This document shows, piece by piece, positions 1 through 64,000 of a stretch of DNA of 64,000 nucleotides (positions are counted from its first letter, which is position 1; each line of letters opens with the position of its first letter). The DNA is from Caldifarciminota bacterium. GTDB taxonomy: Bacteria > Hydrothermota > UBA3073. A program made the position numbers and the translations under genes. The notes beneath the pieces were generated by a model. That model did no database searches and was not told the DNA's origin. It was given only the letters and a program-made list of their open reading frames with translations. The stretch is from assembly GCA_030606335.1 (NCBI GenBank), contig JAUWGP010000001.1:62001-126000 (forward strand). The letters are read 5' to 3'.

Positions 1-742
1 AGGGTTCATGAGGAATTCCATCTCCATCCTCGTAGTATATGAAGTCACCCTCACAAAAATATAGATAATCCTTGAAATCATAATCCGGACGAAATGCGCC
101 ATGGTATCCCCAGTACATATTGTGTATCGTGGAATCTGAGGTATTTATTATCTCAAGGTCAAAAAATATAAAGTCCTCTGCATAAGCTCTGCCAAATGAA
201 TATGTAGTCTGCCTGACTAAAATACCCAGGGGACCTTTGGGGTTATATGTATCATTGAATATACAAAAGGCATCCCTTTCTGATACAAACTCTCCTGGAA
301 TCTCCTCTCCTGTCTCAGGGTCCTTTCTAAACCTACCAGGCCAAAACCTTTCTCCAAATTCATCCCTTGGCCAGGTAGTGTCCGCATCACTTATAGCCAT
401 AATGGGCATCCCATCAGGTGTTTCGAGGTCACCCGAAAACAGGTCACCAAGAGAACCATCCTTTGCCTCCCAATCGAAATATGTTCTTGATATGAATGAT
501 TCTATTACATTATCCTGTACAGCGGCAAAGGGTCCCAGACCAAAGCAGTACTGCTGCTCAAACACTGCCCAGGATGGCCAGTGCATTGATGGTGCATAAA
601 AATGGAATTCAGAAAAGAGTCCAAAGTTACTCGTGGTGGTAGAAAGTTCCCCCATATCCAGGATTGCTATAGCCCTGTCTTCTTTACCTGCATACAAAGA
701 TAGTGCTGCAAGTGTAAGTATAATACTACATACTCTCTTCAT
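1..742 (-). CDS. Secreted protein of unknown function, 3' end outside the window
   Basis: Reading leftwards from an ATG at 740-742 gives 247 open codons that run off the window edge. The first 18 residues (MKRVCSIILTLAALSLYA) form a Sec signal peptide, so the protein is exported. The rest is rich in aromatic and acidic residues and looks like a large extracellular beta-rich protein; I recognise no enzyme motif. The start lies 7 bp after the stop of the TonB-dependent receptor, so the two are very probably co-transcribed and this may be a surface or substrate-handling partner of it. A C-terminal sorting domain cannot be checked because the 3' end is missing. The reading frame is certain; the function is unknown. 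Confidence 0.75.
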   Translation of the reverse strand, partial: MKRVCSIILTLAALSLYAGKEDRAIAILDMGELSTTTSNFGLFSEFHFYAPSMHWPSWAVFEQQYCFGLGPFAAVQDNVIESFISRTYFDWEAKDGSLGDLFSGDLETPDGMPIMAISDADTTWPRDEFGERFWPGRFRKDPETGEEIPGEFVSERDAFCIFNDTYNPKGPLGILVRQTTYSFGRAYAEDFIFFDLEIINTSDSTIHNMYWGYHGAFRPDYDFKDYLYFCEGDFIYYEDGDGIPHEP

Positions 743-749
743 AATTATC

Positions 750-3281
750 TTACCAGAAAAGCTTAAAACCACATCTTACCTCTCTACGTTTGCCTACATT
801 ACGGGGGTCATATACAGCATCAGGTGATGTGCCAAGACCTCCCCAACCTGGATCCCAGGGGTCTCCTGTCCTTGAATACACATAAAGTGGATTTAAATGG
901 TCAAGTAAATTTGTACCCTCTATAAACAAACGGGATGATATCCCTTTGAAAATTAGCATCTCCTTTTCAACCCTGAGGTTAACCTCAGATGTCCACGCCA
1001 TCCTAGCAGAATTTTGCTCAACGTACAATCCCGGTCCTACATAGGGAGTGTATGGAAGACCACTTGATGCCTCTATAAGCAGATTGAAGCTTGTGTTTGC
1101 CAGCCACCTTATACGATAAGATTCTGGATATTCAATGCTCAAAGAAAAGGCAATATCATGGGTTCTGTCAAAACCAAGATAATACTCAGTCATAGCCTCA
1201 GGTCGTCCGGTATATGCATTCCAGAATCCCTCCATTGGTGATGAACGGTTACCCCTTGCTACAGAGAATGTATAGTTAAAGGATGTATAAATGATATCAA
1301 CAATTCTTCCCTTAAGAGTCAGATCAATTCCCTTGGAATTCCCATAATCTTCATTATCATAAACAAAATAATCTATACCAGACCAACGAATAGACCTTGT
1401 GGTCACCATATTTGTCATATCTTTATAGAATGCGGTAATGTAAAAGGCAAAAGACTCGCTAAGTTTTTGCTGCAGTCCAACCTCATAGGCAACTGTCTTC
1501 TGTGCCTCTATACTGGGGTTTCCTATTATTACATTGTTTATGAGAGAATCGGGGTCAAGATAGTGTAGATTCGTATACTGACAGTAATAAGATGGATTCT
1601 GAAAGAAGTGTCCATAGGCAAAATGGAGTACAGTCCTATCTGTTACAGGATGTGCAAGCCCAATTCTGGGACTAAACTGCATCTTTTTATCCACTCTTAC
1701 AACCTCTGATTCCGGGTCTCTTATATCACTCCACATATCCGTTCTTGGGTCTGCATAATCAAACCTGATACCTGCATTGAGCACCATATAGTCATACTCC
1801 ATCTTATCCTGGAGATATGCCGCAGCCTCAACAGGATAGTGCTGAAATTCCTGAAACTGATAGGGACCACCAACAACCATGCGACTCATCTGGTGCAGGT
1901 AAAGGTCACATCTCTTTACCTCAACACCTGCCTTAAATTGATGTCTGTTGTTTAATTGTATTGTCAAACTACTGTTTAAAGAGATACTACCTGTCTTTGA
2001 ATCACGATAGAGGGGATAGTCTCCACCACCCTCAGTATAAAACTCAAGATCAGTTGCAATACCCGCCTCATAATCCTCTGGTTCTTTGTCGTCAACTCTT
2101 AACAGATTGTCTCTGCTGAAATTACTAAATCCTAAACTATAAAAAACCCTTTCATTGGGTGCGTATCTTATAGAAATTGCCTCTCTATGCATAAATCTTT
2201 TTCCCCGGGGATAATGGTCGTATCTATATTTCCACGAATGGCTGTAGTTTTGATAATAATTATCCCCTCCCTGTATTGAAAGAAATATATTAAAATTTTC
2301 TAAACGTGTGGTAATTTTTGCAATAATGTTCCGCTCGAGCGAATATCCAAAAGGAAGATAGCTATTTTCAGCAATATACTTACCAGCTGTGAAAAGGGTT
2401 GTATTACGAAGACCAGGAATACCGCTACTCAAATACCCCTCAAAACTCCCAGGGGCTACAACATCATAATAATCTCTTAAATCCTGCCTTATATATTCAT
2501 ATTTGTCCTCTACTTCGTACTCTGCAAAGGCATTCTCTTTTCTGTACTGAAAACCCGCGATGTTTATACTACTATATCCTATATCACCATTAAATTTTGC
2601 CTCCCCGCTCTTCGTAACTATGTTTACAACACCAGACATCGCATCACCGTATTCTGCATTGAAGGTGCCAGATAACAAAACCATCTCTGATATTGAACTG
2701 CTTGGCAAAAATGATTTAAAACCCCCAAAGAGTGGGTCCCTCACAGACATACCATCTATCATATATGCAAGCTCTCCTGAACGTCCTCCCCTTACATGTA
2801 TCTCCTGTCCTGAACCAAGGGTTACACCAGCTTGTGATGCAAGAATTTCGGAAATAGTGTGGAGTGGTCCTTTCTCTATTTCTTTATCTGTAATAACTGA
2901 TATCTTTGAGGTGCGGTCAAACTCAATAAGAGGTCTTTCGCCAATTACGATTACCTCCTTACCAATATCCAGGATTGTGGGATTTAGACTGAAATTGAGG
3001 GGAGTTGTTCTATCACTCACAATGAGTGCTCCTTCTTGAATTACGACCTGGAATCCCATCATTTCTGCCTTTACATCATAATAGCCTGGTGGAATTCCTA
3101 ATATAAAGTAATATCCATCTTCATCGGTCACCCCCCCAAGATTGGCATCGATGAGATAAACATTCACAAAGGGAAGAGGTTCTCCTGTCTCAGTATTCAC
3201 TACCCTTCCGGCTATCTTTCCGGTAGTGCCTGCAAGAAGTAAGGTTGGTAGAAAAATTATATAACATATTATTTTTCTCAT
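750..3281 (-). CDS. TonB-dependent receptor with N-terminal carboxypeptidase-regulatory-like domain
   Basis: This is an 843-residue outer-membrane receptor. In order it has a signal peptide (about 1-18), a CarboxypepD_reg-like beta-sandwich (about 20-105, starting GKIAGRVVNTETGEPLPFVN), a plug domain (about 115-225, with the VHVRGGRSGE-type motif seen here as IHVRGGRSGELAYMIDG and later MSGVVNIVTKSG), and a long beta-barrel ending in the aromatic residues FKLFW typical of barrel proteins. This SusC-like architecture is common in the FCB group. Such receptors import large or scarce ligands using the TonB-ExbBD system, none of which is in this window, so the ligand cannot be assigned. It is the upstream gene of the exported protein at the window edge. 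Confidence 0.93.
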   Translation of the reverse strand: MRKIICYIIFLPTLLLAGTTGKIAGRVVNTETGEPLPFVNVYLIDANLGGVTDEDGYYFILGIPPGYYDVKAEMMGFQVVIQEGALIVSDRTTPLNFSLNPTILDIGKEVIVIGERPLIEFDRTSKISVITDKEIEKGPLHTISEILASQAGVTLGSGQEIHVRGGRSGELAYMIDGMSVRDPLFGGFKSFLPSSSISEMVLLSGTFNAEYGDAMSGVVNIVTKSGEAKFNGDIGYSSINIAGFQYRKENAFAEYEVEDKYEYIRQDLRDYYDVVAPGSFEGYLSSGIPGLRNTTLFTAGKYIAENSYLPFGYSLERNIIAKITTRLENFNIFLSIQGGDNYYQNYSHSWKYRYDHYPRGKRFMHREAISIRYAPNERVFYSLGFSNFSRDNLLRVDDKEPEDYEAGIATDLEFYTEGGGDYPLYRDSKTGSISLNSSLTIQLNNRHQFKAGVEVKRCDLYLHQMSRMVVGGPYQFQEFQHYPVEAAAYLQDKMEYDYMVLNAGIRFDYADPRTDMWSDIRDPESEVVRVDKKMQFSPRIGLAHPVTDRTVLHFAYGHFFQNPSYYCQYTNLHYLDPDSLINNVIIGNPSIEAQKTVAYEVGLQQKLSESFAFYITAFYKDMTNMVTTRSIRWSGIDYFVYDNEDYGNSKGIDLTLKGRIVDIIYTSFNYTFSVARGNRSSPMEGFWNAYTGRPEAMTEYYLGFDRTHDIAFSLSIEYPESYRIRWLANTSFNLLIEASSGLPYTPYVGPGLYVEQNSARMAWTSEVNLRVEKEMLIFKGISSRLFIEGTNLLDHLNPLYVYSRTGDPWDPGWGGLGTSPDAVYDPRNVGKRREVRCGFKLFW

Positions 3282-3407
3282 ACTATAAATAATACCATAG
3301 AATAACTATTTTGTCAAGTTTTTTTTGGGAGAATTCTGAAAAAGGATTCAAATATCATCTTTATTACTTATTTACTTTCGCTCTTCGATTATTTTTGTAT
3401 TTTTTAC

Positions 3408-3436
3408 TTGACTTTTCATGATTTTTGTATTATATT
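3408..3436 (+). promoter_or_regulatory. Sigma-70-like promoter
   Basis: TTGACT at 3408-3413 and TATATT at 3431-3436 are separated by exactly 17 bp. It faces the AT-rich accessory genes beginning at 3.7 kb. The 3282-3688 gap otherwise holds only a possible ribosome binding site near 3463 and a 24-codon open frame at 3483 that I do not call as a gene. Confidence 0.6.
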
Positions 3437-3691
3437 ATTTATGTATCCAACAATAAACATAAAGGAGAAATTATAGAACTTAATGCTCAAAACCTCAATT
3501 GATTTAATATATCTCTTATTTCCTGTTCTTGCACAGCATTCATACATCCCCTCTTAGGTGGAACTCAAACTGAATTTAAAAAACTACAAAATATCATTAT
3601 TGCCTGAAATATAAATCTATATTGGCTTTTAAGTGGGTATAGTAATGACCCTCAGGAGAGAGGGTATAGAGAGGGTATTCAAGAAAAGTTG

Positions 3692-3913
3692 ATGGTAAGA
3701 GAGGGTATGGAGGGTTATTTTACGAAAGATAAAATTGAATTATTAAAATTCCTTAAAAAAGAGGGTATAACCTCAATGAAAGAACTCAAGGAGTTGGTCA
3801 ATAAAATCAAACCACTTAAAGACGCACTGGCTATTGACGAAATTGCTAAAGCTTATAAAACCCTAATAACCGCTCTCAACAAATTCCACTCCAACCTAAA
3901 ACTTGATAAATAA
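3692..3913 (+). CDS. Small protein of unknown function
   Basis: This is a 73-residue open frame from ATG 3692 (a TTG lies one codon earlier). The product is Lys/Glu-rich and predicted helical, with a patch GYFTKDKIELLKFLKKEG that would suit a short coiled coil. It has no recognised domain. It is preceded by a GAGG-rich tract with several GAGGGTAT repeats, which makes the ribosome binding site ambiguous. It sits at the head of the AT-rich patch with the winged-helix and methylase genes. It could be a remnant of a longer gene. Confidence 0.4.
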   Translation: MVREGMEGYFTKDKIELLKFLKKEGITSMKELKELVNKIKPLKDALAIDEIAKAYKTLITALNKFHSNLKLDK

Positions 3914-4004
3914 TCGTTTTGAATACATCACATATTATAATATTAATTATTGCTGTATGGGGTGCTTTTTGGTCTACAATTGAGAAAATAAAAAAGATAT
4001 AGTT

Positions 4005-4814
4005 ATGGCTAGGACAATAGAGGAAAATATTCAGGTCATTCTTAAAAGCCTTGTTGAACGTTCACGCCATAAAAGTACAGGGGAAGTAAGTTGGGAGAGA
4101 CATACATTAGCAAGGAAAACAAGATTGAGCAATTCTGAGATGAGTGATGCTCTCACTTTTTTGAAGGAAGAAGGATTGGTTAAAGTTGTATACTTTTTGG
4201 GAGACAATTTCGTAGTAACATTAACACCGAAAGGTAAATTAGAGTTTGAACGTACACAAGAAAAAATAGCGGAACAGGAATTAGATTCATCAGTAGAGGA
4301 AAGGAAGTTTTCTTCAAAGATAATTATTATTGCGCTAATGGTTGTTGGTATTATTGTTCCTATTATTTTCGGGATAGTACAGTGTCAAAAAAAATCTAAA
4401 ATGGTGCTATCGATTCAAGGGGATAAAAATATTCAAATAATAGGTAATGGTAACTATGTTGACAATCGTATATACTATATTAAAAATGAGCATAAACCAG
4501 AATTGGTATATTCATTTTCTGAAATAGAACAATCTGTAGATGGAAAATATATAAAAAAATTAAATATAGAAGTCAGTAGTAATATTCCAGTATATAACCC
4601 GAAAATTTATCTGAAATTTAATAAAGTTATTCAAAAAGTCGATTTGAATTATTCTGGTGTTCTATTTTACGAAAAAATCTGTGGTGAATCAAATAGTAAT
4701 GAATACTCATATACTACAAGGGAGTTTGTTCCAGGTCCAAAAATACAGTTTGTCTTCTCTAATGATACTGAATTTAATATTATAGATTTCAAAATATGGG
4801 TAGAGAAAGAATAA
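4005..4814 (+). CDS. Winged-helix, single-pass membrane protein of unknown function
   Basis: The 269-residue product has a winged helix-turn-helix-like region (about 1-85; recognition part around RKTRLSNSEMSDALTFLKEE, then a TLTPKG wing), a short linker, one strong transmembrane helix (about 104-125) and an outer domain of about 140 residues that begins with a GDKNIQIIGNGN segment. The DNA-binding half would be cytoplasmic and the C-terminal half outside, so a membrane-bound sensor/regulator is plausible, though I do not recognise the family. There is no clear ribosome binding site. It lies 83 bp upstream of a methylase-nuclease fusion in a stretch markedly richer in AT than its flanks, which suggests acquisition as part of a defence cluster (inference). 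Confidence 0.7.
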   Translation: MARTIEENIQVILKSLVERSRHKSTGEVSWERHTLARKTRLSNSEMSDALTFLKEEGLVKVVYFLGDNFVVTLTPKGKLEFERTQEKIAEQELDSSVEERKFSSKIIIIALMVVGIIVPIIFGIVQCQKKSKMVLSIQGDKNIQIIGNGNYVDNRIYYIKNEHKPELVYSFSEIEQSVDGKYIKKLNIEVSSNIPVYNPKIYLKFNKVIQKVDLNYSGVLFYEKICGESNSNEYSYTTREFVPGPKIQFVFSNDTEFNIIDFKIWVEKE

Positions 4815-4897
4815 AGCTCCCATCACTCTCAAGAATATCGTGATATAAAAAATAAAATGAACTATCTTGGAGATCTATTGTCAATTCACAATATAAA

Positions 4898-6130
4898 ATG
4901 AAAAATGTTCTTTATTGCGGTGATAATCTTGAGGTTTTGAGAAAAGAAATTTCGGAAGAAAGTGTAGATTTAATCTATATCGACCCACCATTCTTCTCCC
5001 ATAAACATTATGAGGTGATTTGGAAAGACGAGGCAGAGATTAGAAGTTTTGAAGACAGATGGGAGGGAGGTATAGAAAATTACATTGCTTGGATGAGACC
5101 AAGAGTTGTAGAAATGCATAAAACCTTAAAACCAACTGGTAGTTTTTATTTACATTGCGATTGGCATGCCAATGCTCATCTAAGAATTATGTTAGATGAG
5201 ATATTTGGAGAGAAGAATTTTAGAAATGAAATTATCTGGCATTATGATATAGGAACAGCTCCCAAAAAGGATTTAAAACGAAGGCATGATACAATTCTCA
5301 GATATTCAAAAACAAAAGATTATATTTACAATGAACAACGAATTCCACCACTTAACCCAGTCAGATATAACATAAAGGAACCAGATGGTAGAAGATATTT
5401 TACTAGAGGAGATTCTGGGAAAAAATGCTATCTAAATGAAGGTGTATCTCCTGATGATGTATGGACATTTATTAGAGAAAAATCTTTAAGAACTTTAAAT
5501 TCAATGGCAAAAGAGCGTCTTGGTTATCCTACTCAAAAACCCGAAACTCTTTTAGATAAAATTATAAATATATCTTCAAATGAAGGAGATGTCATTTTGG
5601 ATGCTTTTTGTGGGTGTGGGACTACAATGGCAGTTGCATACAAATTAAGAAGAAAATGGATAGGTATTGATATATCTCCTACAGCCATAAAATTAGTAGA
5701 AAAAAGATTAAAAGATATAGGTGCCTACAGAAACGAGCATTATAAAACAATTGGATTACCTACTTCTGAAAAAGAATTAAGGGAATTAAAACCATTTGAA
5801 TTTCAGAATTGGGTTTTAGATGAAATAGGAGGAAGGGTAAGTAGAAAGAAAGTAGGAGACATGGGATTAAATGGTCACTTAATAAAAACTCTATGGCATG
5901 AGAAAGCAGGAATCCAAGTAAAACAGTCCGATAGAGTAGGCAGGAATGTTGTTGACAACTTTGAAACAGCTTTAAGAAGAGATAAATACCAAAAAGGTTA
6001 TATTGTAGCTTTTAGTTTCACCAAAGGAGCTTATGAGGAAGTAGCCAGAGTAAAGAATAAAGGTGAATTGGAGATCACACTTATAACTATCAAGGAATTA
6101 TTAGATAAACGCAAAACTTTACTTACGTGA
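4898..6130 (+). CDS. DNA methyltransferase fused to an Mrr-like restriction nuclease domain
   Basis: This is a 410-residue enzyme. The first 275 residues are an amino-methyltransferase with the catalytic DPPF motif at 29-32 preceding the S-adenosylmethionine motif DAFCGCGTT at 235-243, which is the beta-class order, and the usual TQKP at 212-215. Residues 298-405 look like a PD-(D/E)XK nuclease of the Mrr type: FEFQNWVLDEIGG, Asp321 in GDMGLNG, and Gln340-Val-Lys342 as the (D/E/Q)XK element. One chain may therefore both methylate and cut, or the nuclease half may sense modified DNA. The recognition sequence cannot be read from sequence. It ends with TGA, showing that TGA is a stop codon here. 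Its neighbours are the membrane wHTH protein and a helical protein. Confidence 0.85.
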   Translation: MKNVLYCGDNLEVLRKEISEESVDLIYIDPPFFSHKHYEVIWKDEAEIRSFEDRWEGGIENYIAWMRPRVVEMHKTLKPTGSFYLHCDWHANAHLRIMLDEIFGEKNFRNEIIWHYDIGTAPKKDLKRRHDTILRYSKTKDYIYNEQRIPPLNPVRYNIKEPDGRRYFTRGDSGKKCYLNEGVSPDDVWTFIREKSLRTLNSMAKERLGYPTQKPETLLDKIINISSNEGDVILDAFCGCGTTMAVAYKLRRKWIGIDISPTAIKLVEKRLKDIGAYRNEHYKTIGLPTSEKELRELKPFEFQNWVLDEIGGRVSRKKVGDMGLNGHLIKTLWHEKAGIQVKQSDRVGRNVVDNFETALRRDKYQKGYIVAFSFTKGAYEEVARVKNKGELEITLITIKELLDKRKTLLT

Positions 6131-6184
6131 CACAAAAACGTTTTATATAGTTATTATTAAAAATATTTTATAACATACAAATTC

Positions 6185-7099
6185 ATGGAAAAAATTTGCG
6201 ATAACTTGACAGAGATTGATAAATCAATTGACGAATTACCTTCAGCTGATTCTCTAAATTCGAATAACGACTTCATGTCGAGTTTGGTTAAGATAAGTAA
6301 TAGTATTCTGTATTTGCTTAAACTTACAGCCAGTTTGGCACCAGACGAAAAAAGAGCCCAACGTGGGTATATAAGAAATCAAGCAATACTAGTAGGTTTA
6401 TTTGTCCGTTTAACAAAACTCTACGAATGTTTGTTAGACAGTATGTGCAAAAATTGGGGAGAGATTGCTCAAATATTTTCACGTCTAATATTTGAAACGA
6501 GGATAAAACTAGAATATTTAATGCAGTCGGGTCCCTCTTCATATAGAAGTTTTGTTATTTCATCCCTTCTCGCAGAAAAAGAAATACTGGAAGATATAGA
6601 AGCCAAAAAGAAAAAAGGATCGTTATTACCTATCGAAATAAGAATGCTTCGAAGTGTAAAAAATTGTATTCGTGAAGCTCGAATGTCAAAAAAGGAACTT
6701 CTAGCAATAAAAGGACCGAATCTCGACGGAAAAAATTTTAGGCAGATACTAAAAGATCTTGGTCAAGAACAAAATTATATATATGCATTTAGGACGCCCA
6801 GTCATCTCATACATGGGGATTGGGTCGATTTGTTGTTTAACCATTTACAGAAAGAAGGAAGATTTTATCATCCTAAAATAGAGCATAATACCGCAGATCC
6901 ACGGTTAATTGGACCTATTTCAATATCAATTCTCGATTTTCTCTTTAAATATATCAAAAAACTTCGGCTTAATGGTGACCATGTTATTGTAAATATCGCG
7001 AAAAGGCTGCGTGAAAAATTATTTGAAATTGAAGGGGCTCATGAGAGCTTTTTGCAAAAAAACCGTTTCAGTCCACCTAAATCATGTAACTTGTTATAA
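6185..7099 (+). CDS. All-helical protein of unknown function (DUF5677-like, tentative)
   Basis: This 304-residue protein is predicted almost entirely alpha-helical. A central segment (about 95-130, IFSRLIFETRIKLEYLM) and a later FRTPSHLIHGDWVD motif near 200 recall the DUF5677 group, whose members have a conserved Ser-His near the end. That match is from memory and is tentative. There is no signal peptide or membrane segment. It follows the methylase-nuclease gene by 54 bp in the same AT-rich patch and may be a third component of that cluster. A terminator follows at 7151-7183. Confidence 0.6.
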   Translation: MEKICDNLTEIDKSIDELPSADSLNSNNDFMSSLVKISNSILYLLKLTASLAPDEKRAQRGYIRNQAILVGLFVRLTKLYECLLDSMCKNWGEIAQIFSRLIFETRIKLEYLMQSGPSSYRSFVISSLLAEKEILEDIEAKKKKGSLLPIEIRMLRSVKNCIREARMSKKELLAIKGPNLDGKNFRQILKDLGQEQNYIYAFRTPSHLIHGDWVDLLFNHLQKEGRFYHPKIEHNTADPRLIGPISISILDFLFKYIKKLRLNGDHVIVNIAKRLREKLFEIEGAHESFLQKNRFSPPKSCNLL

Positions 7100-7150
7100 T
7101 AACACAACATAAGCTTTATTAAACAATTTTTCTCAATTATCGTAAAAAAC

Positions 7151-7183
7151 AAAGGGACAAAACCTCAAATTCTGTCCCTTTTT
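7151..7183 (+). terminator. Probable bidirectional intrinsic terminator
   Basis: AAAGGGACA at 7151-7159 pairs with TGTCCCTTT at 7173-7181 around a 13-nt loop. A T run follows and an A run precedes the stem, so it can stop transcription both from the accessory patch (+) and from the glycosyltransferase gene (-), which converge here. Confidence 0.75.
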
Positions 7184-7394
7184 CTCAATTATCTTTTTTC
7201 CCTGCAATCAACTGCAAGCTCTTATCTCTCTTATATCTTCTCCATTTATACCTTCCTTACCTCTTTTCTCAATTATTATAATAACTTATATCCTCTTTGG
7301 AAGAAATTAGAAGACATCCTATAAAGATCAGGATGTTGGATATCAATTACTTTCATATTTAAATGCTTCTAAATTTCATACTGGGTTATTAGTT

Positions 7395-7412
7395 ATCCGT
7401 TAGCTAACGGAT
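7395..7412. repeat. Perfect 18-bp palindrome
   Basis: ATCCGTTAGCTAACGGAT is its own reverse complement, and TATTA/TAATA lie further out on both sides. It sits in the 459-bp gap between convergent genes, so it is not an obvious operator for either. The rest of this gap holds the terminator, a copy of the rpsG-leader palindrome and AT-rich sequence. Confidence 0.7.
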
Positions 7413-7507
7413 TGGTAATAAAAGTTGTCAGGTAAAGAGATTTGTAAATTAATCTGAGTAATTTTTTCCTAACTAAAGGTGTTGTGTAGTTAATATCTGG
7501 GTAATCA

Positions 7508-7527
7508 GGTATAATGAACATTATACC
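7508..7527. repeat. Second copy of the rpsG-leader palindrome
   Basis: GGTATAATGAACATTATACC: 8-bp arms with a 4-nt loop. It differs by one loop base from the copy in front of rpsG (14824-14843). The match extends outwards as GTAATCA before and AGG after. No gene start follows it here. Confidence 0.7.
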
Positions 7528-7558
7528 AGGGGATTATATTGATAAACAGCCAAATAGC

Positions 7559-8623
7559 TTAGATTATTTCCATATTCTTTATTTGCTCAAGCACCTCTGA
7601 AACTGGAATGTCAAGGCAGACCTGTCTCTTACATCTCGGTATTCTGTACTTATAACAAGGGCTACAAGGAAGTTTTTTCCTTATTATCCTAACATTGCCA
7701 CTTGGTCTGTTCTTCACAGGGTCTGTGGGACCAAAGATTGCTACAACAGGAACGCCTACAGCAGATGCAATATGCATAAGACCCGTATCACCTGTGAAAA
7801 AAAGTGAAAATTTGCTAATAAGGTCTATAGATTTGAGTATATCTTTTCCTATATACTTATAAACATCCCTATCTTCAGCTATTTCATCTATTAGTTGCCT
7901 GTCTTCTTCTCCTCCGACAAGAATTACTGATACACCTGTCAAGGAGTCAATCAATTTACAGTATCTTCTCTTACCCCATGATTTAAAATCACCACCTGGA
8001 TGAATACCCAGTATCTTTCCTTTTATCTCTTTCTCTTGTAGGAATCTTTCTCCAAATCCCTTATGTCTATATAAACTATATTTACTTGATACCTTGAGTG
8101 AGAATATCCGTTCGACAGTCTGTGAGTCCGCTTCTGTCTCGCTAATTCTCTGTGCAGGCTGGATTATATTGAAGAATATCCCCCTCTTTCCTCTATCATA
8201 TCCGATACGATACTTGGTTCCTGATAGATATGAGATAAGGGACGTAAGAAAGGTGGGAGATGAGAAGTTTGTTAAAGTAATATCTGGATGTTCTCGATAT
8301 AAACACCGTATTGTATCTAATAATCCAAATGGTAAATTTAATACCGGCATTAACACAACCTTAGTGGGGTATAGCAGCTTTCCAGCATCTGGATGCATTG
8401 CATACACCAATAAACTATTCCTATATTTATCCTGCAGTGTTCCTATTGCGGGAATAGCCATAACTGCATTTCCTATACCTCCCCAAAGTAGATAGACAAC
8501 TTTCCCTATAGAAGACGGAGTATCTTTCAACCCTCTAAAAGGATACAATAAAAACCCGATAATGGAAATTATCAGGCGGATAAAAAGACGGAATAGTAAA
8601 ATCAAGATAGTAACTCCATACAT
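7559..8623 (-). CDS. Glycosyltransferase family 9 (heptosyltransferase-like)
   Basis: The 354-residue product has a hydrophobic N-terminus (about 1-28), perhaps a membrane anchor, followed by the GT9 two-Rossmann architecture. Characteristic elements are LLWGGIGNAVMAIPAIGTL (about 47-65), LGIHPGGDFKSWGKRRY in the second half, and the nucleotide-sugar motif GDTGLMHIASAVGVPVVAIF followed by GPTDP. A C-terminal CSPCY...C...C cluster is usual for the family. GT9 enzymes add heptose or related sugars to lipopolysaccharide core or other surface glycans at the inner face of the cytoplasmic membrane. It stands alone here without other polysaccharide genes, so the acceptor is unknown. Confidence 0.9.
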   Translation of the reverse strand: MYGVTILILLFRLFIRLIISIIGFLLYPFRGLKDTPSSIGKVVYLLWGGIGNAVMAIPAIGTLQDKYRNSLLVYAMHPDAGKLLYPTKVVLMPVLNLPFGLLDTIRCLYREHPDITLTNFSSPTFLTSLISYLSGTKYRIGYDRGKRGIFFNIIQPAQRISETEADSQTVERIFSLKVSSKYSLYRHKGFGERFLQEKEIKGKILGIHPGGDFKSWGKRRYCKLIDSLTGVSVILVGGEEDRQLIDEIAEDRDVYKYIGKDILKSIDLISKFSLFFTGDTGLMHIASAVGVPVVAIFGPTDPVKNRPSGNVRIIRKKLPCSPCYKYRIPRCKRQVCLDIPVSEVLEQIKNMEII

Positions 8624-8694
8624 TAATTACAGAATGATGAATCAAAACATTACAATTCCGATTACAATCATGACATGGTAATTTTATAATGTGG

Positions 8695-8804
8695 TGTCAT
8701 TGCGAGCGACTAACGGGAGCGTGGCAATCTCATTTTTATTCTTTATCCCCTCTGTAATGCGATTGCTTCGTCATCCGTCAACCGACGGACTCCTCGCAAT
8801 GACA
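8695..8804. repeat. Interspersed inverted-repeat element, CATTGCGAG type
   Basis: TGTCATTGCGAG at 8695-8706 pairs with CTCGCAATGACA at 8793-8804, with nested arms GCAATC/GATTGC and CCGTC/GACGG inside. A second, less complete copy begins at 8818. Related pieces occur near 24.9, 25.8 and 49.7 kb. The element is non-coding and fills the gap between topA and the glycosyltransferase gene. Confidence 0.8.
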
Positions 8805-8948
8805 ATTTTTAGTGTTTGTCATTGCGAGTCCTACCCTCTAAACATGAGGCACAAAATAAAAGTATATCCTAATAAAGTACATAGAGGGCAGGATGAAGCA
8901 ATCTCATCCCTGGTATCAGTAGGAGGGACTTCCCAGTCCCGATATTAT

Positions 8949-9048
8949 GGAGTGCCTACCAGCGGCGGTAGGCAGGCAATGATCATGCTCATCCTGTAGA
9001 GGAATACTCTACGGGGTCATTGCATACCCCACCATGACGGGGTACTCC
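8949..9048. repeat. Multi-hairpin palindromic element, GGAGTGC type
   Basis: The element opens with GGAGTGC and closes with GTACTCC. Between them lie internal hairpins CCTACC/GGTAGG, TAGAG/CTCTA and CCCC/GGGG. A related 49-nt element with the same GGAGTGC/GCACTCC outer stem is inserted in a coding sequence at 37329-37377, and a fragment occurs at 25252. Confidence 0.6.
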
Positions 9049-9064
9049 AAACCGATATGAGAAC

Positions 9065-11221
9065 TTAAGACTTATCTTTCTCCTTATACCCACATTTTGG
9101 GCATACAAGAGCTTTTTTCCTCTTCTCCATTACACTACAACCACACTCAGGACAGGTCTTCTGGAAAGGTGGGTTCCATATGGAAAACTTACATTTTGGG
9201 TAATTTTTACAGCCATAGAATGTTCTACCTCTCTTTGTCTTTCTCTCAATTATTTCGTTCCCACACTCAGGACAATTAATACCGGTTCCAAGAGGTTTTG
9301 TAAACTTACATTCAGGATATCCACTGCAGGCAATAAACCTGCCAAAGCGAGAATCTTTTATTACAAGCTCCTTGCCGCACTCAGGACATTTCTCTCCTAT
9401 CTTTTTTTCCTGTTCCTTCTTAAGAGGTCTTGTGTTTTTACATTGCGGATATCCTGAACAAGCGAGGAATCTACCAAACCTTCCAATCTTTACAACCATC
9501 TGCTTCCCACATTTATCACAAACCTCATCGGTAACCTCTTCAAGAGATTCTCTCGTCTTTACGGTATCAAATTTAGCGATACTTTTAGAAAACTTTACAT
9601 TGAAGTTAGAAAGAAGTTCTGTTTTCCCCATATCCTTTGCTTCTACTCGATCAAGCTGCTCCTCCATACTCTGAGTGAATTTTACATTAAATAGTTCCTG
9701 GAAATTTTTTATAAGAACGCTGTTTACCATAATACCGAGCTCTGTAGGTATAAGTTTACCCTTATCCTTTATCACATATTCCCTCTGTAATAATGTCCAT
9801 ATTATAGGTGCATAGGTTGATGGTCTTCCTATCCCCTTGGTCTCAAGCTCCTTAACCATACTACCCTCAGTGTATCTGGGTTTTGATTTCGTGAATTCTT
9901 GTTGCATATCAGGCTTTTTAACTAAAGATAATTCCTCTCCCTTCTTCAGCTCGGGTATTATCTCACATTCTTTCTCCTTAATTCCTGCTACAAGAAGAAA
10001 ACCTGGAAAATCCAGTATCTCTGAGGTTGCCTCAAATTCATACTGCCCTGACTCTATAATCGCCTTCCTCGTATTGTATCTTGCCGGAGCAGACTGAGAA
10101 GCAAGAAATCTCTTCCATATCATATTGTAGATTTTATATTGATCGCCTGTCAGATAACGTCTGATCTTTGATGGAACCATTTTCAAAGATGTAGGTCTTA
10201 TCGCCTCATGTGCTCCCTGTGCACCCTTTTTTTCTTTATATATATTTGGCTTTGTTGGTATATAGGCTTTACCATACATATCTTTTATAAATTCCCTTGC
10301 TTCTTTAACCTTATCCTTTGCAATTCTCACAGAATCTGTCCTCATATATGTTATCAAACCAACAGCCTTGCCTTCAACTTCTATACCCTCAAATAACTGC
10401 TGTGCTATCTTCATTGTTCTGGATGCACTCATATTAAGATTTGCTGACGCCTCCTGCTGAATGGTGCTCGTAATGTATGGAGGTTTAGGTCTGAGCAGTT
10501 TTATACCACTCTTGAAACTACTCACGATGAAATTATGTCTGGTTATTTCATTTACAACTTTTGTTGCCTCTTGTTTCGTTTTGGGTTTAACCTTGACTAA
10601 TTTAGCATTAAATTCTTCTTTTGTTTCCTTTTTTCTCAGTCTAACTATTATATTCCAATACTCTTGAGGAACAAAATTCCTTATTTCCTCCTCTCTTTCA
10701 CAAATAATCCTCAGAGCAACTGACTGCACTCTGCCTGCTGAGAGGGTCCTTTTTTTAAATACCTTCCAGAGAAGGGGTGAGATTTTATAACCAACAAGCC
10801 TGTCAAGTATTCTCCTTGCTATTTGTGCATCCACCTTCGACATATCTATCTTTCCAGGATTTCTAAGTGCTTCTATCACCTTCTTTTCTGTAATCTCATA
10901 AAAGAGAACCCTTTCCACCTCATTGTCTATAACATTCTGGATATGATATGCGATCGCCTCACCTTCTCTATCAGGGTCAGTAGCAAGTATCACCTTTCCA
11001 CTCTTACCGGATGCCTTTTTGAGTGAATCTATTATTTTCTCTTTCCCTTTTATCGGAACATACTCGGGATAAAAGTTTTTCTTGATATCAACACCAAGTT
11101 TATTTGCAGGAAGGTCCATTATATGACCCTTGGTTGATATTAACTTATACCTATCTTTGAGGTATCGTTCAATAGTGCGTGCCTTTGTAGGCGATTCCAC
11201 TATGATTAAATTTTTTGCCAT
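9065..11221 (-). CDS. topA: DNA topoisomerase I with four C-terminal zinc-finger modules
   Basis: The 718-residue type IA topoisomerase relaxes negative supercoils through a transient 5'-phosphotyrosine link. Its TOPRIM domain starts at the N-terminus (LIIVESPTKARTIERYL, and later ATDPDREGEAIAYH with the acidic metal ligands). The catalytic Tyr lies in GLITYMRTDSVRI at about 300, and the cleavage domain contains GIGRPSTYAPII. After about 560 there are four four-cysteine modules (CDKCGK, CPECGK, CPECGN, CPECGC). The first three have the GRFLACSGYPQCK-like second half, and the last is shorter. Length and domain order are normal for the family. The ATG start follows a repeat-rich gap and has no strong ribosome binding site. 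dprA, often found upstream, is absent. Confidence 0.97.
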   Translation of the reverse strand: MAKNLIIVESPTKARTIERYLKDRYKLISTKGHIMDLPANKLGVDIKKNFYPEYVPIKGKEKIIDSLKKASGKSGKVILATDPDREGEAIAYHIQNVIDNEVERVLFYEITEKKVIEALRNPGKIDMSKVDAQIARRILDRLVGYKISPLLWKVFKKRTLSAGRVQSVALRIICEREEEIRNFVPQEYWNIIVRLRKKETKEEFNAKLVKVKPKTKQEATKVVNEITRHNFIVSSFKSGIKLLRPKPPYITSTIQQEASANLNMSASRTMKIAQQLFEGIEVEGKAVGLITYMRTDSVRIAKDKVKEAREFIKDMYGKAYIPTKPNIYKEKKGAQGAHEAIRPTSLKMVPSKIRRYLTGDQYKIYNMIWKRFLASQSAPARYNTRKAIIESGQYEFEATSEILDFPGFLLVAGIKEKECEIIPELKKGEELSLVKKPDMQQEFTKSKPRYTEGSMVKELETKGIGRPSTYAPIIWTLLQREYVIKDKGKLIPTELGIMVNSVLIKNFQELFNVKFTQSMEEQLDRVEAKDMGKTELLSNFNVKFSKSIAKFDTVKTRESLEEVTDEVCDKCGKQMVVKIGRFGRFLACSGYPQCKNTRPLKKEQEKKIGEKCPECGKELVIKDSRFGRFIACSGYPECKFTKPLGTGINCPECGNEIIERKTKRGRTFYGCKNYPKCKFSIWNPPFQKTCPECGCSVMEKRKKALVCPKCGYKEKDKS

Positions 11222-11588
11222 ACCTTAACAATTGATGATTTTCGATTGAAGATTGACGATTGCATTCCAATTTATTTTCCTCAATAGTCAATATTCAATT
11301 ATTACTATTTCTCCCTCTTCCCCTCAATTTTACATTGCTAATTGCTAATTTTGCATTGATAATTGACTTCAACTTCCCTCTTCAGTCTTTCATTATCGTC
11401 CGTCAAACGACGGACTCCTACTTTTAATTTACTATTTTCAATTGTCGATTTACGATTGCATTCCAATATCATTTAACCTAATCAACCAATTAACTTTTCA
11501 ACTAATCAACTATTATCTCGTTTCACATTTAACATCTCACATTTAACATCTCACATTTAACATTTAACATCCAACACTAAACATTCTC
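11222..11588. repeat. Repeat-rich intergenic gap
   Basis: The 367-bp gap between thiD and topA contains no gene. It is built of short degenerate repeats: alternating CAATTGA/TCAATTG-like words, TAATTGCTAATTTTGC, a CCGTCAAACGACGG palindrome at 11399-11413, and four tandem copies of a CATTTAACATCTCA unit at about 11525-11575. Similar filler surrounds 12.4, 19.7 and 41 kb. Confidence 0.6.
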
Positions 11589-12353
11589 TCACCAAACAAG
11601 ACTCCCTTTACCATAATGTCCTGCGTTTTCTATACAGTTTGATACAAATCTTTTAGCCTTCTCTATTGATGATAAAAGGTTATTGCCTAATGCAAGATAT
11701 GAGACTATTGCCGATGCATAGCAACATCCTGCGCCGTGTACCTGCACATCTAATCTTTCACCAGAGAAGTGTCTTACTCTTTCACCATCAAATAGGACAT
11801 CAACAGCCTTTTTCTCAACAAGGTGTCCGCCCTTTATCAAAACAGGTTTTTTACAGAATCTAAATATTTTCTTCGCTGCCTTTTCAGCATCCTCAATCCC
11901 ATCTATCTCTATACCTGATAACAATGAAGCCTCCATCCTATTTGGTGTAGAAATGGTAGCGATGGGAAAAAGACTCTCAAGCATTTCAGAGACAGCACCA
12001 TTCTCAAGGAGAGAGTAACCTGTTCCTGAGACCATAACTGGGTCGACAACGATATAATCTGGTTTATGAAATTTTAATCTCTCCACTACTGTAAGAATTA
12101 TAGATTTATCATAGAGTATACCCGTCTTTACTGCCGAGACTTTCAAGTCATCAAACACTGTATCGATCTGTTCTTTTATGAAAGATGTCGGAATAGGAAG
12201 GATATTTCTTATACCCATGGTATTCTGTGCAGTAAGGGCAGTCAGGCAGGATGCACCATAAACACCAATCGATTCAAAAGTCTTTATATCTCTTTGGACG
12301 CCAGCCCCTCCAGAAGAATCGGAACCAGCGATGGTCAAAACCACAGGATGCAT
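11589..12353 (-). CDS. thiD: Hydroxymethylpyrimidine/phosphomethylpyrimidine kinase
   Basis: This 254-residue ribokinase-fold enzyme phosphorylates HMP and HMP-phosphate on the pyrimidine branch of thiamine diphosphate synthesis. It has the HMP-binding N-terminus [20 protein letters not shown], the TALTAQNT segment, [13 protein letters not shown] in the middle, and the anion-hole/catalytic motif as [11 protein letters not shown] (usual HGTGC, so Thr is replaced by Ala). Length is typical for single-function ThiD. No other thiamine gene and no TPP riboswitch are nearby. Confidence 0.93.
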
Positions 12354-12513
12354 AAGTAGATAGTAAGGCGTAAATTGTAATTGGTTATAAAAGCATATCA
12401 GAATACCAGAGAATCAGAAGGCAGATTACCAGAGTATCAGAACCTGATGTACTGATTGACTGATACCCTTCCAACTGATATTCTGATTGGCTGATATACA
12501 AAAGGATAGGTCA

Positions 12514-13425
12514 TTATTCTATACTTACTGTAATATGGTGTGAATTACCGAGGTCGTATTCAAATGGAAGATATGCATAATCGAATGTATAGTTGCTATA
12601 ATTAATTCCAAAGCCAAATGAGGCATCTTTTGAATCAAATCCAAATCTTTTACCCATTCTAAGAGTTATATATGAATTTAGTGAATACTCCACACCAAAG
12701 CTTGATGTAAGAACCTCATCAAGTGCCTTTCTAAAAGAAGCCGAAAACCCGAATTTCTTAATCTCATAACCGCTGCTGAAGTTGAATGTTAGAGGAAGTC
12801 TTATAGGAGTCGAACCATCTATATTATAACTTGGTCGAGGTCCTATATTCGTAGCAACAAAGGAAACATAAAGGTTATTAATAGGAACGTAATTAAACCC
12901 TAAGTCCACTGCATATCCCTTAAGGCTGTAAACATAACATCTCTCGTAAATATATTTATATGTTCCCCCAAGCCAAACCTCACCCATCTTTCTTGCATAA
13001 GATAAATAAGAGACCAGACTAAAAGGAGAATAGTCTCCATATAAAGCCTGTCTCGAATCTCTTAACTCGATATCGCCTGCTGAGAAATAAATAGAACCAA
13101 CACCAAAGCCATGTTTACCATCACCCCATACTACTCCTGCAAACTCATATCTTGTACCTATAACCTGTGATGTATGAGAGAACGTAGCGCTAAGACCTGA
13201 TACCAGTGGAATCTGAGAAGGATTCCAGAAGAGCAAAGTGGCGTCCCTTGATAGAATACCACCTCCAAGTGCAAGGTTTCTGGCACCCACTTCAAGTTTC
13301 AGTAATGGTAAACCTACACCGTCACTCTTCGATTTAAAAAATTCCTTTATGTCATTTATAATACCTGCCTGACTTACACCACAAAAGAGAATAACAATAA
13401 CCGCTAATAATCTTAAATAACGCAT
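12514..13425 (-). CDS. PorV/PorQ-family outer-membrane protein
   Basis: The 303-residue product has a signal peptide (about 1-20) and a beta-barrel-like body. The PorV/PorQ (UPF0164) signature follows residue 40: LLKLEVGARNLALGGGILSRD and then ATLLFWNPSQIP. The family belongs to the FadL-like barrels. In the FCB group PorV shuttles type IX secretion substrates, and other members are of unknown role. The presence of sorting-domain proteins elsewhere in the window fits a link with such secretion, but this paralogue's role is an inference. It follows moxR by 9 bp, so the two are one transcription unit. Confidence 0.85.
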   Translation of the reverse strand: MRYLRLLAVIVILFCGVSQAGIINDIKEFFKSKSDGVGLPLLKLEVGARNLALGGGILSRDATLLFWNPSQIPLVSGLSATFSHTSQVIGTRYEFAGVVWGDGKHGFGVGSIYFSAGDIELRDSRQALYGDYSPFSLVSYLSYARKMGEVWLGGTYKYIYERCYVYSLKGYAVDLGFNYVPINNLYVSFVATNIGPRPSYNIDGSTPIRLPLTFNFSSGYEIKKFGFSASFRKALDEVLTSSFGVEYSLNSYITLRMGKRFGFDSKDASFGFGINYSNYTFDYAYLPFEYDLGNSHHITVSIE

Positions 13426-13434
13426 ATATACCCC

Positions 13435-14418
13435 TTAAATAAAATGTTTAATTAACTTCTCAATCACAACATCTGTGGTAATGTTCTCTGCCTCTGCAGC
13501 AAAGTTCAATATGAGTCTATGCCGTAATACTGGTTTTAATACGGAATTAACATCCGACATTGATGGCGTGGTTCTTCCGTCCAGTAGTGCCTTTGCCTTT
13601 GCTCCTAATACAACATATTGAGATGCCCTTGGAGAGGCTCCCCATGTAACCCACTCTTTTATAAACTTTGGTTTTTCCGAATTATTAGAGGGTCTTGTAA
13701 GACCAATTAATTTTACAACATCACTCACCAGACTATTAGATACCGGAACTCTACGAACAAGATTTTGTAGCTCGAGTATCTCATTCCTACCAATAACTGA
13801 ATTAATCTCATTCACGTAAGCACTGGTTGTTGTCTCAACAATCCTAACCTCTTCATCTGGTTCTGGATAATCTATCACTACCTCGAACATAAATCTATCG
13901 AGCTGTGCCTCAGGAAGTGGATATGTTCCTTCTTGCTCAATCGGGTTTCTGGTCGCAAGAACAAAGAACGGTTGCTCAAGCTGAAACGTATGTCCTCCTG
14001 CGGTAACTTTGAACTCCTGCATTGCCTGCAGAAGAGCTGCCTGGGTCTTCGGAGGTGTTCTGTTGATTTCATCAGCCAGGATCATATTAGCAAATATAGG
14101 ACCCTTCAAAAATCTGAATTCTCTTTTTCCAGTTTTCCTCTCCTCCTCCAGTATCTCTGTCCCTGTTATATCCGAGGGCATAAGATCTGGAGTAAATTGT
14201 ATCCTCTGAAAAGAAAGAGAAAGTGTTCTTGAAAGCGTATTTATTATAAGAGTTTTAGCAAGTCCTGGTACACCAAGAAGGAGTGAATGCCCTCCTGCAA
14301 GAAGTGAGATAAGTATCTGCTCTATCACCTTATCCTGTCCTATGATGACCTTATGCAGCTCTTTCAGGATTTTTTCCTTTGCAGTTCCCAGTTTCTCTAT
14401 GCTCTCAACATCACTCAT
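13435..14418 (-). CDS. MoxR-family AAA+ ATPase
   Basis: The 327-residue product is a complete MoxR ATPase: Walker A as GVPGLAKT (about 57-64), Walker B as ILADEINRTPPKTQAALLQA, the sensor segment FVLATRNPIEQEGTYPLPEA, and a C-terminal lid with WVTWGASPRASQ. MoxR proteins act as chaperones that activate or insert cofactors into partner proteins, usually with a VWA-domain partner encoded next door. Here the downstream neighbour is a PorV/PorQ protein rather than the common DUF58/VWA set, so the client is unclear. Confidence 0.93.
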   Translation of the reverse strand: MSDVESIEKLGTAKEKILKELHKVIIGQDKVIEQILISLLAGGHSLLLGVPGLAKTLIINTLSRTLSLSFQRIQFTPDLMPSDITGTEILEEERKTGKREFRFLKGPIFANMILADEINRTPPKTQAALLQAMQEFKVTAGGHTFQLEQPFFVLATRNPIEQEGTYPLPEAQLDRFMFEVVIDYPEPDEEVRIVETTTSAYVNEINSVIGRNEILELQNLVRRVPVSNSLVSDVVKLIGLTRPSNNSEKPKFIKEWVTWGASPRASQYVVLGAKAKALLDGRTTPSMSDVNSVLKPVLRHRLILNFAAEAENITTDVVIEKLIKHFI

Positions 14419-14642
14419 CTATCCCCCGTGATATTGTGACAATAATATGTTCTGATTTAAAAAAATATACTTCTCTCTTAAAATCTCTTTCCTGCCTACC
14501 GGCAGGCAGGCAATCCCTGTATAAACAATATCTTTTCTTTTCGAAAAAACATTATATACCAATTTTCAGGAAATGTCAAGGAAAAAGTATTAGGGGAAAA
14601 TCTATTACCTTTCTTTATATCCTTTTTGGTCTCATTTTTTTC

Positions 14643-14671
14643 TTGACTTTTTGTAAATTTTATGTTAAACT
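14643..14671 (+). promoter_or_regulatory. Promoter of the rpsG operon
   Basis: TTGACT at 14643-14648, a 17-bp spacer and TAAACT at 14666-14671. Transcripts from it would carry a leader of about 180 nt before rpsG. The rest of the 14419-14854 gap holds a GCCTACCGGCAGGC hairpin and AT-rich sequence. Confidence 0.65.
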
Positions 14672-14823
14672 AATATGCAAAAAAATCGAATATCATTATA
14701 AATTTTAAATGAATAAACATTCACAGATATCCTTTAAAAAATAGGGGTACCTGAGTGGATTGTTATATATTTTAGTAATAAAATCTTCAGATAGAGAAAT
14801 ATACATCTTAATCTGAGTAATCA

Positions 14824-14843
14824 GGTATAATGAATATTATACC
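14824..14843 (+). promoter_or_regulatory. Hairpin directly in front of the rpsG ribosome binding site
   Basis: GGTATAATGAATATTATACC can fold into an 8-bp stem with a 4-nt loop. It abuts the AGGAGG Shine-Dalgarno at 14844-14849 (ATG at 14855), a position where a stem or a bound protein could control translation. Its left arm also contains TATAAT, so as DNA it could instead be an operator over a -10 box. A near-identical copy is at 7508-7527. Confidence 0.55.
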
Positions 14844-14854
14844 AGGAGGTTTTC

Positions 14855-15325
14855 ATGCCAAGAAGAAAGAGACCTGAGAAAAGAAACATACCACCCGAAT
14901 GCAAGTATAATAGTGTTCTAGCACATAAATTTATTAACTGTCTTATGAAGGATGGCAAAAAAAGTATTGCTCAACGTATATTTTATAATACACTTGACAT
15001 AATTGAGAAGAAAGCAAACAAACCAGGAATCGATATATTCAACCAGGCACTTGAAAACGTCAAACCCATGGTCGAGGTTAAACCAAGAAGGGTCGGTGGT
15101 GCTACATATCAGGTTCCAATGGAGGTTAGAAAGGGAAGACAAATGTCGCTCGCTATAAGATGGATTCTTGATGCTGCAACATCAACTTCTGGCAAACCCA
15201 TGCGTGAGAGATTAGCAGATGAACTCATAGCTGCTTCCAAAAGAGAAGGAAATGCAATAAAGAAAAAAGATGACACACATCGTATGGCAGAAGCAAACCG
15301 TGTCTTTGCACAATTTAAGTGGTAA
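14855..15325 (+). CDS. rpsG: 30S ribosomal protein S7
   Basis: The 156-residue S7 binds the 3' major domain of 16S rRNA and nucleates head assembly of the small subunit. It starts MPRRKRPEKRNIPPE with a good AGGAGG ribosome binding site. Conserved segments are VLAHKFINCLMKDGKKSIAQ, LENVKPMVEVKPRRVGGATY, QVPMEVRKGRQ and the C-terminal RMAEANRVFAQFKW. The usual upstream rpsL is absent, and fusA, normally next to it, lies 4.5 kb downstream. The str operon is therefore split, and rpsG instead heads an operon with lolD, tpiA and secG. Confidence 0.98.
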   Translation: MPRRKRPEKRNIPPECKYNSVLAHKFINCLMKDGKKSIAQRIFYNTLDIIEKKANKPGIDIFNQALENVKPMVEVKPRRVGGATYQVPMEVRKGRQMSLAIRWILDAATSTSGKPMRERLADELIAASKREGNAIKKKDDTHRMAEANRVFAQFKW

Positions 15326-15375
15326 TTTGGAATAAATTAATGCTCTTTTAAATGAAGTATCTCTGGTGATTAAAT

Positions 15376-16044
15376 ATGGTTCCAGTAATTGAGGCATGTT
15401 CATTGTATAAGAGATTTAAAGAGGATTCGGGAGAACTTGAAGTACTAAAAGACGTCTCCCTATCTGTAGAGAAGGGAGAAATCGTTGTAATTGTCGGTCC
15501 GTCGGGTTCTGGCAAATCAACTCTTTTATACATTCTTGGAGGACTCCTGCGACCATCGAGTGGCAATGTCTTGCTTGAGGGTGGAAGTCTATTTAGGTAC
15601 AAAGAAATAAAACTTGCGACTATCAGGAACAAAAAAATTGGTTTTATATTTCAGTTTCATCACCTTTTACCTGAGTTTACTGTACTTGAGAATGTAGCAA
15701 TGCCTCTTTGGATAGATGGAAAGAACAATATAGAGAAGGCTAAAGAGATTCTTGAATTGACATCAGTTGAGCATAAGAAGAATTACTTACCCTCAAGACT
15801 CTCAGGGGGAGAAAGGCAGCGCGTCGCAGTAGCGAGGGCACTGGCTAATGACCCTTCTGTTGTCCTTGCAGATGAACCCTCTGGTAATCTGGATCGAGAG
15901 TTATCATTGTCTCTTCATAATCTAATTAGGAAGATCGCTTTAGAGACTAAAAGAACATTTGTTATAGTCACCCATAAAGATTCTATGAGGGCTATTGCAG
16001 ACCGAGTATTTACATTAACAAACGGTAAGCTTATTAGGCAATGA
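15376..16044 (+). CDS. lolD: LolD/MacB-type ABC transporter ATP-binding protein
   Basis: The 222-residue ATPase has Walker [10 protein letters not shown]-loop [11 protein letters not shown], signature [18 protein letters not shown] and Walker [13 protein letters not shown], with the H-loop in IVTHKD. The [10 protein letters not shown] stretch is typical of LolD, which powers extraction of lipoproteins from the inner membrane with LolC/LolE. No permease gene is adjacent, so LolD is assigned by sequence type and a FtsE/MacB-like role is possible. It lies 50 bp after rpsG in the housekeeping operon and ends with TGA. Confidence 0.85.
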
Positions 16045-16099
16045 AAGGGCAGTACAGACTTATCTACTGTTAGAAACTTTCAAGATAAGGAAGTAAAAC

Positions 16100-16867
16100 A
16101 TGAGGAAACCTCTGATTGCAGGAAACTGGAAGATGAATATGGGAGGGAGTGATTCGAAAGAACTCTCCCGAAGTATCAGAAATGCTCTGGACGATTACAC
16201 TGATATTGATATTTTGTTGTGTCCTCCCTATACTGCTATTACTCATGTTTATGAAATAATAAAAAATACTTCAATAATACTTGGAGCACAAAACTGTTTT
16301 TATGAGTCGAAAGGTGCCTTTACCGGAGAGATATCTCCTCTATTTCTCCTCGATATTGGTTGTAAGTATGTAATATTGGGACATTCTGAAAGAAGATATT
16401 ATTTTGAGGAAACAGCGGATTTGATAGGTAAAAAGATGATATGTTCATTAGATTCTGGTCTTAATATTATTCTATGTGTGGGTGAAAAACTTGAGGAAAG
16501 GGAGAATGGAGAGGCATTTGAAATTGTAAAATTACAATTGGAAGGGAGTTTTAGAAACTTACCAGAAGATTATCTTAAAAAAATTACAGTTGCTTATGAG
16601 CCTGTATGGGCTATTGGTACAGGTAAAACCTGTGAGCCGAATATGGCTGAAGAGATGCACCATTTTATAAGAAGTTGGTTCAAGGTAAAATTCGGTGATA
16701 TTATAAGCAATAATCTGAGAATACTTTATGGTGGAAGTATCAAGCCAGAGAACATCTCATCACTTATAGTAAAAGAAGACATTGATGGGGGGCTCATAGG
16801 AGGAGCAAGCTTAAATGTAGATTCTTTCATCCAGATAATTAAAAATACTATTAAAGCAGTACATTAA
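16100..16867 (+). CDS. tpiA: Triosephosphate isomerase
   Basis: This 255-residue TIM barrel interconverts dihydroxyacetone phosphate and glyceraldehyde 3-phosphate in glycolysis and gluconeogenesis. It has the substrate Lys in AGNWKMN at the start, the electrophilic His in LGHSERRYYFEE, the catalytic Glu in VAYEPVWAIGTGKT, and the phosphate-gripping LYGGSIKPEN and GGLIGGASL loops. All key residues are present and length is normal. It is followed after 37 bp by secG, a common gene order. Confidence 0.98.
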   Translation: MRKPLIAGNWKMNMGGSDSKELSRSIRNALDDYTDIDILLCPPYTAITHVYEIIKNTSIILGAQNCFYESKGAFTGEISPLFLLDIGCKYVILGHSERRYYFEETADLIGKKMICSLDSGLNIILCVGEKLEERENGEAFEIVKLQLEGSFRNLPEDYLKKITVAYEPVWAIGTGKTCEPNMAEEMHHFIRSWFKVKFGDIISNNLRILYGGSIKPENISSLIVKEDIDGGLIGGASLNVDSFIQIIKNTIKAVH

Positions 16868-16904
16868 TTAATTGATTTAGATTGACTTTATTGACGGGGG
16901 TTAT

Positions 16905-17240
16905 ATGCGTGCTTTGTTACTTTCTATTCATACTATATGTAGTGTCTTTCTATTAGTTGTAGTACTTCTACAACCATCCAAGAGTGGCGGACTCTCGGGT
17001 ATGTTTGGAGGAGGAGGAACATCATTCTTTGGGGGAAGGGGAGCAGCACCATTCCTCACAAAGATAACTGTTGTTCTTGCCACTATATTCATAGTAACAT
17101 CAGTTATTCTTACATCAATATCGAGTATCACAGCTCCAACTTCTGCAATAGAGAGGGCAATGGAGAGAGGCGAGCTTGGCACCACAGGATGGCCTATGCC
17201 CTCAACTGGCAGTGTAATAATGGACACAATCGAAAAGTAA
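16905..17240 (+). CDS. secG: Preprotein translocase subunit SecG
   Basis: The 111-residue membrane protein has two hydrophobic segments (about 3-22 and 50-72) that flank the conserved glycine-rich cytoplasmic loop with GGLSGMFGGGGTSFFGGRGA. SecG joins SecYE and assists SecA-driven export. The short hydrophilic tail after 80 is variable in the family. It lies between tpiA and rplU in the operon. Confidence 0.95.
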   Translation: MRALLLSIHTICSVFLLVVVLLQPSKSGGLSGMFGGGGTSFFGGRGAAPFLTKITVVLATIFIVTSVILTSISSITAPTSAIERAMERGELGTTGWPMPSTGSVIMDTIEK

Positions 17241-17287
17241 ATATTTTACCATTTCTTGTGAAATAGAAAAAATTATTCGGAGGGAGT

Positions 17288-17761
17288 ATGAATGCTGTTG
17301 TAGAAATAGCTGGATTTCAGTACAGAGTTAGCAAACATAAGATATTTAATGTACCCAAACTCGATGCAAAGGAAGGTGAGGTAATTCGTATATCAACAGT
17401 ACTTGCGGTCTCTAATGACAATGATGTTAAAGTAGGAAATCCTTTTCTTGATAATGCCTATGTAGACGCAAAGGTTCTCAAGTTTGGCAAAGACCCAAAA
17501 ATACTCGTATATAAATACAAAAAAAGGAAAAAGTATAGAAGAATGAAGGGGCATCGTCAGGATTATACCCAAATAGAGATAGTAAATATAGGAATTAAGG
17601 AAAAGGTTGTAGAAAAAAGGAAAGAACCCAAACAAACTAAATCAACCAAAGAAACTAAATCAACCAAACCAACTAAAAAAACTAAATTAACCAAATCAAC
17701 CAAACAAACTAAAGAAACTAAACAAACCAAATCAACCAAACCAACTAAAGAATTACTGTAG
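17288..17761 (+). CDS. rplU: 50S ribosomal protein L21 with a long Lys/Thr-repeat tail
   Basis: Residues 1-105 are a normal L21 (AVVEIAGFQYRVSKHK, KVLKFGKDPKILVYKYKKRK, GHRQDYTQIEI), which binds 23S rRNA. The protein continues to 157 residues with a basic low-complexity tail built of (K)xTK units such as STKETKSTKPTKKTK, encoded by an A-rich tract at about 17628-17752 with 6- and 12-bp periodicity. The family is usually about 103 residues long. The tail may add rRNA contacts or reflect repeat slippage. It sits 19 bp upstream of rpmA. Confidence 0.96.
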   Translation: MNAVVEIAGFQYRVSKHKIFNVPKLDAKEGEVIRISTVLAVSNDNDVKVGNPFLDNAYVDAKVLKFGKDPKILVYKYKKRKKYRRMKGHRQDYTQIEIVNIGIKEKVVEKRKEPKQTKSTKETKSTKPTKKTKLTKSTKQTKETKQTKSTKPTKELL

Positions 17762-17780
17762 TTTATACTAAGGAGATTTT

Positions 17781-18035
17781 ATGGCACATAAGAAAGGAAT
17801 GGGTTCTTCCCGTAATGGTAGAGATTCAAACGCAAAATACCTGGGGGTAAAACACTATGCAGGCGAGATGATTAATGGCGGTACAATCATTGTAAGACAG
17901 CGCGGAACGGTCTTCCATCCCGGATTAAATGTTGGAATCGGTGGAGATGATACACTTTTTGCAAAAACTCAGGGAAGGGTGATGTTCAGGAGAACAAAAG
18001 GTAACAGAAAGATTATTGATGTTCTCCCTGCATAA
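17781..18035 (+). CDS. rpmA: 50S ribosomal protein L27
   Basis: The 84-residue product begins [20 protein letters not shown], the form whose N-terminus reaches the peptidyl-transferase centre without needing processing, and continues with [20 protein letters not shown] and [11 protein letters not shown]. It is complete. It follows rplU as in most bacteria and has an AAGGAG ribosome binding site. Confidence 0.98.
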
Positions 18036-18077
18036 TTCATTTACACTGTAATAACCCTCCATAACAGGAGGTCTTAT

Positions 18078-18728
18078 ATGCTTATACGGTATATGGGACA
18101 TTCGGCATTTCTTATAAAAAATAAAGAGGACATAAGAATCATAACTGACCCCTATTCACCTACCCAGGGTGTAAACTACAAACCAATTAAAGAAGAGGCA
18201 GAAATTGTTACTATATCACATGAACACTGGGACCACAACGCAGTCGATTATGTTAAAGGTAATCCTTCTGTGATAAAAAAAGTGGATAAAAGAGAAGTCA
18301 GGGGAATAAAGATAAGAGGAGTTCCTACTTTCCATGATGCCAGCGAAGGAAAAGAACGCGGTAAAAATATAATATTCATCTTCGAGATTGAAGGTATGAG
18401 GTTATGTCATCTTGGTGATCTCGGGCATGAACTCAGTAATGAACAGATTTCTCAAATTGGAGATATTGATATCTGTCTTATTCCGGTTGGTGGAACTTTT
18501 ACAATAGGACCAGAAGAAGCTAAGAAGGTTTTAAAGGCTATAAACCCTAAAATTGTCATTCCAATGCACTTCAAAACCCCCTCTCTCGATTTTCCTATCG
18601 CTAATGTCGATGATTTCCTTAAAGGGATTGATAATATAGTAAGAGTAAATAGCTCTGATTATGAGATAGAAAAAGATAAGCTACCAACTCAAAGAGAGAT
18701 AATAGTATTAAATCCTGCAATGTCATAA
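18078..18728 (+). CDS. Metallo-beta-lactamase-fold hydrolase (UPF0173-like)
   Basis: The 216-residue product has the zinc-binding HEHWDHN motif (usual HxHxDH), an early RYMGHSAFLIK strand, the aspartate in LCHLGDLGHEL, and a final metal His in IPMHFKTP. This is the YtkL/UlaG-like UPF0173 group, cytoplasmic metal-dependent hydrolases of mostly unknown substrate. It is the last gene of the rpsG operon; a strong terminator begins 11 bp after its stop. Confidence 0.85.
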   Translation: MLIRYMGHSAFLIKNKEDIRIITDPYSPTQGVNYKPIKEEAEIVTISHEHWDHNAVDYVKGNPSVIKKVDKREVRGIKIRGVPTFHDASEGKERGKNIIFIFEIEGMRLCHLGDLGHELSNEQISQIGDIDICLIPVGGTFTIGPEEAKKVLKAINPKIVIPMHFKTPSLDFPIANVDDFLKGIDNIVRVNSSDYEIEKDKLPTQREIIVLNPAMS

Positions 18729-18739
18729 TAATTTTAAAG

Positions 18740-18791
18740 ACCACAGGATTGGTTTCACTGAAATTTTTACGTGAAGATCCTGTGGTTTTTT
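18740..18791 (+). terminator. Rho-independent terminator of the rpsG operon
   Basis: ACCACAGGAT (18740-18749) pairs perfectly with ATCCTGTGGT (18777-18786). An inner TTCAC/GTGAA stem extends it, and a T run follows directly. Confidence 0.9.
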
Positions 18792-18801
18792 ATATGTGAT
18801 T

Positions 18802-19608
18802 ATGAAATATTCCATCTACAATTCTCCCCTTGGAAAGCTATATATTGTAGCCACAAATAATGGCATATGTAGATTGGATTGGGATGTGATAAGGTTTCAG
18901 AAAAATCTACCAGTGAATTCAAATCTGACAAAGGACATATTTCCTGGCTTTGGTCGAAGTCTTGACTTATATTTCAGGGGTTATAGAGAAGATTTCGATT
19001 ATCCTTTAGACCTTATTTATCTATCCCCATTTACAAGGACAGTTTTGAGAGAGATAAAACAAATACCCTATGGCAAAACGAAGAAATACAGTGCATTATC
19101 AGTTCTTATCGGAAGACCTGGCGCACAAAGGGCTGTAGCAAATGCAGCAGGAAGAAATCCCATACCAATCATCATACCATGCCATAGAGTCATTGGAAAA
19201 GAAAGTCTGGGTGGATATAGTGGTGGTATAGGAACGAAATTATGGTTACTAAATCTTGAGAAGTCTGGAATATTTCATGAAATCGTTTCTATTATAACCA
19301 GACTAAGACAAGAGTGTCCCTGGGACAGTATACAAACCCATGAATCACTTATACCTTACATAAAAGAGGAATGTGAAGAGGTCATTAGTGCTATTAAAGA
19401 AAAAAAATATCTTAAAGAAGAGCTTGGCGACTTACTTTTACAGGTTTTACTGCAGTCAGAGATAGCTAAAGACTTCAATATACTCGATGTATGTGAGGTG
19501 CTTGCTAGCAAACTAAAAACTCGCCATCCTCATATATTTGGTAATATGAAGGCAAGTACACCTGAAGAAGTAAGAAAAATATGGGAAGAGGTAAAGAGGA
19601 ACAATTAA
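18802..19608 (+). CDS. Fusion of O6-methylguanine-DNA methyltransferase and MazG pyrophosphohydrolase
   Basis: Two repair activities lie in one chain. Residues about 1-160 (numbered from a possible GTG start at 18796) are an Ogt/MGMT suicide methyltransferase with the acceptor Cys129 in IIIPCHRVIG, plus the RAVANAAGRNP and GGYSGG elements. Residues about 163-270 are a MazG-type NTP pyrophosphohydrolase: RLRQECPWDSIQTHESL, metal ligands in EECEE (191-195) and EELGD (208-212), and RHPHIFG. Both sets of key residues are intact and there is no stop between them. The combination couples removal of alkyl groups from DNA with cleansing of the nucleotide pool. ATG 18802 is preferred as start. The gene sits just after the operon terminator. 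Confidence 0.9.
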   Translation: MKYSIYNSPLGKLYIVATNNGICRLDWDVIRFQKNLPVNSNLTKDIFPGFGRSLDLYFRGYREDFDYPLDLIYLSPFTRTVLREIKQIPYGKTKKYSALSVLIGRPGAQRAVANAAGRNPIPIIIPCHRVIGKESLGGYSGGIGTKLWLLNLEKSGIFHEIVSIITRLRQECPWDSIQTHESLIPYIKEECEEVISAIKEKKYLKEELGDLLLQVLLQSEIAKDFNILDVCEVLASKLKTRHPHIFGNMKASTPEEVRKIWEEVKRNN

Positions 19609-19675
19609 CAATTCAAAATTAGCAATTAGCAAGTTAAAATGACAGAAGGGAAAGAACATAGACTAAGGACTAAGG

Positions 19676-19836
19676 GGAGGGTAGGAGCAACGTCCCCGTT
19701 GCGATAATTTAATCGGGGTTAGGAAACCCCTCCTACTGAAAAGAGAAGGTAGGAGTCCGTCGTTTGACGGACGATAATAGGTAGGAGCAATGTCTCTACC
19801 TGTCGGAAGACAGGCATGTTGCGAAGAGAGAAACAG
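19676..19836. repeat. GTAGGAG-type palindromic repeat cluster
   Basis: Several modules start GTAGGAG: one with CCCCGTT/AATCGGGG-like arms and GGGGTTAGGAAACCCC, one with TCCGTCGTTTGACGGA, and one with a CCTGTCGGAAGACAGG hairpin. Nearly the same series recurs at 41176-41272. It is non-coding, in the gap before fusA. Confidence 0.7.
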
Positions 19837-19859
19837 GTGTGTTAAATTTTTATAATAAT

Positions 19860-21923
19860 ATGGATATAAAAAACATAAGAAATATAGGTATAATTGCCCA
19901 TATAGATGCTGGAAAGACCACAACCACTGAGAGGTTTCTCTTTTATTCTCATAAGACACATAGAATGGGTGAGGTTGATGAAGGAACTACAGTAACTGAT
20001 TATCTCACAGAAGAAAGAGAGAGAGGTATAACTATAACCTCAGCCTGTGTCAGCACGATCTGGAAAGGTAAGCAAATAAACATCGTAGATACACCAGGTC
20101 ATGTTGACTTCACTGTTGAGGTAGAGCGGTGCTTGCGTGTGCTGGATGGCGCAGTTGTTATATTCAGCGCCGTAGAAGGCGTCGAGTCACAATCAGAAAC
20201 TGTATGGTATCAGGCAAGTAAATATAAAATTCCAAGGATTGTGTATGTAAATAAACTCGATAGAATTGGTGCAGACCCATATGAAGCATGCAATATGATG
20301 TGCGGCAGACTTGGTGCTACCCCCCTTATTATCCAGATACCATATGGAATTGAAGATTCCTTTAAGGGAATCATAGACCTAATCAGGTGGAAACTATACA
20401 TATGGAAAGGAGAACCTGACAATGAGTATATCATACAGAATATACCTGACGAGTTAATTGAAAAAGCAAAAAAAGAGAGAGAAAAACTTCTTGAGATTGT
20501 CTCCTTACATGATGATTACATTGCATCACTATTCTTAGATGAAAAAGAACCTTCTATTTCAGAACTTATATCCTCAATAAGAAGGGGAACAATTGAAAAT
20601 TTTTATTACCCAACTTTTTTCGGTGCATCACTAAAGAACATCGGTGTACAGCCTTTGCTGGATGGAATAGTAAATTTCCTACCATCCCCTCTTGATCTTC
20701 CTCCAATAAAAGGTATTTCCCTTGATGGAAAAGAGACTGAGCGAAAACTACTTCCAGATGAACCCTTTTCGGGTCTTATCTTTAAGATAGTTCAGGATCC
20801 ATTTGGAAAGTTATTGTATATACGTATATATTCTGGTAAAATAAAAAAAGGTACCGTTGTGCTTGATGCCAACACACAACAGAAACAGAGAGTTACACGT
20901 ATATTTAGAATGTATTCGAATAAAAGAAGCGAGGTCAATGAAGCATATGCTGGGGATATATGTACTCTTGTTGGCCCGAAAGAAGTTAAAACTGGGCATA
21001 CACTCTGCGCAAAGGAACAACCCATACTTTTAGAAAGCCCGACATTTGCTCAACCCGTGGTTTCCGTGTCTATAGAACCCAAAACAAAGGCAGACGAGGG
21101 AAAACTGATGTCAGTCTTGAAGATGCTTGTAGAGGAAGACCCGACGTTCACATGCAGATATAATGAAGAGACAGGCGAAACGATAATTTCTGGTATGGGA
21201 GAGTTACATCTCGATGTTCTCACAAATAGGATAACAAAAGAATTTGGTGTGCATGCAAGAGTCAGCAAACCAAGAGTTAGTTACAGGGAAACAATTCTTG
21301 GAGAGGCAGTTTCAGAAGGAAGGTATATCAAGCAAACAGGGGGAAGAGGACACTATGGTCATGTAAAGCTTGCTGTTTCACCCAGGGAAAGTGGTAGAGG
21401 AATTGAAATAGAATACAACATCAAAGGTGGTGAGTTGCCAAAAGAATTTTTCTTTGCAATTAAAGAGGGAATACTCGAGTCTCTCAACGCAGGTCTATTC
21501 CTTGGTTACCCAGTAGTTGATATCAATGTAAATGTTATAAGTGGTTCATACCATGAGGTTGATTCCTCATCAATTGATTATAAAATAGCCGCTAGTATTG
21601 CGGTTAAGAGAGCAATAGAAAAAGCGGAACCTTGCCTGCTTGAACCAATAATGAATCTCGAGATAATAGTTCCAGGTGAATATCTTGGTGCAGTTCTTGA
21701 TGATATTAATGCAAGAGATGGTAAGGTGAACTCGCTTCAAGGAAAGGGTAACCTACAAACAGTAAAAGCAACTTGCCCACTTCGCAATTTGTTTGGCTAC
21801 GCAACTGCAATAAGGTCGCTGTCACAGGGTAGAGCAGTCTATATCATAGAATTCGGTCACTATGGTATTGTACCGCAGAACGTTGCTGAAGAAATGGTAA
21901 AAAAAATCAGAGGGTATCTATAA
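19860..21923 (+). CDS. fusA: Translation elongation factor G
   Basis: This ribosomal translocase GTPase has about 687 residues from ATG 19860. It has G1 AHIDAGKTTTTER, switch I RGITITSAC, G3 DTPGHVDFTVEV and G4 NKLDR, then domains II to V with GMGELHLDVL and a C-terminal EEMVKKIRGYL. An in-frame GTG at 19839, with a weak GAGAG site upstream, could add seven residues; ATG is chosen because the homologous N-terminus begins near KNIRNIGI. The absence of rpsL/rpsG next to it leaves open whether this is the main EF-G or a second paralogue. Confidence 0.95.
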   Translation: MDIKNIRNIGIIAHIDAGKTTTTERFLFYSHKTHRMGEVDEGTTVTDYLTEERERGITITSACVSTIWKGKQINIVDTPGHVDFTVEVERCLRVLDGAVVIFSAVEGVESQSETVWYQASKYKIPRIVYVNKLDRIGADPYEACNMMCGRLGATPLIIQIPYGIEDSFKGIIDLIRWKLYIWKGEPDNEYIIQNIPDELIEKAKKEREKLLEIVSLHDDYIASLFLDEKEPSISELISSIRRGTIENFYYPTFFGASLKNIGVQPLLDGIVNFLPSPLDLPPIKGISLDGKETERKLLPDEPFSGLIFKIVQDPFGKLLYIRIYSGKIKKGTVVLDANTQQKQRVTRIFRMYSNKRSEVNEAYAGDICTLVGPKEVKTGHTLCAKEQPILLESPTFAQPVVSVSIEPKTKADEGKLMSVLKMLVEEDPTFTCRYNEETGETIISGMGELHLDVLTNRITKEFGVHARVSKPRVSYRETILGEAVSEGRYIKQTGGRGHYGHVKLAVSPRESGRGIEIEYNIKGGELPKEFFFAIKEGILESLNAGLFLGYPVVDINVNVISGSYHEVDSSSIDYKIAASIAVKRAIEKAEPCLLEPIMNLEIIVPGEYLGAVLDDINARDGKVNSLQGKGNLQTVKATCPLRNLFGYATAIRSLSQGRAVYIIEFGHYGIVPQNVAEEMVKKIRGYL

Positions 21924-22215
21924 TGCTTTTAAATTAACCACAGATGACACAGATAATAAAGATTTTTTGGACATATATCAACTCTAATTTATACTGATTG
22001 TAATTTCTATTTTCAAATAAGAAAATAATCGCTTATTTACGTGTGCTTATCTTCATTTTCCTGAATGAAATTTCTATATATTGCAAAAAATACCAAGTCT
22101 CACTTACATTGAACAGAAAAAAACATATTCTTGTTATTATCAAATTACTTTATGTGGAAAATAAAAAAATACTCTGTCTACTCTGCGTTCTCTGTGGTTT
22201 AGACAAGGGAGAACT

Positions 22216-23787
22216 ATGAAAAATAAACCTATTATCATAGATGGCAGTTCACTAACGATTGAAGATATCATCAAGGTTGCACGGTATAATGTAAAGGTCT
22301 TACTCTCTCCTTCAGCCAGAAATAAATGCAAGGATAGTCTAAAATGGATAGAAAAGAAGGCTCAGGGTGAACATACCATCTACGGAGTCAATACAGGATT
22401 CGGTTCAAAGGAAAGGGTTAGAGTTGCACCTAATGAACTGCAGAATCTGCAAAAAAATCTCATACTCTCCCACTCCGCTGGTGTCGGTGAAATTATGGAT
22501 AAAGAGACAGTTCGAGCAATGATGCTTCTCAGGGCAAATGCTCTATCAGTAGGTTTCTCCGGAGTCAGACCTCTCTTGATAGATAATATCCTTACTCTCC
22601 TTAATAATAATGTACACCCTATTGTTCCCCAAAAGGGGTCTGTTGGAGCATCCGGTGATCTTGCTCCACTGGCACATCTTGCACTTCTGCTACTGGGTGA
22701 GGGTAATGCATTTATAGGAGAGAAAAAAACCCCTGCAAAGAAGGCATTAAATCATGCAGGTGTTGTTCCCATATCTCTTGGTCCAAAAGAAGGGCTTGCA
22801 CTTATAAATGGAAATCAACTTTCCACAAGCATAGGCATAATAACACTTTTCGACTTCCTCCACCTGTTTAATACTACTCTAACTTCTGCCAGCCTTGCTC
22901 TTGAGGCACTACTTGCACATAAAGACGCATTCAGCCCTGAATACCTCAGAGCAAGACCACATGAAGGTATTATGGAGGTTTCAAAATGCATAACAAGTCT
23001 TCTTGAAGGTAGTCAACTTATCAATACCGATAAAGAACACATACAGGATGCATATTCACTGCGTTGCATACCGCAGGTTTATGCTACAGTACTCTCCTCT
23101 TACAATTGGGTAAAAGGTGTGCTCGATGTCGAAATCAATTCAGCCACTGATAACCCACTTATATTTCCAAAATTAAATAGGGTTATCTCAGGTGGTAACT
23201 TCCACGGTGAACCTATCGCTGTAGCAATGGACCTTCTTGGTATAGCCATCTCTAATCTTGGTAATATAACAGAAAGGCAAATAATGAGGCTCGTATCATC
23301 GTTCCTATCAAAAGGTCTCCCTTCCTTCCTGGCAAAGCGGGAGGGATTGGAAAGTGGATATATGATAGCTCAGTATTCAGCAGCCGCACTTGTATCTGAG
23401 AATAAGCTCCTCACACACCCAGCATCCTCCGATTCAATCCCAACTTCAGAAGACCAGGAAGACTATGTAAGCATGGCACCAATTGCAGCAAGAAAGGCAA
23501 GAGAAATATTCAAAAACACAAGGACCATAGTAGCCATCGAGCTCTTGTGTTCGGCAGAGGCAGTTGATATAAGAACAAAGGAAGACTATTCCCTTCTTGG
23601 TAAAGGCACAAGGGTAGTCCAGGAATTAATACGAGAAAAAGTACCACCGCTTAATAGAGACAGAATAATAAGTGATGATATAAAGACAGCTGAGGAATTG
23701 ATTGAAAAAGATATAATTTTTAAAGGAATAAAAGATAAAGGAATTACCCTCCCTTTTTTGGGAATGCCTAATATATTTACTCTATAG
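22216..23787 (+). CDS. hutH: Histidine ammonia-lyase
   Basis: The 523-residue member of the aromatic ammonia-lyase family converts histidine to urocanate and ammonia. The Ala-Ser-Gly triad that cyclises to the MIO prosthetic group is in GSVGASGDLAPLAHLAL. The active-site YGVNTGFGSK and NGNQLSTS segments are present. The LSHSAGVG motif (Ser-His) marks histidase rather than Phe/Tyr lyases. The rest of the Hut pathway (hutU, hutI, hutG) is not nearby, so the enzyme stands alone. It has a GGGAG ribosome binding site. Confidence 0.94.
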   Translation: MKNKPIIIDGSSLTIEDIIKVARYNVKVLLSPSARNKCKDSLKWIEKKAQGEHTIYGVNTGFGSKERVRVAPNELQNLQKNLILSHSAGVGEIMDKETVRAMMLLRANALSVGFSGVRPLLIDNILTLLNNNVHPIVPQKGSVGASGDLAPLAHLALLLLGEGNAFIGEKKTPAKKALNHAGVVPISLGPKEGLALINGNQLSTSIGIITLFDFLHLFNTTLTSASLALEALLAHKDAFSPEYLRARPHEGIMEVSKCITSLLEGSQLINTDKEHIQDAYSLRCIPQVYATVLSSYNWVKGVLDVEINSATDNPLIFPKLNRVISGGNFHGEPIAVAMDLLGIAISNLGNITERQIMRLVSSFLSKGLPSFLAKREGLESGYMIAQYSAAALVSENKLLTHPASSDSIPTSEDQEDYVSMAPIAARKAREIFKNTRTIVAIELLCSAEAVDIRTKEDYSLLGKGTRVVQELIREKVPPLNRDRIISDDIKTAEELIEKDIIFKGIKDKGITLPFLGMPNIFTL

Positions 23788-23812
23788 TCAATTCGCATTT
23801 TTAAAGAAATCC

Positions 23813-24574
23813 ATGAAACAAATTGATTGTGAACATCTTTACCGTGATGGACGATACTATGACCTCGAAAATGAGGATTTTGTAGATGATATCCCCTTCT
23901 ACCTGCATCAGATTGAGAAATACGGCGAGCCTGTTCTTGAACTGGCTTGTGGGACAGGAAGGATTACCATTCCTATAGCCCAAAAGGGAATTCAAATCAC
24001 AGGACTGGATATATTAGACTCTATGCTCAATCATGCTAAGAGAAAGGCAACAAATAAAGGTGTTAATGTCGAATGGATTAAGGCTGATTGCAGAGATTTC
24101 AGATTAAATAAGAAATTTAATCTTATATTTTCCCCATTCAACTCAATAGCCCATCTTCATGATTTGGAAAGTATTAAAGCCTGTTTTTCCTGTGTAAAAG
24201 AACATTTAATGGATAATGGTAGATTTATCATTGATTTCTTTAATCCCAGTCTAAACATTTTAACGAGAGACCCAACCAAGCGCTATCCTGTAAAAGAGTA
24301 TCCTGATCCTGATGGGAAAGGTCAGGTTGTTATTACAGAAAATAATATTTATGATGTTGCCAACCAGATAAACAGGGTTAAATGGTACTACAAGATTGGC
24401 AGCCAGTCAGAGGAGGTTGTAGAAGATTTGAACATGAGAATTTTCTACCCCCAGGAACTTGATGCACTTCTATATTATAATGGTTTCACTATTGAGAATA
24501 AATATGGTAATTATGATGAAACTCCTTTTATATCTGCATCGCCAAAACAGCTAATAGTTTGCCATAAACATTAA
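23813..24574 (+). CDS. Class I SAM-dependent methyltransferase
   Basis: The 253-residue product has the Rossmann SAM site VLELACGTGRITIPIAQKG (about 42-60), the acidic strand end TGLDILDSML, and LIFSPFNSIAHL as motif IV. It belongs to the broad Methyltransf_25/11 type found on small molecules; the substrate cannot be assigned. It follows hutH by 25 bp and might be co-transcribed. Confidence 0.85.
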   Translation: MKQIDCEHLYRDGRYYDLENEDFVDDIPFYLHQIEKYGEPVLELACGTGRITIPIAQKGIQITGLDILDSMLNHAKRKATNKGVNVEWIKADCRDFRLNKKFNLIFSPFNSIAHLHDLESIKACFSCVKEHLMDNGRFIIDFFNPSLNILTRDPTKRYPVKEYPDPDGKGQVVITENNIYDVANQINRVKWYYKIGSQSEEVVEDLNMRIFYPQELDALLYYNGFTIENKYGNYDETPFISASPKQLIVCHKH

Positions 24575-24654
24575 TAGAACGATATCAACAAACAACAGGA
24601 TTATCTAAATAGATATAACAGGAACTATAAAGATTCTTTTAATAAAATCTATTC

Positions 24655-24749
24655 AACAGGGATTGGAAGAGATCTGTATGAGATTCTAAAAACAAAGAAA
24701 TTTTCTTATCACTTAAAATTCTCTTATTTGCCTCAAGCAAATCCCTGTT
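24655..24749. repeat. 95-bp inverted-repeat element, copy A
   Basis: The element opens AACAGGGATT and closes AATCCCTGTT, with an inner hairpin TTTGC/GCAAA at the right side. Together with copy B 57 bp further on, it is one of a pair of nearly equal length. There is no coding potential. Confidence 0.7.
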
Positions 24750-24806
24750 TAACACAACTTTCCTGTCATTGCTAGTCCATACGGGCTAAGCAATCTCTTG
24801 TTTTTT

Positions 24807-24902
24807 AACAGGGATTGAAAGAGATTTAAATAAAGAATAATAAAATCATTTATCTCTTTAGATTCTCTTTATTTACCTGCGTAAAGCAGGTAAATCCCTG
24901 TT
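24807..24902. repeat. 96-bp inverted-repeat element, copy B
   Basis: The same AACAGGGATT and AATCCCTGTT ends as copy A. Inner arms are AAAGAGAT/ATCTCTTT and a strong TTTACCTGC/GCAGGTAAA hairpin. Inner sequence differs much from copy A, while layout is kept, as in a structured RNA or a fold-dependent mobile element. Confidence 0.7.
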
Positions 24903-24915
24903 TAATAAAGTGTAT

Positions 24916-24980
24916 TTGCCATTGCGAATCCGTCGTCCGTCAAGAAGTACGACGGATTGACGGATGAAGCAATCTCATCT
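24916..24980. repeat. CATTGCGA/GCAATCTCAT repeat copy
   Basis: A short interspersed repeat with a CCGTCGTCCGTCAAG...GACGGATTGACGG inner palindrome, ending GAAGCAATCTCAT 14 bp before a promoter. It is the same family as at 8695 and 25822. Confidence 0.6.
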
Positions 24981-24994
24981 AAAACATTTTTTCC

Positions 24995-25023
24995 TTGACT
25001 TTTCTCCATTTTTTTATTATAAT
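24995..25023 (+). promoter_or_regulatory. Consensus sigma-70 promoter
   Basis: TTGACT (24995-25000), a 17-bp spacer TTTCTCCATTTTTTTAT, and TATAAT (25018-25023). Spacer and flanks are almost identical to the promoter at 49715. The transcript would run through about 340 nt of non-coding DNA to the broken gene at 25365. Between 25024 and 25364 I see a GC-rich patch near 25147-25182 and a GGAGTGC hairpin at 25252, but no gene. Confidence 0.8.
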
Positions 25024-25312
25024 ATATACTACATAGTCTTAGCGTCTTTGTGTCATCGTGTCGTTGGGTCCCAGTGAAATATGCTTCCCATGGAGTAGTT
25101 TGACATTTCACCACGGTGTAATAAAGAGAATCATTACACATGGCAAGCCCCGTACGCTAAGGCTGCGGGACAGGCTCTAATGATATAGATAAACATTTCA
25201 GGGGGCAAGCGGGATAAATCTTTGGGTCATATAAATTAAGCTATTAAAAATTTGGAGTGCATCGAATATGTCGATGCGTGTACAGATATAGATTTTTATA
25301 AGCATAAAAAAT

Positions 25313-25322
25313 GTTAGGCGAC
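25313..25322 (+). repeat. Left inverted boundary of a gene cassette-like unit
   Basis: GTTAGGCGAC here is the exact reverse complement of GTCGCCTAAC at 25741-25750; the two flank the broken gene. GTTAGGC and GCCTAAC match the outer R' and R'' core forms of integron attC sites, but a complete attC is not visible at either end. Confidence 0.4.
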
Positions 25323-25364
25323 AAGGTGATGGTTTATTGAAATACGAAGAAAGTGAGGTAATCT

Positions 25365-25727
25365 ATGGAAGAACCAACTATGCAAGAGCAACCCGTACAA
25401 GAGCAACCGGTACCAGGGAAACCAACAGAAGTTCCACAAGAAATCTTACGATGGAACTGAGGTGCATTTTTCCTCAACTGGATCTGGGGAATAGGCAACA
25501 GCACTTACATAGCATTACTGTGTCTTATCCCGTTTGTCAACATCATTATGATATTTGTACTGGGAGCAAAAGGTAGTGAATGGGCATGGCAGAACAGACA
25601 CTGGGACAGTGTGGAACACTTTAAAAGAGTTCAGAGAGCCTGGGCCTGGTGGGGATTTGGTCTGTTTCTTTTGGGTATTCTCATTTTTATCATAAACACC
25701 ATAGTAGCTGTATCAACTTTACAGTAA
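25365..25727 (+). pseudogene. Small membrane protein gene interrupted by one in-frame TGA
   Basis: From ATG 25365 (ribosome binding site GAGGT) the frame gives a Gln/Pro/Glu-rich lead of 31 codons ending RWN, then TGA at 25458-25460, then 88 more codons in the same frame with two clear membrane helices (about 43-60 and 95-115) and a Trp-rich loop. In related proteins, as I remember them, this region reads WNWGAFF, so TGG to TGA at a conserved Trp is the simplest explanation. TGA is a normal stop in neighbouring genes. It could be a true null mutation, a readthrough site or a sequencing error. No internal start with a good ribosome binding site follows. Confidence 0.75.
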
Positions 25728-25740
25728 TAATCAGCACCAC

Positions 25741-25750
25741 GTCGCCTAAC
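25741..25750 (-). repeat. Right inverted boundary of the cassette-like unit
   Basis: GTCGCCTAAC, the reverse complement of 25313-25322; the similarity continues as a partly matching CACCAC/GGTG stretch. It begins 13 bp after the stop of the broken gene. Confidence 0.4.
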
Positions 25751-25821
25751 TAATTAATTTATCAATCACTGAGTCTAATATTTCGTGCTGAAGATAAAAC
25801 AATCTCATTGTTTTGACCTAT

Positions 25822-25922
25822 CATTGCGAGTACTGATAGTTATCGGAACGAAGCAATCTCATCCTTACTTGTCATTGCAAGCAGTCCGTCGCACTTCTTG
25901 ACGGACAAAGCAATCTCATCGG
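25822..25922. repeat. Two tandem CATTGCGAG/GCAATCTCAT repeats
   Basis: Two copies each run from TCATTGC to GCAATCTCATC, the second with a GTCCGTC/GACGGAC arm pair. They end 14 bp before the promoter at 25936. The 25728-26008 gap contains nothing else. Confidence 0.6.
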
Positions 25923-25935
25923 TCCAACTTTTTCC

Positions 25936-25967
25936 TTGACTTTTATCCATTTTTACTATATTATAAT
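25936..25967 (+). promoter_or_regulatory. Promoter of the restriction-modification pair
   Basis: TTGACT at 25936-25941 with either TATTAT at 25959 (17-bp spacer) or TATAAT at 25962 (20-bp spacer). It is preceded by the same TTTTTCC as the promoters at 24995, 49715 and 61578. The methylase ATG follows at 26009. Confidence 0.65.
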
Positions 25968-26008
25968 AGTATAGATTAAAACACAATATTATTAAAAAAC
26001 TAAATATT

Positions 26009-27316
26009 ATGAGTAAGAAAACAACACATAAAATAATCATAGGTGACACGAGATGTATGAAAGAGGTTCAAGATGAATCCGTTCATCTTATTATTACCTC
26101 TCCCCCATATTGGCAGCTGAAAGATTACGGAAACGGAAAACAAATAGGCTTTAATGACACTTATGAAGAGTATATTAACAATCTTAATTTAGTTTGGAAT
26201 GAATGCCATCGAGTTTTACACAAGGGTTGTCGTATGTGTATAAATATAGGTGACCAATTTGCCCGTTCTGTATATTATGGAAGGTATAAAATTATTCCAA
26301 TAAGAACAGAGATAATTAAATTTTGCGAGAATATTGGTTTTGACTATATGGGCGCTATTATCTGGCAGAAAGTAACTACCTGTCATACAACTGGTGGTGC
26401 TACAGTAATGGGTTCATTTCCTTATCCAAGAAATGGAATCCTTAAATTAGATTACGAATTCATTCTTATTTTCAAAAAACACGGAAAACATCCAAGAGTA
26501 TCAAAAGAGATTAAGGATCAGTCAAGATTATCAAAGGAAGAATGGAATCAATATTTTACCGGGCATTGGAATTTTTCCGGTGAAAAGCAAGATAAACATC
26601 TGGCGATGTTTCCTGAGGAATTACCAAGACGGCTTATCAGGATGTTTAGTTTTGTTAATGATACGGTACTCGATCCATTTCTTGGAAGTGGGACAACAAC
26701 TTTAGCAGCCAAAAACCTGAAGAGAAACTCCATTGGCTATGAAATAAACGAGGACTTTTTACCAGTTATAAACGAGAAATTAGGATTAAAGAAAAGAACA
26801 TTTTTTCAAAATGCAAACTTTGAGATAGTTAAACAGGATAAACTAAAGATAAATTTTGAAAAAGAAATTAAAAAATTTTCTTACGTTTTTAGGGACCCTC
26901 TGAAGTTTGATAAAAAAATAGACCCAAAAAAACTAAAGTTCGGTTCAAAAATAGATAATTCTAATTCCGAAAGAGAAAAATATTATACTGTAGAAAAAAT
27001 AATCTCTCCAGAAATATTAGTTTTAAACAATGAAATCAAAATAAGGTTGTTGGGAGTAAAAGAGAGACTGGATAAAAATGGAGAAGCTATTCAATTTTTA
27101 AGAGAAAAAACCCGTGGTCAAAAGGTATTCATTAAATTTGATACTGTAAAATATGATGATAAAAACAACCTATTATGTTATCTATATTTAAGAAATAAAA
27201 CATTTATAAATGCTCATTTAATAAAAAATAAGTTAGTTGATGTTGACAAAAAATTAGATTATAAAATGAAAAAAAAGTTTACTACCCTATTTACTCAATC
27301 AGAAGAGAATAAATGA
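26009..27316 (+). CDS. Cytosine-N4-type DNA methyltransferase with a C-terminal SNase-like domain
   Basis: The 435-residue enzyme carries the catalytic TSPPYW (30-35), which precedes DPFLGSGTT (222-230), the beta-class order. SPPY marks amino-group, usually N4-cytosine, methylation. Residues about 325-430 resemble a staphylococcal-nuclease OB fold: IKIRLLGVKERL (Arg346), GEAIQFLREKTRGQKVFI (Glu359), then KNNLLCYLYL and TFINAHLIKNKLV. The third catalytic Arg, expected before the LAYVYL-like strand, is replaced, so the tail is probably a DNA-binding relic. Its stop overlaps the ATG of an MjaI-like endonuclease, so the pair is a restriction-modification system; by analogy with MjaI the target would be CTAG (inference). 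Confidence 0.88.
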   Translation: MSKKTTHKIIIGDTRCMKEVQDESVHLIITSPPYWQLKDYGNGKQIGFNDTYEEYINNLNLVWNECHRVLHKGCRMCINIGDQFARSVYYGRYKIIPIRTEIIKFCENIGFDYMGAIIWQKVTTCHTTGGATVMGSFPYPRNGILKLDYEFILIFKKHGKHPRVSKEIKDQSRLSKEEWNQYFTGHWNFSGEKQDKHLAMFPEELPRRLIRMFSFVNDTVLDPFLGSGTTTLAAKNLKRNSIGYEINEDFLPVINEKLGLKKRTFFQNANFEIVKQDKLKINFEKEIKKFSYVFRDPLKFDKKIDPKKLKFGSKIDNSNSEREKYYTVEKIISPEILVLNNEIKIRLLGVKERLDKNGEAIQFLREKTRGQKVFIKFDTVKYDDKNNLLCYLYLRNKTFINAHLIKNKLVDVDKKLDYKMKKKFTTLFTQSEENK

Positions 27317-27894
27317 AAATAAAACTCACTAATAACGAGATTAGAAGATATTTAGATATTGAACCTCAAGAGTTTCCTAAATATACAACCCAACTTCTAA
27401 ATTTAGCGAATCAAAACGCTCAAGGAACAAGACCTAAAATTGTCGGTCAGATGAGCGAGCTTATCCAGCATTTTACTGGTAAGACCTTGCCTGAATGGGA
27501 AGAGTGGTACCTGAAAGAAAAACCTGATGCTATAAGGAATGCAACCGAAAAAATACTACAAATGTTAAATAATCTAAAGAATGCAATAGAGAAGATTGAT
27601 AGTAAGATGGTTGAAGAATGGGTAAGGGATTTGGTAATAGTCAAGACATTTATGGGCTTGAGATTCCAAGAAGCAATTTTAAAGAAGTGTGCTGAAACGA
27701 AAGGTGTTAATTATCGTCTATCTGATTTCACGGAAGAATCAAAGGGTATTGATGGTTATATTGGGAATATTCCTGTTTCAATAAAACCAGAGACTTATAA
27801 AATCAAGGCTGCACTTCGAGAAGATATAGCAGTTAAGATAATATATTATAAGAAGATTAAGAATGGAATTGAGATTGACTTTTCAGAATTATAA
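27313..27894 (+). CDS. MjaI-like type II restriction endonuclease
   Basis: The 193-residue product resembles the MjaI restriction endonuclease family, with the conserved block QLLNLANQNAQGTRPKIVGQ (27-46) followed by MSELIQHF and a C-terminal core GIDGYIGNIPVSIKPETYK that supplies Asp147 and Lys158 of a PD-(D/E)XK site. Family members cut CTAG. Its ATG overlaps the methylase TGA (ATGA at 27313-27316), a translational coupling that makes the nuclease follow the protective methylase. The family match is from memory of the motif. It ends with TAA. Confidence 0.82.
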   Translation: MKIKLTNNEIRRYLDIEPQEFPKYTTQLLNLANQNAQGTRPKIVGQMSELIQHFTGKTLPEWEEWYLKEKPDAIRNATEKILQMLNNLKNAIEKIDSKMVEEWVRDLVIVKTFMGLRFQEAILKKCAETKGVNYRLSDFTEESKGIDGYIGNIPVSIKPETYKIKAALREDIAVKIIYYKKIKNGIEIDFSEL

Positions 27895-27951
27895 ATCTGT
27901 TCTCCTTATACTACAAAGACAGATTACAAATGCTCTCAAAAAAGGAGTAAA

Positions 27952-28143
27952 ATGAATAAAGATTTTAGATGTTATATGGGATGGCGCGAAAAACCATTAG
28001 GGACAGGAGAGGCTGCTATAATTATAATTCCATTAGAAGAAAGCGAGTTGACTAACGAGCAATTAAGCAAATTATTAAAACTATTTAGAGTTACAACATT
28101 TAGTGAAGAAACAATTGATTTCACAATTCAAGAACTAGATTAG
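27952..28143 (+). CDS. Small protein of unknown function
   Basis: A 63-residue open frame with an AAGGAG ribosome binding site 6 bp before ATG. The product looks globular (mixed hydrophobic strands such as EAAIIIIPLEESEL, then a helix LTNEQLSKLLKLFR) and has no signal peptide. It lies 57 bp after the endonuclease gene and may be a controller or accessory part of the system, but no helix-turn-helix is evident. Confidence 0.6.
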   Translation: MNKDFRCYMGWREKPLGTGEAAIIIIPLEESELTNEQLSKLLKLFRVTTFSEETIDFTIQELD

Positions 28144-28408
28144 TGATTAAATAGGATATAAAATAATAGGATAATGTTGATTAACGTTAGTTCTCAATTA
28201 GTCATTATAATTCGAAAAGTTATTGATCGGAAAATAATTCTAATATATTAATACTATTAATATACTGTACACTTTATCCATAAAGACTACATAAGTAAGC
28301 TAAAAGACAACTTTTCCTATTTTATCACATATAGTAATTAAATACAATAATTATTTCTTCCTTTTTTATAATATAAATATTATATGAAATCAAACAAGGA
28401 GGTTTTAA

Positions 28409-29365
28409 ATGCATAGAGAATTTAGAAAATTATTAGAAAAAGCCACAGGTTCTTCAGAATTTGTTATAGCAGTTAATATAGATATTAGAGGTTTCTCATC
28501 ATTTAGTAAAATTGTTGAATCTACTGAAGTAGCAATGTATATCAAAAGAGTCTATATGAAACTTATTGATGAATATTTTTTGAACGCCTCCTTTTTTAAG
28601 CCCACTGGTGATGGACTTCTTATAATGATATCTTATACGGAAGAAAGTTTAAATGAAATTCTAATAAATACTATAGAAACTTGTTTAAAGGTATTGGTAG
28701 ATTTCAGTTCTTTTTGTGTCAACGATCCTATGATAAATTTCGATGTTCCAGGAAAGATTGGTATTGGATTATCACGAGGAAGTGTATGCCGTCTTTGCTC
28801 AGAAGATACAATATTGGACTACTCTGGAAAAGTTCTAAATCTTGCCTCTCGACTTATGGATTTAGCTAGACCGAGTGGAATTGTATTTGATGATAATTTT
28901 GGTATAGATCTTTTTCCAGACGAATTAATAAATTTATTTACAAAGGAAAGTGTGTATTTAAAGGGTATAGCGGAACGGGAGTCAATCGATATATACTATA
29001 CCAAAGATTATACACGTATATCCCTACTAAGTAAGCAACCCATTGAAGAGATAAAATGGAAGACAGTGAAAGATACAAAAACATTGAAGCAAATTAAAGA
29101 GTCTATACGCTACGCTTATGATCTACCTGGTAAACCTCTGAATCCAGACCAAATTAAAGTTAAAATAATTCAACCTAAGGTATTAAAAGGTAAAAAACGA
29201 AAAGAAGTATTAACAATGTTTAATTTCTCCAATTTTGAATATTATTTAGAAGCAGATAAACCGCAAGTAATCATTGAATTTAATGCTTTAGCAAAGCGAT
29301 TAGAAATAGATAAAATTAAGGATAACTGGAATATCGATATTGAAATCATATATCCTGAGAGATAA
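28409..29365 (+). CDS. Class III nucleotide cyclase with an extra C-terminal domain
   Basis: The 318-residue cytosolic protein is a class III cyclase catalytic domain (about 15-205) plus about 110 residues of unknown type. Metal ligands Asp25 (NIDIRGFSSF) and Asp68 (KPTGDG), base-selecting Lys64 and Asp137, and transition-state Asn144 and Arg148 (DYSGKVLNLASRL) are all present, so it should be active; the Lys/Asp pair favours ATP in classical enzymes. There is no transmembrane or receiver domain. The C-terminal part has a strand-rich ending (KPQVIIEFNALAKRL) that might be a sensor domain as in defence cyclases. It lies next to a restriction-modification system, with a strong AAGGAGG site. Whether it makes cAMP, cGMP or a pyrimidine cyclic nucleotide is not decidable by eye. 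Confidence 0.85.
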   Translation: MHREFRKLLEKATGSSEFVIAVNIDIRGFSSFSKIVESTEVAMYIKRVYMKLIDEYFLNASFFKPTGDGLLIMISYTEESLNEILINTIETCLKVLVDFSSFCVNDPMINFDVPGKIGIGLSRGSVCRLCSEDTILDYSGKVLNLASRLMDLARPSGIVFDDNFGIDLFPDELINLFTKESVYLKGIAERESIDIYYTKDYTRISLLSKQPIEEIKWKTVKDTKTLKQIKESIRYAYDLPGKPLNPDQIKVKIIQPKVLKGKKRKEVLTMFNFSNFEYYLEADKPQVIIEFNALAKRLEIDKIKDNWNIDIEIIYPER

Positions 29366-29467
29366 TTTTGACTTTGACAAACACATATTAAAAACTATAG
29401 TCCCTACAAAAATCTAACAAACAACTAAAAAGTATCCACTCATAACACTTTCTGATTTTTAGGTCAT

Positions 29468-29485
29468 ACAATCCATATGGATTGT
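29468..29485. promoter_or_regulatory. Perfect 18-bp palindrome, possible operator
   Basis: ACAATCCATATGGATTGT is its own reverse complement, in the 312-bp gap between the cyclase and the TPR gene. It has the size and symmetry of a dimeric regulator site. No convincing -10 box is centred on it. Nothing else is seen in this gap. Confidence 0.45.
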
Positions 29486-29677
29486 CAAAATTAAGATTTT
29501 GTTATATAACTATATCCTAAGGATTCGTATGGGTAACACAAATTGACTTCGCACAGTAAATTATCTTCATACCTTTTAATTATTATCTGCGCGCCTGCAT
29601 TTCATTAATTTCTGCTTTTAACATGAATCCGCAAATATTCAAGCCTATAATACTGCATTGATGGAGGGACAAGTATT

Positions 29678-30667
29678 TTGACAACGCTTGAGAAACAACT
29701 TGAGATTAATAAAGAAAAATTTAAGCTGTTATCACCCAAGGAGTATTCTGAATCAACTAAACGGTGTATAGTTAGGTTGGGCAGTTCATATAGGGCTTTG
29801 GGACTTTGGAAAGACGCACTACGCATTTTCGATATTGGGTATTCACTCAGTCAAGAGGCAAATAATGAGGAAGGAAAATCTGAATTCCTAATTTGGAAAT
29901 CGAATGTTTATTATCATATGGGTCATTATAGGAGATCAATCGAGTTTGCTGCTAAAGCTATAGGTTTAGGAATTTCCGACTCGACCAGAGTTAGATACAT
30001 TTCATATTATCTTGCCAATCCCTATCTCATGTTGGGTGATATTGAAAGATATATTTCCCTACAGGAGAAAGCAATCGAAATCTCTAAAAAACTATCCGAC
30101 AAAATAGACAAAGAGTATATACCATGGCTATTGAGCTATTTAGCACAAGGATACGACATAGTAGGTGATTACGCGAAAGCTAACAAGATTATATTAGAAC
30201 AAGTAGATAAATTCAGAAATTTACATCAGGAATATGGGCTACCCTTAAGCCTGTTAATATTAGGAAAAAACTTGCTTCATCTTAATGAATTTAAAAAAGC
30301 AAAGAAAGCACTGAAAGAATCCTTTGAGTTTTATAAGAAAACCAAACAAGAAGGTTTTGTAGTTGATATTTTAGTAGAATTGAGCAAGCATAGTCTTAAT
30401 ATAGATAATTTAGAGGAAGCGAAACTTTATATCAACAGAGCAATTGCTGAAGCAAGAAAAGGTCCTAGAGAAACAGAAGGACTTGCAGACAAACGACATC
30501 TTAACCAAGCACTCATACAGTGTGCAAAAGTTTACTTATATAGCAAGGAGATCGAGAAATCGTTTGCCTTTTACGAAGAGGCTTTAGATCTAGCAGTAGG
30601 GTCAAGTAGAAAATCCATGATTATTGAGCTTTTGAAAATAAAAGAGAATTTGATGAGTGGTGGGTAG
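29678..30667 (+). CDS. TPR-repeat protein
   Basis: The 329-residue protein is entirely helical, with about seven tetratricopeptide-like repeats from residue 25 (for example SYRALGLWKDALRIFDIGYS, YHMGHYRRSIEFAAKAIGLG and YLYSKEIEKSFAFYEEALDL). There is no signal peptide, so it is cytoplasmic. TPR proteins scaffold protein contacts; here a role with the neighbouring cyclase is conceivable but unproven. It starts at TTG 29678, which follows a GGAGGGA site at good spacing. Confidence 0.75.
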   Translation: MTTLEKQLEINKEKFKLLSPKEYSESTKRCIVRLGSSYRALGLWKDALRIFDIGYSLSQEANNEEGKSEFLIWKSNVYYHMGHYRRSIEFAAKAIGLGISDSTRVRYISYYLANPYLMLGDIERYISLQEKAIEISKKLSDKIDKEYIPWLLSYLAQGYDIVGDYAKANKIILEQVDKFRNLHQEYGLPLSLLILGKNLLHLNEFKKAKKALKESFEFYKKTKQEGFVVDILVELSKHSLNIDNLEEAKLYINRAIAEARKGPRETEGLADKRHLNQALIQCAKVYLYSKEIEKSFAFYEEALDLAVGSSRKSMIIELLKIKENLMSGG

Positions 30668-30856
30668 GCAGCTTCATCTGACAGAATTTTTAAGACACTT
30701 TGCTAAAACCCAGCCTTCTATAATTTAAGTATTGGCGCTGATTATGAAGATAACATGCTTAGAAGTTGGGACTTCGTAAACACAAAACATTATACGTAAC
30801 CAGCTTCGTGACGAGAAATATAGGAACTTAATTATCATTCAAGGAGGTGTAAAAAT

Positions 30857-31057
30857 ATGAGCTTTAAAACCTGGGCAGATTCCAAAGTGAAAAGGTTCAG
30901 CTGGATTGATCTGAAGCTTGTACAAATTAGCGCTATTTGTTGTTCTTTAATGATAGCAAAACTTTGGAAACCTTTGCTTCGTTTAGATTGGTATTGGTAT
31001 GCTGTAATTGCCGTATTAGCGGGAATAAAACCAGTATATAATGCACTTAGAAAATAG
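30857..31057 (+). CDS. Small conserved-looking membrane protein
   Basis: The 66-residue protein has an AAGGAGGTG ribosome binding site, the strongest in this region. An amphipathic basic N-terminus (MSFKTWADSKVKRFSW) is followed by two hydrophobic segments (about 22-37 and 44-60) separated by LWKPLLRLDWYWY. Small proteins of this shape (two helices, LW and WYWY motifs) are familiar from other bacterial and archaeal genomes but their role is unknown. Confidence 0.75.
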   Translation: MSFKTWADSKVKRFSWIDLKLVQISAICCSLMIAKLWKPLLRLDWYWYAVIAVLAGIKPVYNALRK

Positions 31058-31154
31058 GCATCACTTTGCCAACTACGCTCACTTTGTTCGCTGCGCATAA
31101 TATATATTTACCTATCGTCTGCCTCGCCTTGGCGGGGGCAAATAGGGGGTCTCT

Positions 31155-32786
31155 ATGTTCAAAAAGTCCTTTCTTGTTATAAGTATTACCCTTATCGGGT
31201 GCATGTCGTTTCACGCCAAATGTTATGGGAATGAATTAGACGATCCAGTTGAAATTGCTATTATGACTACTGCTGATATTCAGAGCTGTATCATACCCTA
31301 TACAGTCGTTATTGAAGGTGATACCCTAACTGTCGGTGGTCTTGAAAGAATTGCTACAGCCTCAAATCAAATAAGGTCAGAGGTTGATGGTTCACTACTC
31401 CTCTCATCTGGGGACGACTTGATTGGACCTCTGTTTTCACTCCTTAGCGGCGAACCGGAGATTCGAGGTATGAGTATGGCGGGCTATGATGTCGTTACAC
31501 CCGGTAATCATGAGTTTGATAGAGGTGTTGAGGTTTACAAAAATGCTATCAGTTTTTCAAATTTCGATATAGTATCAGCAAATCTAATCATTGATGACCA
31601 GGAACTCGATTCCAGGATTCATCCCTATGTAATAAAAGATGTTGCTGATTTGAAGGTCGGTATATTCGGTATGATGACCCCAGAGTTATTAAAGGTCTGT
31701 AACATACCTGGAGGTGGTGCAGCAGTAAACCAGGACATAGTCAAAGTCGCCAATAATATCGTCAATGAACTTAAAAGAGCTGATTGCGACATCATAATCG
31801 GTGTTACACACGTTGGAGTAACCTTTGATAGAGAACTTGCACAAGAGGTGGATGATATTGATATAATCGTTGGTGGTCATGACCATGAATACATTTATGA
31901 AACTGCTAGAAGTACCATAATCGTTCAAGATGGCTCAAGGGCTAAATATCTTGGTGTGCTGAAGTTCACTTACAATAAAGGTGAAATCCAGAATCCAATA
32001 TGGCAAAAGGTCTTACTCGATTCAACTGTTGGTTATGACCCTGTAATAAAAGACCTGATGGCACAATACATGAAGATTTATAACGACAGCCTTGGCATGG
32101 TAATTGGTGAATCAACTATCGAAATGGATGCTTGTAGAGGTGTAAACCGCAGCCGTGAAACGAACCTTGGTAATATGATAGCCGATTCATGGCTTAACTG
32201 GTTTACAGATGCTGATGTGGCTTTAGTTAATGCCGGAGCGATTCGTGGTGATCAAATTTATCCTGCTGGTTCGATTACATACCTAACTGTGAATGAGATA
32301 CTTCCATTCAGAAACGAGGTTTACATGGTTCAAGTGACCGGTGCTGAACTGAAACAGGTGTTTGAGGTATCCGCATCTGTATTGAGAGTTTCTGACGACG
32401 GATGCCCTGATACATGCAGAGCCTCAGATGGAGGATTTTTACAGATTGGTGGTGCGAGAATAACCATCGATACGACTCAAGCTCCTTTCTGTGCTGTATA
32501 TTCAGGTCGGGATGTCTCTGAAGTAATCAATGTAGGTTCAAGAATTGCAAGCATCGAGGTTTATCAAAATGATTCATGGGTTTCCCTTGACACATCCACC
32601 ACCTATACAATACTAACAAACAGCTGGATGGCAATAGGGGGAGATGGACATTACATTTTCAGAAGTGAAGACATTCAAAAGAAGAATACAACCCTTATCA
32701 CGACCGACCTTTTAACGAGCTATATACAGAGTCATACTCCTGTAGCCCCACAAGTAGAAAGTCGTATAAAGTTCTTAGTCAAGTGA
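31155..32786 (+). CDS. Secreted 5'-nucleotidase/UDP-sugar hydrolase-like metallophosphoesterase
   Basis: The 543-residue product has a signal peptide (about 1-25), a calcineurin-like metallophosphatase domain with SSGDDLIGP, TPGNHEFDRG, VGVTHVG and VGGHDHEYIYE metal motifs, and a 5'-nucleotidase C-terminal domain with SRETNLGNMIADSWL, NAGAIRGDQIYPAG and a late AIGGDGHYIF. Such enzymes strip phosphate from extracellular nucleotides or UDP-sugars for salvage. The first metal motif (usually HxND or similar) reads TADIQS here and is the only unusual point. No sorting domain is present, so it is probably periplasmic. Confidence 0.92.
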   Translation: MFKKSFLVISITLIGCMSFHAKCYGNELDDPVEIAIMTTADIQSCIIPYTVVIEGDTLTVGGLERIATASNQIRSEVDGSLLLSSGDDLIGPLFSLLSGEPEIRGMSMAGYDVVTPGNHEFDRGVEVYKNAISFSNFDIVSANLIIDDQELDSRIHPYVIKDVADLKVGIFGMMTPELLKVCNIPGGGAAVNQDIVKVANNIVNELKRADCDIIIGVTHVGVTFDRELAQEVDDIDIIVGGHDHEYIYETARSTIIVQDGSRAKYLGVLKFTYNKGEIQNPIWQKVLLDSTVGYDPVIKDLMAQYMKIYNDSLGMVIGESTIEMDACRGVNRSRETNLGNMIADSWLNWFTDADVALVNAGAIRGDQIYPAGSITYLTVNEILPFRNEVYMVQVTGAELKQVFEVSASVLRVSDDGCPDTCRASDGGFLQIGGARITIDTTQAPFCAVYSGRDVSEVINVGSRIASIEVYQNDSWVSLDTSTTYTILTNSWMAIGGDGHYIFRSEDIQKKNTTLITTDLLTSYIQSHTPVAPQVESRIKFLVK

Positions 32787-32828
32787 ATATAAACAATACA
32801 TCTTTTTCTTATTAAAATAACAATTTTC

Positions 32829-32857
32829 TTGACAATTCCCCTAATTTATATTATAAT
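32829..32857 (+). promoter_or_regulatory. Consensus promoter with a long non-coding leader
   Basis: TTGACA (32829-32834), 17-bp spacer, TATAAT (32852-32857). The first plausible start codon lies about 410 nt downstream (33275), so the transcript would contain the repeats at 32904-33216. Confidence 0.8.
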
Positions 32858-32903
32858 TCATATAGTAGATTAGGTGAATATTTATGGAATGGATACGCGC
32901 CTC

Positions 32904-33216
32904 GAGCATCAAAATATCGAGCTTCGATACTAGCATCTACAACGATAAACGAAAAAGGTCTCAAAGCTAGGTTGTCCCCGTTAAATAGAAGGAAATTTCA
33001 CAGGGTTCACCCCGTTAAATAGAAGCGGTTACTGTAGAACTCTTACTTTTATTGTTAAAATATTTAACAGGGTAAACGGTGACGAAACTCGTAACGAATC
33101 TCGAAGATGGAAGCTCGAAACTGGAAAAATACATTAACAGGATCTGTTTGTATACGAGTTTCGAGAATCAAGAAATCGAACATCGATACGAGCCTAGACA
33201 ACAAAAAACGAAAAAC
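32904..33216. repeat. Direct repeats in the leader region
   Basis: A unit of about 55 bp with words ATCGAGCTTCGATAC and ACAACGATAAACGAAAAA at 32904-32958 recurs imperfectly at 33162-33216. Between them CCCCGTTAAATAGAAG occurs twice (near 32978 and 33009). Start codons and frames here look spurious. Confidence 0.6.
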
Positions 33217-33274
33217 GTAAAAGATTACTCAATTTGTGAAAAGCAAAATGTTCTTTTATTAAGGGGGTGAATTT

Positions 33275-33385
33275 ATGTCACGTAAAGATAAAAATAAAGG
33301 GGAGAAAAAGGTACAGAAGAAAGCCAAGCATACTATTAAGGAAAAGAGAAGGCTGAGGAAGGAAAAAAAGAAGAAGCAAGAATAA
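33275..33385 (+). CDS. 36-residue lysine-rich small protein
   Basis: ATG 33275 follows a strong GGGGGTGA ribosome binding site, and the frame closes with TAA at 33383. The product is extremely basic (MSRKDKNKGEKKVQKKAKHT and then a KEKRRLRKEKKKKQE end), more than half Lys/Arg, so it should bind nucleic acid or anionic surfaces. It is the only good start between the promoter at 32829 and the next gene. Short length keeps confidence moderate; coding is supported by start context only. Confidence 0.6.
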   Translation: MSRKDKNKGEKKVQKKAKHTIKEKRRLRKEKKKKQE

Positions 33386-33468
33386 AATGGGATTGCCACG
33401 TCCGTACGGGTTTGCAATTACAGATTGCTCAATTTTGCACACTACCTAAACAAATCCAGGGAGGATAA

Positions 33469-35253
33469 ATGAAGGTAAATAAGCCAGTTTGTTGGATTAT
33501 TATCATGTTAACATTGGGAATAGTTTCGATCTCTGCAAACGAATTTACTAATATTAATTTTGGAAATAGAGATATTAATACCTACAAAGAACAACAGATT
33601 GCTTATGCAGTAATCATCAAAGAGGCAACCTATAATGACTCTACCTGGCACGCAGTTGTAGATACACTCCTGGCACGATATCAGGGTCAAGTATTTATCT
33701 GGAATAGTTCTCTCGATGATGTGAAGGATGATGTTGTTGCCTTTCAACCAACACATATTGGCTTTGTCTGTAATATCACAACTGCCGCACCGAGTTTTAT
33801 TATGAGCAGTATATGGTCCTTTACCAGAGACTTAGATGATGATATCTACTGCGATGCTATCTGGGGAATTATAACAGGCTGTGATGCTCAAGATGCCATA
33901 AATCTTGTTACAGGTCCTACCGGATTTGAAATAAAAACTGTTCTTGGTGGAACCACCTGCTGTGACTTAAATTACTATACTCAGGGCATATCAACCTCTG
34001 AGGCATCCTATGGAGAATACTATATAAAACATCCCGATTCTCTGGAAACTAGTCACTATACTGGCGGTCCTACTGATAGAACAGTGTGGCTTGTAACAAT
34101 GATAAATGATGGTATCGATATTTTCAATTACGATCCAGTGGATATCTTTTATACCAGCGGACATGGGAGCGCAACTTCATGGCAACTGCATTTTCCATCA
34201 TCTGGTAACGAGGGATATTTTCGCTCCAGTAACGGACAGGTTTATGGTGATCCACACATAGAACCTGATACGAACATAAATTCAGACCATCCGAAGATAT
34301 ATTTTGGTCTTGGTAACTGTAATATCGGACAAATTTACAGTAGTAATTGTATGGCACCTTCATGGATACATACAGGTGGGGCATATCAATATACTGGCTA
34401 TTTAATCGGTGAAGGTTCAAATTCTTTCCAACATGGTGGAACAAAGGCTTATTTTTATAGGATGTCAAGAGATAACACCTGGGCAGAGGCGTTCTTTCTG
34501 AGTAATCAAGCACTCAAATTTGATATAACAAATAACACACCTGGAGTAAATCCAACTGATTTGAATGGCTCTGCTCTATATGGCGACCCCGGAATGCAGG
34601 TAAAAATGTCCAATGAAGGTGTTTTCCAGCAACCACTCTTCACAAGCGAGCTTATAGTAAATGAAGGAACCGAAAAGGATACAATTACTTTCAAGATTGC
34701 GATGAACAGAGAAGGAAATCCCGGCACGACAAGCAAATGGGGTAATCGTCATCCGGCGATAATTTTACCCTTCAGAGCAGAAAATATTGAGATTATCTAT
34801 ACTGATGCCATAACTGCAATAGTTGAGGATAATTTTGCCTTAATGTATATCTGGTATCAGGGACAGTCATCGTTAGCTGAAGGTGAAACAAGAGAAGTTG
34901 TGTTCACCTGTGACCATACTATTACCGGTATTGATGAAGAAACAGTAAAACAAGGAGATTTAGAGGTTATACTTTATCAAAATCAACCCAACCCATTCAG
35001 AGAAAAGACAGTTATCAGTTATCAGTTATCGGTTATCGGTAACCCACTGATTACTGATGACCGGTCACCGATTACCTTGTCCATCTACGACCTTGCTGGT
35101 CGCCTTATCTGCACCTTCCCTCTTCACCCTTCTCTCACCACTTATCGCTCTTCAATAGTCTGGGATGCTAAAGATATAAGTCCTGGTATTTATTTCTACC
35201 GCATTACTGGTGGTGATTTCAGCGCTATAAAAAAATGTATTATATTGAAATAG
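33469..35253 (+). CDS. Secreted caspase-fold (C25/gingipain-like) protein with C-terminal sorting domain
   Basis: The 594-residue product has a signal peptide (about 1-23) and a central domain in which His232 (FYTSGHGS) and Cys284 (GLGNCNIGQ) are placed like the His-Cys dyad of gingipain and other clan CD peptidases. The region after 395 is beta-rich. The last 90 residues are a type IX-like sorting domain (NQPNPFREKTVIS, SIYDLAGRL, SPGIYFYRIT, KKCIILK). Peptidase activity is inferred from the dyad; substrate unknown. Within the sorting domain a hairpin-forming DNA segment (35021-35080) has been inserted in frame. Its neighbour at 35464 has a nearly identical sorting domain. Confidence 0.78.
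   Translation: MKVNKPVCWIIIMLTLGIVSISANEFTNINFGNRDINTYKEQQIAYAVIIKEATYNDSTWHAVVDTLLARYQGQVFIWNSSLDDVKDDVVAFQPTHIGFVCNITTAAPSFIMSSIWSFTRDLDDDIYCDAIWGIITGCDAQDAINLVTGPTGFEIKTVLGGTTCCDLNYYTQGISTSEASYGEYYIKHPDSLETSHYTGGPTDRTVWLVTMINDGIDIFNYDPVDIFYTSGHGSATSWQLHFPSSGNEGYFRSSNGQVYGDPHIEPDTNINSDHPKIYFGLGNCNIGQIYSSNCMAPSWIHTGGAYQYTGYLIGEGSNSFQHGGTKAYFYRMSRDNTWAEAFFLSNQALKFDITNNTPGVNPTDLNGSALYGDPGMQVKMSNEGVFQQPLFTSELIVNEGTEKDTITFKIAMNREGNPGTTSKWGNRHPAIILPFRAENIEIIYTDAITAIVEDNFALMYIWYQGQSSLAEGETREVVFTCDHTITGIDEETVKQGDLEVILYQNQPNPFREKTVISYQLSVIGNPLITDDRSPITLSIYDLAGRLICTFPLHPSLTTYRSSIVWDAKDISPGIYFYRITGGDFSAIKKCIILK
35021..35080. repeat. In-frame palindromic insert in a sorting domain (copy 1)
   Basis: After a 27-bp flank shared with the gene at 35464, this stretch has GGTTATCGGT (35031-35040) that can pair with ACCGATTACC, plus TGACCGGTCA inside. 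It encodes residues between TVIS and SIYDLAGR that have no counterpart in ordinary domains of this type. Confidence 0.65.
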
Positions 35254-35463
35254 TATCATATGACTATATAATGCACCTAATTTTAATGTTGCAGGTAGCA
35301 AAGTTGACTGGTTTGACAACTGCACGACGCCTGCCCCGCCTTGGTGGGAATAGGCAAGGTAATCAGGATGTTTTCTTCACCTCTCAATGTAGGGCATGCT
35401 TCTGCAAGGCTGACTTGACTGACATATATTACTACTCTAACTTCAAATCAAAGCTATACCTCA

Positions 35464-37575
35464 ATGAATAATACTCTTAATAATGTTAAAACTATAATCA
35501 CTATTATAATAGCCCATATTATTCTTACTGTAACCTCTATAGATGCAGAATGGACACTAATCGATTCAACCTACTTCACCAGTCTTGTTCCAGCAGGTGA
35601 AAGATGTTGTGTTTCAGTTCAATCTTCTACAAACTATCTGGAATTAACCTTACCCTCAGATAATCTTACACCCGATGCAGAAGCTGCTGTCAGAATTGCC
35701 CCCAACTGGCTTAAAATGGATTTAAGAGATAACTTTCGCAGACTTGACGAGGAAGACCAGAATCTTTATGCAGGTTTAATCAATATTGCAATATATCCGT
35801 ATATAGATGAAATCTGCTTTGAAGTGGCTCACATTGCTCCCCAAATACTTTCCTCATCAATGAACCCACAGGTATTATTAGAGAATGTTGAATCATTATA
35901 TGAAATTGATACATATCTTGATTATGTAGAAATAGTTGATAATGATGGTGATGATTATTACTCAACTGTTGTCTATAGAGTTCTTGAACAGGGAGATACT
36001 CTTGATATAGAATTACCTCAGGAACTTTATTACTGGTATATAGTCCATCCAAAGTTACATAAGGAAACTCCCGATTATATCAATCCAGGCACAGGAAATC
36101 CTGAAGCTCCACCAACAGGTGTTTTCTGGCGTGACTTCTTAATGAACTATAATGATGATGGGTATCCTCTTTTACTACACTGCCTGGACACCTGTTCAGT
36201 ATTATGGAAAACCCAGCAAAATTCACTTGATAATGGAGCTGTAGGTGCCCTTACCCAATGGATTCTTGATGTAATGACCTTCCAATCATATACTCATCAT
36301 GACCAGCCAGTACGGATTTACAGATTACACATCGGCACCTGTAGCGTACATTCTTATCTCACTGCAGCTGCAGCTCGAGCTGCACTCATACCTGCTGTTG
36401 TCAATGTGATGTATAGCAATAATCATAAGATAATTGAATTCTGGGATAGACACTGGATTGCATGGGAACCAGTAAATACCTTTATTGATTACCCGGAAGG
36501 TTATGAGAACTGGGGTTGGGATGTGGCAGCAGCATTTAACTGGCGTGGCGACAGCTACATCTGGGATGCCACAGAAAAATATACAGAGATATGCACTCTT
36601 AATGTTAATGTAACAGATAATAATGGACAGCCTGTTGATGGTGCGAGGATTAAAATCTACAGTAGTCCCTGTGTAAGTTGGGGGGCAACTGCAGGTTGGA
36701 CGAATTACAATGGAGGTAAACAATTTCTTCTTGGTAATAATCGGACCTTTAATGCCCAGGTCACCAGTAATATTGGTAATTATCCCCAAAGTGGAATGGA
36801 GACTGTAATCACAAACAGCGAAGCAGGCCAATGTTATGAATGGAATGTTACGTTACCTGGTGCTATTCCATTTCTGGATGTATCTACTGCTACCATGCCA
36901 GATAATCCAACAGATGATTATCGTATAGTATTAGAATACAACTTACATGAAGAAATTCTATATGGTAATAATTTTGATGACAATAATTGTTTCTCACAAA
37001 AAGACTCACCCGGACATATTGACTTTTTTATCTGTGATGAAGAGAATTTTAATTATTATACTGTAAATGAACGTTTTCAAGCCTTTGAAATAAATCAAAA
37101 TAGTTCATTCGATACTGTTGATTTTGTCTTACCAAGTGCAGATTCATGGTATACTGTATTTTCAAATGATGAAAAACTATATCTAACACAGGAATTGCAA
37201 GTAATAGCAAAACTCTATCAAAAATCATTCGGTATTATGCTTGAAGAAGAACATGGAAGTCTATACCCTGAATTCATCCTTTACCATAATTACCCGAATC
37301 CATTCAGAGAAAAGACAGTTATCAGTTTGGAGTGCATCAACCGTGTTGATGCTGCTGTGACATGGTCACAGCACTCCATACACATCTACGACCTTGCCGG
37401 TCGTCTCATCCGCACCCTCTCTCTTCCCTCTTCTCCCTTCTCTTATCACTCTTCAGTGATGTGGGATGGTACAGATAGTGATAATAAACCTGTAAGTTCT
37501 GGTATCTATTTCTACAGCCTAAAAGTAGGTGATAAAAAGATCGATACAAAAAAATGTATGTTTCTGAAATCGTAA
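35464..37575 (+). CDS. Secreted transglutaminase-like protein with C-terminal sorting domain
   Basis: The 703-residue product has a signal peptide (about 1-28), an N-terminal region of unknown fold, and a transglutaminase-like core with Cys293 (IGTCSVHSYLTAAAARAALI) and His321 (NNHKIIEFWDRHWIAWEPVN), the usual Cys and His-x-x-x-E-x-W-D arrangement. A CarboxypepD_reg-like beta-sandwich follows (about 380-460), and the C-terminal sorting domain ends the protein (NYPNPFREKTVIS, IYDLAGRLI, SGIYFYSLK). Bacterial members often act as peptidases or cross-linkers outside the cell. A 49-nt palindromic element lies inside the sorting domain. The ATG lacks an evident strong ribosome binding site. Confidence 0.8.
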   Translation: MNNTLNNVKTIITIIIAHIILTVTSIDAEWTLIDSTYFTSLVPAGERCCVSVQSSTNYLELTLPSDNLTPDAEAAVRIAPNWLKMDLRDNFRRLDEEDQNLYAGLINIAIYPYIDEICFEVAHIAPQILSSSMNPQVLLENVESLYEIDTYLDYVEIVDNDGDDYYSTVVYRVLEQGDTLDIELPQELYYWYIVHPKLHKETPDYINPGTGNPEAPPTGVFWRDFLMNYNDDGYPLLLHCLDTCSVLWKTQQNSLDNGAVGALTQWILDVMTFQSYTHHDQPVRIYRLHIGTCSVHSYLTAAAARAALIPAVVNVMYSNNHKIIEFWDRHWIAWEPVNTFIDYPEGYENWGWDVAAAFNWRGDSYIWDATEKYTEICTLNVNVTDNNGQPVDGARIKIYSSPCVSWGATAGWTNYNGGKQFLLGNNRTFNAQVTSNIGNYPQSGMETVITNSEAGQCYEWNVTLPGAIPFLDVSTATMPDNPTDDYRIVLEYNLHEEILYGNNFDDNNCFSQKDSPGHIDFFICDEENFNYYTVNERFQAFEINQNSSFDTVDFVLPSADSWYTVFSNDEKLYLTQELQVIAKLYQKSFGIMLEEEHGSLYPEFILYHNYPNPFREKTVISLECINRVDAAVTWSQHSIHIYDLAGRLIRTLSLPSSPFSYHSSVMWDGTDSDNKPVSSGIYFYSLKVGDKKIDTKKCMFLKS
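37329..37377. repeat. In-frame palindromic insert in a sorting domain (copy 2)
   Basis: A 49-nt cloverleaf-like element: outer stem GGAGTGC/GCACTCC, arm ATCAAC/GTTGAT, arm GCTGTGAC/GTCACAGC. It interrupts the sorting domain at the same position as copy 1 but with unrelated sequence. Outer stem and layout match the intergenic element at 8949-9048. Confidence 0.8.
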
Positions 37576-37611
37576 AATAAAAAGCCCACATATCAACAAA
37601 GGAGGAACTCC

Positions 37612-38064
37612 ATGTCAAAATTACTATTAATCTTTGTATTAATGTCAGGATTATTAATTAGCAATGCATTGGCAGATATTAGTGGTTTAGGATTAGGTGT
37701 TATTTTAGGGGAACCTACAGGATTAAGTGCTAAGATATGGACAACCAAAAGCACAGCGTTTGATGGAGCAATTGCCTGGTCATTCTATAAAAATATTAAC
37801 CTGCATATGCATGCAGATTTACTTTTTCACAAATTCAGATACTTCAAGGGAAAAAGAGGAACCCTCCCATTTTATTTCGGTATTGGTGGGAGGATTAAAC
37901 TTGAAGAAAAGAGTAGAATCGGGGCTCGTTTTCCTTTAGGCATAGAATACATATTTACTGAAGCACCTATGGATTTTTTCCTTGAATTTGTTCCCATTCT
38001 TGATCTAATGCCAGGTACAGACTATAGATTTAATGGCGCCTTTGGTTTCAGATACTTCTTCTAA
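37612..38064 (+). CDS. Small outer-membrane-barrel-like protein
   Basis: The 150-residue product has a signal peptide (about 1-22), then alternating hydrophobic strands with many Gly and aromatic residues (GLGVILGEPTGLSAKIW, LPFYFGIGGRIKL, PMDFFLEFVPILDLMPG) and a C-terminal GAFGFRYFF ending in Phe, which is the outer-membrane assembly signal. It is probably a small beta-barrel of unknown role. It has an AAAGGAGG ribosome binding site and is complete. Confidence 0.8.
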   Translation: MSKLLLIFVLMSGLLISNALADISGLGLGVILGEPTGLSAKIWTTKSTAFDGAIAWSFYKNINLHMHADLLFHKFRYFKGKRGTLPFYFGIGGRIKLEEKSRIGARFPLGIEYIFTEAPMDFFLEFVPILDLMPGTDYRFNGAFGFRYFF

Positions 38065-38234
38065 ATCGGTCTCAACTATTTAATATTTTCAATGTCTCAT
38101 CTTTTTCTAATACTGAGCTATACGACTACCTCAAAAAGACAAAACAAAAAAATATACCAACAACTGGTTCAATGAGTGTAAGAAAGTTGCATGAGATAAT
38201 AAAAGAAAAGAAAAAATCATATACTTTTTTGTAA
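38065..38234 (+). pseudogene. Possible gene remnant
   Basis: A frame of about 56 codons without a start ends at TAA 38232. The last 45 residues look protein-like (NTELYDYLKKTKQK, SVRKLHEIIKEKKKSYTFL). It may be the tail of a lost gene between the barrel protein and the lipoprotein. The evidence is only the frame and residue pattern. Confidence 0.25.
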
Positions 38235-38313
38235 ATGAAGCCTTAAAAAGTTGTAACAATTTGGATATAACAATAGATATATATGAATGCCTGTTTGTTA
38301 TAGGAGGGTAAAG

Positions 38314-38664
38314 ATGATAAGACCTATTCATTATCTAATTCTTGGAATTGCAATTTGCAGTATGGTTATATTGGCTGGTTGCTACGACCTTGAGGGCACA
38401 GTATTTGAAAGAAAACCCGGTGGTGGTATTGGACAGAAAATCCCAGGGGTTGAAATTACATTTACCAGCGAAGACGGCAGTATCACCAAAACTATAACAA
38501 CGGATAACACAGGCTCCTTCAATATTTCCTTGAGCACGGGTAGATATGTAGTTACAGCTACTCATCCAGATTACGAAGATTACACCAGTGCCCCTGATTA
38601 TTTTGTAGTCACAGGTGACGGTAATCAAATTGGTAATCTCTTTATGAAGAGAAGGAGTCAATAA
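38314..38664 (+). CDS. Lipoprotein with a carboxypeptidase-regulatory-like domain
   Basis: From ATG 38314 (AGGAGGG ribosome binding site) the 116-residue product has a lipoprotein signal peptide ending in the lipobox ILAGC. An upstream in-frame ATG (38287) would only lengthen the signal. The mature part is one CarboxypepD_reg-like beta-sandwich (LEGTVFERKPGGGIG, PGVEITFTSEDG, TDNTGSFNISLSTGRYVVTA). It is anchored in a membrane and may stabilise or display ligands; specific role unknown. Confidence 0.85.
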   Translation: MIRPIHYLILGIAICSMVILAGCYDLEGTVFERKPGGGIGQKIPGVEITFTSEDGSITKTITTDNTGSFNISLSTGRYVVTATHPDYEDYTSAPDYFVVTGDGNQIGNLFMKRRSQ

Positions 38665-38905
38665 GGTAGTGCCAAATAGAATATGAAAGAATATGACAAA
38701 CCACAGTCCGTCTCAGACGGATCACAGAGTAAATTTAATTCTCTGTGCTCTCTTCTATTGAACCCAAAGTTTGCCAGAGGTGAGCTACAAGCAAGAAAAA
38801 CCCTGATAGCGAATTTGAGTACACAGAGAAAAATAAATATTATCTCTCTGTGTTCTCTGTGGTTAGATTTTTTGACAATACTGTCAATAATACCAGGAGG
38901 TTAAT

Positions 38906-40705
38906 ATGAAAGAGCAACTTCTTATTTATCTTGGTTTATCTTTTATGTTACTAAGTACAGTCTGGTCCTTTCCTCAAGGAGATGTCCCAGATAACATAGA
39001 AGAGTTGTTTGACCGATATACCAGAGATATTATTGAGCTAAATCCCGAAATTGCTTCAGAAATAGGAATTACCGAAGAAATGGGTTTTACTGTTAAAAAA
39101 GATGAGCTAACAGATGTGTCGGAACAGGCTATAATGAGTGAATATAATTTATTCCGTACCTATAATTCCTGGCTTAAGACATACAACAAAGCAGAGATTA
39201 CACTATCACAACAACTTGATGCGGATATATTGTACTGGTACCATGATACTAAACTACAGGGAGAAAAATACAGGCATCACCAGTATATCATCAATCATTT
39301 GTTAGGTATACACAATGCTCTGACTTCGTTAATGACTGAGTATCATACAATCGAGACCTTTAAAGATGCAGAAGACTATATCAGCAGGTTGGGAAATTAC
39401 AGCGATAAGTTTAAACAGCTTCTTGAGGGTCTGAAAATTCGTGAAGAAAAAGGCATTATCCCACCAATCTTTATTATTGAGAAAATGGACGAGGTTATGT
39501 CAGATTTCATCAGTGTAGATGAAAAGGAAAACCTATTATATACATCATTCAGAGATAGAGTAAAAAAACTGCAAAATATAGACGAAAAAACAAAAGAGAG
39601 GTTGTATCAAAGTGTTGAGGATAATATAAAAAATTGTGTGTATCCCTCATATAGGGATTTTATTGCACACCTGAAAAAATTACAACAAAAAGCAACTTAT
39701 GATGCAGGTGTATGGAAATTGCCAGATGGGGATAAATATTATGAATATTGTCTGCGCTATCATACAACAACTACCTTATCACCAGAAGAGATCCATCAAA
39801 TAGGTATAAAAGAGGTTGAGCGCATTCAGAAGGAAATGAAAGAACTCCTTGCATCTTTAGGATTTACAGAAGGTCAAACATTTGGTGAAATTCAGAGTAA
39901 ATATTGGACAGCAATGTATAGTAAATACGATGAGCGGTTCCAATACCCCGAGTCAGAAGAAGGAAGAAAACAAGCGCTGCGAGATTACCAGGCAATTATT
40001 TATGATGTTGAGAAGAAGTTGCCACAACTTTTTCCGCTAATACCCAAAGCACCTGTCATCGTAATGCGTGTCCCAGATTTTCAAGAGAGTACATTAGGTA
40101 CCTTTTATCAACCCCCTCCTCTCGATGGTTCAAGGGAAGGTATCTTTTATGCAAACTTATCTCGCCTCCCGTTTAAACCAGGGATGAAGACTTTGACATA
40201 CCATGAGTCAATTCCCGGACATCATTTTCAATTCGCTATTGAAAGGGAAGCTCCCAACTATAGAATATTTAGAAGCATATTCTTTTTTACCGCCTATGCT
40301 GAAGGTTGGGCTTTATATGCAGAAAAACTCGCCAAGGAACAAGGATGGTATGAAGATGTATACACTAAATTAGGTTATCTGAACTCAGAACTTTTTAGAG
40401 CAGTTCGCCTGGTAGTTGATACAGGGATTCACTACAAACGATGGTCCCGTGACCGGACTTATAATTATATGGTTGATAATCTGGGATGGGGTTCCTACAG
40501 ACAGATTAATAGGTATTGTGTATGGCCTGGACAGGCATGTGCATATAAAATAGGAGAGCTAAAAATGCTGGAATTGAGAGAGCGAGCAAAAACGAAGTTA
40601 GGAGATAGGTTTGATATAAAAGAGTTTCATCGTGTAATACTACAACATGGTTCTGCTCCACTTGAGATTTTAGAAAGAATAGTGGATGAGTGGATAGAGA
40701 GTTGA
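38906..40705 (+). CDS. DUF885-family secreted metallohydrolase-like protein
   Basis: The 599-residue product has a signal peptide (about 1-21). The DUF885 hallmark, TYHESIPGHHFQFAIERE near 432-450, has the HExxxGHH arrangement and is followed by FTAYAEGWALYAEKLAKEQG, also conserved. Some members act as peptidases or esterases; substrate unknown. It has an AGGAGG ribosome binding site. The gap before it (38665-38905) holds ACAGAG/CTCTGTG palindromic repeats. Confidence 0.88.
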   Translation: MKEQLLIYLGLSFMLLSTVWSFPQGDVPDNIEELFDRYTRDIIELNPEIASEIGITEEMGFTVKKDELTDVSEQAIMSEYNLFRTYNSWLKTYNKAEITLSQQLDADILYWYHDTKLQGEKYRHHQYIINHLLGIHNALTSLMTEYHTIETFKDAEDYISRLGNYSDKFKQLLEGLKIREEKGIIPPIFIIEKMDEVMSDFISVDEKENLLYTSFRDRVKKLQNIDEKTKERLYQSVEDNIKNCVYPSYRDFIAHLKKLQQKATYDAGVWKLPDGDKYYEYCLRYHTTTTLSPEEIHQIGIKEVERIQKEMKELLASLGFTEGQTFGEIQSKYWTAMYSKYDERFQYPESEEGRKQALRDYQAIIYDVEKKLPQLFPLIPKAPVIVMRVPDFQESTLGTFYQPPPLDGSREGIFYANLSRLPFKPGMKTLTYHESIPGHHFQFAIEREAPNYRIFRSIFFFTAYAEGWALYAEKLAKEQGWYEDVYTKLGYLNSELFRAVRLVVDTGIHYKRWSRDRTYNYMVDNLGWGSYRQINRYCVWPGQACAYKIGELKMLELRERAKTKLGDRFDIKEFHRVILQHGSAPLEILERIVDEWIES

Positions 40706-41338
40706 TACTGTGAAAAATAATATTAAAGCGATAAGGTAGGGGTTCGATTTATCGAACCCAAAAGGTAAAGCGAAAATGTAGGGGTTCGATTTATCGAACC
40801 TGTAAAAGAAACGGGTCGGATACCCATCTGCCGTCGGACAGGAATCCGACCCCTACATTTGATACTGTGGAAAATAATATTAAATAATATGACAAACCAC
40901 AGAGGTCACATAGGGGAGAAGAGAGATGAGTGAAGAGCGTAGGGCATAGGACGAGAAACGGAGAAACGGGGAAAAGGGAAGAGTGTAGAGCGTATTGAGT
41001 AAGGCGTAGGGCGTATGTAGTAAGACATCAGACCACAGACTATGGAAAAAGTGAAAAGGATAAAGGACTATTTGCTATTTATTATTGAGGAACACAAACT
41101 GGAAAGCAATCGTAAATCGACAATGGAAAATAGGAAAGAGTAGGGCAAGGCTTCAGCCTTGCAAGAAGAGAAATGGTAGGAGTCCGTCGTTTGACGGGCG
41201 ATAATTTAATCGGGGTTAGGAAACCCCTCCTACTGTAAAGGAAAGGTAGGAGACCGTCGTTTGACGGACGAAACGGGTTGTAGTGCAGGTCTGTGGTTAG
41301 ATTTTTGACAATACCGAATATTATATCAGGAGGGTGAT
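40706..41338. repeat. 633-bp repeat-only gap
   Basis: No gene is seen. Contents: a GATACTGTG(G)AAAATAATATTAAA word twice (40707 and 40861), GTAGGGGTTCGATTTATCGA twice (40737, 40781), a GGGTCGGAT...ATCCGACCC hairpin near 40810-40853, several GGGCGTAG/GTAGAGCGT words, and the GTAGGAGTCCGTCGTTTGAC module at 41176-41272, which closely matches 19676-19836. Confidence 0.7.
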
Positions 41339-41369
41339 ATGAAATAAGGTAATAATTACTTTTGCAACA

Positions 41370-43418
41370 TTGATGATATGTTCCTTATCATTACAGGCTG
41401 ATGGGGTAATTATTCCCATACCTCCACCCCATATACCTCCCACTGCTAAGATGTATATGGAATTGAAAAACCACTATGTACAGATTGACATTGTAAACCA
41501 CCTGTGTAGGGTAGAGGTTGAGGAGACATTCTATAACCCTTATGACTTTCAGATGGAAGGTGAGTACATATTTCCTTTACCCAAGGGTGCGATGCCATCA
41601 AAGTTTGCACTGGTAATAAATGGAAAAGAAATAGAAGGACAGGTTTTGGAGAAAGATGAGGCGCGAAAAATATATGAAGATATTGTAAGAAGAATGCTTG
41701 ACCCTGCGTTACTTGAATATTACAAAGAAAATCTTTTCAGGGCTAAGGTCTTCCCTATACTTCCCAAAGAGGATAAAAAGATAATCTTCAGGTATGAATA
41801 TGAGCTCCCTCGAAAGGGTGAATTTTACGAGGTGTTCTATCCCTTCAAGATAGAGGGGTTATCACCGACTCCAATAAAAAATGTCGTGATAAGTTTTGAT
41901 ATAAAAGATGAAAATCACATAAAACAGGTATTCTCACCAACTCATAAAATAGATTTCTCAAAGGAAGAAAAAGAGGTGAAGGGTGCATACGAAGCAACTG
42001 ATGTGAAACCTCAAAAGGATTTTATTCTATATTATTCCTCGTCTCAAGAAGATTTTACCCTTTCACTTCTAACATATAAGAGTGAAGATGAGGAAGGATT
42101 CTTTCTACTTGGGTTAAGCACACCCTCAAAAGCTCCTGAAAAAGAGGTATTACCAAAAGATGTTGTTTTTGTGCTTGATGTCTCAGGCTCGATGTCCGGG
42201 GAAAAAATTAAACAGGCAAAGGAAGGGCTAAAGTTTTTTGTCGAACATCTAAATTCAACTGATAACTTTAACATTGTTGCATTTTCTTCAGACGTTAATC
42301 CATTCAAAAAAGAGCTCGCTCCTGCAAGAGAGGAAAATATAACAGAAGCAAAAGACTTTATTATAAGTCTTGAAGCAACAGGTGGCACGAATATAGACGA
42401 CGCATTAGGACAGGGACTCCTCATGCTGAAAGAAAGTGATAGACCTGCTTATCTTATTTTTCTCACGGACGGACTGCCAACAGTGGGTGTTACTTCGGAT
42501 GAGAATATTATTGATAATGTTAAAGAAAGTCATACTACTCAGAGAATCTTCAGTTTTGGTGTGGGTTATGATGTGAATACTCTCTTATTGGATGGAATTG
42601 CAAAAGAGGCAAAAGGATTAAGCGAGTATATCGAGCCCGGTGAAGACTTAGAGATTGCAATTTCATCCTTTTATAGTAAGATTATGTATCCAGCCCTTGA
42701 AAATCCTAAGGTAGAATTTGAAAATATAAATACCTATAAGCTACATCCCTCAGAAATAGGGGACCTATTCTATGGTCAGGATATCATTATTGCAGGGAGA
42801 TATAAAGAGGCAGCAGAGGCACAGGTAATTTTGAAAGGGAAAAAGAAAGATATTGACCTTGTAATAGAAAAGTGTTTTGAATTCCCAAGAAAAAACGAAG
42901 AGTTCGATTTCATCCCTATAATCTGGGCAAGAAAACGAATCGCATTCTTACTCACAGAGATAAGGCTTCATGGGGAAAATAAGGAAGTAGTAGATGAGAT
43001 TGTCGAGCTTGGTAAAAGGTATGGGATTGTTACACCATATACCTCTTATCTTGTAACAGAAGAAGAAAGAGCTAATATAACACTTGGAGTAAATGAAGAT
43101 GCCCTTAGATTTACAAGTGGTGAAGGCGCTGTTCAAATTGCAAAAAAACTCGGAGATATGGAACACAGCGTAATTGCAGAGGCTCCTCGAGTGGAGTCTA
43201 TTAAGCAGATAGGACTGAAAACCTTCTATCTAAAGGAAGATATTTATATTGATAATGAATACACCGAGGAGATGGAAATAAAAGAGGTAAAGTTTAGTTC
43301 ACCTGAATATTTTGAGATTTTGAAAAAGTATCCTGAGTATGCCAAATACTTTGCAGTAGGAGAGAGGGTAATAGTTGTCATAAACGGAACTGCCTATAAA
43401 GTTGTTGCGGGAAACTAA
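41370..43418 (+). CDS. VIT and von Willebrand A domain protein; start region frameshifted
   Basis: About 682 residues. A VIT domain (about 20-135, MYMELKNHYVQIDIVNHLCR, NPYDFQMEGEYIFPLPKGA) precedes a VWA domain (about 260-430) with MIDAS motif DVSGSMS and TGGTNIDDAL; the last 200 residues are unassigned. The fold pair is that of inter-alpha-trypsin-inhibitor heavy chains. The only ATG with a ribosome binding site (AGGAGGG, ATG 41339) reads ATG AAA TAA, whereas the frame upstream of 41370 encodes a perfect signal-peptide core (NKVIITFATLMMICSLSLQA). One extra A after ATGAAA would join them. Either a base has been lost or translation begins at TTG 41370/ATG 41373 without a ribosome binding site. 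Confidence 0.85.
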   Translation: MMICSLSLQADGVIIPIPPPHIPPTAKMYMELKNHYVQIDIVNHLCRVEVEETFYNPYDFQMEGEYIFPLPKGAMPSKFALVINGKEIEGQVLEKDEARKIYEDIVRRMLDPALLEYYKENLFRAKVFPILPKEDKKIIFRYEYELPRKGEFYEVFYPFKIEGLSPTPIKNVVISFDIKDENHIKQVFSPTHKIDFSKEEKEVKGAYEATDVKPQKDFILYYSSSQEDFTLSLLTYKSEDEEGFFLLGLSTPSKAPEKEVLPKDVVFVLDVSGSMSGEKIKQAKEGLKFFVEHLNSTDNFNIVAFSSDVNPFKKELAPAREENITEAKDFIISLEATGGTNIDDALGQGLLMLKESDRPAYLIFLTDGLPTVGVTSDENIIDNVKESHTTQRIFSFGVGYDVNTLLLDGIAKEAKGLSEYIEPGEDLEIAISSFYSKIMYPALENPKVEFENINTYKLHPSEIGDLFYGQDIIIAGRYKEAAEAQVILKGKKKDIDLVIEKCFEFPRKNEEFDFIPIIWARKRIAFLLTEIRLHGENKEVVDEIVELGKRYGIVTPYTSYLVTEEERANITLGVNEDALRFTSGEGAVQIAKKLGDMEHSVIAEAPRVESIKQIGLKTFYLKEDIYIDNEYTEEMEIKEVKFSSPEYFEILKKYPEYAKYFAVGERVIVVINGTAYKVVAGN

Positions 43419-43524
43419 GAATATGTTAATCGTGGGAGAGAAATCCCCCAACAGATAATAATAGATGAAAGAAAAAGAGATTAGGAATTAAACATTTCCC
43501 GTTAACCCTAAAAAGGAGTTTATT

Positions 43525-45180
43525 ATGAAGATGCTAACCGCATGTATAATAGTCCTGGTTGTTATGGGAATTTCAAATATTACTCAGGCTAAGACCCTTG
43601 AGGAATATATTACTGAGGCAGAAGATTATCAGAAGTCCGGCAATCTTGAGCAGGCATTAATATTAATGGAGGAAGCAGTAGAAAAATACCCGGATAGTTC
43701 AAATGCTTATGTATATTCAGGACTATATGCAGGTATGCAGGCAGGACAGTCACAGGACTATATGGAGGCAGGTAGATTAATTGAAAAATCTTTTACACTG
43801 TTCGATAGGGCAGTAGCACTCGATTCCCTTAATCCATTTGCACACTTCTATCGAGGTCTTATGGGTGTGAATGTGCCGGAATTTCTCGGTAAATTAGAGG
43901 GTGGAATTTACAACCTTGAATTTTTAATCAGGATAAACGAAGACTCTCCAGAAAAGGTTTCAGATGATATCATCATAAGTGCCTATGACCTGCTGGGTAT
44001 GGGTTATAAGAAAAAGGGTGAAAAAGAAAATGCAAAACTTGCATGGGAGAAGGTGCTCGAGCTTGCCCCGGGAACAGAACTTGCAGAGAGTGCTGAGGAA
44101 AACATCAATAGACTCTTCCCTGAAGCTACAAAGGAGTCTCAATCAACTGAGGAGAAGAAAATCGAAGGACCTACAATCACCATGCTAAAGGAAAAAATTG
44201 AAAAAGAACCAGATAATCCATCCCTGCTTTTAGATTTAGGTAAAGCCTATATAAATGTTGAGAATTATAAAAAGGCTGAAGAAGCACTAAAGAAGTCAAT
44301 AAGTATCGATTCATCAAATGTTGAAACCTATAAGTATCTTGCATTTGCTCTGGGGGGAATAGCAGGGAAAGGATATGATGAGAGAATCTATGATAATACC
44401 AACTTTCTCGCAAACATTGCATTTGGTGTTATGCAAACCTTGGATAGAGCTTTTCTCCTTGCCCCCGATGATATTGAGTTAAGGCTTTTAAGAGGGATAG
44501 TTGGTGTACAAATGCCTTTCTTTGTAGGAAAGCTTGAACAGGGAATTGATGATTTAAATATTGTTATAGAGAGTGATGTTCACGACTCTACTAAGGCTGA
44601 AGCCTTATACTGGCTTGGTGCAGCGTACCAGAAAAAGGCTATGACCTACTGGATCGATGTAGTATCAAGATATTCAGACTCCAGGGCTGCACAGTTAGTA
44701 TTTGATGGGATATGCCCTTCAGTAAAGCATGTAGACTTGTTAAACTATCAAACTCCCTTTTTAGTTATTGACTTTGTATTAGGATTTCGGGATGAACTGG
44801 CACCACAAACTGGGGTATGGATTGAAGACGAGAAAAACAACTTTATTAAGACAATATATGTCTCTGGATTTAGTGGTTTTGCCAAAGAAAAACAGATTAA
44901 TCTTCCCCAGTGGTCAAGCTCCTCTGAATTCGCTGATGTTGATGCAGTTACAGAAGCAAGTATAGATTTAGGACATCATATATATGTCTGGGATTTTAAG
45001 GATAATTCAGGAAAAGAAGTAAAACAAGGCAATTATATAATAAAAGTAGAGGTTTCCTACTGGCCAAGTATGAAATATCAGTCAGTCTCTGCTCCTATAA
45101 AATTAGGAAAGAAAGAAGAACGAACAGTAGTTGAAGAGGGTAATTTAATTCCATATTTAGAGGTTAAATATTTTCCTTAA
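43525..45180 (+). CDS. Secreted TPR protein with C-terminal DUF2271-like domain
   Basis: The 551-residue product has a signal peptide (about 1-22), TPR-like repeats in two blocks (about 28-190 and 215-420; GNLEQALILMEEAVEKYPDS and YKKAEEALKKSISIDSSNVE), and a beta-rich C-terminus (about 425-551; HHIYVWDFKDNSGKEVKQGN then YIIKVEVSYWPSMKY) like DUF2271. The two TPR blocks look like an internal duplication, each followed by a FLGKLEGGIYNLEFLI or FVGKLEQGIDDLNIVI segment. It is periplasmic. The ribosome binding site is AAAGGAG. Confidence 0.82.
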   Translation: MKMLTACIIVLVVMGISNITQAKTLEEYITEAEDYQKSGNLEQALILMEEAVEKYPDSSNAYVYSGLYAGMQAGQSQDYMEAGRLIEKSFTLFDRAVALDSLNPFAHFYRGLMGVNVPEFLGKLEGGIYNLEFLIRINEDSPEKVSDDIIISAYDLLGMGYKKKGEKENAKLAWEKVLELAPGTELAESAEENINRLFPEATKESQSTEEKKIEGPTITMLKEKIEKEPDNPSLLLDLGKAYINVENYKKAEEALKKSISIDSSNVETYKYLAFALGGIAGKGYDERIYDNTNFLANIAFGVMQTLDRAFLLAPDDIELRLLRGIVGVQMPFFVGKLEQGIDDLNIVIESDVHDSTKAEALYWLGAAYQKKAMTYWIDVVSRYSDSRAAQLVFDGICPSVKHVDLLNYQTPFLVIDFVLGFRDELAPQTGVWIEDEKNNFIKTIYVSGFSGFAKEKQINLPQWSSSSEFADVDAVTEASIDLGHHIYVWDFKDNSGKEVKQGNYIIKVEVSYWPSMKYQSVSAPIKLGKKEERTVVEEGNLIPYLEVKYFP

Positions 45181-45188
45181 GGGAAATC

Positions 45189-45220
45189 GGGGTCAGGCTA
45201 AAAGATAAGAGATAGAATAA
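45189..45220. mobile_element. Truncated end of element family B
   Basis: GGGGTCAGGCTAAAAGATAA and the following 12 bp equal the left end of the family B elements at 46175, 49448 and 61379; the rest is missing, and a family C element begins 8 bp later. Confidence 0.75.
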
Positions 45221-45227
45221 CGAAATT

Positions 45228-45488
45228 GGGGTCAGGTCTTTAGTTTTAAGTTTACTTGACTTCTTCTAAAAGATATATTATATTGATACTATAATGAGAG
45301 TGTTAATAAGTAATATACTGGATGGGTATACCACGTTACCTCTCAGACTATAGCGAAATTCTTTAACTCGGGTTAAATCAACGTCCCAATTATTGTTAAA
45401 TATTTTCAAATTCAGATAGTAAAAACCAACGCCTTAAGAAAATAGTTTATAAGGGTACTTGAAAACTTAAAACTAAAGACCTGACCCC
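45228..45488. mobile_element. Family C element, 261 bp with 26-bp terminal inverted repeats
   Basis: The left end GGGGTCAGGTCTTTAGTTTT continues AAGTTT, and the right end is its exact reverse complement over 26 bp. Inside is a promoter-like TTGACT (45256) 17 bp from TATATT (45279-45284). There is no open frame of note. A single copy is in the window. The ends resemble those of families A and B. The remaining sequence to 45599 is empty. Confidence 0.8.
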
Positions 45489-45599
45489 ATGATCCCTTTT
45501 TCAATTCTCAGCATATGGCTCGGGGTTATGAGATAGAGAGATTTTACACCTTGTTATCTTATGTGTTATGTGAATATCTGACTCCGCATGCATACTTTC

Positions 45600-46058
45600 T
45601 TATTTGACTAATAGTAGTGCTATAATAGTACCATAAAAAACTATATAAACTATACCCTCCACAATAGATCCAAGAAATACTTTATTTCCAATCATCCCCA
45701 AAAATATAGCTACAAATAACCCAAGGGTACAACCCAAAAGGCACCTTACAACAGCCACTTTCTTAAACAAGTTTACTTTTCTTAATATTCCAATTGTACA
45801 AATAATATCTAATATTGAAAAGAATAACAATCCTACTATAACAGTATAGCGCCACCAAACTGGTATTTCTGGCATTCTCGTTGCAAGCAACATTCCAATA
45901 ATAGAAGAATTAAATCTGAAGCACATAGCATCTAATATAGCTGTAAAATTGAATAAATCGGCTATCGAAATTAAAAGAAAAAAACCTGCACTTACGGAGA
46001 GTAAAGCTATTACAACTATGATGCGACTATAGCTCCCATAGATTGGTGTTTTTTTCAT
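45600..46058 (-). CDS. Membrane protein of unknown function
   Basis: The 152-residue product has four hydrophobic segments (about 12-34, 42-60, 65-88 and 100-150 in parts) and a short basic N-terminus. No domain is recognised. Its ATG overlaps the TGA of an upstream gene remnant (46055-46058, ATGA), so it was the second gene of a coupled pair whose first member has been cut by a family B element. Confidence 0.7.
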   Translation of the reverse strand: MKKTPIYGSYSRIIVVIALLSVSAGFFLLISIADLFNFTAILDAMCFRFNSSIIGMLLATRMPEIPVWWRYTVIVGLLFFSILDIICTIGILRKVNLFKKVAVVRCLLGCTLGLFVAIFLGMIGNKVFLGSIVEGIVYIVFYGTIIALLLVK

Positions 46059-46165
46059 CTTACCCTCTCTTCTTCATCAATCCATCTTTGTATAATCTGT
46101 GCTCGGTATTTTAAATCGTTTACAAATCTTTCGTGTTCTACATTAGCATCATTTATAGGAAATCG
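46055..46165 (-). pseudogene. 3' remnant of a gene truncated by a family B element
   Basis: About 36 codons in frame (FPINDANVEHERFV and IIQRWIDEEERVR) end with a TGA that overlaps the next gene. Upstream the frame runs into the family B element at 46175-46347 and no start is left. The tail is helical and acidic/basic mixed. Confidence 0.6.
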
Positions 46166-46174
46166 GTAGAAATC

Positions 46175-46347
46175 GGGGTCAGGCTAAAAGATAAGAGATA
46201 GAATATAGACTCTCTACTATTACTAAAAAATATCACATGATAAAAAGCTCCTTCATTTTCAATCCACATCTTCCTGGTCATTTCTTCATTTTACCATAAC
46301 TTTCCGTCCATGTCAAGTAATATTTCTTATCTCTTAGCCTGACCTCC
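46175..46347. mobile_element. Family B element (copy 1)
   Basis: A 173-bp element bounded by GGGGTCAGGCTAAAAGATAA and its inverse (TTATCTCTTAGCCTGACC, one base changed at the tip). On the minus strand it carries TTGACA-17-TAAAAT and then an ATG frame beginning like a REP-associated transposase (MTRKMWIENEGAFYHV), cut after about 25 codons. Confidence 0.85.
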
Positions 46348-46354
46348 AATATTT

Positions 46355-46397
46355 AACTTATGTAATTTCAAGGGATTATGGAGAGTTGACACCAATT
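46355..46397. mobile_element. Right-end fragment of a family A element
   Basis: ACTTATGTAATTTCAAGGGA through GTTGACACCAATT equals the right third of the family A elements. It abuts the family B element and ends 25 bp before the stop of the next gene. Confidence 0.75.
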
Positions 46398-46421
46398 TTC
46401 CCCTCTCAACTAAATGTTTTT

Positions 46422-46937
46422 TTATACTCCATTCTTTTTATAATAGTTTTTAAAAAGCTGCAGGTTGTAAGTATAAACCAGACGCTTCTTCCAGCAGTTA
46501 AAAAACAAAAATAAACAAACACTCACAATAAATCTTATAACTACAAAATATTCTGCTGCTACTAATATCTGAAGACCTGTTGAAAGCATATAGGGTTCAA
46601 ACTCGCCTGCTATATAATAAATCTCCACCAACTCAAATAGATTGTAAAATATAACAATTCCTACTTCGAATACTGATAAAAAAGCAATTACAATAAACCA
46701 GACTAAGTGTTGACCTAAGCTATAATCTAATGTAGAAGTTTTTAAATATACTGTTGTGATTTCTTCTTTATAGGCAGGAAAGAAAGAATGCTTCTTTATT
46801 TTTCTCGAAATCCTAATAAATTTTAACAAACGCTCAATAAAAAGTCCGAATAAGACTACTACATATAATAATATCCACATATTATCATGGTATACATGAC
46901 TGAACATCATATTAATATGACTTATTGCTGCAATCAT
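46422..46937 (-). CDS. Membrane protein of unknown function
   Basis: The 171-residue product has a first hydrophobic helix (about 18-36), a basic cytoplasmic stretch (RLLKFIRISRKIKKHS) and two or three further helices (about 78-100 and 115-148). No domain is recognised. The ribosome binding site is GGAGAG. It directly follows the remnant at 46948 (10 bp), so it belonged to a multi-gene minus-strand operon now broken by elements. Confidence 0.7.
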   Translation of the reverse strand: MIAAISHINMMFSHVYHDNMWILLYVVVLFGLFIERLLKFIRISRKIKKHSFFPAYKEEITTVYLKTSTLDYSLGQHLVWFIVIAFLSVFEVGIVIFYNLFELVEIYYIAGEFEPYMLSTGLQILVAAEYFVVIRFIVSVCLFLFFNCWKKRLVYTYNLQLFKNYYKKNGV

Positions 46938-46947
46938 ATTCTCTCCT

Positions 46948-47072
46948 TTATTTATATTCTTCTATCAAATAATAATATCTTCCATTCTTTTCTAATATCT
47001 CTATATTTTCTGGCTTCAATTTTTCATTGAGCTCATCTTTAATGCAATCAAGATGTATGATTGTCTCTGCAA
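46948..47072 (-). pseudogene. 3' remnant of a gene truncated by a family A element
   Basis: About 41 codons (ETIIHLDCIKDELNEKLKPE then NIEILEKNGRYYYLIEEYK) end at TAA 46948-46950. Upstream the frame meets the left end of a family A element at 47075. The charged, protein-like pattern and tight spacing to the next gene support a former coding region. Confidence 0.6.
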
Positions 47073-47074
47073 GT

Positions 47075-47139
47075 CAATCGGTGTCAGTTTTCTTTAACTC
47101 TTTATATTTTGTAGGGTTACATCACGACTTTGGTTCATG
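47075..47139. mobile_element. Left half of a family A element
   Basis: AATCGGTGTCAGTTTTCTTT through TTACATCACGACTTTGG matches the left half of complete copies; the right half is missing. From here to 47271 nothing else is recognised. Confidence 0.75.
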
Positions 47140-47271
47140 ACCATTTAGTGTGGTAGTGAGTATTCTTTGACATTTTAAGCTTGACAAGCACCAATTTTTC
47201 ATTTTAACTCTATGGTAAAGACTTTTCATATTCGAAAATTGATTTCTTGGAGGTGTAATTTTTCTGCGCTC

Positions 47272-48495
47272 TCATTTTACCATCGGTTGGAATTGAGGAC
47301 AATAAACAGTCGGGGGCATTGTAGTATCTGATTCATGGCTAAATCTCTTCAACACGTTCCCGTCCTTATCTATATAACATAACTCACCAGGAAATCTGTG
47401 CACCAGGTTAAAGACAGAGGTATCTCTATGCATCAATTCATCAAGGGAATCTCTGCTTAACTTCAATAAACCGACGAACCTTTCTTCCTCCATCCTCGGG
47501 TCTTTCATACAGAGGTATATATCTGGGTCAGATGTCTCAGATATACCATAAACATTGTCAAAAAGTTTTCGCTCTTTACCAGTTTTGGGGTCTATAGTAT
47601 ATGTATCCCATACCATACCTAACATATATTTCTTATCCTCTGCTATCCATCGTCCTATACTGTAAATAATCCTTCCATCTTTCATCCATATAGGACTACA
47701 TCTGTCTGCCTTTCCTTTAGAAATCTTTCTCTCATTCTTACCATCTGCATTCATTATGTATAGGTCTTGTGTTCTCGAGCGTTCCCATAGGTTTCTCAAA
47801 AATACTATCTTTTTACCATCGAGCGACCAATAAGGATAGTAATCTACCTTATTGTTATGAGTAAGTCTACTTAACTCCTGAGTCTCTATGTCTAATACAT
47901 ATATCTCGGGCAAGACCTGAGTAGTATCTGTAGATGGAAAAATAAGCGTATCGAATGGCATTGCCTCAAATACAAGTCTCTCCCCATCAGGCGACATACG
48001 AGGATAAGAATGATCAAGAGGATATGCTTCAATCACTAAACTAACGCCGGCACTGAAGTATATGTAATATTTTTTTTGACCCTCTACTATACCTGAATCC
48101 GAAGTGATTTCGTTTCGAAATAAAACTTTTGTCTTTTTATCCCTTATGGACAACATTTTTATCTCTTGAACCTCAGGATATGAAAATCTGGAAAGAAGAG
48201 AGATACGAATAAAAACTATATCTTTGCCCGAGGATGCCCAAGTTGGAGATTCGTATATAACAGCTTTAGTCCAAGCTGCAGAAGAGATAGATTCCCTTAT
48301 GAGAGTATCTTCAAGAGCAATTTCCTTATTGCTCCCATTAACGTTCATAAGAAGAATTTTGGGATAGTCATAATCAAATACTCCTGCAAAGAGAATCTTG
48401 CCCTTTGGATATGAGAAAGCGTTTGAATGTCCGGACCACAATGCTATAATGAGCAATGGTGCGACAACGTATTTATTAATAAATGAACCAACCAT
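47272..48495 (-). CDS. Secreted TolB-like beta-propeller protein
   Basis: The 407-residue product has a signal peptide (about 1-26) and repeats of the TolB/WD40-like PD40 type: YPRMSPDGERLVFEA, YPYWSLDGKKIVFLR and SPIWMKDGRIIYSI. It lacks an N-terminal TolB domain, so it is a free propeller of unknown ligand. Another protein with such repeats is encoded at 59381-60388, also next to a family A element. The start is given as the first ATG; a family A element lies 50 bp upstream. Confidence 0.85.
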   Translation of the reverse strand: MVGSFINKYVVAPLLIIALWSGHSNAFSYPKGKILFAGVFDYDYPKILLMNVNGSNKEIALEDTLIRESISSAAWTKAVIYESPTWASSGKDIVFIRISLLSRFSYPEVQEIKMLSIRDKKTKVLFRNEITSDSGIVEGQKKYYIYFSAGVSLVIEAYPLDHSYPRMSPDGERLVFEAMPFDTLIFPSTDTTQVLPEIYVLDIETQELSRLTHNNKVDYYPYWSLDGKKIVFLRNLWERSRTQDLYIMNADGKNERKISKGKADRCSPIWMKDGRIIYSIGRWIAEDKKYMLGMVWDTYTIDPKTGKERKLFDNVYGISETSDPDIYLCMKDPRMEEERFVGLLKLSRDSLDELMHRDTSVFNLVHRFPGELCYIDKDGNVLKRFSHESDTTMPPTVYCPQFQPMVK

Positions 48496-48544
48496 TATAA
48501 CTCTCCGTAAATTGCCTATAAAGTTTTTCCACCATTGTGGTATT

Positions 48545-48666
48545 AATTGGTGTCGGTTCTCTCTAACTCTTTATATTTTGTAGGGTTACCTCAAGACTTT
48601 GGCTATGATAAAAGTCAATGCATACCTTACGTAATTTCAAAGGATTACGCAGAACTGACACCAATT
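48545..48666. mobile_element. Family A element (complete, 122 bp)
   Basis: AATTGGTGTCGGTTCT and AGAACTGACACCAATT are terminal inverted repeats (one mismatch). Internal sequence includes TTTGTAGGGTTAC and AAAGTCAATGCATA, shared with the copies at 59134 and 60476. Confidence 0.85.
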
Positions 48667-48707
48667 TTCCTAATACTATGAAGTTCTAAAAAGATAATCT
48701 GAGATGG

Positions 48708-49346
48708 TTAATCTTCTTTCGAATTATGGTAAAAACTTTCAAGTAATCCAATACACTCATCACGAACTTCTACAAGCTTTGGTTCCGTTACTTGTTTTAG
48801 AGCTTTTATACGCAAACTTGTTTCTAAACGTTCAGCCTTATCACTACCATAATACTCATAACCAAAGTTTCCAACAAGTGCATCTAACAGTAAGATAAGA
48901 TTATAATGATTATAAAGCTCCTCAAGGAATAACTTAGGATTAATCCTAATCAATGCTCCAAGTATGCTTGATAATTCCTCAGCGCATGCCCCATCAGCCC
49001 AAGTTGTAAGTAAGCGAAACGCAAGACGAACAGCTTCCCGACCACTGGAGTAAACCTGACGTTCAAGCATTCCTAAAGATTCAAAAACATCCCAGAGAGT
49101 ATCCTCTAATTCTTCATCAATGTCAATATAGTTAAAGACATGTCCCGTGTCAGGTAATAGAGTATACACTTGTATAGCATTCTCACTTGAAGGATAGGAG
49201 ATATATTCCTTCCAAGCTTCATAGAACTTGGCTAGATCAAATCCTTCATGTAACTCAGGTTTGCAACTTGCAGGCAGTGCTATTAACGCTAGGAATATTA
49301 AAAGAGAAGAAAAGTAATGAAAATATCTTGTCCATAGATTAAACAT
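48708..49346 (-). CDS. Secreted helical protein, paralogue 1 of a duplicated block
   Basis: The 212-residue product has a signal-peptide-like hydrophobic start (about 8-24, FSSLLIFLALIALPASC) whose ALPASC may be a weak lipobox, then a helical body (YEAWKEYISYPSSENAIQVY, KLFLEELYNHYNLILLLDAL). No family is recognised. It is about three-quarters identical by eye to the protein at 60639-61277, and the whole flanking block is duplicated. ATG 49346 is chosen over the GTG one codon earlier because the paralogue starts at the same ATG, with an AAGGAGG site. Transcription may come from the promoter inside the family B element upstream. Confidence 0.8.
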   Translation of the reverse strand: MFNLWTRYFHYFSSLLIFLALIALPASCKPELHEGFDLAKFYEAWKEYISYPSSENAIQVYTLLPDTGHVFNYIDIDEELEDTLWDVFESLGMLERQVYSSGREAVRLAFRLLTTWADGACAEELSSILGALIRINPKLFLEELYNHYNLILLLDALVGNFGYEYYGSDKAERLETSLRIKALKQVTEPKLVEVRDECIGLLESFYHNSKED

Positions 49347-49363
49347 CACAACACCTCCTTTAT

Positions 49364-49435
49364 CTATTCATCTTCCCTATCTTGCTTGTCTTGTTCTTCT
49401 TGAGCAGGTTGAAGACCATAAACAGAGGGAAATCG
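49364..49435 (-). pseudogene. 3' remnant of a gene (paralogue of 61295-61372)
   Basis: About 23 codons (FPSVYGLQPAQEEQDKQ...REDE) end at TAG 49364. The paralogous remnant ends VYGPQPAQEG...EREDE. Both are cut at their 5' side by a family B element, so only the acidic tail of the first gene of the pair survives. Confidence 0.6.
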
Positions 49436-49447
49436 GTCAGGGAAATC

Positions 49448-49619
49448 GGGGTCAGGCTAAAAGATAAGAGATAGAATATAGATTCTCTACTATTACTAAA
49501 AAATATCACATGATAAAAAGCTCCTTCATTTTCAATCCACATCTTCCTGGTCATTTCTTCATTTTACCATAATTTTCCATCCATGTCAAGTAATATTTCT
49601 TATCTCTGAGTCTGACCCC
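49448..49619. mobile_element. Family B element (copy 2) with minus-strand promoter
   Basis: A 172-bp element with the GGGGTCAGG... inverted ends. On the minus strand, TTGACA (49584-49589), 17 bp and TAAAAT (49561-49566) precede an ATG frame that begins MTRKMWIENEGAFYHV, the start of a Y1 REP-associated transposase, and then runs out of the element. It points at the gene at 48708-49346. Confidence 0.85.
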
Positions 49620-49714
49620 AATATCTTGCACGAATTGAATTCGTGCCTACAAGTCTGCTGGTAAGTAGGGCAAGCAGGTGAAGCAATCTCATTTTTAAAA
49701 GAAACATTTTTTCC

Positions 49715-49743
49715 TTGACTTTTCTCCATTTTTTCATTATAAT
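49715..49743 (+). promoter_or_regulatory. Consensus promoter of the giant-protein operon
   Basis: TTGACT (49715-49720), spacer TTTCTCCATTTTTTCAT of 17 bp, TATAAT (49738-49743). It is preceded by a GAAGCAATCTCAT repeat end. The leader to the first gene (50170) is about 420 nt and non-coding. Confidence 0.8.
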
Positions 49744-49772
49744 ATACTATAAGGGTTTCCAATAAGAAACTT

Positions 49773-49918
49773 TTTTAGACGGGATATACAGGATGAACTG
49801 GATTTTAATTTATTTATTTTGTTTTTTATAATTATTTCTTTTATTCTTTTATATATCATGTAAATCGGGTTAATCCTGTCAAAAGAAGAGAATTTTAGAC
49901 GGGATATACAGGATGAAC
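49773..49918. repeat. Duplicated GACGGGATATACAGGATGAA unit in the leader
   Basis: TTTTAGACGGGATATACAGG plus ATGAAC occurs at 49773 and again at 49893, with TTAATCCTGTC between them as an inverted partner. A related element lies at 61637-61707. The remainder of the gap to 50169 holds nothing recognised. Confidence 0.65.
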
Positions 49919-50169
49919 ATGATTACGATAACCCCAGAAGTAGTGGGCCTTATTTTTAAAAGGTCTTGAAAAGTATGTAATAACACCGAGGTTTGAATTG
50001 AATACTTAAACATGGCATTTTCTCCTTTGTAAGTTTTTATTGTTAAACGAGTTAAATTATATCACACATTGGAGGAAATGCAAAGAAAATAATACTTTAT
50101 ATTTGCTTTCGTAGTAAGGGTTTGTGTTATTTTGCAGAAGTCATCTATAACATAAACAGGGAGGTCACA

Positions 50170-50808
50170 ATGAAGGCGTTGTATTTTGTATTCGGGATAA
50201 TTTCCCTCGTTATTATAAGCCCGCTTGGTGCAGAGGAAAAAAGCGATATACCAATAGAACCTGTAAGCGAATCTGATATAAATCTTGAAACGAATCCAAC
50301 AATACCAGAAATGGGCTCAAAAACTTATCTCATTGATACCGCAGATCCAGTCGTTAGATTAAGAATAGATGCGAGCGAGAAGATTGCGGTATTGGAACAG
50401 ATGGATGAATTCGATTATGATAATAAAGAAACCCAGCTGCAGAAAGAGATCGAGACCATAAAGATCAACACTGAGATTAAAATACTCAATATACATCTTG
50501 AAAAGGCAAGAGAGGCAAAAGATGAGGACTTAATAGAAGAAATAACAACAGCTATAGATAATCTCATGGGTGTTTATACACTCCCTTTAGCGGGCAACAC
50601 AGAAGAGAGAAAAGTGGATATTGGGACGAGAGAAAAGAAAGTGGAAGATGGTGGATTACCCCCTCCTCCTCCAGACTACATTGAGAAAGAGAAGAAATCC
50701 TCTCCAGCCAAAATAATCCCTGTGCCCGAAGAACAAATGGAAATGTTAGAAGAGAAAATAGAAGAGGAAGATAACTCTGGGTCTAATGACAAGGGAGGTG
50801 CAAGATGA
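50170..50808 (+). CDS. Acidic secreted protein, partner gene of the giant protein
   Basis: From ATG 50170 (GGGAGGT ribosome binding site) the product has 212 residues: a signal peptide (about 1-21), an acidic Pro/Ser/Glu segment, a predicted coiled coil (about 68-130, LQKEIETIKINTEIKILNIH) and a Pro-rich plus Glu-rich tail. No domain is recognised. Its TGA overlaps the ATG of the 2705-residue protein (ATGA, 50805-50808), so the two are translationally coupled, and it may act as its inhibitor, chaperone or surface partner (inference). Confidence 0.82.
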   Translation: MKALYFVFGIISLVIISPLGAEEKSDIPIEPVSESDINLETNPTIPEMGSKTYLIDTADPVVRLRIDASEKIAVLEQMDEFDYDNKETQLQKEIETIKINTEIKILNIHLEKAREAKDEDLIEEITTAIDNLMGVYTLPLAGNTEERKVDIGTREKKVEDGGLPPPPPDYIEKEKKSSPAKIIPVPEEQMEMLEEKIEEEDNSGSNDKGGAR

Positions 50809-53800
50809 AATCGGTATTAATCTATCTTATATTATTGGCTATTGCATCTTCCTCTGTTCAGCTTTTAGCAGAAGAGGTTCTGGTACCCTTTGAAACGATT
50901 GAAAAGATTGCCAAGACCAATGCCACGTCTCTATGGGGAGATGTAAACCAGACAGAAGCCATCCCCTATTATGGACGAGATGAGGAAATTGTCGCTTATG
51001 TATTCAACTTTGCTGTTGGGCATCCATTTCCTCCAAAAGAGGAAGTCCTCCAATCCTCGGAAAGGGCTCATAAAGACAATGATAAGAAAAAGAGGTGGGG
51101 AGTGGATGAGTACGCACATATGGTTGTCGGAGCGAGATATACTGTTCCTCCAATTATTGAATATAGCAAATCCCTTTCTGGTGAGTTTGCTTATGGAGTG
51201 GAATTAGAAGAGCGTGCCAGGGAGGCGCTTGGAGTATCTTTACCAGAATTGGTAAAAATCTACTACCTTGCACCTGAGGCTGGGTGGTATGTATACACAA
51301 ACAGCCGTGACACGGTCTGCATAAGGCTCTTTCCTCCACCCAAGACATTGTCTCTGAGACAGTTTAATGGAGAGATAAGAAACCTTGAAGAATGGAACCC
51401 TCTTTTGGGTCCATCTCCTCGGGATTTCAGGCAGCTTTGGAGCGAATATGAGAAGGGGAATGAGGTCCTATCACTACGCGCCAATCATTTTATACCCATG
51501 CATGGACAGATGCCCTACAACGACTGGAGTTACGGATGTACACCCACAACCTATGCCATGCTTGCTGGATATTGGGATAACTATGGTTTCTATACGGCAA
51601 GTAATTACTCAAAACTGGTAGATTATCATGTTGAACGCTGGGATATGGTCCAGGCAGAGACAGACTATAATGTCTCGAACATCCAGAGAGAATTTGCCAT
51701 TGCAATGAATACGGATACCACGACCGGCGGCACTGGTGAAACGGGATGGACCAATGGTTGTACCTATGTAACCAATACACTCAACGGATATAATTTCTCG
51801 TACCACAATTATTATGGGACAGCAAGCCAGTACTGGGATACATTAACCTCGTGCATTGATAACGGTATACCAGTACATCTGGGTACCCCTGGACACTCCA
51901 ATGCCGGTATGGGGTATACCGATAATCATTATGCTATCCGACATAGCACCGAAGGGGCAACTTGGAATACTGTATATTATACATCTATAGATTTAGTTGG
52001 ACCATTCATTCCGGGTGGAGCTTCCGGCTGGACGATTAAACTTGCATCACCCAATGGAGACCCAGGTTATAATCACGACGGCAATGGTGAGATATTAAGA
52101 GCGGGTGAGTCTTATACCATTACATGGGCCTATGATGGCGGCGCTGGTGGATCTGTCAGGATTGAGTACTCCACGGATGGCGGATCTACCTGGTCTACAA
52201 TCACGACAGGTACATCAAATGACGGTTCATATCTATGGAATGTTCCACAGACCCTATCTACAAACGAAGGGCGCATACGATTAAAGCTTAATTCCAGCAA
52301 AGACAGAGTTCTCTGGGGTGGAGACGGAAGCTGGGGGAATTTCATCATACAGGCTACACCGGACCTCGTTCACTATAAGCCTGCAGGATGGACCTACCCT
52401 GTAGTTCCCCGTAGTTCTACTGGGGCGACCTCAAGCACCTGCGTTCTCCCGAGCACCTTACCTGGAAACTCCTCTTCAACCTATCTCAACATGCAGGGCA
52501 AAAACCAGGGTAATGCAAGTGCTGGTGGATTTTCTCATCATTTCTATATAGATGGTGTTTATGCCGGCGGTGCTTCCTGGGGAGGTGTCTCTGCCGGACA
52601 GCGCTTCTGGCATGGAAATTATGGTGCATTTAATGTGAGAGGTGGTCGACATACAATATCTGACTCGGTGGATGTTGGGAACTCTATCAACGAATCCAAC
52701 GAGAATAACAATTTCTATGCTCGCCAATTTGTATGGAGCCCCCTATTTCTTGCCCAGGACACAAGCATATACCGCAGTTCTCCCCCACCAGAGAGATACA
52801 CAGGGATAACGGCATATCCCAACTGCGATGGTTTCTCCTTTAACAGCTCATCGGGAAGCTGGTGGACTGCTGTGGGTATATTACCATCTTCAAGTGGGAA
52901 TGACTATGATTTGAGACTACACAATGACTATGTGGGTAGCGAAGTCGGGTTCGGAACCTATCTTGAGTCATCAACTTACGGAACAGACAGATCTGATTTT
53001 CTACTGGTAAACTATAATGTCACCTCTGGTACATATTACACAGGAGTGAACCGTTATTCCGGTGGCACAAGCGGATTCCGTATCAATAGAAGTGATGCAC
53101 CCTATCATGGAAGCGGTTCCTGTACTACAAGTGTAGATACCTTGGACTTGGGTCACATCGTAAATATACATGAATTTCGGCTTTATGGAGGAAATTTTTA
53201 CAGAATTGCACTTGATCACCTGACTGGTGCCGCTGATTTGGGAATAAGCATCTACAATGGAAAAGATACTGTATTTGCAAAAGTTGATTATATGTCTGGG
53301 GGAGGTGCAAATGCTGATCCCGATTCCGGGGATGAGGTCTTCTCAATTACGATTTCTGATACAGGTTACTATTGTGTAGCAGTATGGAAAGACGACCAGG
53401 CTGGGCTCTATACTTCGAATACGTACAGGTTGATGATTCAGGAGGGTGGGGCAGGTGACTGGATTGGCGTCACAAGTTCTGATTGGCATACCTGGAGTAA
53501 TTGGTTTGGGAGTAGTGTCCCGAGCTCGGGCTTGGATGTAACCATTCCTGCTGGTACCCCATATTCTCCTATTATCTATTCTTCTCATACCTATTGCAAT
53601 AAACTAACCATAGATTCAGGAGCCCGATTGGTGGTAGCCAATGCAATTGATCTAACAGTTAACAGCCACCTCATATTCAATGGTACTCTGAAAGACAGTT
53701 CAGGTGGAACTATTTATGTCAAGGGAAACTGGCAAGACTATGGAATTTTTGAATGGGAAGCACCTTCTTACTCCTACGTACGGCTCAATGGCTCTGGACT

Positions 53801-56800
53801 CCAGTACATCGTTGGTGGTGATTTCTATGACCTATCTATATATGGTACAGGTAATACCGTCCGAATAATATGGACGGATCTGGATGTTGAAGATAATCTC
53901 TATGTTCACAATACCCTTGATACCTACGATAATGGATACGCCATAAATGCCAGAAATATTTATATCTATGACACAGCCATACTCGATGCACAGACGTATT
54001 CACTTGGAGTAAACACTGTCAGTAATATCTGGATACAGAGCGGAGGATATCTTAATACGGCAAATGATAACTCCTCAATCGTATGCGGGGAAGACATGCT
54101 CATTTATGGCACACTGTATTGTGGAACAAGGTATCCCGATATCTTCTGCGGTAGAAACTGGGTCGACACGACTGGTACCTTCAATGAAGGATACTCTACA
54201 GTATACTTCAATGGAACAGGTACCCAGGATATTATGGGAGGAGAAACCTTCTGGGATGTGGTTGTAGATAAAACAGCTGGAAAACTACGTCCTTATGATG
54301 CAGGTATAACAATCCATTCCCTCTATATTGAGAATGGCACATTCGACCTCAACAGTTATGATGCCGACATAACATCTGATGCAACTATACGAGGACATCT
54401 CGAAATGGTCCACAGTCTCGATGATTTCAATGTCGATGATGATATAATATGGGATTCTACTGCCACAGCTACAATTACAGACGGCGAGATAAGGTGTGGA
54501 GACGATTTTGACGTCTATTATGGCGCAGGTATTCAAATGTCAGGTGGTACAGTCTATTTTGTAGGTGCACTAAACAGCTACATCCATATGTATGACCCCG
54601 ATTTCTCATTCCATAATTTCAGGGTAATCAAAGACTCTGGCTATTGGCTGAAGATATCCACCTTATCTACACATCCTGTAGATGTGAATGGATATTTCTA
54701 TAATGATAATCTTTCTACATTTGATACCCAGATAGAGACCATCGAAGTAGCAGGCAACTGGACAAACAACGGAACATTTTCACCCACAAGTGGTCTGGTT
54801 TGCTTTGATGGAATATCCCAGTTTATAGACAATGGCTCGGGAAATTTCTGGGACCTTGAAATAGATGTCTCCTCTACACTGACGACCAATGATAATCTTG
54901 ATGTCGATGATGATTTTACTATCCTGAGCGGGACCTTTAATCCGGGATCATATGATACATATGTAGGGGGTGATTGGAACGATACACTTGGGACATTTCA
55001 ACCTGCTTCAGCCTCTAATTGGGTTATATTCGATGGAAATGGTCAGCAGCTGATATATCAGAAGGATTCAAATCACTTCCAAGGGGTCGAGATATGGAAT
55101 ACGGGCACTTCTCCATCACAGGTTAGGGCTGAAACAGACCTCGACATACTCTGGTACTTTAACATAACCTCAGGATATTTCAATGTCAACGGGCAGGACT
55201 TATATATTACAAATGCTCTTCAACTTGGTTATATGCCATCACACGATGGTAATCTTACACAGTACGACGGCGCAATCCACTGCAATGGTGTGAGGTGGTA
55301 TGCAGGAACGGTGGATTTGCAGGGCGGGACCATCTGCTCCAGTTTCGATAACGCTTCTTATCCTGATTGGAACGATACCCTTATCACCTTTCAGGCGTCG
55401 GGCAATCATGCGGTAGAGATGATAGGCTCCACTGACATCACGATTATACAGAAATCCGGCAATTACTTTAATAATTTAGCTATAAACAAACATGCAAAGC
55501 AGGACTCACCCGATAGAAAACAGGATTTAGATATACCAATTACCTGTACAGGACTTCTTCCCCCACTCATACCAAGGGAAAGCAAAACCAATACCGTGTT
55601 GGCAAACACAGATTTCGATATTAACGGCAACCTGTTGATATCAAATGGCGTTCTGGATCCAAGTGGTCACACATTGAGGATCGCCGGCAACTGGACAAAC
55701 GATGTGGGTGACGTGGGTTTTGTCGAGGGCATGGATGCTGTTATATTTGATGGAACAACGAGTTCGGATATACTTACTGATGAGACCTTCTATGTCCTGA
55801 CTCTTGATAAAACTTATCCAAATTATGATGGATTAGAGACAGGAACTGATGGTAATGGGAAGAACATAAATGTCCTTGATAATTTGAATATAGTAGATGG
55901 AACCATGGAGTTAAACGTTCCATGTACTCTTGACGTTGAAGGAGACGTACAGATCGCTCTTAACGCTGGTATAAACGGAAACGATGGATATAATATCTGC
56001 ATATACATAGGTGGTAACTGGGTTGACGACAATCCAGTTCACTCAAGTACCTATGGATTCGACTATGGAATTTCGGATGTCATATTCGATGGTAACGGAT
56101 TACAGGACATCTCTGGTGATTCGGTCAATTTCTACAACCTCGAGCTTTCCACTGTTAATCCTACCCCTCACTATGAGGACCTTGAACTCACTGGGGCAAA
56201 TAAACTCTTGAGGATACATAATGACCTGCGTCTTGTGAGAGGGGGTATGGAGATAAACGGTAACAGCATTCTGGATATAGATGGCAGTGTCTTGATTGAT
56301 TCTACTGCTGGTCTCGACGCGGATGACGGTGGTATAAAAATACACGTGGCTAGTAACTGGACAAACACGGGAAATTATGCTATAGAAGGCGGAGGACCAA
56401 TGGATGGCTTTGATCAATACACCTCCTCGGTCATATTTGATGGAACGAGCGAATCTCACATAGGAGAAGATACATTTGATACCCTGAGGATAGATAAGGA
56501 GAGTGCCAAAGAAAATGCGCCCTTAAAATACTGGGGTGAACTCTATGAGCAAGCAGAAGAGTCGGAGGAGGAAATTAAACCATACTATGGAAAGGAATCT
56601 TTAGGAAAGGCAGACAGCACGGCATATGCCGATTCTACAATAATCGCATCAAATATCTGGGTGGACACGGGAAATCTTGAGACATCCGGTCACATTATCA
56701 GAGCCTATGATGACGTTAATATAAGCGGTGCCTTAAGACTGGATGCAGGAGCCGTTCTCGAGGTTGGTGATACGCTAAACGTCAATAATGGAGGTAGGCT

Positions 56801-58922
56801 GGAATGCACAGGCACAGACACATCACAGACGGCAAGGGTAACGAGGACAGGAAGTGGATACTATGCCTTCAATGTAAATGCAGGTGGTACCGTAAGCCCT
56901 ATCTATTCTATCTTTGAATACATGGGCTCAAATGGCATACATATAACGGGCTGCGGCGCAGTAGATACCTCCACGAGTTTTGACTACTGCAGATTCCGAA
57001 ACGGTAAATCAGGTGGAACTCTTATGCAAATCGATAATTCACAGGATATACAGATAGTGGATGCAATCTTTCCTGAAAATACCTGGGGAGGTTCCCATAA
57101 CGTCTCCAAGTTAGAAAACCAGGGAACCGTTACATTTATATATCCCTATGGTGACTTTGCCGGAGAAGACTTTGAAGATGACCTTTACAACAGGATATTC
57201 TGGACTGTCGATACTGCAGGACCCGTTGTCTCTTACGTATACCCTCCGCAGGATACACTCATGAGGGACAATCTCCCAACCATCGAAGCCCGTTACTATG
57301 ACTCAGAAACCGGAATAAAGACCTCTACTGTGTTTCTACAACTCGATGGCAGTTCGGTTAGTGCCACTGTAACAGATTCCTCAGTGGAGTATACCCCTAC
57401 TGTGGCTCTTTCAGATACTGTTCACGAAGTGGAGCTCAGTGTATCCGATAACAGAGACAACCAGACCATCTTCTCGTGGGAGTTTGAAGTTGATGCCAGT
57501 GCACCCCTGCCCCCCCCTCTCTCCTATCCCCCTGACAGCTCCTGGGTAGGAGACACAACAGTATGTTTCCAGTGGGGAGAGGTCGTGAAATCTATCTCCA
57601 ATGACAACAAATGGCAAATTGTTAGCCGTCCATCAGCCTATAATGATCTCAACCTGTCCGATATCCATACTGATGAATTAAAGGTAAGGCCCACCAGTTA
57701 CATTGATGAACAAGTTAATACTGGTAATAGAAAAGTTAGTACAGTAGAAAAAGCCGACCAAAGTCTGAGCGATGCAAATATTATAGGCGAAGGTCGATAC
57801 ATGGGTGCGCCCAAGGCTTCTGAGGTAAGTTATATAATTCAAGTGGATACCTCTGAGAGTTTCATTGACCCAATCATTATCGATACTACTAACCAGCCTC
57901 TCGATACATTGAATCTTGACCAAGATCATTATTACTGGAGGGTTAAAGCATATGACCTCGCAGGAAACATAGGTGACTTCTCCTCGTCATGGGAGTTCGG
58001 CATTGATATCACTCCCCCGGATTCCTTTGAACTGATATCACCCTTGGACTCCACTTGCCAGGGCACTAACAGGCCCACGTTTTTATGGCATTCAACAACA
58101 GATACTGCTTGCGGATTCTGGGGGTACCATGCATATGTCGATGGCGACCTCAAAAACACAGGGCTCGATACCTCCTGGACAGCCGACTATGACCTGAGTG
58201 AAGGATATCATAACTGGTACATAGTTGCTGTAGACAGCGTTGGTAATGCAAAACAATCAAATCAAGTATGGGCATTACTGATAGATACACAACCACCCGA
58301 GATAGAATCAACAACAGTCTGGCGTGATACAACCTTTACAGGACCGTTTCCTATCAATACCAATGTAAGCGATACAAATGGTGTCAGCAAGGTAGAACTC
58401 TGGTACAGGACGAGTGTGGATACAAATTGGGTAAATATTGCAATGGACACTGCAAAAGCCGTGGTGGAATTTACAGGAGTGATACCCACACAGCCCTGTA
58501 ATACCACTGTTGACTATTACATATACGTAGAGGATAATGCACAGCCACCTAATGAGGCAAGAGACCCCGTGAACGCTCCCGATAGTACCTATTCATTCAC
58601 TGTGGTAAGTGGAACTAGCGTCATGGAAGAAAATCCGGTCCCTGACGTCTTCTTCCTCTCGCAGAATCATCCCAATCCGTTCTGTCAATCCACCTGTATC
58701 GAATTTGGTCTTCCTATCAAGTCTTATGTTGGTATATCTATATATAATATCTCAGGATTCAGGGTAGCCAAACTCATAGACCAGGAGATGAAGGCTGGTT
58801 ACTATGAGACAAGATGGGACGGGAGAAATGACAAGGGGGACAATGCTCCTCAGGGAATATATTTCTGTCAGTTCACTACAGAGAGCTTCTGTAAGGTAAG
58901 AAAGATAGTACTGCTGCGATAG
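50805..58922 (+). CDS. Giant secreted protein with C39-like peptidase domain, beta-repeat region and sorting domain
   Basis: 2705 residues. Signal peptide about 1-22; a propeptide-like region to 225; a C39-like papain-fold domain (about 226-400) with Cys245 in SYGCTPTTYAMLAGYW and His375 in TDNHYAIRHS; a KNH-like beta-sandwich (about 405-512); a CARDB-like domain (519-645); a pre-peptidase-type region (650-885); about 1240 residues of beta-helix-like repeats with recurring NWTNxG, VIFDG and DLDVEDN-like words (885-2128); Ig/FN3-like domains (2134-2600); and a C-terminal sorting domain from 2611 (NHPNPF, SIYNISGFRVAKL, APQGIYFCQF). Lys/Asp/Ser-rich loops (about 2260-2340, and near 1570 and 1910) interrupt otherwise regular domains. 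It is probably a surface adhesin with protease-like head; activity is inferred. Confidence 0.88.
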   Translation: MKSVLIYLILLAIASSSVQLLAEEVLVPFETIEKIAKTNATSLWGDVNQTEAIPYYGRDEEIVAYVFNFAVGHPFPPKEEVLQSSERAHKDNDKKKRWGVDEYAHMVVGARYTVPPIIEYSKSLSGEFAYGVELEERAREALGVSLPELVKIYYLAPEAGWYVYTNSRDTVCIRLFPPPKTLSLRQFNGEIRNLEEWNPLLGPSPRDFRQLWSEYEKGNEVLSLRANHFIPMHGQMPYNDWSYGCTPTTYAMLAGYWDNYGFYTASNYSKLVDYHVERWDMVQAETDYNVSNIQREFAIAMNTDTTTGGTGETGWTNGCTYVTNTLNGYNFSYHNYYGTASQYWDTLTSCIDNGIPVHLGTPGHSNAGMGYTDNHYAIRHSTEGATWNTVYYTSIDLVGPFIPGGASGWTIKLASPNGDPGYNHDGNGEILRAGESYTITWAYDGGAGGSVRIEYSTDGGSTWSTITTGTSNDGSYLWNVPQTLSTNEGRIRLKLNSSKDRVLWGGDGSWGNFIIQATPDLVHYKPAGWTYPVVPRSSTGATSSTCVLPSTLPGNSSSTYLNMQGKNQGNASAGGFSHHFYIDGVYAGGASWGGVSAGQRFWHGNYGAFNVRGGRHTISDSVDVGNSINESNENNNFYARQFVWSPLFLAQDTSIYRSSPPPERYTGITAYPNCDGFSFNSSSGSWWTAVGILPSSSGNDYDLRLHNDYVGSEVGFGTYLESSTYGTDRSDFLLVNYNVTSGTYYTGVNRYSGGTSGFRINRSDAPYHGSGSCTTSVDTLDLGHIVNIHEFRLYGGNFYRIALDHLTGAADLGISIYNGKDTVFAKVDYMSGGGANADPDSGDEVFSITISDTGYYCVAVWKDDQAGLYTSNTYRLMIQEGGAGDWIGVTSSDWHTWSNWFGSSVPSSGLDVTIPAGTPYSPIIYSSHTYCNKLTIDSGARLVVANAIDLTVNSHLIFNGTLKDSSGGTIYVKGNWQDYGIFEWEAPSYSYVRLNGSGLQYIVGGDFYDLSIYGTGNTVRIIWTDLDVEDNLYVHNTLDTYDNGYAINARNIYIYDTAILDAQTYSLGVNTVSNIWIQSGGYLNTANDNSSIVCGEDMLIYGTLYCGTRYPDIFCGRNWVDTTGTFNEGYSTVYFNGTGTQDIMGGETFWDVVVDKTAGKLRPYDAGITIHSLYIENGTFDLNSYDADITSDATIRGHLEMVHSLDDFNVDDDIIWDSTATATITDGEIRCGDDFDVYYGAGIQMSGGTVYFVGALNSYIHMYDPDFSFHNFRVIKDSGYWLKISTLSTHPVDVNGYFYNDNLSTFDTQIETIEVAGNWTNNGTFSPTSGLVCFDGISQFIDNGSGNFWDLEIDVSSTLTTNDNLDVDDDFTILSGTFNPGSYDTYVGGDWNDTLGTFQPASASNWVIFDGNGQQLIYQKDSNHFQGVEIWNTGTSPSQVRAETDLDILWYFNITSGYFNVNGQDLYITNALQLGYMPSHDGNLTQYDGAIHCNGVRWYAGTVDLQGGTICSSFDNASYPDWNDTLITFQASGNHAVEMIGSTDITIIQKSGNYFNNLAINKHAKQDSPDRKQDLDIPITCTGLLPPLIPRESKTNTVLANTDFDINGNLLISNGVLDPSGHTLRIAGNWTNDVGDVGFVEGMDAVIFDGTTSSDILTDETFYVLTLDKTYPNYDGLETGTDGNGKNINVLDNLNIVDGTMELNVPCTLDVEGDVQIALNAGINGNDGYNICIYIGGNWVDDNPVHSSTYGFDYGISDVIFDGNGLQDISGDSVNFYNLELSTVNPTPHYEDLELTGANKLLRIHNDLRLVRGGMEINGNSILDIDGSVLIDSTAGLDADDGGIKIHVASNWTNTGNYAIEGGGPMDGFDQYTSSVIFDGTSESHIGEDTFDTLRIDKESAKENAPLKYWGELYEQAEESEEEIKPYYGKESLGKADSTAYADSTIIASNIWVDTGNLETSGHIIRAYDDVNISGALRLDAGAVLEVGDTLNVNNGGRLECTGTDTSQTARVTRTGSGYYAFNVNAGGTVSPIYSIFEYMGSNGIHITGCGAVDTSTSFDYCRFRNGKSGGTLMQIDNSQDIQIVDAIFPENTWGGSHNVSKLENQGTVTFIYPYGDFAGEDFEDDLYNRIFWTVDTAGPVVSYVYPPQDTLMRDNLPTIEARYYDSETGIKTSTVFLQLDGSSVSATVTDSSVEYTPTVALSDTVHEVELSVSDNRDNQTIFSWEFEVDASAPLPPPLSYPPDSSWVGDTTVCFQWGEVVKSISNDNKWQIVSRPSAYNDLNLSDIHTDELKVRPTSYIDEQVNTGNRKVSTVEKADQSLSDANIIGEGRYMGAPKASEVSYIIQVDTSESFIDPIIIDTTNQPLDTLNLDQDHYYWRVKAYDLAGNIGDFSSSWEFGIDITPPDSFELISPLDSTCQGTNRPTFLWHSTTDTACGFWGYHAYVDGDLKNTGLDTSWTADYDLSEGYHNWYIVAVDSVGNAKQSNQVWALLIDTQPPEIESTTVWRDTTFTGPFPINTNVSDTNGVSKVELWYRTSVDTNWVNIAMDTAKAVVEFTGVIPTQPCNTTVDYYIYVEDNAQPPNEARDPVNAPDSTYSFTVVSGTSVMEENPVPDVFFLSQNHPNPFCQSTCIEFGLPIKSYVGISIYNISGFRVAKLIDQEMKAGYYETRWDGRNDKGDNAPQGIYFCQFTTESFCKVRKIVLLR

Positions 58923-59133
58923 TATCGTATAATGAGAATATAGGGTAAACCCTACCTGATGCCTGCTTGACGGCAGTCAGGTCGCCAGATAGATAGGCTT
59001 TTGGATTGCTCCGCAAGGCTAAAGCCCTGCCCTACAATTTACCAAAATATCTCTCTGGATGCAGGGCAAACCCTAAAAAACTGATTCATGGAGGAATCCA
59101 GCAACTACATCTGGTGGTCAATTGGTGTCGGTC
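58923..59133. repeat. Repeat-filled gap after the giant gene
   Basis: Contains GCCTGCTTGACGGCAGTCAGG-like and GGGTAAACCCTACC palindromic words, CAGGGCAAACCC, and a 14-bp family A tip (59119-59132) directly before a complete family A element. No gene. Confidence 0.5.
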
Positions 59134-59254
59134 AATTGGTGTCAGTTCTCTTTAACTCTCTATATTTTGTAGGGTTACATCAAGACTTGGTTATCATAAA
59201 ATTCAATGCATGACTTATGTAATCTCAAGGGATTATGCAGAGCTGACACCAATT
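59134..59254. mobile_element. Family A element (complete, 121 bp)
   Basis: AATTGGTGTCAGTTCT at the left and AGCTGACACCAATT at the right, with the shared internal TTTGTAGGGTTAC. A partial extra tip in the same orientation sits just to its left. From 59255 to 59380 nothing is recognised. Confidence 0.85.
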
Positions 59255-59380
59255 TTTCCGCTCACACCGCACCACATCAAACCAGACTTTTCCAGAACCC
59301 TCGAGCCTTTGTAAAGTTACTTTTATTGCCTTTATGTTTTGAGAATTTCTATTTGATAGATATTTAACTGACTGAACTTG

Positions 59381-60388
59381 CTAATAACTAATATCCACTA
59401 TAAATACTCCTTCTTCAGGTATAGTTGTAGAAATAGCCAGCTTCCTACTATCTGGTGACCATAAAGAACCTGGTATAACAAAGGGTGCTATTGGTGTTCT
59501 AAACTTGCCTACTTCAACCATTTTCCTTGTAGATACTTCTATAATAAACAATCTGAAGTCGTATGTGCCTACAGGAGATGCTAAAGTGAGAAATCTACTA
59601 TTGGGTGACCACTTATCAACATATAAACCACATTCAGGAGGAAGTACTTCGGTAGCTTTAGTTAAACGCTTCGGGGACCGAACAGCGGGCTTCACTTCAA
59701 CGATATATACATCCTCTTCCTGTATATATGCAATATATTTTCCGTTAGGTGACCATGAGAATGGAGAGACGAGCCAACCCTCTGCTATGAATTTCTTTGT
59801 TAGCAGAGAATCCTTTTTTTTACATATAAATATACTGTCCCTCTGGTAAAATGCAAATGCTTCACCATCTGGCGACCATGAAATTTCAGCACTCTTATCT
59901 GAAACCTTTCTGACATTTCGTTCTTTAAGATTTATAAGAAACACACCCAATTCTACATCAGAAATATCACCAGTAGAACATAAGATAGAAATAGAGTCAG
60001 GTGAAATATACGCCATAGTAGCGTCTATTCGTAATAAACACAATATAGTATCTGTTTTCGCCAGCCATATTCCTTGTAGGTCGTTCCTTGCATCACGATT
60101 CCACAATACTCTTCCATACAGGGTATTACCTAATATTTCAAATTTGACACTGGGTATAAAGGATGGCCATGAACCAGAAGCTCTAATTTTCCTATCAGAT
60201 ATGCTTATTCCCCAGAGACTTCCACCACGTTTTTTTATTACTAAAGTGTCTCCTTCAGGAGTCCATCTATAGACTTGTGCTGTATCGGCGATTCGAAGTA
60301 ATGGGCTTACCGAAAATTCAGCATATGCCAGATGACAACTCGCAATAACAATGAGAAGAGTTAGTATTTGTGTCTTTAATAAACGCAT
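59381..60388 (-). CDS. Secreted TolB-like beta-propeller protein
   Basis: The 335-residue product has a signal peptide (about 1-23) and four or more PD40 repeats: ISWSPDGEAFAFYQ, FSWSPNGKYIAYIQ, DKWSPNSRFLTLAS and SLWSPDSRKLAIST. It is only distantly like the propeller at 47272-48495, but occupies the equivalent place next to a family A element and the duplicated block. The AAGGAGG ribosome binding site is good. Ligand unknown; periplasmic or surface location expected. Confidence 0.85.
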   Translation of the reverse strand: MRLLKTQILTLLIVIASCHLAYAEFSVSPLLRIADTAQVYRWTPEGDTLVIKKRGGSLWGISISDRKIRASGSWPSFIPSVKFEILGNTLYGRVLWNRDARNDLQGIWLAKTDTILCLLRIDATMAYISPDSISILCSTGDISDVELGVFLINLKERNVRKVSDKSAEISWSPDGEAFAFYQRDSIFICKKKDSLLTKKFIAEGWLVSPFSWSPNGKYIAYIQEEDVYIVEVKPAVRSPKRLTKATEVLPPECGLYVDKWSPNSRFLTLASPVGTYDFRLFIIEVSTRKMVEVGKFRTPIAPFVIPGSLWSPDSRKLAISTTIPEEGVFIVDISY

Positions 60389-60398
60389 TTTTACCTCC

Positions 60399-60473
60399 TT
60401 ATTCTCTTATAGATTCCACAGAATGTTCTTCCAATCTTCTCCTTTCCTCCTCAAGATATTCATTGAAGTTCAG
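60399..60473 (-). pseudogene. 3' remnant of a gene truncated by a family A element
   Basis: 24 codons (LNFNEYLEEERRRLEEHSVE...) end at TAA 60399-60401, 10 bp before the propeller gene. The frame begins exactly at the boundary of the family A element (60476). It matches the pattern of tail-only remnants at 46055, 46948, 49364 and 61295. Confidence 0.55.
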
Positions 60474-60475
60474 TC

Positions 60476-60597
60476 AATTGGTGTCAGTTCTCTCTAACTC
60501 TCTATATTTCGTAGGGTTACATCACGACTTTTACTATGATAAAAGTCAATGCATAACTTATGTAATTTCAAGGGATTACGCAGAACTGACACCAATT
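60476..60597. mobile_element. Family A element (complete, 122 bp)
   Basis: AATTGGTGTCAGTTCT and AGAACTGACACCAATT are perfect 16-bp terminal inverted repeats. It is the best-preserved copy, at the left edge of duplicated block 2, equivalent to 48545-48666. Confidence 0.88.
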
Positions 60598-60638
60598 TTC
60601 CTAATACTATGAAGTTCTAAAAAGATAATCTAAGATGG

Positions 60639-61277
60639 TTAATCTTCTTTCGAATTGTGGTGGAAACTTTCAAGTAATACAATACACTCGTCACGAACTT
60701 CTACAAGCTTTGGGTCCGTTACTTGTTTTAGAGCTTTTATACGCAAACTTGCTTCTAGACGTTCAGCCTTATCACGACCACAATATTCGGGACCAAAGTT
60801 TCCAACAAGTGCATCTAACCGGGAGACAAGATTACGATGAGTATATAGCTCCTCAAGGAATAACTTTGGATTAATCCGGATCAACGTACCCAATATGATA
60901 TCCAACTCTTCAGAGAACGCCGCATCTCCAAACGTCGTAAGTAAGCGGAATGCCAGTTGCACTGCCTTTCGATCACTCGTGTAGACTTGACGTTCAAGCA
61001 TGTCTAAAGATTCATAAACCTCCCAGGTAATATCTTCATATTCTTTAGTAAAATCAATATACTGAGTAACATGACCTGTGTCAGGTAGCAGCTCATACAC
61101 TCGTATAGCATTCTCACTTGAAGGATATGAGATATATTCCTTCCAAGCTTCATAGAACTTAGCTAAATCAAATCCTTCTTGTAACTCAGGTTTGCAACTT
61201 GCAGGCAGTGCTATTAACGCTAGGAATATTAAAAGAGAAGAAAAGTAATGAAGATATCTTGTCCATAGATTAAACAT
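60639..61277 (-). CDS. Secreted helical protein, paralogue 2 of the duplicated block
   Basis: The 212-residue product has the same signal region (FSSLLIFLALIALPASC) and layout as the protein at 48708-49346, with strongest conservation in the first 60 residues and in RIKALKQVTDPKLVEVRDEC near the end; differences cluster between 70 and 170. No domain is recognised. The start ATG 61277 follows AAGGAGG. The flanking elements and promoter are the same as for paralogue 1. Confidence 0.8.
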   Translation of the reverse strand: MFNLWTRYLHYFSSLLIFLALIALPASCKPELQEGFDLAKFYEAWKEYISYPSSENAIRVYELLPDTGHVTQYIDFTKEYEDITWEVYESLDMLERQVYTSDRKAVQLAFRLLTTFGDAAFSEELDIILGTLIRINPKLFLEELYTHRNLVSRLDALVGNFGPEYCGRDKAERLEASLRIKALKQVTDPKLVEVRDECIVLLESFHHNSKED

Positions 61278-61294
61278 CGCGGCACCTCCTTTAT

Positions 61295-61372
61295 CTATTC
61301 ATCTTCCCTCTCCTGCTCCTGCTGATATTGTCCTTCTTGAGCAGGTTGAGGACCATAAACAGGATCATCAAG
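61295..61372 (-). pseudogene. 3' remnant of a gene (paralogue of 49364-49435)
   Basis: 25 codons (DDPVYGPQPAQEGQYQQ...EREDE) end at TAG 61295, followed by the paralogue 2 ribosome binding site. Upstream lies the family B element at 61379. Gln/Glu-rich acidic tail. Confidence 0.6.
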
Positions 61373-61378
61373 GAAATC

Positions 61379-61550
61379 GGGGTCAGGCTAAGAGATAAGA
61401 GATAGAATATAAGCTCTCTACTATTACTAAAAAATATCACATAATAAAAAGCTCCTTCATTTTCAATCCACATCTTCCTGAACATTTCTTCATTTTACCA
61501 TAACTTTCCGTCCATGTCAAGTTATATTTCTTATCTCTTAGCCTGACCCC
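61379..61550. mobile_element. Family B element (copy 3)
   Basis: A 172-bp element whose ends GGGGTCAGGCTAAGAGATAA and TTATCTCTTAGCCTGACCCC are perfect inverse copies (22 bp in total). It has the same minus-strand TTGACA-17-TAAAAT promoter and transposase-start frame as copies 1 and 2, with MFRKMWIENEGAFYYV here. Confidence 0.88.
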
Positions 61551-61577
61551 CAATATCAAATCTTCACAACTTTTTCC

Positions 61578-61609
61578 TTGACTTTTCCCCTTTTTTATTA
61601 TATTATACT
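61578..61609 (+). promoter_or_regulatory. Promoter of the molybdenum hydroxylase operon
   Basis: TTGACT at 61578-61583 with TATTAT at 61601 (17-bp spacer) or TATACT at 61604. Flanks CTTTTTCC before and ACTATAAGGG after are almost those of the promoter at 49715. Confidence 0.65.
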
Positions 61610-61636
61610 ATAAGGGCTTCCGAAAGGAAACTTTTT

Positions 61637-61707
61637 AGACAGGATGAACAAGATAGACAGGATTTTTTTAATTCTTTTATTTATCTTGTAAATCCGGTTA
61701 ATCCTGT
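61637..61707. repeat. GACAGGAT-bounded inverted repeat
   Basis: GACAGGATGAACAAGATAGA at the left and ATCTTGTAAATCCGGTTAAT followed by CCTGTC at the right form an imperfect stem. It is the same type as at 49773-49918, lying between promoter and first gene in both duplicated blocks. Confidence 0.6.
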
Positions 61708-61787
61708 CAAAAAAATAGTGTCGTATCTTTTATAATTACCTTAAATCATATCTTAAAAAGAGCCTACTTACACTTCATTTAAAGAAT

Positions 61788-62612
61788 ATGAGAGATAAAG
61801 ACACAAAAGAGATTGAATGGTATTTCCCTGAATGTTTTGATGAGGCGTCTCGTCTGCTGAAAAAGGAGGGAGTTATTCCTCATGGTGGAGGAACTAGCAT
61901 AAGAAGAGCCAGCTTAGGTCACTTATTTGGATTGATTGAACTGTCTCATCTACCAATGCATTATTTTCTTGTTGATGATGGCATTATTGAGATAGGTGCA
62001 ACAAATACTTTTTCAGATGTTATTGAAAATATACGAAAAATAGATCCGGAACATATTCTGGTAAAATCTCTCTGGCAATCGGCATCTACTCCATTAAGAA
62101 ATCGGATTACAATAGGTGGCAGTATCGCCTACTTCCCAATATGGTCGGATTTAATGGGGTCTCTTATTGCCCTTGATGCCGAAGTAACTCTTATAGGTAA
62201 GAATGAAGGCATCTATCCTATAACACAATATGTAAACGACCGTAATCTTAGGAGTGGAGCACTTATTAAAAGTATTAAATTCAAGCAGAATGGATGGTCT
62301 TCATACTATCATCGTGAGTCCAGGACTAACTTTGATTATTCAAGTTTCAATATTACCATTCTTTTGAAGACAATCAAAACCAAAATAGAAGATATAAGAA
62401 TTGCTTTGGTGGGCTGCACTAAAAAATACAAGAGACTAATCGAGCTGGAAAAGTATTTCAAAGGCAAGAAAGTAAATAAAATAAACTCGGAAGAAATCTT
62501 GGGTAGTATTGATGTTACTTTTCCCGCCAAAAAACTGGGAAGTCCTGAATATATAAGTCATCTTGTAGGTATTCAGCTAGAAAGAGGATTTGAGGAAATT
62601 TTAAACAGTTGA
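61788..62612 (+). CDS. FAD-binding subunit of a molybdenum hydroxylase (XdhB/CoxM-like)
   Basis: The 274-residue product has the family's FAD motifs: IPHGGGTSIRR near 31-41 (usual AGGTxL) and TIGGSIAYFPIWSDLMGSLIAL near 106-125 (usual TxGGN...ADxxxALLAL), then a CO_deh_flav_C-like end. It would pass electrons from the iron-sulphur subunit to the acceptor. It is the first gene of an FAD/2Fe-2S/molybdopterin operon with a weak ribosome binding site, and ends 4 bp before the next start. The substrate of the complex (purine, aldehyde, CO or other) is not evident. Confidence 0.87.
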   Translation: MRDKDTKEIEWYFPECFDEASRLLKKEGVIPHGGGTSIRRASLGHLFGLIELSHLPMHYFLVDDGIIEIGATNTFSDVIENIRKIDPEHILVKSLWQSASTPLRNRITIGGSIAYFPIWSDLMGSLIALDAEVTLIGKNEGIYPITQYVNDRNLRSGALIKSIKFKQNGWSSYYHRESRTNFDYSSFNITILLKTIKTKIEDIRIALVGCTKKYKRLIELEKYFKGKKVNKINSEEILGSIDVTFPAKKLGSPEYISHLVGIQLERGFEEILNS

Positions 62613-62616
62613 ATAG

Positions 62617-63084
62617 ATGGAAGGTTTCTTTAAAATAAACGGAGAAGATAAAAAATTCTTCTTTAATTCCCGTGCCATTTTACTGGATGTCCTCAGGGAA
62701 AACGGCTACACAGAAGTAAAAGATGGCTGCCGGGAAGGGGAATGTGGTGCCTGTGTAGTGATTCTTGACGAGAAATTGGTCAACTCCTGCCAGGTCTTTG
62801 CTGCTTCAGCCATTGGTAAAGATATTAAAACAGTGAAGGGACTTGGAGATATCCACTCACCACATCTGATACAGACAGCTTTTGTGGAGTCAGGCGCTGT
62901 TCAATGCGGATTCTGTACACCAGGGATGGTGCTGGCTGCATATAACCTTTTAAAACAGAATTCCGACCCTACAGAAGATGAAATAAAGAGGGCGCTCGAT
63001 GGAAATCTCTGTCGATGTACGGGATATGTTAAAATTATTGATGCCGTAAAAATGGCTGCCAAAAAGATACGGAAAAATGGATAA
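62617..63084 (+). CDS. 2Fe-2S subunit of a molybdenum hydroxylase (XdhC/CoxS-like)
   Basis: The 155-residue product holds the two clusters typical of the small subunit: a plant-ferredoxin type CREGECGACVVILDEKLVNSC (38-58) and a helical type QCGFCTPGM (about 98-106) with CRCTGY (about 132-137). It transfers electrons from the molybdenum centre to FAD. It ends with TAA overlapping the first codons of the molybdopterin subunit by 8 bp. Confidence 0.95.
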   Translation: MEGFFKINGEDKKFFFNSRAILLDVLRENGYTEVKDGCREGECGACVVILDEKLVNSCQVFAASAIGKDIKTVKGLGDIHSPHLIQTAFVESGAVQCGFCTPGMVLAAYNLLKQNSDPTEDEIKRALDGNLCRCTGYVKIIDAVKMAAKKIRKNG

Positions 63085-64000
63085 ATACTTAAATATTGGG
63101 AAATCTGTAAAAAAAATAGATGCCACATCACTCGTGACAGGAGTAGATAAGTTTACAGATGATTTCAAACTTATAGACCCCCTCTATATCGCCATCCTGT
63201 ATTCTCCACATTCGCATGCAGAAATAATGAACATTGACACAACAAAGGCCGAAAATATAAAAGGTGTTGTAGATATCCTTCATTATAAAAATGTTCCAGG
63301 GGTTTTACACACCACTGCTGGTCAGGGATATCCCGAACCATCGCCCTATGATACGTATCTCTTTGATAAAAAGGTGCGGTTTGTGGGAGACAGGGTAGCT
63401 CTTGTGGCTGCTGAGACGAAGGAAGCAGCAGTTGAAGCAAAGGATAAGATAAAGGTCGATTACAAAGTTCTTACATCCCTCTTTAACCCGGAAAAAGCAA
63501 TGGAAAATTCTGCTCAGCAAATCCATGAAGATGATGAGTATGCCAAAATCCCTGTGAAGTACAGACCTGATATAAATCTTGCTGCAGAGGTTGAAATCAC
63601 TTTAGGAGACATAGAAAAGGGTTTTCAGAAGGCAGATTTTATACTGGAACATATTTATCAAACACAATATGCCTCACATTGTGCTATAGAACCTCATGCC
63701 GCTTTATCTTTTTTCGACGAGAGAGGAAGGTTGGTTATAATCTCCTCAACACAGGTTCCCTTTCATGTTAGAAGAATCGTAAGTAGCGTCCTCTCCATAC
63801 CAGCAGGGATGATACGGGTAATTAAACCAAGAATCGGAGGAGGATTTGGTGGAAAACAGGAGGTGTTTTTAGAGCCTCTTGTTGCACTTGTTACATGGCG
63901 AAACAAACGTCCAGCCAAGATTATACTATCGAGAAAGGAAGTCTTTGTCTCCTCAAGAACACGGCACCCTACAAGAATCAGAATGAAAACAGGAGTCAAA
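63077..64000 (+). CDS. Molybdopterin-binding catalytic subunit (xanthine dehydrogenase-like), 5' part
   Basis: From ATG 63077, 308 codons are open to the window edge. The start NIGKSVKKIDATSLVTGVDKF matches the usual head, the domain through about 130 (VRFVGDRVALVAAETKEAA) is the Ald_Xan_dh_C fold, and the molybdopterin-contact PRIGGGFGGKQEVFLEPL lies near 256-273. The catalytic Glu and remaining cofactor motifs are beyond the edge. The protein would hydroxylate a carbon next to a ring nitrogen or carbonyl; which substrate cannot be told. Confidence 0.93.
   Translation, partial: MDKYLNIGKSVKKIDATSLVTGVDKFTDDFKLIDPLYIAILYSPHSHAEIMNIDTTKAENIKGVVDILHYKNVPGVLHTTAGQGYPEPSPYDTYLFDKKVRFVGDRVALVAAETKEAAVEAKDKIKVDYKVLTSLFNPEKAMENSAQQIHEDDEYAKIPVKYRPDINLAAEVEITLGDIEKGFQKADFILEHIYQTQYASHCAIEPHAALSFFDERGRLVIISSTQVPFHVRRIVSSVLSIPAGMIRVIKPRIGGGFGGKQEVFLEPLVALVTWRNKRPAKIILSRKEVFVSSRTRHPTRIRMKTGVK

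Follow-up and report, generated by a model that had tools for sequence, protein, structure and literature searches.

The locus described here lies in a window of 64,000 nucleotides, which is the whole stretch of DNA that was analyzed. It contains three large open reading frames (ORFs) on the + strand that encode proteins of 269, 410, and 304 amino acids and that are flanked on both sides by genes on the - strand. The intergenic gaps between the three genes are 83 and 54 bp and there are no overlaps. The features of the locus, and the evidence for each, are as follows:

Positions 3408-3436, + strand: promoter-like site TTGACT-17-TATATT, found by scan, in the left flank and common to G143, a genome of the same genus
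Positions 3608-3913, + strand: 3' remnant of a Cro/C1-type HTH regulator gene, including a 74-aa ORF, assigned by homology to an intact protein on contig C103 of G143
Positions 3915-7108, no strand: variable cargo block, in place of which G143 has 3755 bp of unrelated genes
Positions 4005-4814, + strand: 269-aa protein with a weak winged-helix N-terminus, one transmembrane segment, and a C-terminal domain of no family (Pfam, hydrophobicity)
Positions 4898-6130, + strand: 410-aa fusion of a beta-class N6-adenine DNA methyltransferase and an Mrr-like nuclease (Pfam, PADLOC, PDB matches, AlphaFold2)
Positions 5765-6127, + strand: Mrr-like nuclease domain of the fusion (Mrr_cat at residues 297-402; alignment A4)
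Positions 5870-5872, + strand: AAT codon for Asn325, which alignments pair with the conserved active-site Asp (D203 in E. coli Mrr)
Positions 5915-5923, + strand: QVK, the intact Q340-x-K342 of the PD-QxK motif, from alignments
Positions 6185-7099, + strand: 304-aa DUF5677 protein, all helical (Pfam 1.6e-17)
Positions 7151-7181, - strand: terminator-like hairpin of 14 pairs, found by scan, in the right flank and common to G143
Positions 7311-7532, + strand: copy of a dispersed repeat that includes the final codons of a GxxExxY (PDDEXK_3) gene and lies outside the cargo, to the right of the slot

Positions 1-20000 of the window were compared by blastn with locus L106 of G143. The left flank matched over positions 1-3914 (94.8% identity) and the right flank over positions 7109-11249 (93.3% identity), no match was found within 3915-7108, and a base-level alignment also showed the homology stopping at 3914 and restarting at 7109. 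The 3755 bp that G143 carries instead contain six ORFs, of which one encodes a TIGR04255 protein and another a PIN-domain protein, and all six are unrelated to the cargo genes of the window. Because the flanks match up to 3914 and from 7109 with unrelated ORFs between them, 3915-7108 is, on these alignments, exchangeable cargo, and as a whole unit. The finding of conserved flanks with different cargo comes from one comparison, that of the genome of the window (G000) with G143, since the slot was compared in two genomes of the genus and hence in a single pair. The defence content of the two cargoes, again for these two genomes only, amounts to one gene of restriction-modification (R-M) type in the window and no PADLOC match among the six proteins in G143. 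By eye, a 268-aa protein of the G143 cargo resembles DUF5677 in having an R-x3-E and a late His; it was rejected as DUF5677-like, as it was not among the best 43 of 201 with the A2 profile, all shuffles. No convincing terminal repeats were found around the block or around the fusion gene. An integron-like or repeat-bounded cassette was also rejected, the repeats being short and at chance level, and a search with Rfam over the window gave nothing useful.

A preliminary description of this DNA had presented a cluster of four genes that differs in composition from its flanks and that begins after one promoter and ends at one terminator. The three large ORFs are real, but the ORF counted as the first gene (starting at 3689 or 3692 and ending at 3913) was rejected as a gene and is the 3' end of the broken HTH regulator gene in the conserved flank. 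Positions 3617-3901 correspond to residues 61-157 of the intact 160-aa regulator of G143 (46% identity, E 1e-19), which itself matches HTH_19/HTH_3. The homology begins at 3617, upstream of the start of the 74-aa ORF and downstream of an in-frame TGA at 3605-3607, and the HTH half has been lost. The ortholog on the slot side in G143 matches residues 88-160 only, with the homology split between frames, and from its sequence this copy also looks broken. Outside this genus, no genome in the phylum set yielded the intact regulator. In G143 the intact regulator gene lies directly upstream of genes for a DUF6602 protein and a Type ISP/IIG R-M enzyme (L111, positions 20000-32000 of contig C103), plausibly as a regulator-controlled R-M locus.

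The difference in composition stood in part, as the GC content of the block is 31.9% and below that of the left gene (40.2%), the right gene (37.6%), and the window (37.6%), but it is not unique. A GC content as low was found in 42 of 609 windows of the same length, mostly at ~25-28 kb, where it is lower still than in the block. The case for one promoter and one terminator is weak. The scan returned 25 promoter-like matches (23.5 +/- 4.8 expected) and 3 terminator-like matches (2.5 +/- 1.7 expected), both near chance, and the promoter-like site and the hairpin both lie in flanks that are common to G143. By their alignment with G143, these two sites and the regulator remnant are thus common flank and not cargo.

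The first cargo protein had been called a membrane winged-helix protein. It does have one strong hydrophobic segment (residues ~106-124), but its winged-helix match is below threshold (HTH_34 0.02). The third cargo protein matches DUF5677 (PF18928) with 64.5 bits against a gathering score of 27.1. Its structural model is of low confidence (pLDDT 66), and nothing with an E value of 0.001 or lower came from a fold search with this model. Relatives of both outer proteins were sought by single-sequence search, in which near relatives are visible and remote ones would escape. Each was found in 1 of 147 genomes of the phylum, its own, and was absent from the 146 others. The 269-aa protein had no match among plasmid, phage, and IMG/VR records and the 304-aa protein had none in IMG/VR records; distant DUF5677 proteins occur in three plasmid records and some DUF5677 protein is present in 13 of the 147 phylum genomes. 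Additionally, neither outer protein was found in any of the 32 other genomes that bear the fusion, in searches run without a positive control and with five loci that are contigs of one genome (L007, L008, L040, L044, and L052) searched once. At the fetched fusion loci no DUF5677 gene was seen except that of the window, and a literature search on DUF5677 in defence gave nothing useful. The preliminary description had staked its reading on the recurrence of the 269- and 304-aa proteins with the fusion enzyme, and within the collections searched the result goes against it.

The central protein is matched by N6_N4_Mtase (3e-51) and Mrr_cat (2.7e-8) in Pfam, is classed as MTase_II by PADLOC, has RsrI, CcrM, and M.BceJIV as PDB matches, and was modeled by AlphaFold2 with a pTM of 0.84. 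A profile search of its nuclease domain against PDB sequences led nowhere. The methylase part is, by sequence and fold, a beta-class N6-adenine methyltransferase, and its catalytic and SAM-binding motifs (DPPF and FCGCGT) are intact. In GTDB genomes 59 fusion loci of all lengths were found with a search that detects close relatives only, and IMG/VR gave 123 candidates, of which 80 on viral contigs were kept. The full-length relatives (~43-78% identical) come from WOR-3/Stahlbacteria, Omnitrophota, Chloroflexi, Actinomycetota, several archaea, and others. Within the phylum 26 of 147 genomes have a match at 1e-30, many through the methylase part alone. Among the relatives the central target-recognition part is strongly variable and the remainder is conserved, as expected for changing specificity. 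Residues ~110-200 of the window enzyme closely resemble those of L006 and of L039 (Bacteroidetes), in which the nuclease part is very different; an exchange of specificity regions is possible from this likeness. One Stahlbacteria genome (G132), apparently the one to which the five contigs named above belong, has 12 matches to the fusion or to its methylase part, some of them truncated where a contig stops, and the gene family has apparently proliferated there.

The neighbors of the fusion gene were surveyed at 51 loci (32 genomic and 19 viral, with 471 ORFs), leaving aside partial and more distant loci and the rest of the viral ones. They are diverse and unrelated, and the only type present at more than three of the 51 loci is the transposase, which occurs at 11 (IS1595-type at seven and IS1-type at four; Pfam confirmed six of the eleven). 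In six cases the transposase is directly upstream on the same strand (L127, L132, L014, L027, L133, and L144). The IS1595 and IS1 families carry passenger genes, and the fusion gene is probably sometimes such a passenger, whereas the window copy has no transposase nearby. A literature search for methylase passengers of IS1595 or IS1 gave nothing useful. Overall the family, which is widespread in bacteria, archaea, and phages, looks like a stand-alone, portable gene.

The enzyme had been described as a complete methylase joined to a complete QxK nuclease. The methylase motifs and the Q-x-K are present, but the active-site Asp is replaced by Asn325. In alignment A1 (30 enzymes) there is just one column in which all other sequences agree and the window enzyme differs, and it is this one. 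All 96 other nuclease-domain rows have Asp here; among them are duplicate fetches (at least L006/L065, L007/L067, and L008/L090; apparently also L032/L066) and L054, a row in which the QxK did not align. In the AlphaFold2 model residue 325 lies just before the strand at 326-328, and Q340 and K342 are at the strand at 337-341; this modeled arrangement is one that fits the PD-(D/E)xK layout. Residue 325 aligns with D203 of E. coli Mrr, which we take to be the catalytic Asp, and replacement of Asp by Asn at this site kills most PD-(D/E)xK nucleases. A literature search found no statement that D203 is catalytic or that Asn abolishes activity, and only the PD-QxK signature was given. In the excerpts available, E. 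coli Mrr (EcoKMrr) is described as PD-QxK (PMC12707154) and as a variant of PD-(D/E)XK (PMC3874153). With Asn325 in a domain in which nearly all else is conserved, the fusion most likely only methylates; its nuclease is probably inactive and the protein would now be a solitary methylase. The genome is a draft and the change is of a single base (GAT to AAT), and a sequencing or assembly error is possible. D321, an Asp nearby, is retained and could make up for part of the loss. The nearest relative, L006, has kept the Asp and shows four lone departures in its nuclease domain, which may reflect weak selection on nuclease function in this branch.

We consider it likely that the block is the current cargo of a variable slot in the chromosome of a WOR-3/Stahlbacteria-type bacterium, that it holds three accessory genes, and that the central one is a methylation-only copy of an R-M enzyme. 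The slot would extend from the broken HTH regulator gene to the terminator-like hairpin with 3915-7108 as its present cargo, and the three genes would share it without any implication of joint working. The central gene would be a portable one-gene R-M enzyme, in which the N6-adenine methyltransferase would mark a short site and the nuclease on the same chain would cut unmarked DNA, with the window copy most likely retaining methylation alone. No transposase, integrase, or recombinase was found in the cargo of either genome, and from this we infer that cargo is swapped by recombination in the conserved flanks. That the cargo arrived as a single mobile element inserted where the regulator gene ends, with no recombination in the flanks, is rather unlikely on the same grounds and given the lack of convincing terminal repeats, although the left breakpoint coincides with the stop codon of this remnant and six of the 51 fusion loci lie directly behind IS1595/IS1-type transposases. 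An enzyme that still cuts, with Asn325 either tolerated or an assembly error, is unlikely. Only one base differs, and QxK and the remainder of the nuclease are conserved; purifying selection until recently would give the same pattern, and both the invariance of the Asp in the other rows and the usual effect of Asn at this site argue for a loss of cutting.

The preliminary description had proposed a compact defence system, and of this an exchangeable unit with a gene of an R-M family stood while the co-operation of the three genes found no support. A working system in which a membrane winged-helix sensor, the methylase-nuclease, and a DUF5677 effector act jointly is quite improbable. The genes are co-directional, were replaced as one block, are low in GC, and include one from an R-M family, but the absence of the outer proteins from the rest of the phylum set (147 searched) and from the 32 fusion-bearing genomes, the lack of DUF5677 beside other fusion loci, the lost nuclease Asp, and the gaps of 83 and 54 bp without gene overlaps all speak against it, and co-operation of the three cargo genes in defence is judged unlikely. 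A variant in which the Asp-to-Asn change is adaptive, with the fusion as a methylating, non-cutting DNA-binding part and the winged-helix and DUF5677 proteins providing signalling and killing, is very improbable; if true, a system carried in the slot would divide its tasks in a new way.

Under the preferred reading of exchangeable cargo, the fusion is comparable to the single-chain Type IIG/IIC enzymes, which likewise have a methylase and a nuclease on one chain, and its methylase shares its fold and beta-class motif order with RsrI, CcrM, and M.BceJIV. It differs from the Type IIG/IIC enzymes in having Asn for the conserved nuclease Asp. Additionally, the nuclease domains of Type IIG enzymes are typically N-terminal according to an excerpt of PMC5867850, whereas that of the window fusion is C-terminal and Mrr-like (PD-QxK). 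EcoKMrr shares Mrr_cat and the PD-QxK signature with the fusion, but the excerpt of PMC12707154 gives it a winged-helix binding domain and no methylase, whereas in the window the winged-helix protein is encoded by a separate gene and has a membrane segment. The slot resembles the immigration control region of E. coli (yjiA-yjiN), for which the same excerpt describes conserved boundaries and highly variable cargo (PMC12707154), but it is small (3.2 and 3.8 kb), is known from one comparison, and has cargo that is putative defence at most. The block is thus mostly ordinary exchangeable cargo and not a new defence system, and the points of interest are the slot and the loss of a single active-site residue. 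The slot is a small one in an uncultured lineage whose entire contents differ between sister species, and the fusion is a clear-cut candidate for the conversion of a restriction enzyme into a solitary methylase. The locus also advises caution in inferring defence systems from adjacency and the presence of motifs alone.

The dispersed repeat to the right of the slot belongs to a family with at least 43 matches in the same genome, at least 45 in G143, at least 27 in G145, at least 14 in G146, and at least one in G144 (relatives L213-L232). The window copy retains the left hairpin, the last codons of the GxxExxY (PDDEXK_3) gene, and the right end, and the longer copies L218 and L225 hold most or all of the gene. 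From these copies the repeat looks like a mobile unit built on the GxxExxY gene, with internally deleted, MITE-like derivatives. A perfect 18-bp palindrome, ATCCGTTAGCTAACGGAT, lies at 7395-7412 inside the GxxExxY remnant; it is absent from the other copies, which have a 13-bp gap, and is therefore perhaps a small nested palindromic insertion. The right end of the repeat is a palindrome that overlaps a TATAAT box (ggTATAATGAACATTATAcc), seen in the window at 7511-7527 and 14827-14843 and in L213-L232. In most fetched copies a ribosome-binding site and an ATG follow it immediately, with an EF-Tu-like gene next in G145, and it is perhaps a widely shared promoter/operator of the repeat family.

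Follow-up and report, generated by a model that had tools for sequence, protein, structure and literature searches.

The 64,000-nucleotide stretch of a Caldifarciminota bacterium genome analysed here (the window) holds an operon for a giant secreted protein bracketed by two direct copies of the same block. How did this bracket arise, and does it enclose a segment that can move? Working from left to right, the parts of the two blocks and of the cargo between them are as follows, where ‘sister’ denotes the one same-genus genome compared (G001, candidate division WOR-3):

48545..48668, plus strand: family A miniature element (MITE), block 1; terminal hairpin fold, z -3.9
48708..49349, minus strand: hel1, orphan helical gene, 213 aa; no Pfam match; protein 82% identical to that of hel2
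49367..49441, minus strand: tail-only remnant, block 1; in-frame tail VYGLQPAQEEQDKQDREDE up to its stop, cut at B
49442..49625, minus strand: family B element, block 1; 93% identical to B of block 2; keeps the ends and first codons of its parent
49716..49775, plus strand: promoter TTGACT..TATAAT, block 1; 89% to the sister's Mo-operon promoter, 85% to block 2
49776..49924, plus strand: GACAGGAT-type array, end of block 1; 57/58 identical to C144:20566-20623 of the sister
50122..50808, plus strand: 228-aa frame, cargo; probable start ATG near 50171
50805..58922, plus strand: 2705-aa secreted multidomain protein, cargo; CARDB, FlgD_ig and Por_Secre_tail-like matches (Pfam)
59134..59256, plus strand: third full A element, right of the cargo; 88% to the block 1 copy
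59381..60388, minus strand: TolB-like beta-propeller gene (TolB2); PD40, TIGR02800 weak
60476..60599, plus strand: A element, block 2; 92% to the block 1 copy
60639..61277, minus strand: hel2, 212 aa
61298..61372, minus strand: tail-only remnant, block 2; in-frame tail DDPVYGPQPAQEGQYQQEQEREDE up to its stop
61373..61557, minus strand: B element, block 2; 94.6% to C144:20213-20397 of the sister, right flank shared
61574..61633, plus strand: Mo-hydroxylase operon promoter, block 2; 93% to the sister, same place
61634..61718, plus strand: GACAGGAT array, truncated, end of block 2

Pairwise local alignment matches 48545-49890 with 60476-61718 in the same order and orientation: A, helical gene (minus), tail-only frame (minus), B, plus-strand promoter and GACAGGAT array. 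The A-hel-B part (48545-49625 vs 60476-61557) is 87% identical over 1088 columns (BLAST, E=0) and the promoter part (49708-49824 vs 61571-61682) 81% identical (BLAST), with B and promoter some 80 bp further apart in block 1. The left block edge falls exactly at the outer end of the family A element, with no similarity further left, and the outer flanks of the two blocks have nothing in common on pairwise alignment. The order and strands of the parts on either side of the giant-protein operon are thus those described in a previous sequence-only reading of the window, as is the tail-only frame, both copies of which keep the C-terminal tail ..QPAQE..REDE and stop, and which is what remains of a gene upstream that was cut at B. 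Of the block limits given there the left edges stand; the right edge of block 1 lies at 49924 rather than 49798, as judged by comparison with the sister genome, and the alignment of block 2 runs to 61718. The pair is a genuine segmental duplication, located at a variable-gene hotspot beside the Mo-hydroxylase operon.

An error of assembly at repeats has to be considered for any draft genome, and ours is a metagenome-assembled draft of 59 contigs (as all the genomes compared are drafts of this kind) with repeats of 1.2 kb; the two copies, however, differ at 13% of sites, their longest exact match of 73 bp is short for a misjoin, and their outer flanks are confirmed by an independent genome, so that an artefact is scarcely credible. 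That common repeats inserted independently beside unrelated genes is excluded, since both blocks share hel, of which no copy is found beyond these two in its own genome and 99 related ones. Nor were relatives of hel found in a scan of ~85,000 genomes and a viral contig collection. Its product, probably membrane-anchored, is predicted to be all-helical, in a low-confidence model (pLDDT 58) too poor for a fold search.

Turning to the cargo, the 228-aa frame is 38% identical to a gene of the sister that holds the same position before a giant gene there, and the nearest relative of the giant protein in that genome (58% identical) is encoded on another contig, without blocks. None of the cargo genes annotated through Pfam codes for an integrase or for a replication or transfer function. 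Just after the giant gene, positions 59012-59074 are 84% like C58:15036-15097, which follows the next giant gene in the sister, a likeness that may reflect the fusion of two adjacent giant genes, or the loss of one of them. TolB-like genes precede both blocks (TolB1, 47272-48495; TolB2, 59381-60388); we dropped the idea that they form a duplicated pair, no homology between them being detectable by BLAST. Further to the left, two orphan membrane-protein genes (45600-46058 and 46422-46937, minus strand) lie among pieces of MITEs, and neither has a significant Pfam, NCBIfam or PADLOC match.

What, then, are the elements at the borders? Besides those within the blocks and cargo, the window holds the following:

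45180..45219, plus strand: B left-end fragment, directly after a TPR gene
45227..45489, no strand assigned: third MITE type (C); inverted repeat I1, 44-nt arms; ends like the L033 RAYT element (TGGGGTCAGGTCTT..)
46169..46352, minus strand (RAYT sense): B, full length; 94-98% to other copies and to the sister's single B
46354..46401, plus strand: A right-end piece; 85-92% to full A copies
47073..47133, plus strand: A left-end piece; 90-92% to full A copies

A profile search returns five Y1_Tnp (PF01797) matches in this genome. One of them (63.5 bits), on contig C53, belongs to a 307-aa REP-associated tyrosine transposase (RAYT) with an HUH motif (HIH at 60) and YIHLNP at 119; against NF047646 this protein scores 60.6 bits, below the cut-off of 80, with two sibling RAYTs at 87.3 and 81.5. 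The gene sits within a 1031-bp element (L032) that has GGGGTCAGGCTAAGAGATAAGA at 1399 and the complement of this sequence ending at 2429, i.e. inverted ends, a design also seen in L031, L033 and elements of relatives. Family B retains positions 1-118 and 997-1031 of this parent (the first ~118 and last ~35 bp, including the gene start) at 84-97%, and folds as a terminal hairpin (z -6.2). By this comparison, B is a miniature, non-autonomous, internally deleted copy of a RAYT element. Some 15 more or less complete copies occur in the genome, most of them 74-82% like those of the window, and the fragment at 45180-45219 shows 100% identity, along 40-41 bp, with other B copies as well as with C144:20209-20249 of the sister. 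Clustering of B was discarded as proof of local duplication: 3/16 copies within 16 kb has a chance of ~6%, which is not significant. Across the WOR-3 RAYT elements L031, L032, L033, L075, L077, L085 and L090 the outer end GGGGTCAGGCT is common, with one variant, GGGTCAGGTCTT, and just inside it lie ~10 bases that vary from one element to the next, while the two ends of any given element agree. The C-terminal part of three of the RAYT proteins (L033:907-1878, L031:1462-2415, L032:1465-2388) matches the DNA-binding end of DnaA (TIGR00362, best E 2.4e-11), which suggests a fused helix-turn-helix.

These features recall the RAYT elements and their REP/REPIN derivatives (PMC2817692, PMC3116915), where likewise a Y1 transposase with HUH and Tyr motifs lies between inverted ends, and where short copies without the gene keep both ends and fold as palindromes. 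A classical REP/REPIN has by definition a GT(A/G)G head and, after it, a short palindrome (PMC2817692), whereas the ends here (GGGGTCAGGC) have no such head and consist of GGGGTCAGGCT plus an element-specific inner repeat; and because B still carries the first RAYT codons, we regard it as an internally deleted MITE and not a minimal REPIN. Family A is a hairpin MITE similar to B, its three full and two partial copies all falling within one 14-kb stretch in a single orientation; full copies also occur in two related genomes (G002 and G004). No RAYT with A-type ends is present among the RAYT loci examined in this genome and five relatives. Read by eye, the ends of A contain no attC core (GTTRRRY), the site that, along with an integron integrase, marks integron gene cassettes.

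With such elements at hand, a RAYT acting in trans might recognise the outer end of A together with the outer end of B and transpose the intervening 1.08 kb, gene included, as a composite unit. The duplicated core does begin at the outer end of A, homology free of large gaps stops at the outer end of B plus 7 bp, full-length RAYTs are present in the genome, and mobilisation of MITE-flanked genes is known in other bacteria (PMC10969869). Yet the ends of A and B differ, A is without a known RAYT, and neither the genome nor its relatives hold a further A-hel-B copy; as the promoter and array outside B were copied too, composite transposition becomes less likely, and we consider it improbable. The MITE-flanked integrons of Acinetobacter, in which MITEs flank gene segments, offer a close comparison in having genes between MITE copies that serve as recombination sites (PMC10969869), but here the flanking MITEs are not identical and no target-site duplication is seen. 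A composite transposon, with transposase-bearing IS copies on its flanks and target-site duplications, also differs from the present case: the window copies have no Y1 gene.

The promoter is where the relationship between the blocks acquires a direction. That the block 2 promoter is that of the Mo-hydroxylase operon, as had been proposed, is borne out by its counterpart in the sister. We had to reject the notion that promoter and array are mere genome-wide modules outside the block: the block 1 promoter is 85-89% identical to the Mo promoters, against 58-69% to other promoters of its type. The promoter is thus part of the block, and is the Mo-hydroxylase operon's own, shared with the sister genome. 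Furthermore, the block 1 array continues to match the sister's Mo upstream sequence (57/58 bp) beyond the point where block 2 stops. B, promoter and array are then a resident unit upstream of the Mo operon, and since they are found there in both genomes, block 1 is the derived copy for that part. The right flank of B, shared by the sister and block 2, places the insertion of this B before the split; block 2's B is the positional counterpart of the sister's single copy. In other WOR-3 genomes the Mo FAD subunit is matched at 48-52%, with uninformative gene order around it.

The sister genome also bears on whether the bracketed interval can be lost. Positions 33262-38277 and 61745-66732 are collinear with its contig C144 at 95-96%, with nothing between these flanks there but a single B, the promoter, the GACAGGAT array and a gene of 226 aa. 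The sequence-only reading had envisaged excision via the direct repeats, to be refuted if no relative lacked or rearranged the interval and the blocks fitted independent insertion of common elements. Neither applies: such insertion is excluded by hel, and a relative of this sort does exist, as the sister is without 38278 to ~61370 (23.1 kb) and has one B there instead, but its junction is not the one that block-by-block excision leaves. Excision of that kind should have left one A-hel-B-promoter behind TolB1, and hel, A and TolB1 are all missing from the site; on this comparison, the sister's state did not come about by the two blocks recombining with each other. One of its breakpoints is the left edge of B. 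The other, at 38277, falls outside any B element, so that at least one event there was not a simple B-by-B recombination.

It might instead be that nothing was gained: the present layout goes back to an ancestor, the sister has since lost 23 kb, and the duplication is old and static. In the outgroup (G003), a single contig has, downstream of that same 523-aa gene which stands at the site here, both a DUF885 gene (78%) and a counterpart of the 226-aa gene (77%); the DUF885 gene was therefore probably lost by the sister, making at least that part of the 23 kb ancestral. The blocks, moreover, are further apart (13%) than the two genomes are on average (4-6%). Against this, sister and outgroup are both without the giant, hel and TolB genes at the site, and the excess divergence of the blocks resides mainly in the middle of hel, the remainder matching the age of the genome split. 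Deletion by itself is hence possible, if on balance unlikely. In the outgroup the equivalent position between the same two anchor genes is taken by a ThaI-type restriction-modification pair (L172:6481-8071), indicating that the site varies. With no counterpart of the giant/hel/TolB part there in either genome, we consider it likelier that this lineage gained that part than that it was lost twice. The 226-aa gene which follows the array in the sister is absent here, and was probably lost from this genome.

How might such a gain have occurred? A circle comprising the giant operon, A, TolB2, A, hel, B and promoter could have integrated by a single crossover into a resident A-hel-B-promoter block. 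This is the excision idea of the sequence-only reading in reverse, and a special case of the recombination that we favour below. It would leave exactly such a bracket of direct repeats around a segment that has no counterpart at the site in sister or outgroup, and, albeit as a weak indication, the sequence to the left of B in the sister (AAGGGAAATC) is matched by the B fragment at 45179. On the other side, none of the annotated cargo genes is of the integrase, replication or transfer kind, and the sister's giant operon is on another contig without blocks; in the assembled sequences no sign was found of a circle, of amplification or of current mobility, and we regard a circle as rather unlikely.

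The reading we hold to be fairly probable is that a hotspot of variable gene content was rearranged by homologous recombination, with MITEs and array repeats as its substrates, and that in the course of this the block upstream of the Mo operon was copied to a position before the giant operon. In this genome an A-hel-tail segment lies left of the resident B, and the A-hel-tail-B-promoter-array unit would have been copied in front of the giant operon through RecA-type recombination of dispersed repeats, be it an unequal exchange, an ectopic copying event or the integration, by a single crossover, of a segment bearing such a repeat. A Mo-type promoter would thereby have been placed upstream of the giant operon, which it may now drive from ~420 bp away, with the cargo left between direct repeats. 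The edges of the copy lie at the end of A and inside an array repeat, both of which are repeated near the site, making RecA-type homologous recombination the likeliest route. We infer recombination rather than transposition, and likewise the order of the steps; A and hel are absent from the sister, and no intermediate state is seen among the genomes compared.

In bacterial chromosomes, direct-repeat segmental duplications arise by homologous recombination between dispersed repeats. The present case resembles these in its direct copies, in edges that fall within repeats and in an interval present in one relative and absent from another; it differs in that the copies are diverged and mosaic, pointing to an old arrangement and not a fresh amplification. 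Along hel, dS is 0.09 for the first 55 codons, 1.0 for the next 75 and 0.25 for the rest, as compared with 0.07-0.10 for orthologues of this genome and the sister; on this basis the duplication is about as old as the split. In the middle 75 codons 28% of bases differ (dS ~1), between more similar ends. This part would have recombined or diverged separately, and the mosaic of dS values points to recombination.

The direct-repeat duplication is thus real and repeat-bounded, its parts of known kinds, mechanistically ordinary and new only in the detail of their arrangement. With the sister genome for comparison, it illustrates concretely how miniature elements of RAYT origin shape the gene complement in an uncultured phylum: such elements lie at the limits of a duplication and at the breakpoint of a 23-kb interval present in one genome and absent from the other, and they go with the copy of one operon's promoter upstream of a giant secreted protein.

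Behind each minus-strand gene between 46422 and the end of hel2 at 61277 there is a complete or partial A element. It is conceivable, if very doubtful, that A and B borders are the borders of cassettes, with single genes gained, swapped or copied, either by a RAYT acting on mixed ends or by recombination, in a transposase-poor cassette array. Were A-bordered genes indeed exchangeable cassettes, this would be a new route of gene capture. Elsewhere in the window, an MjaI-type restriction-modification pair (26009-27894) marks a second stretch where the sister carries different genes.
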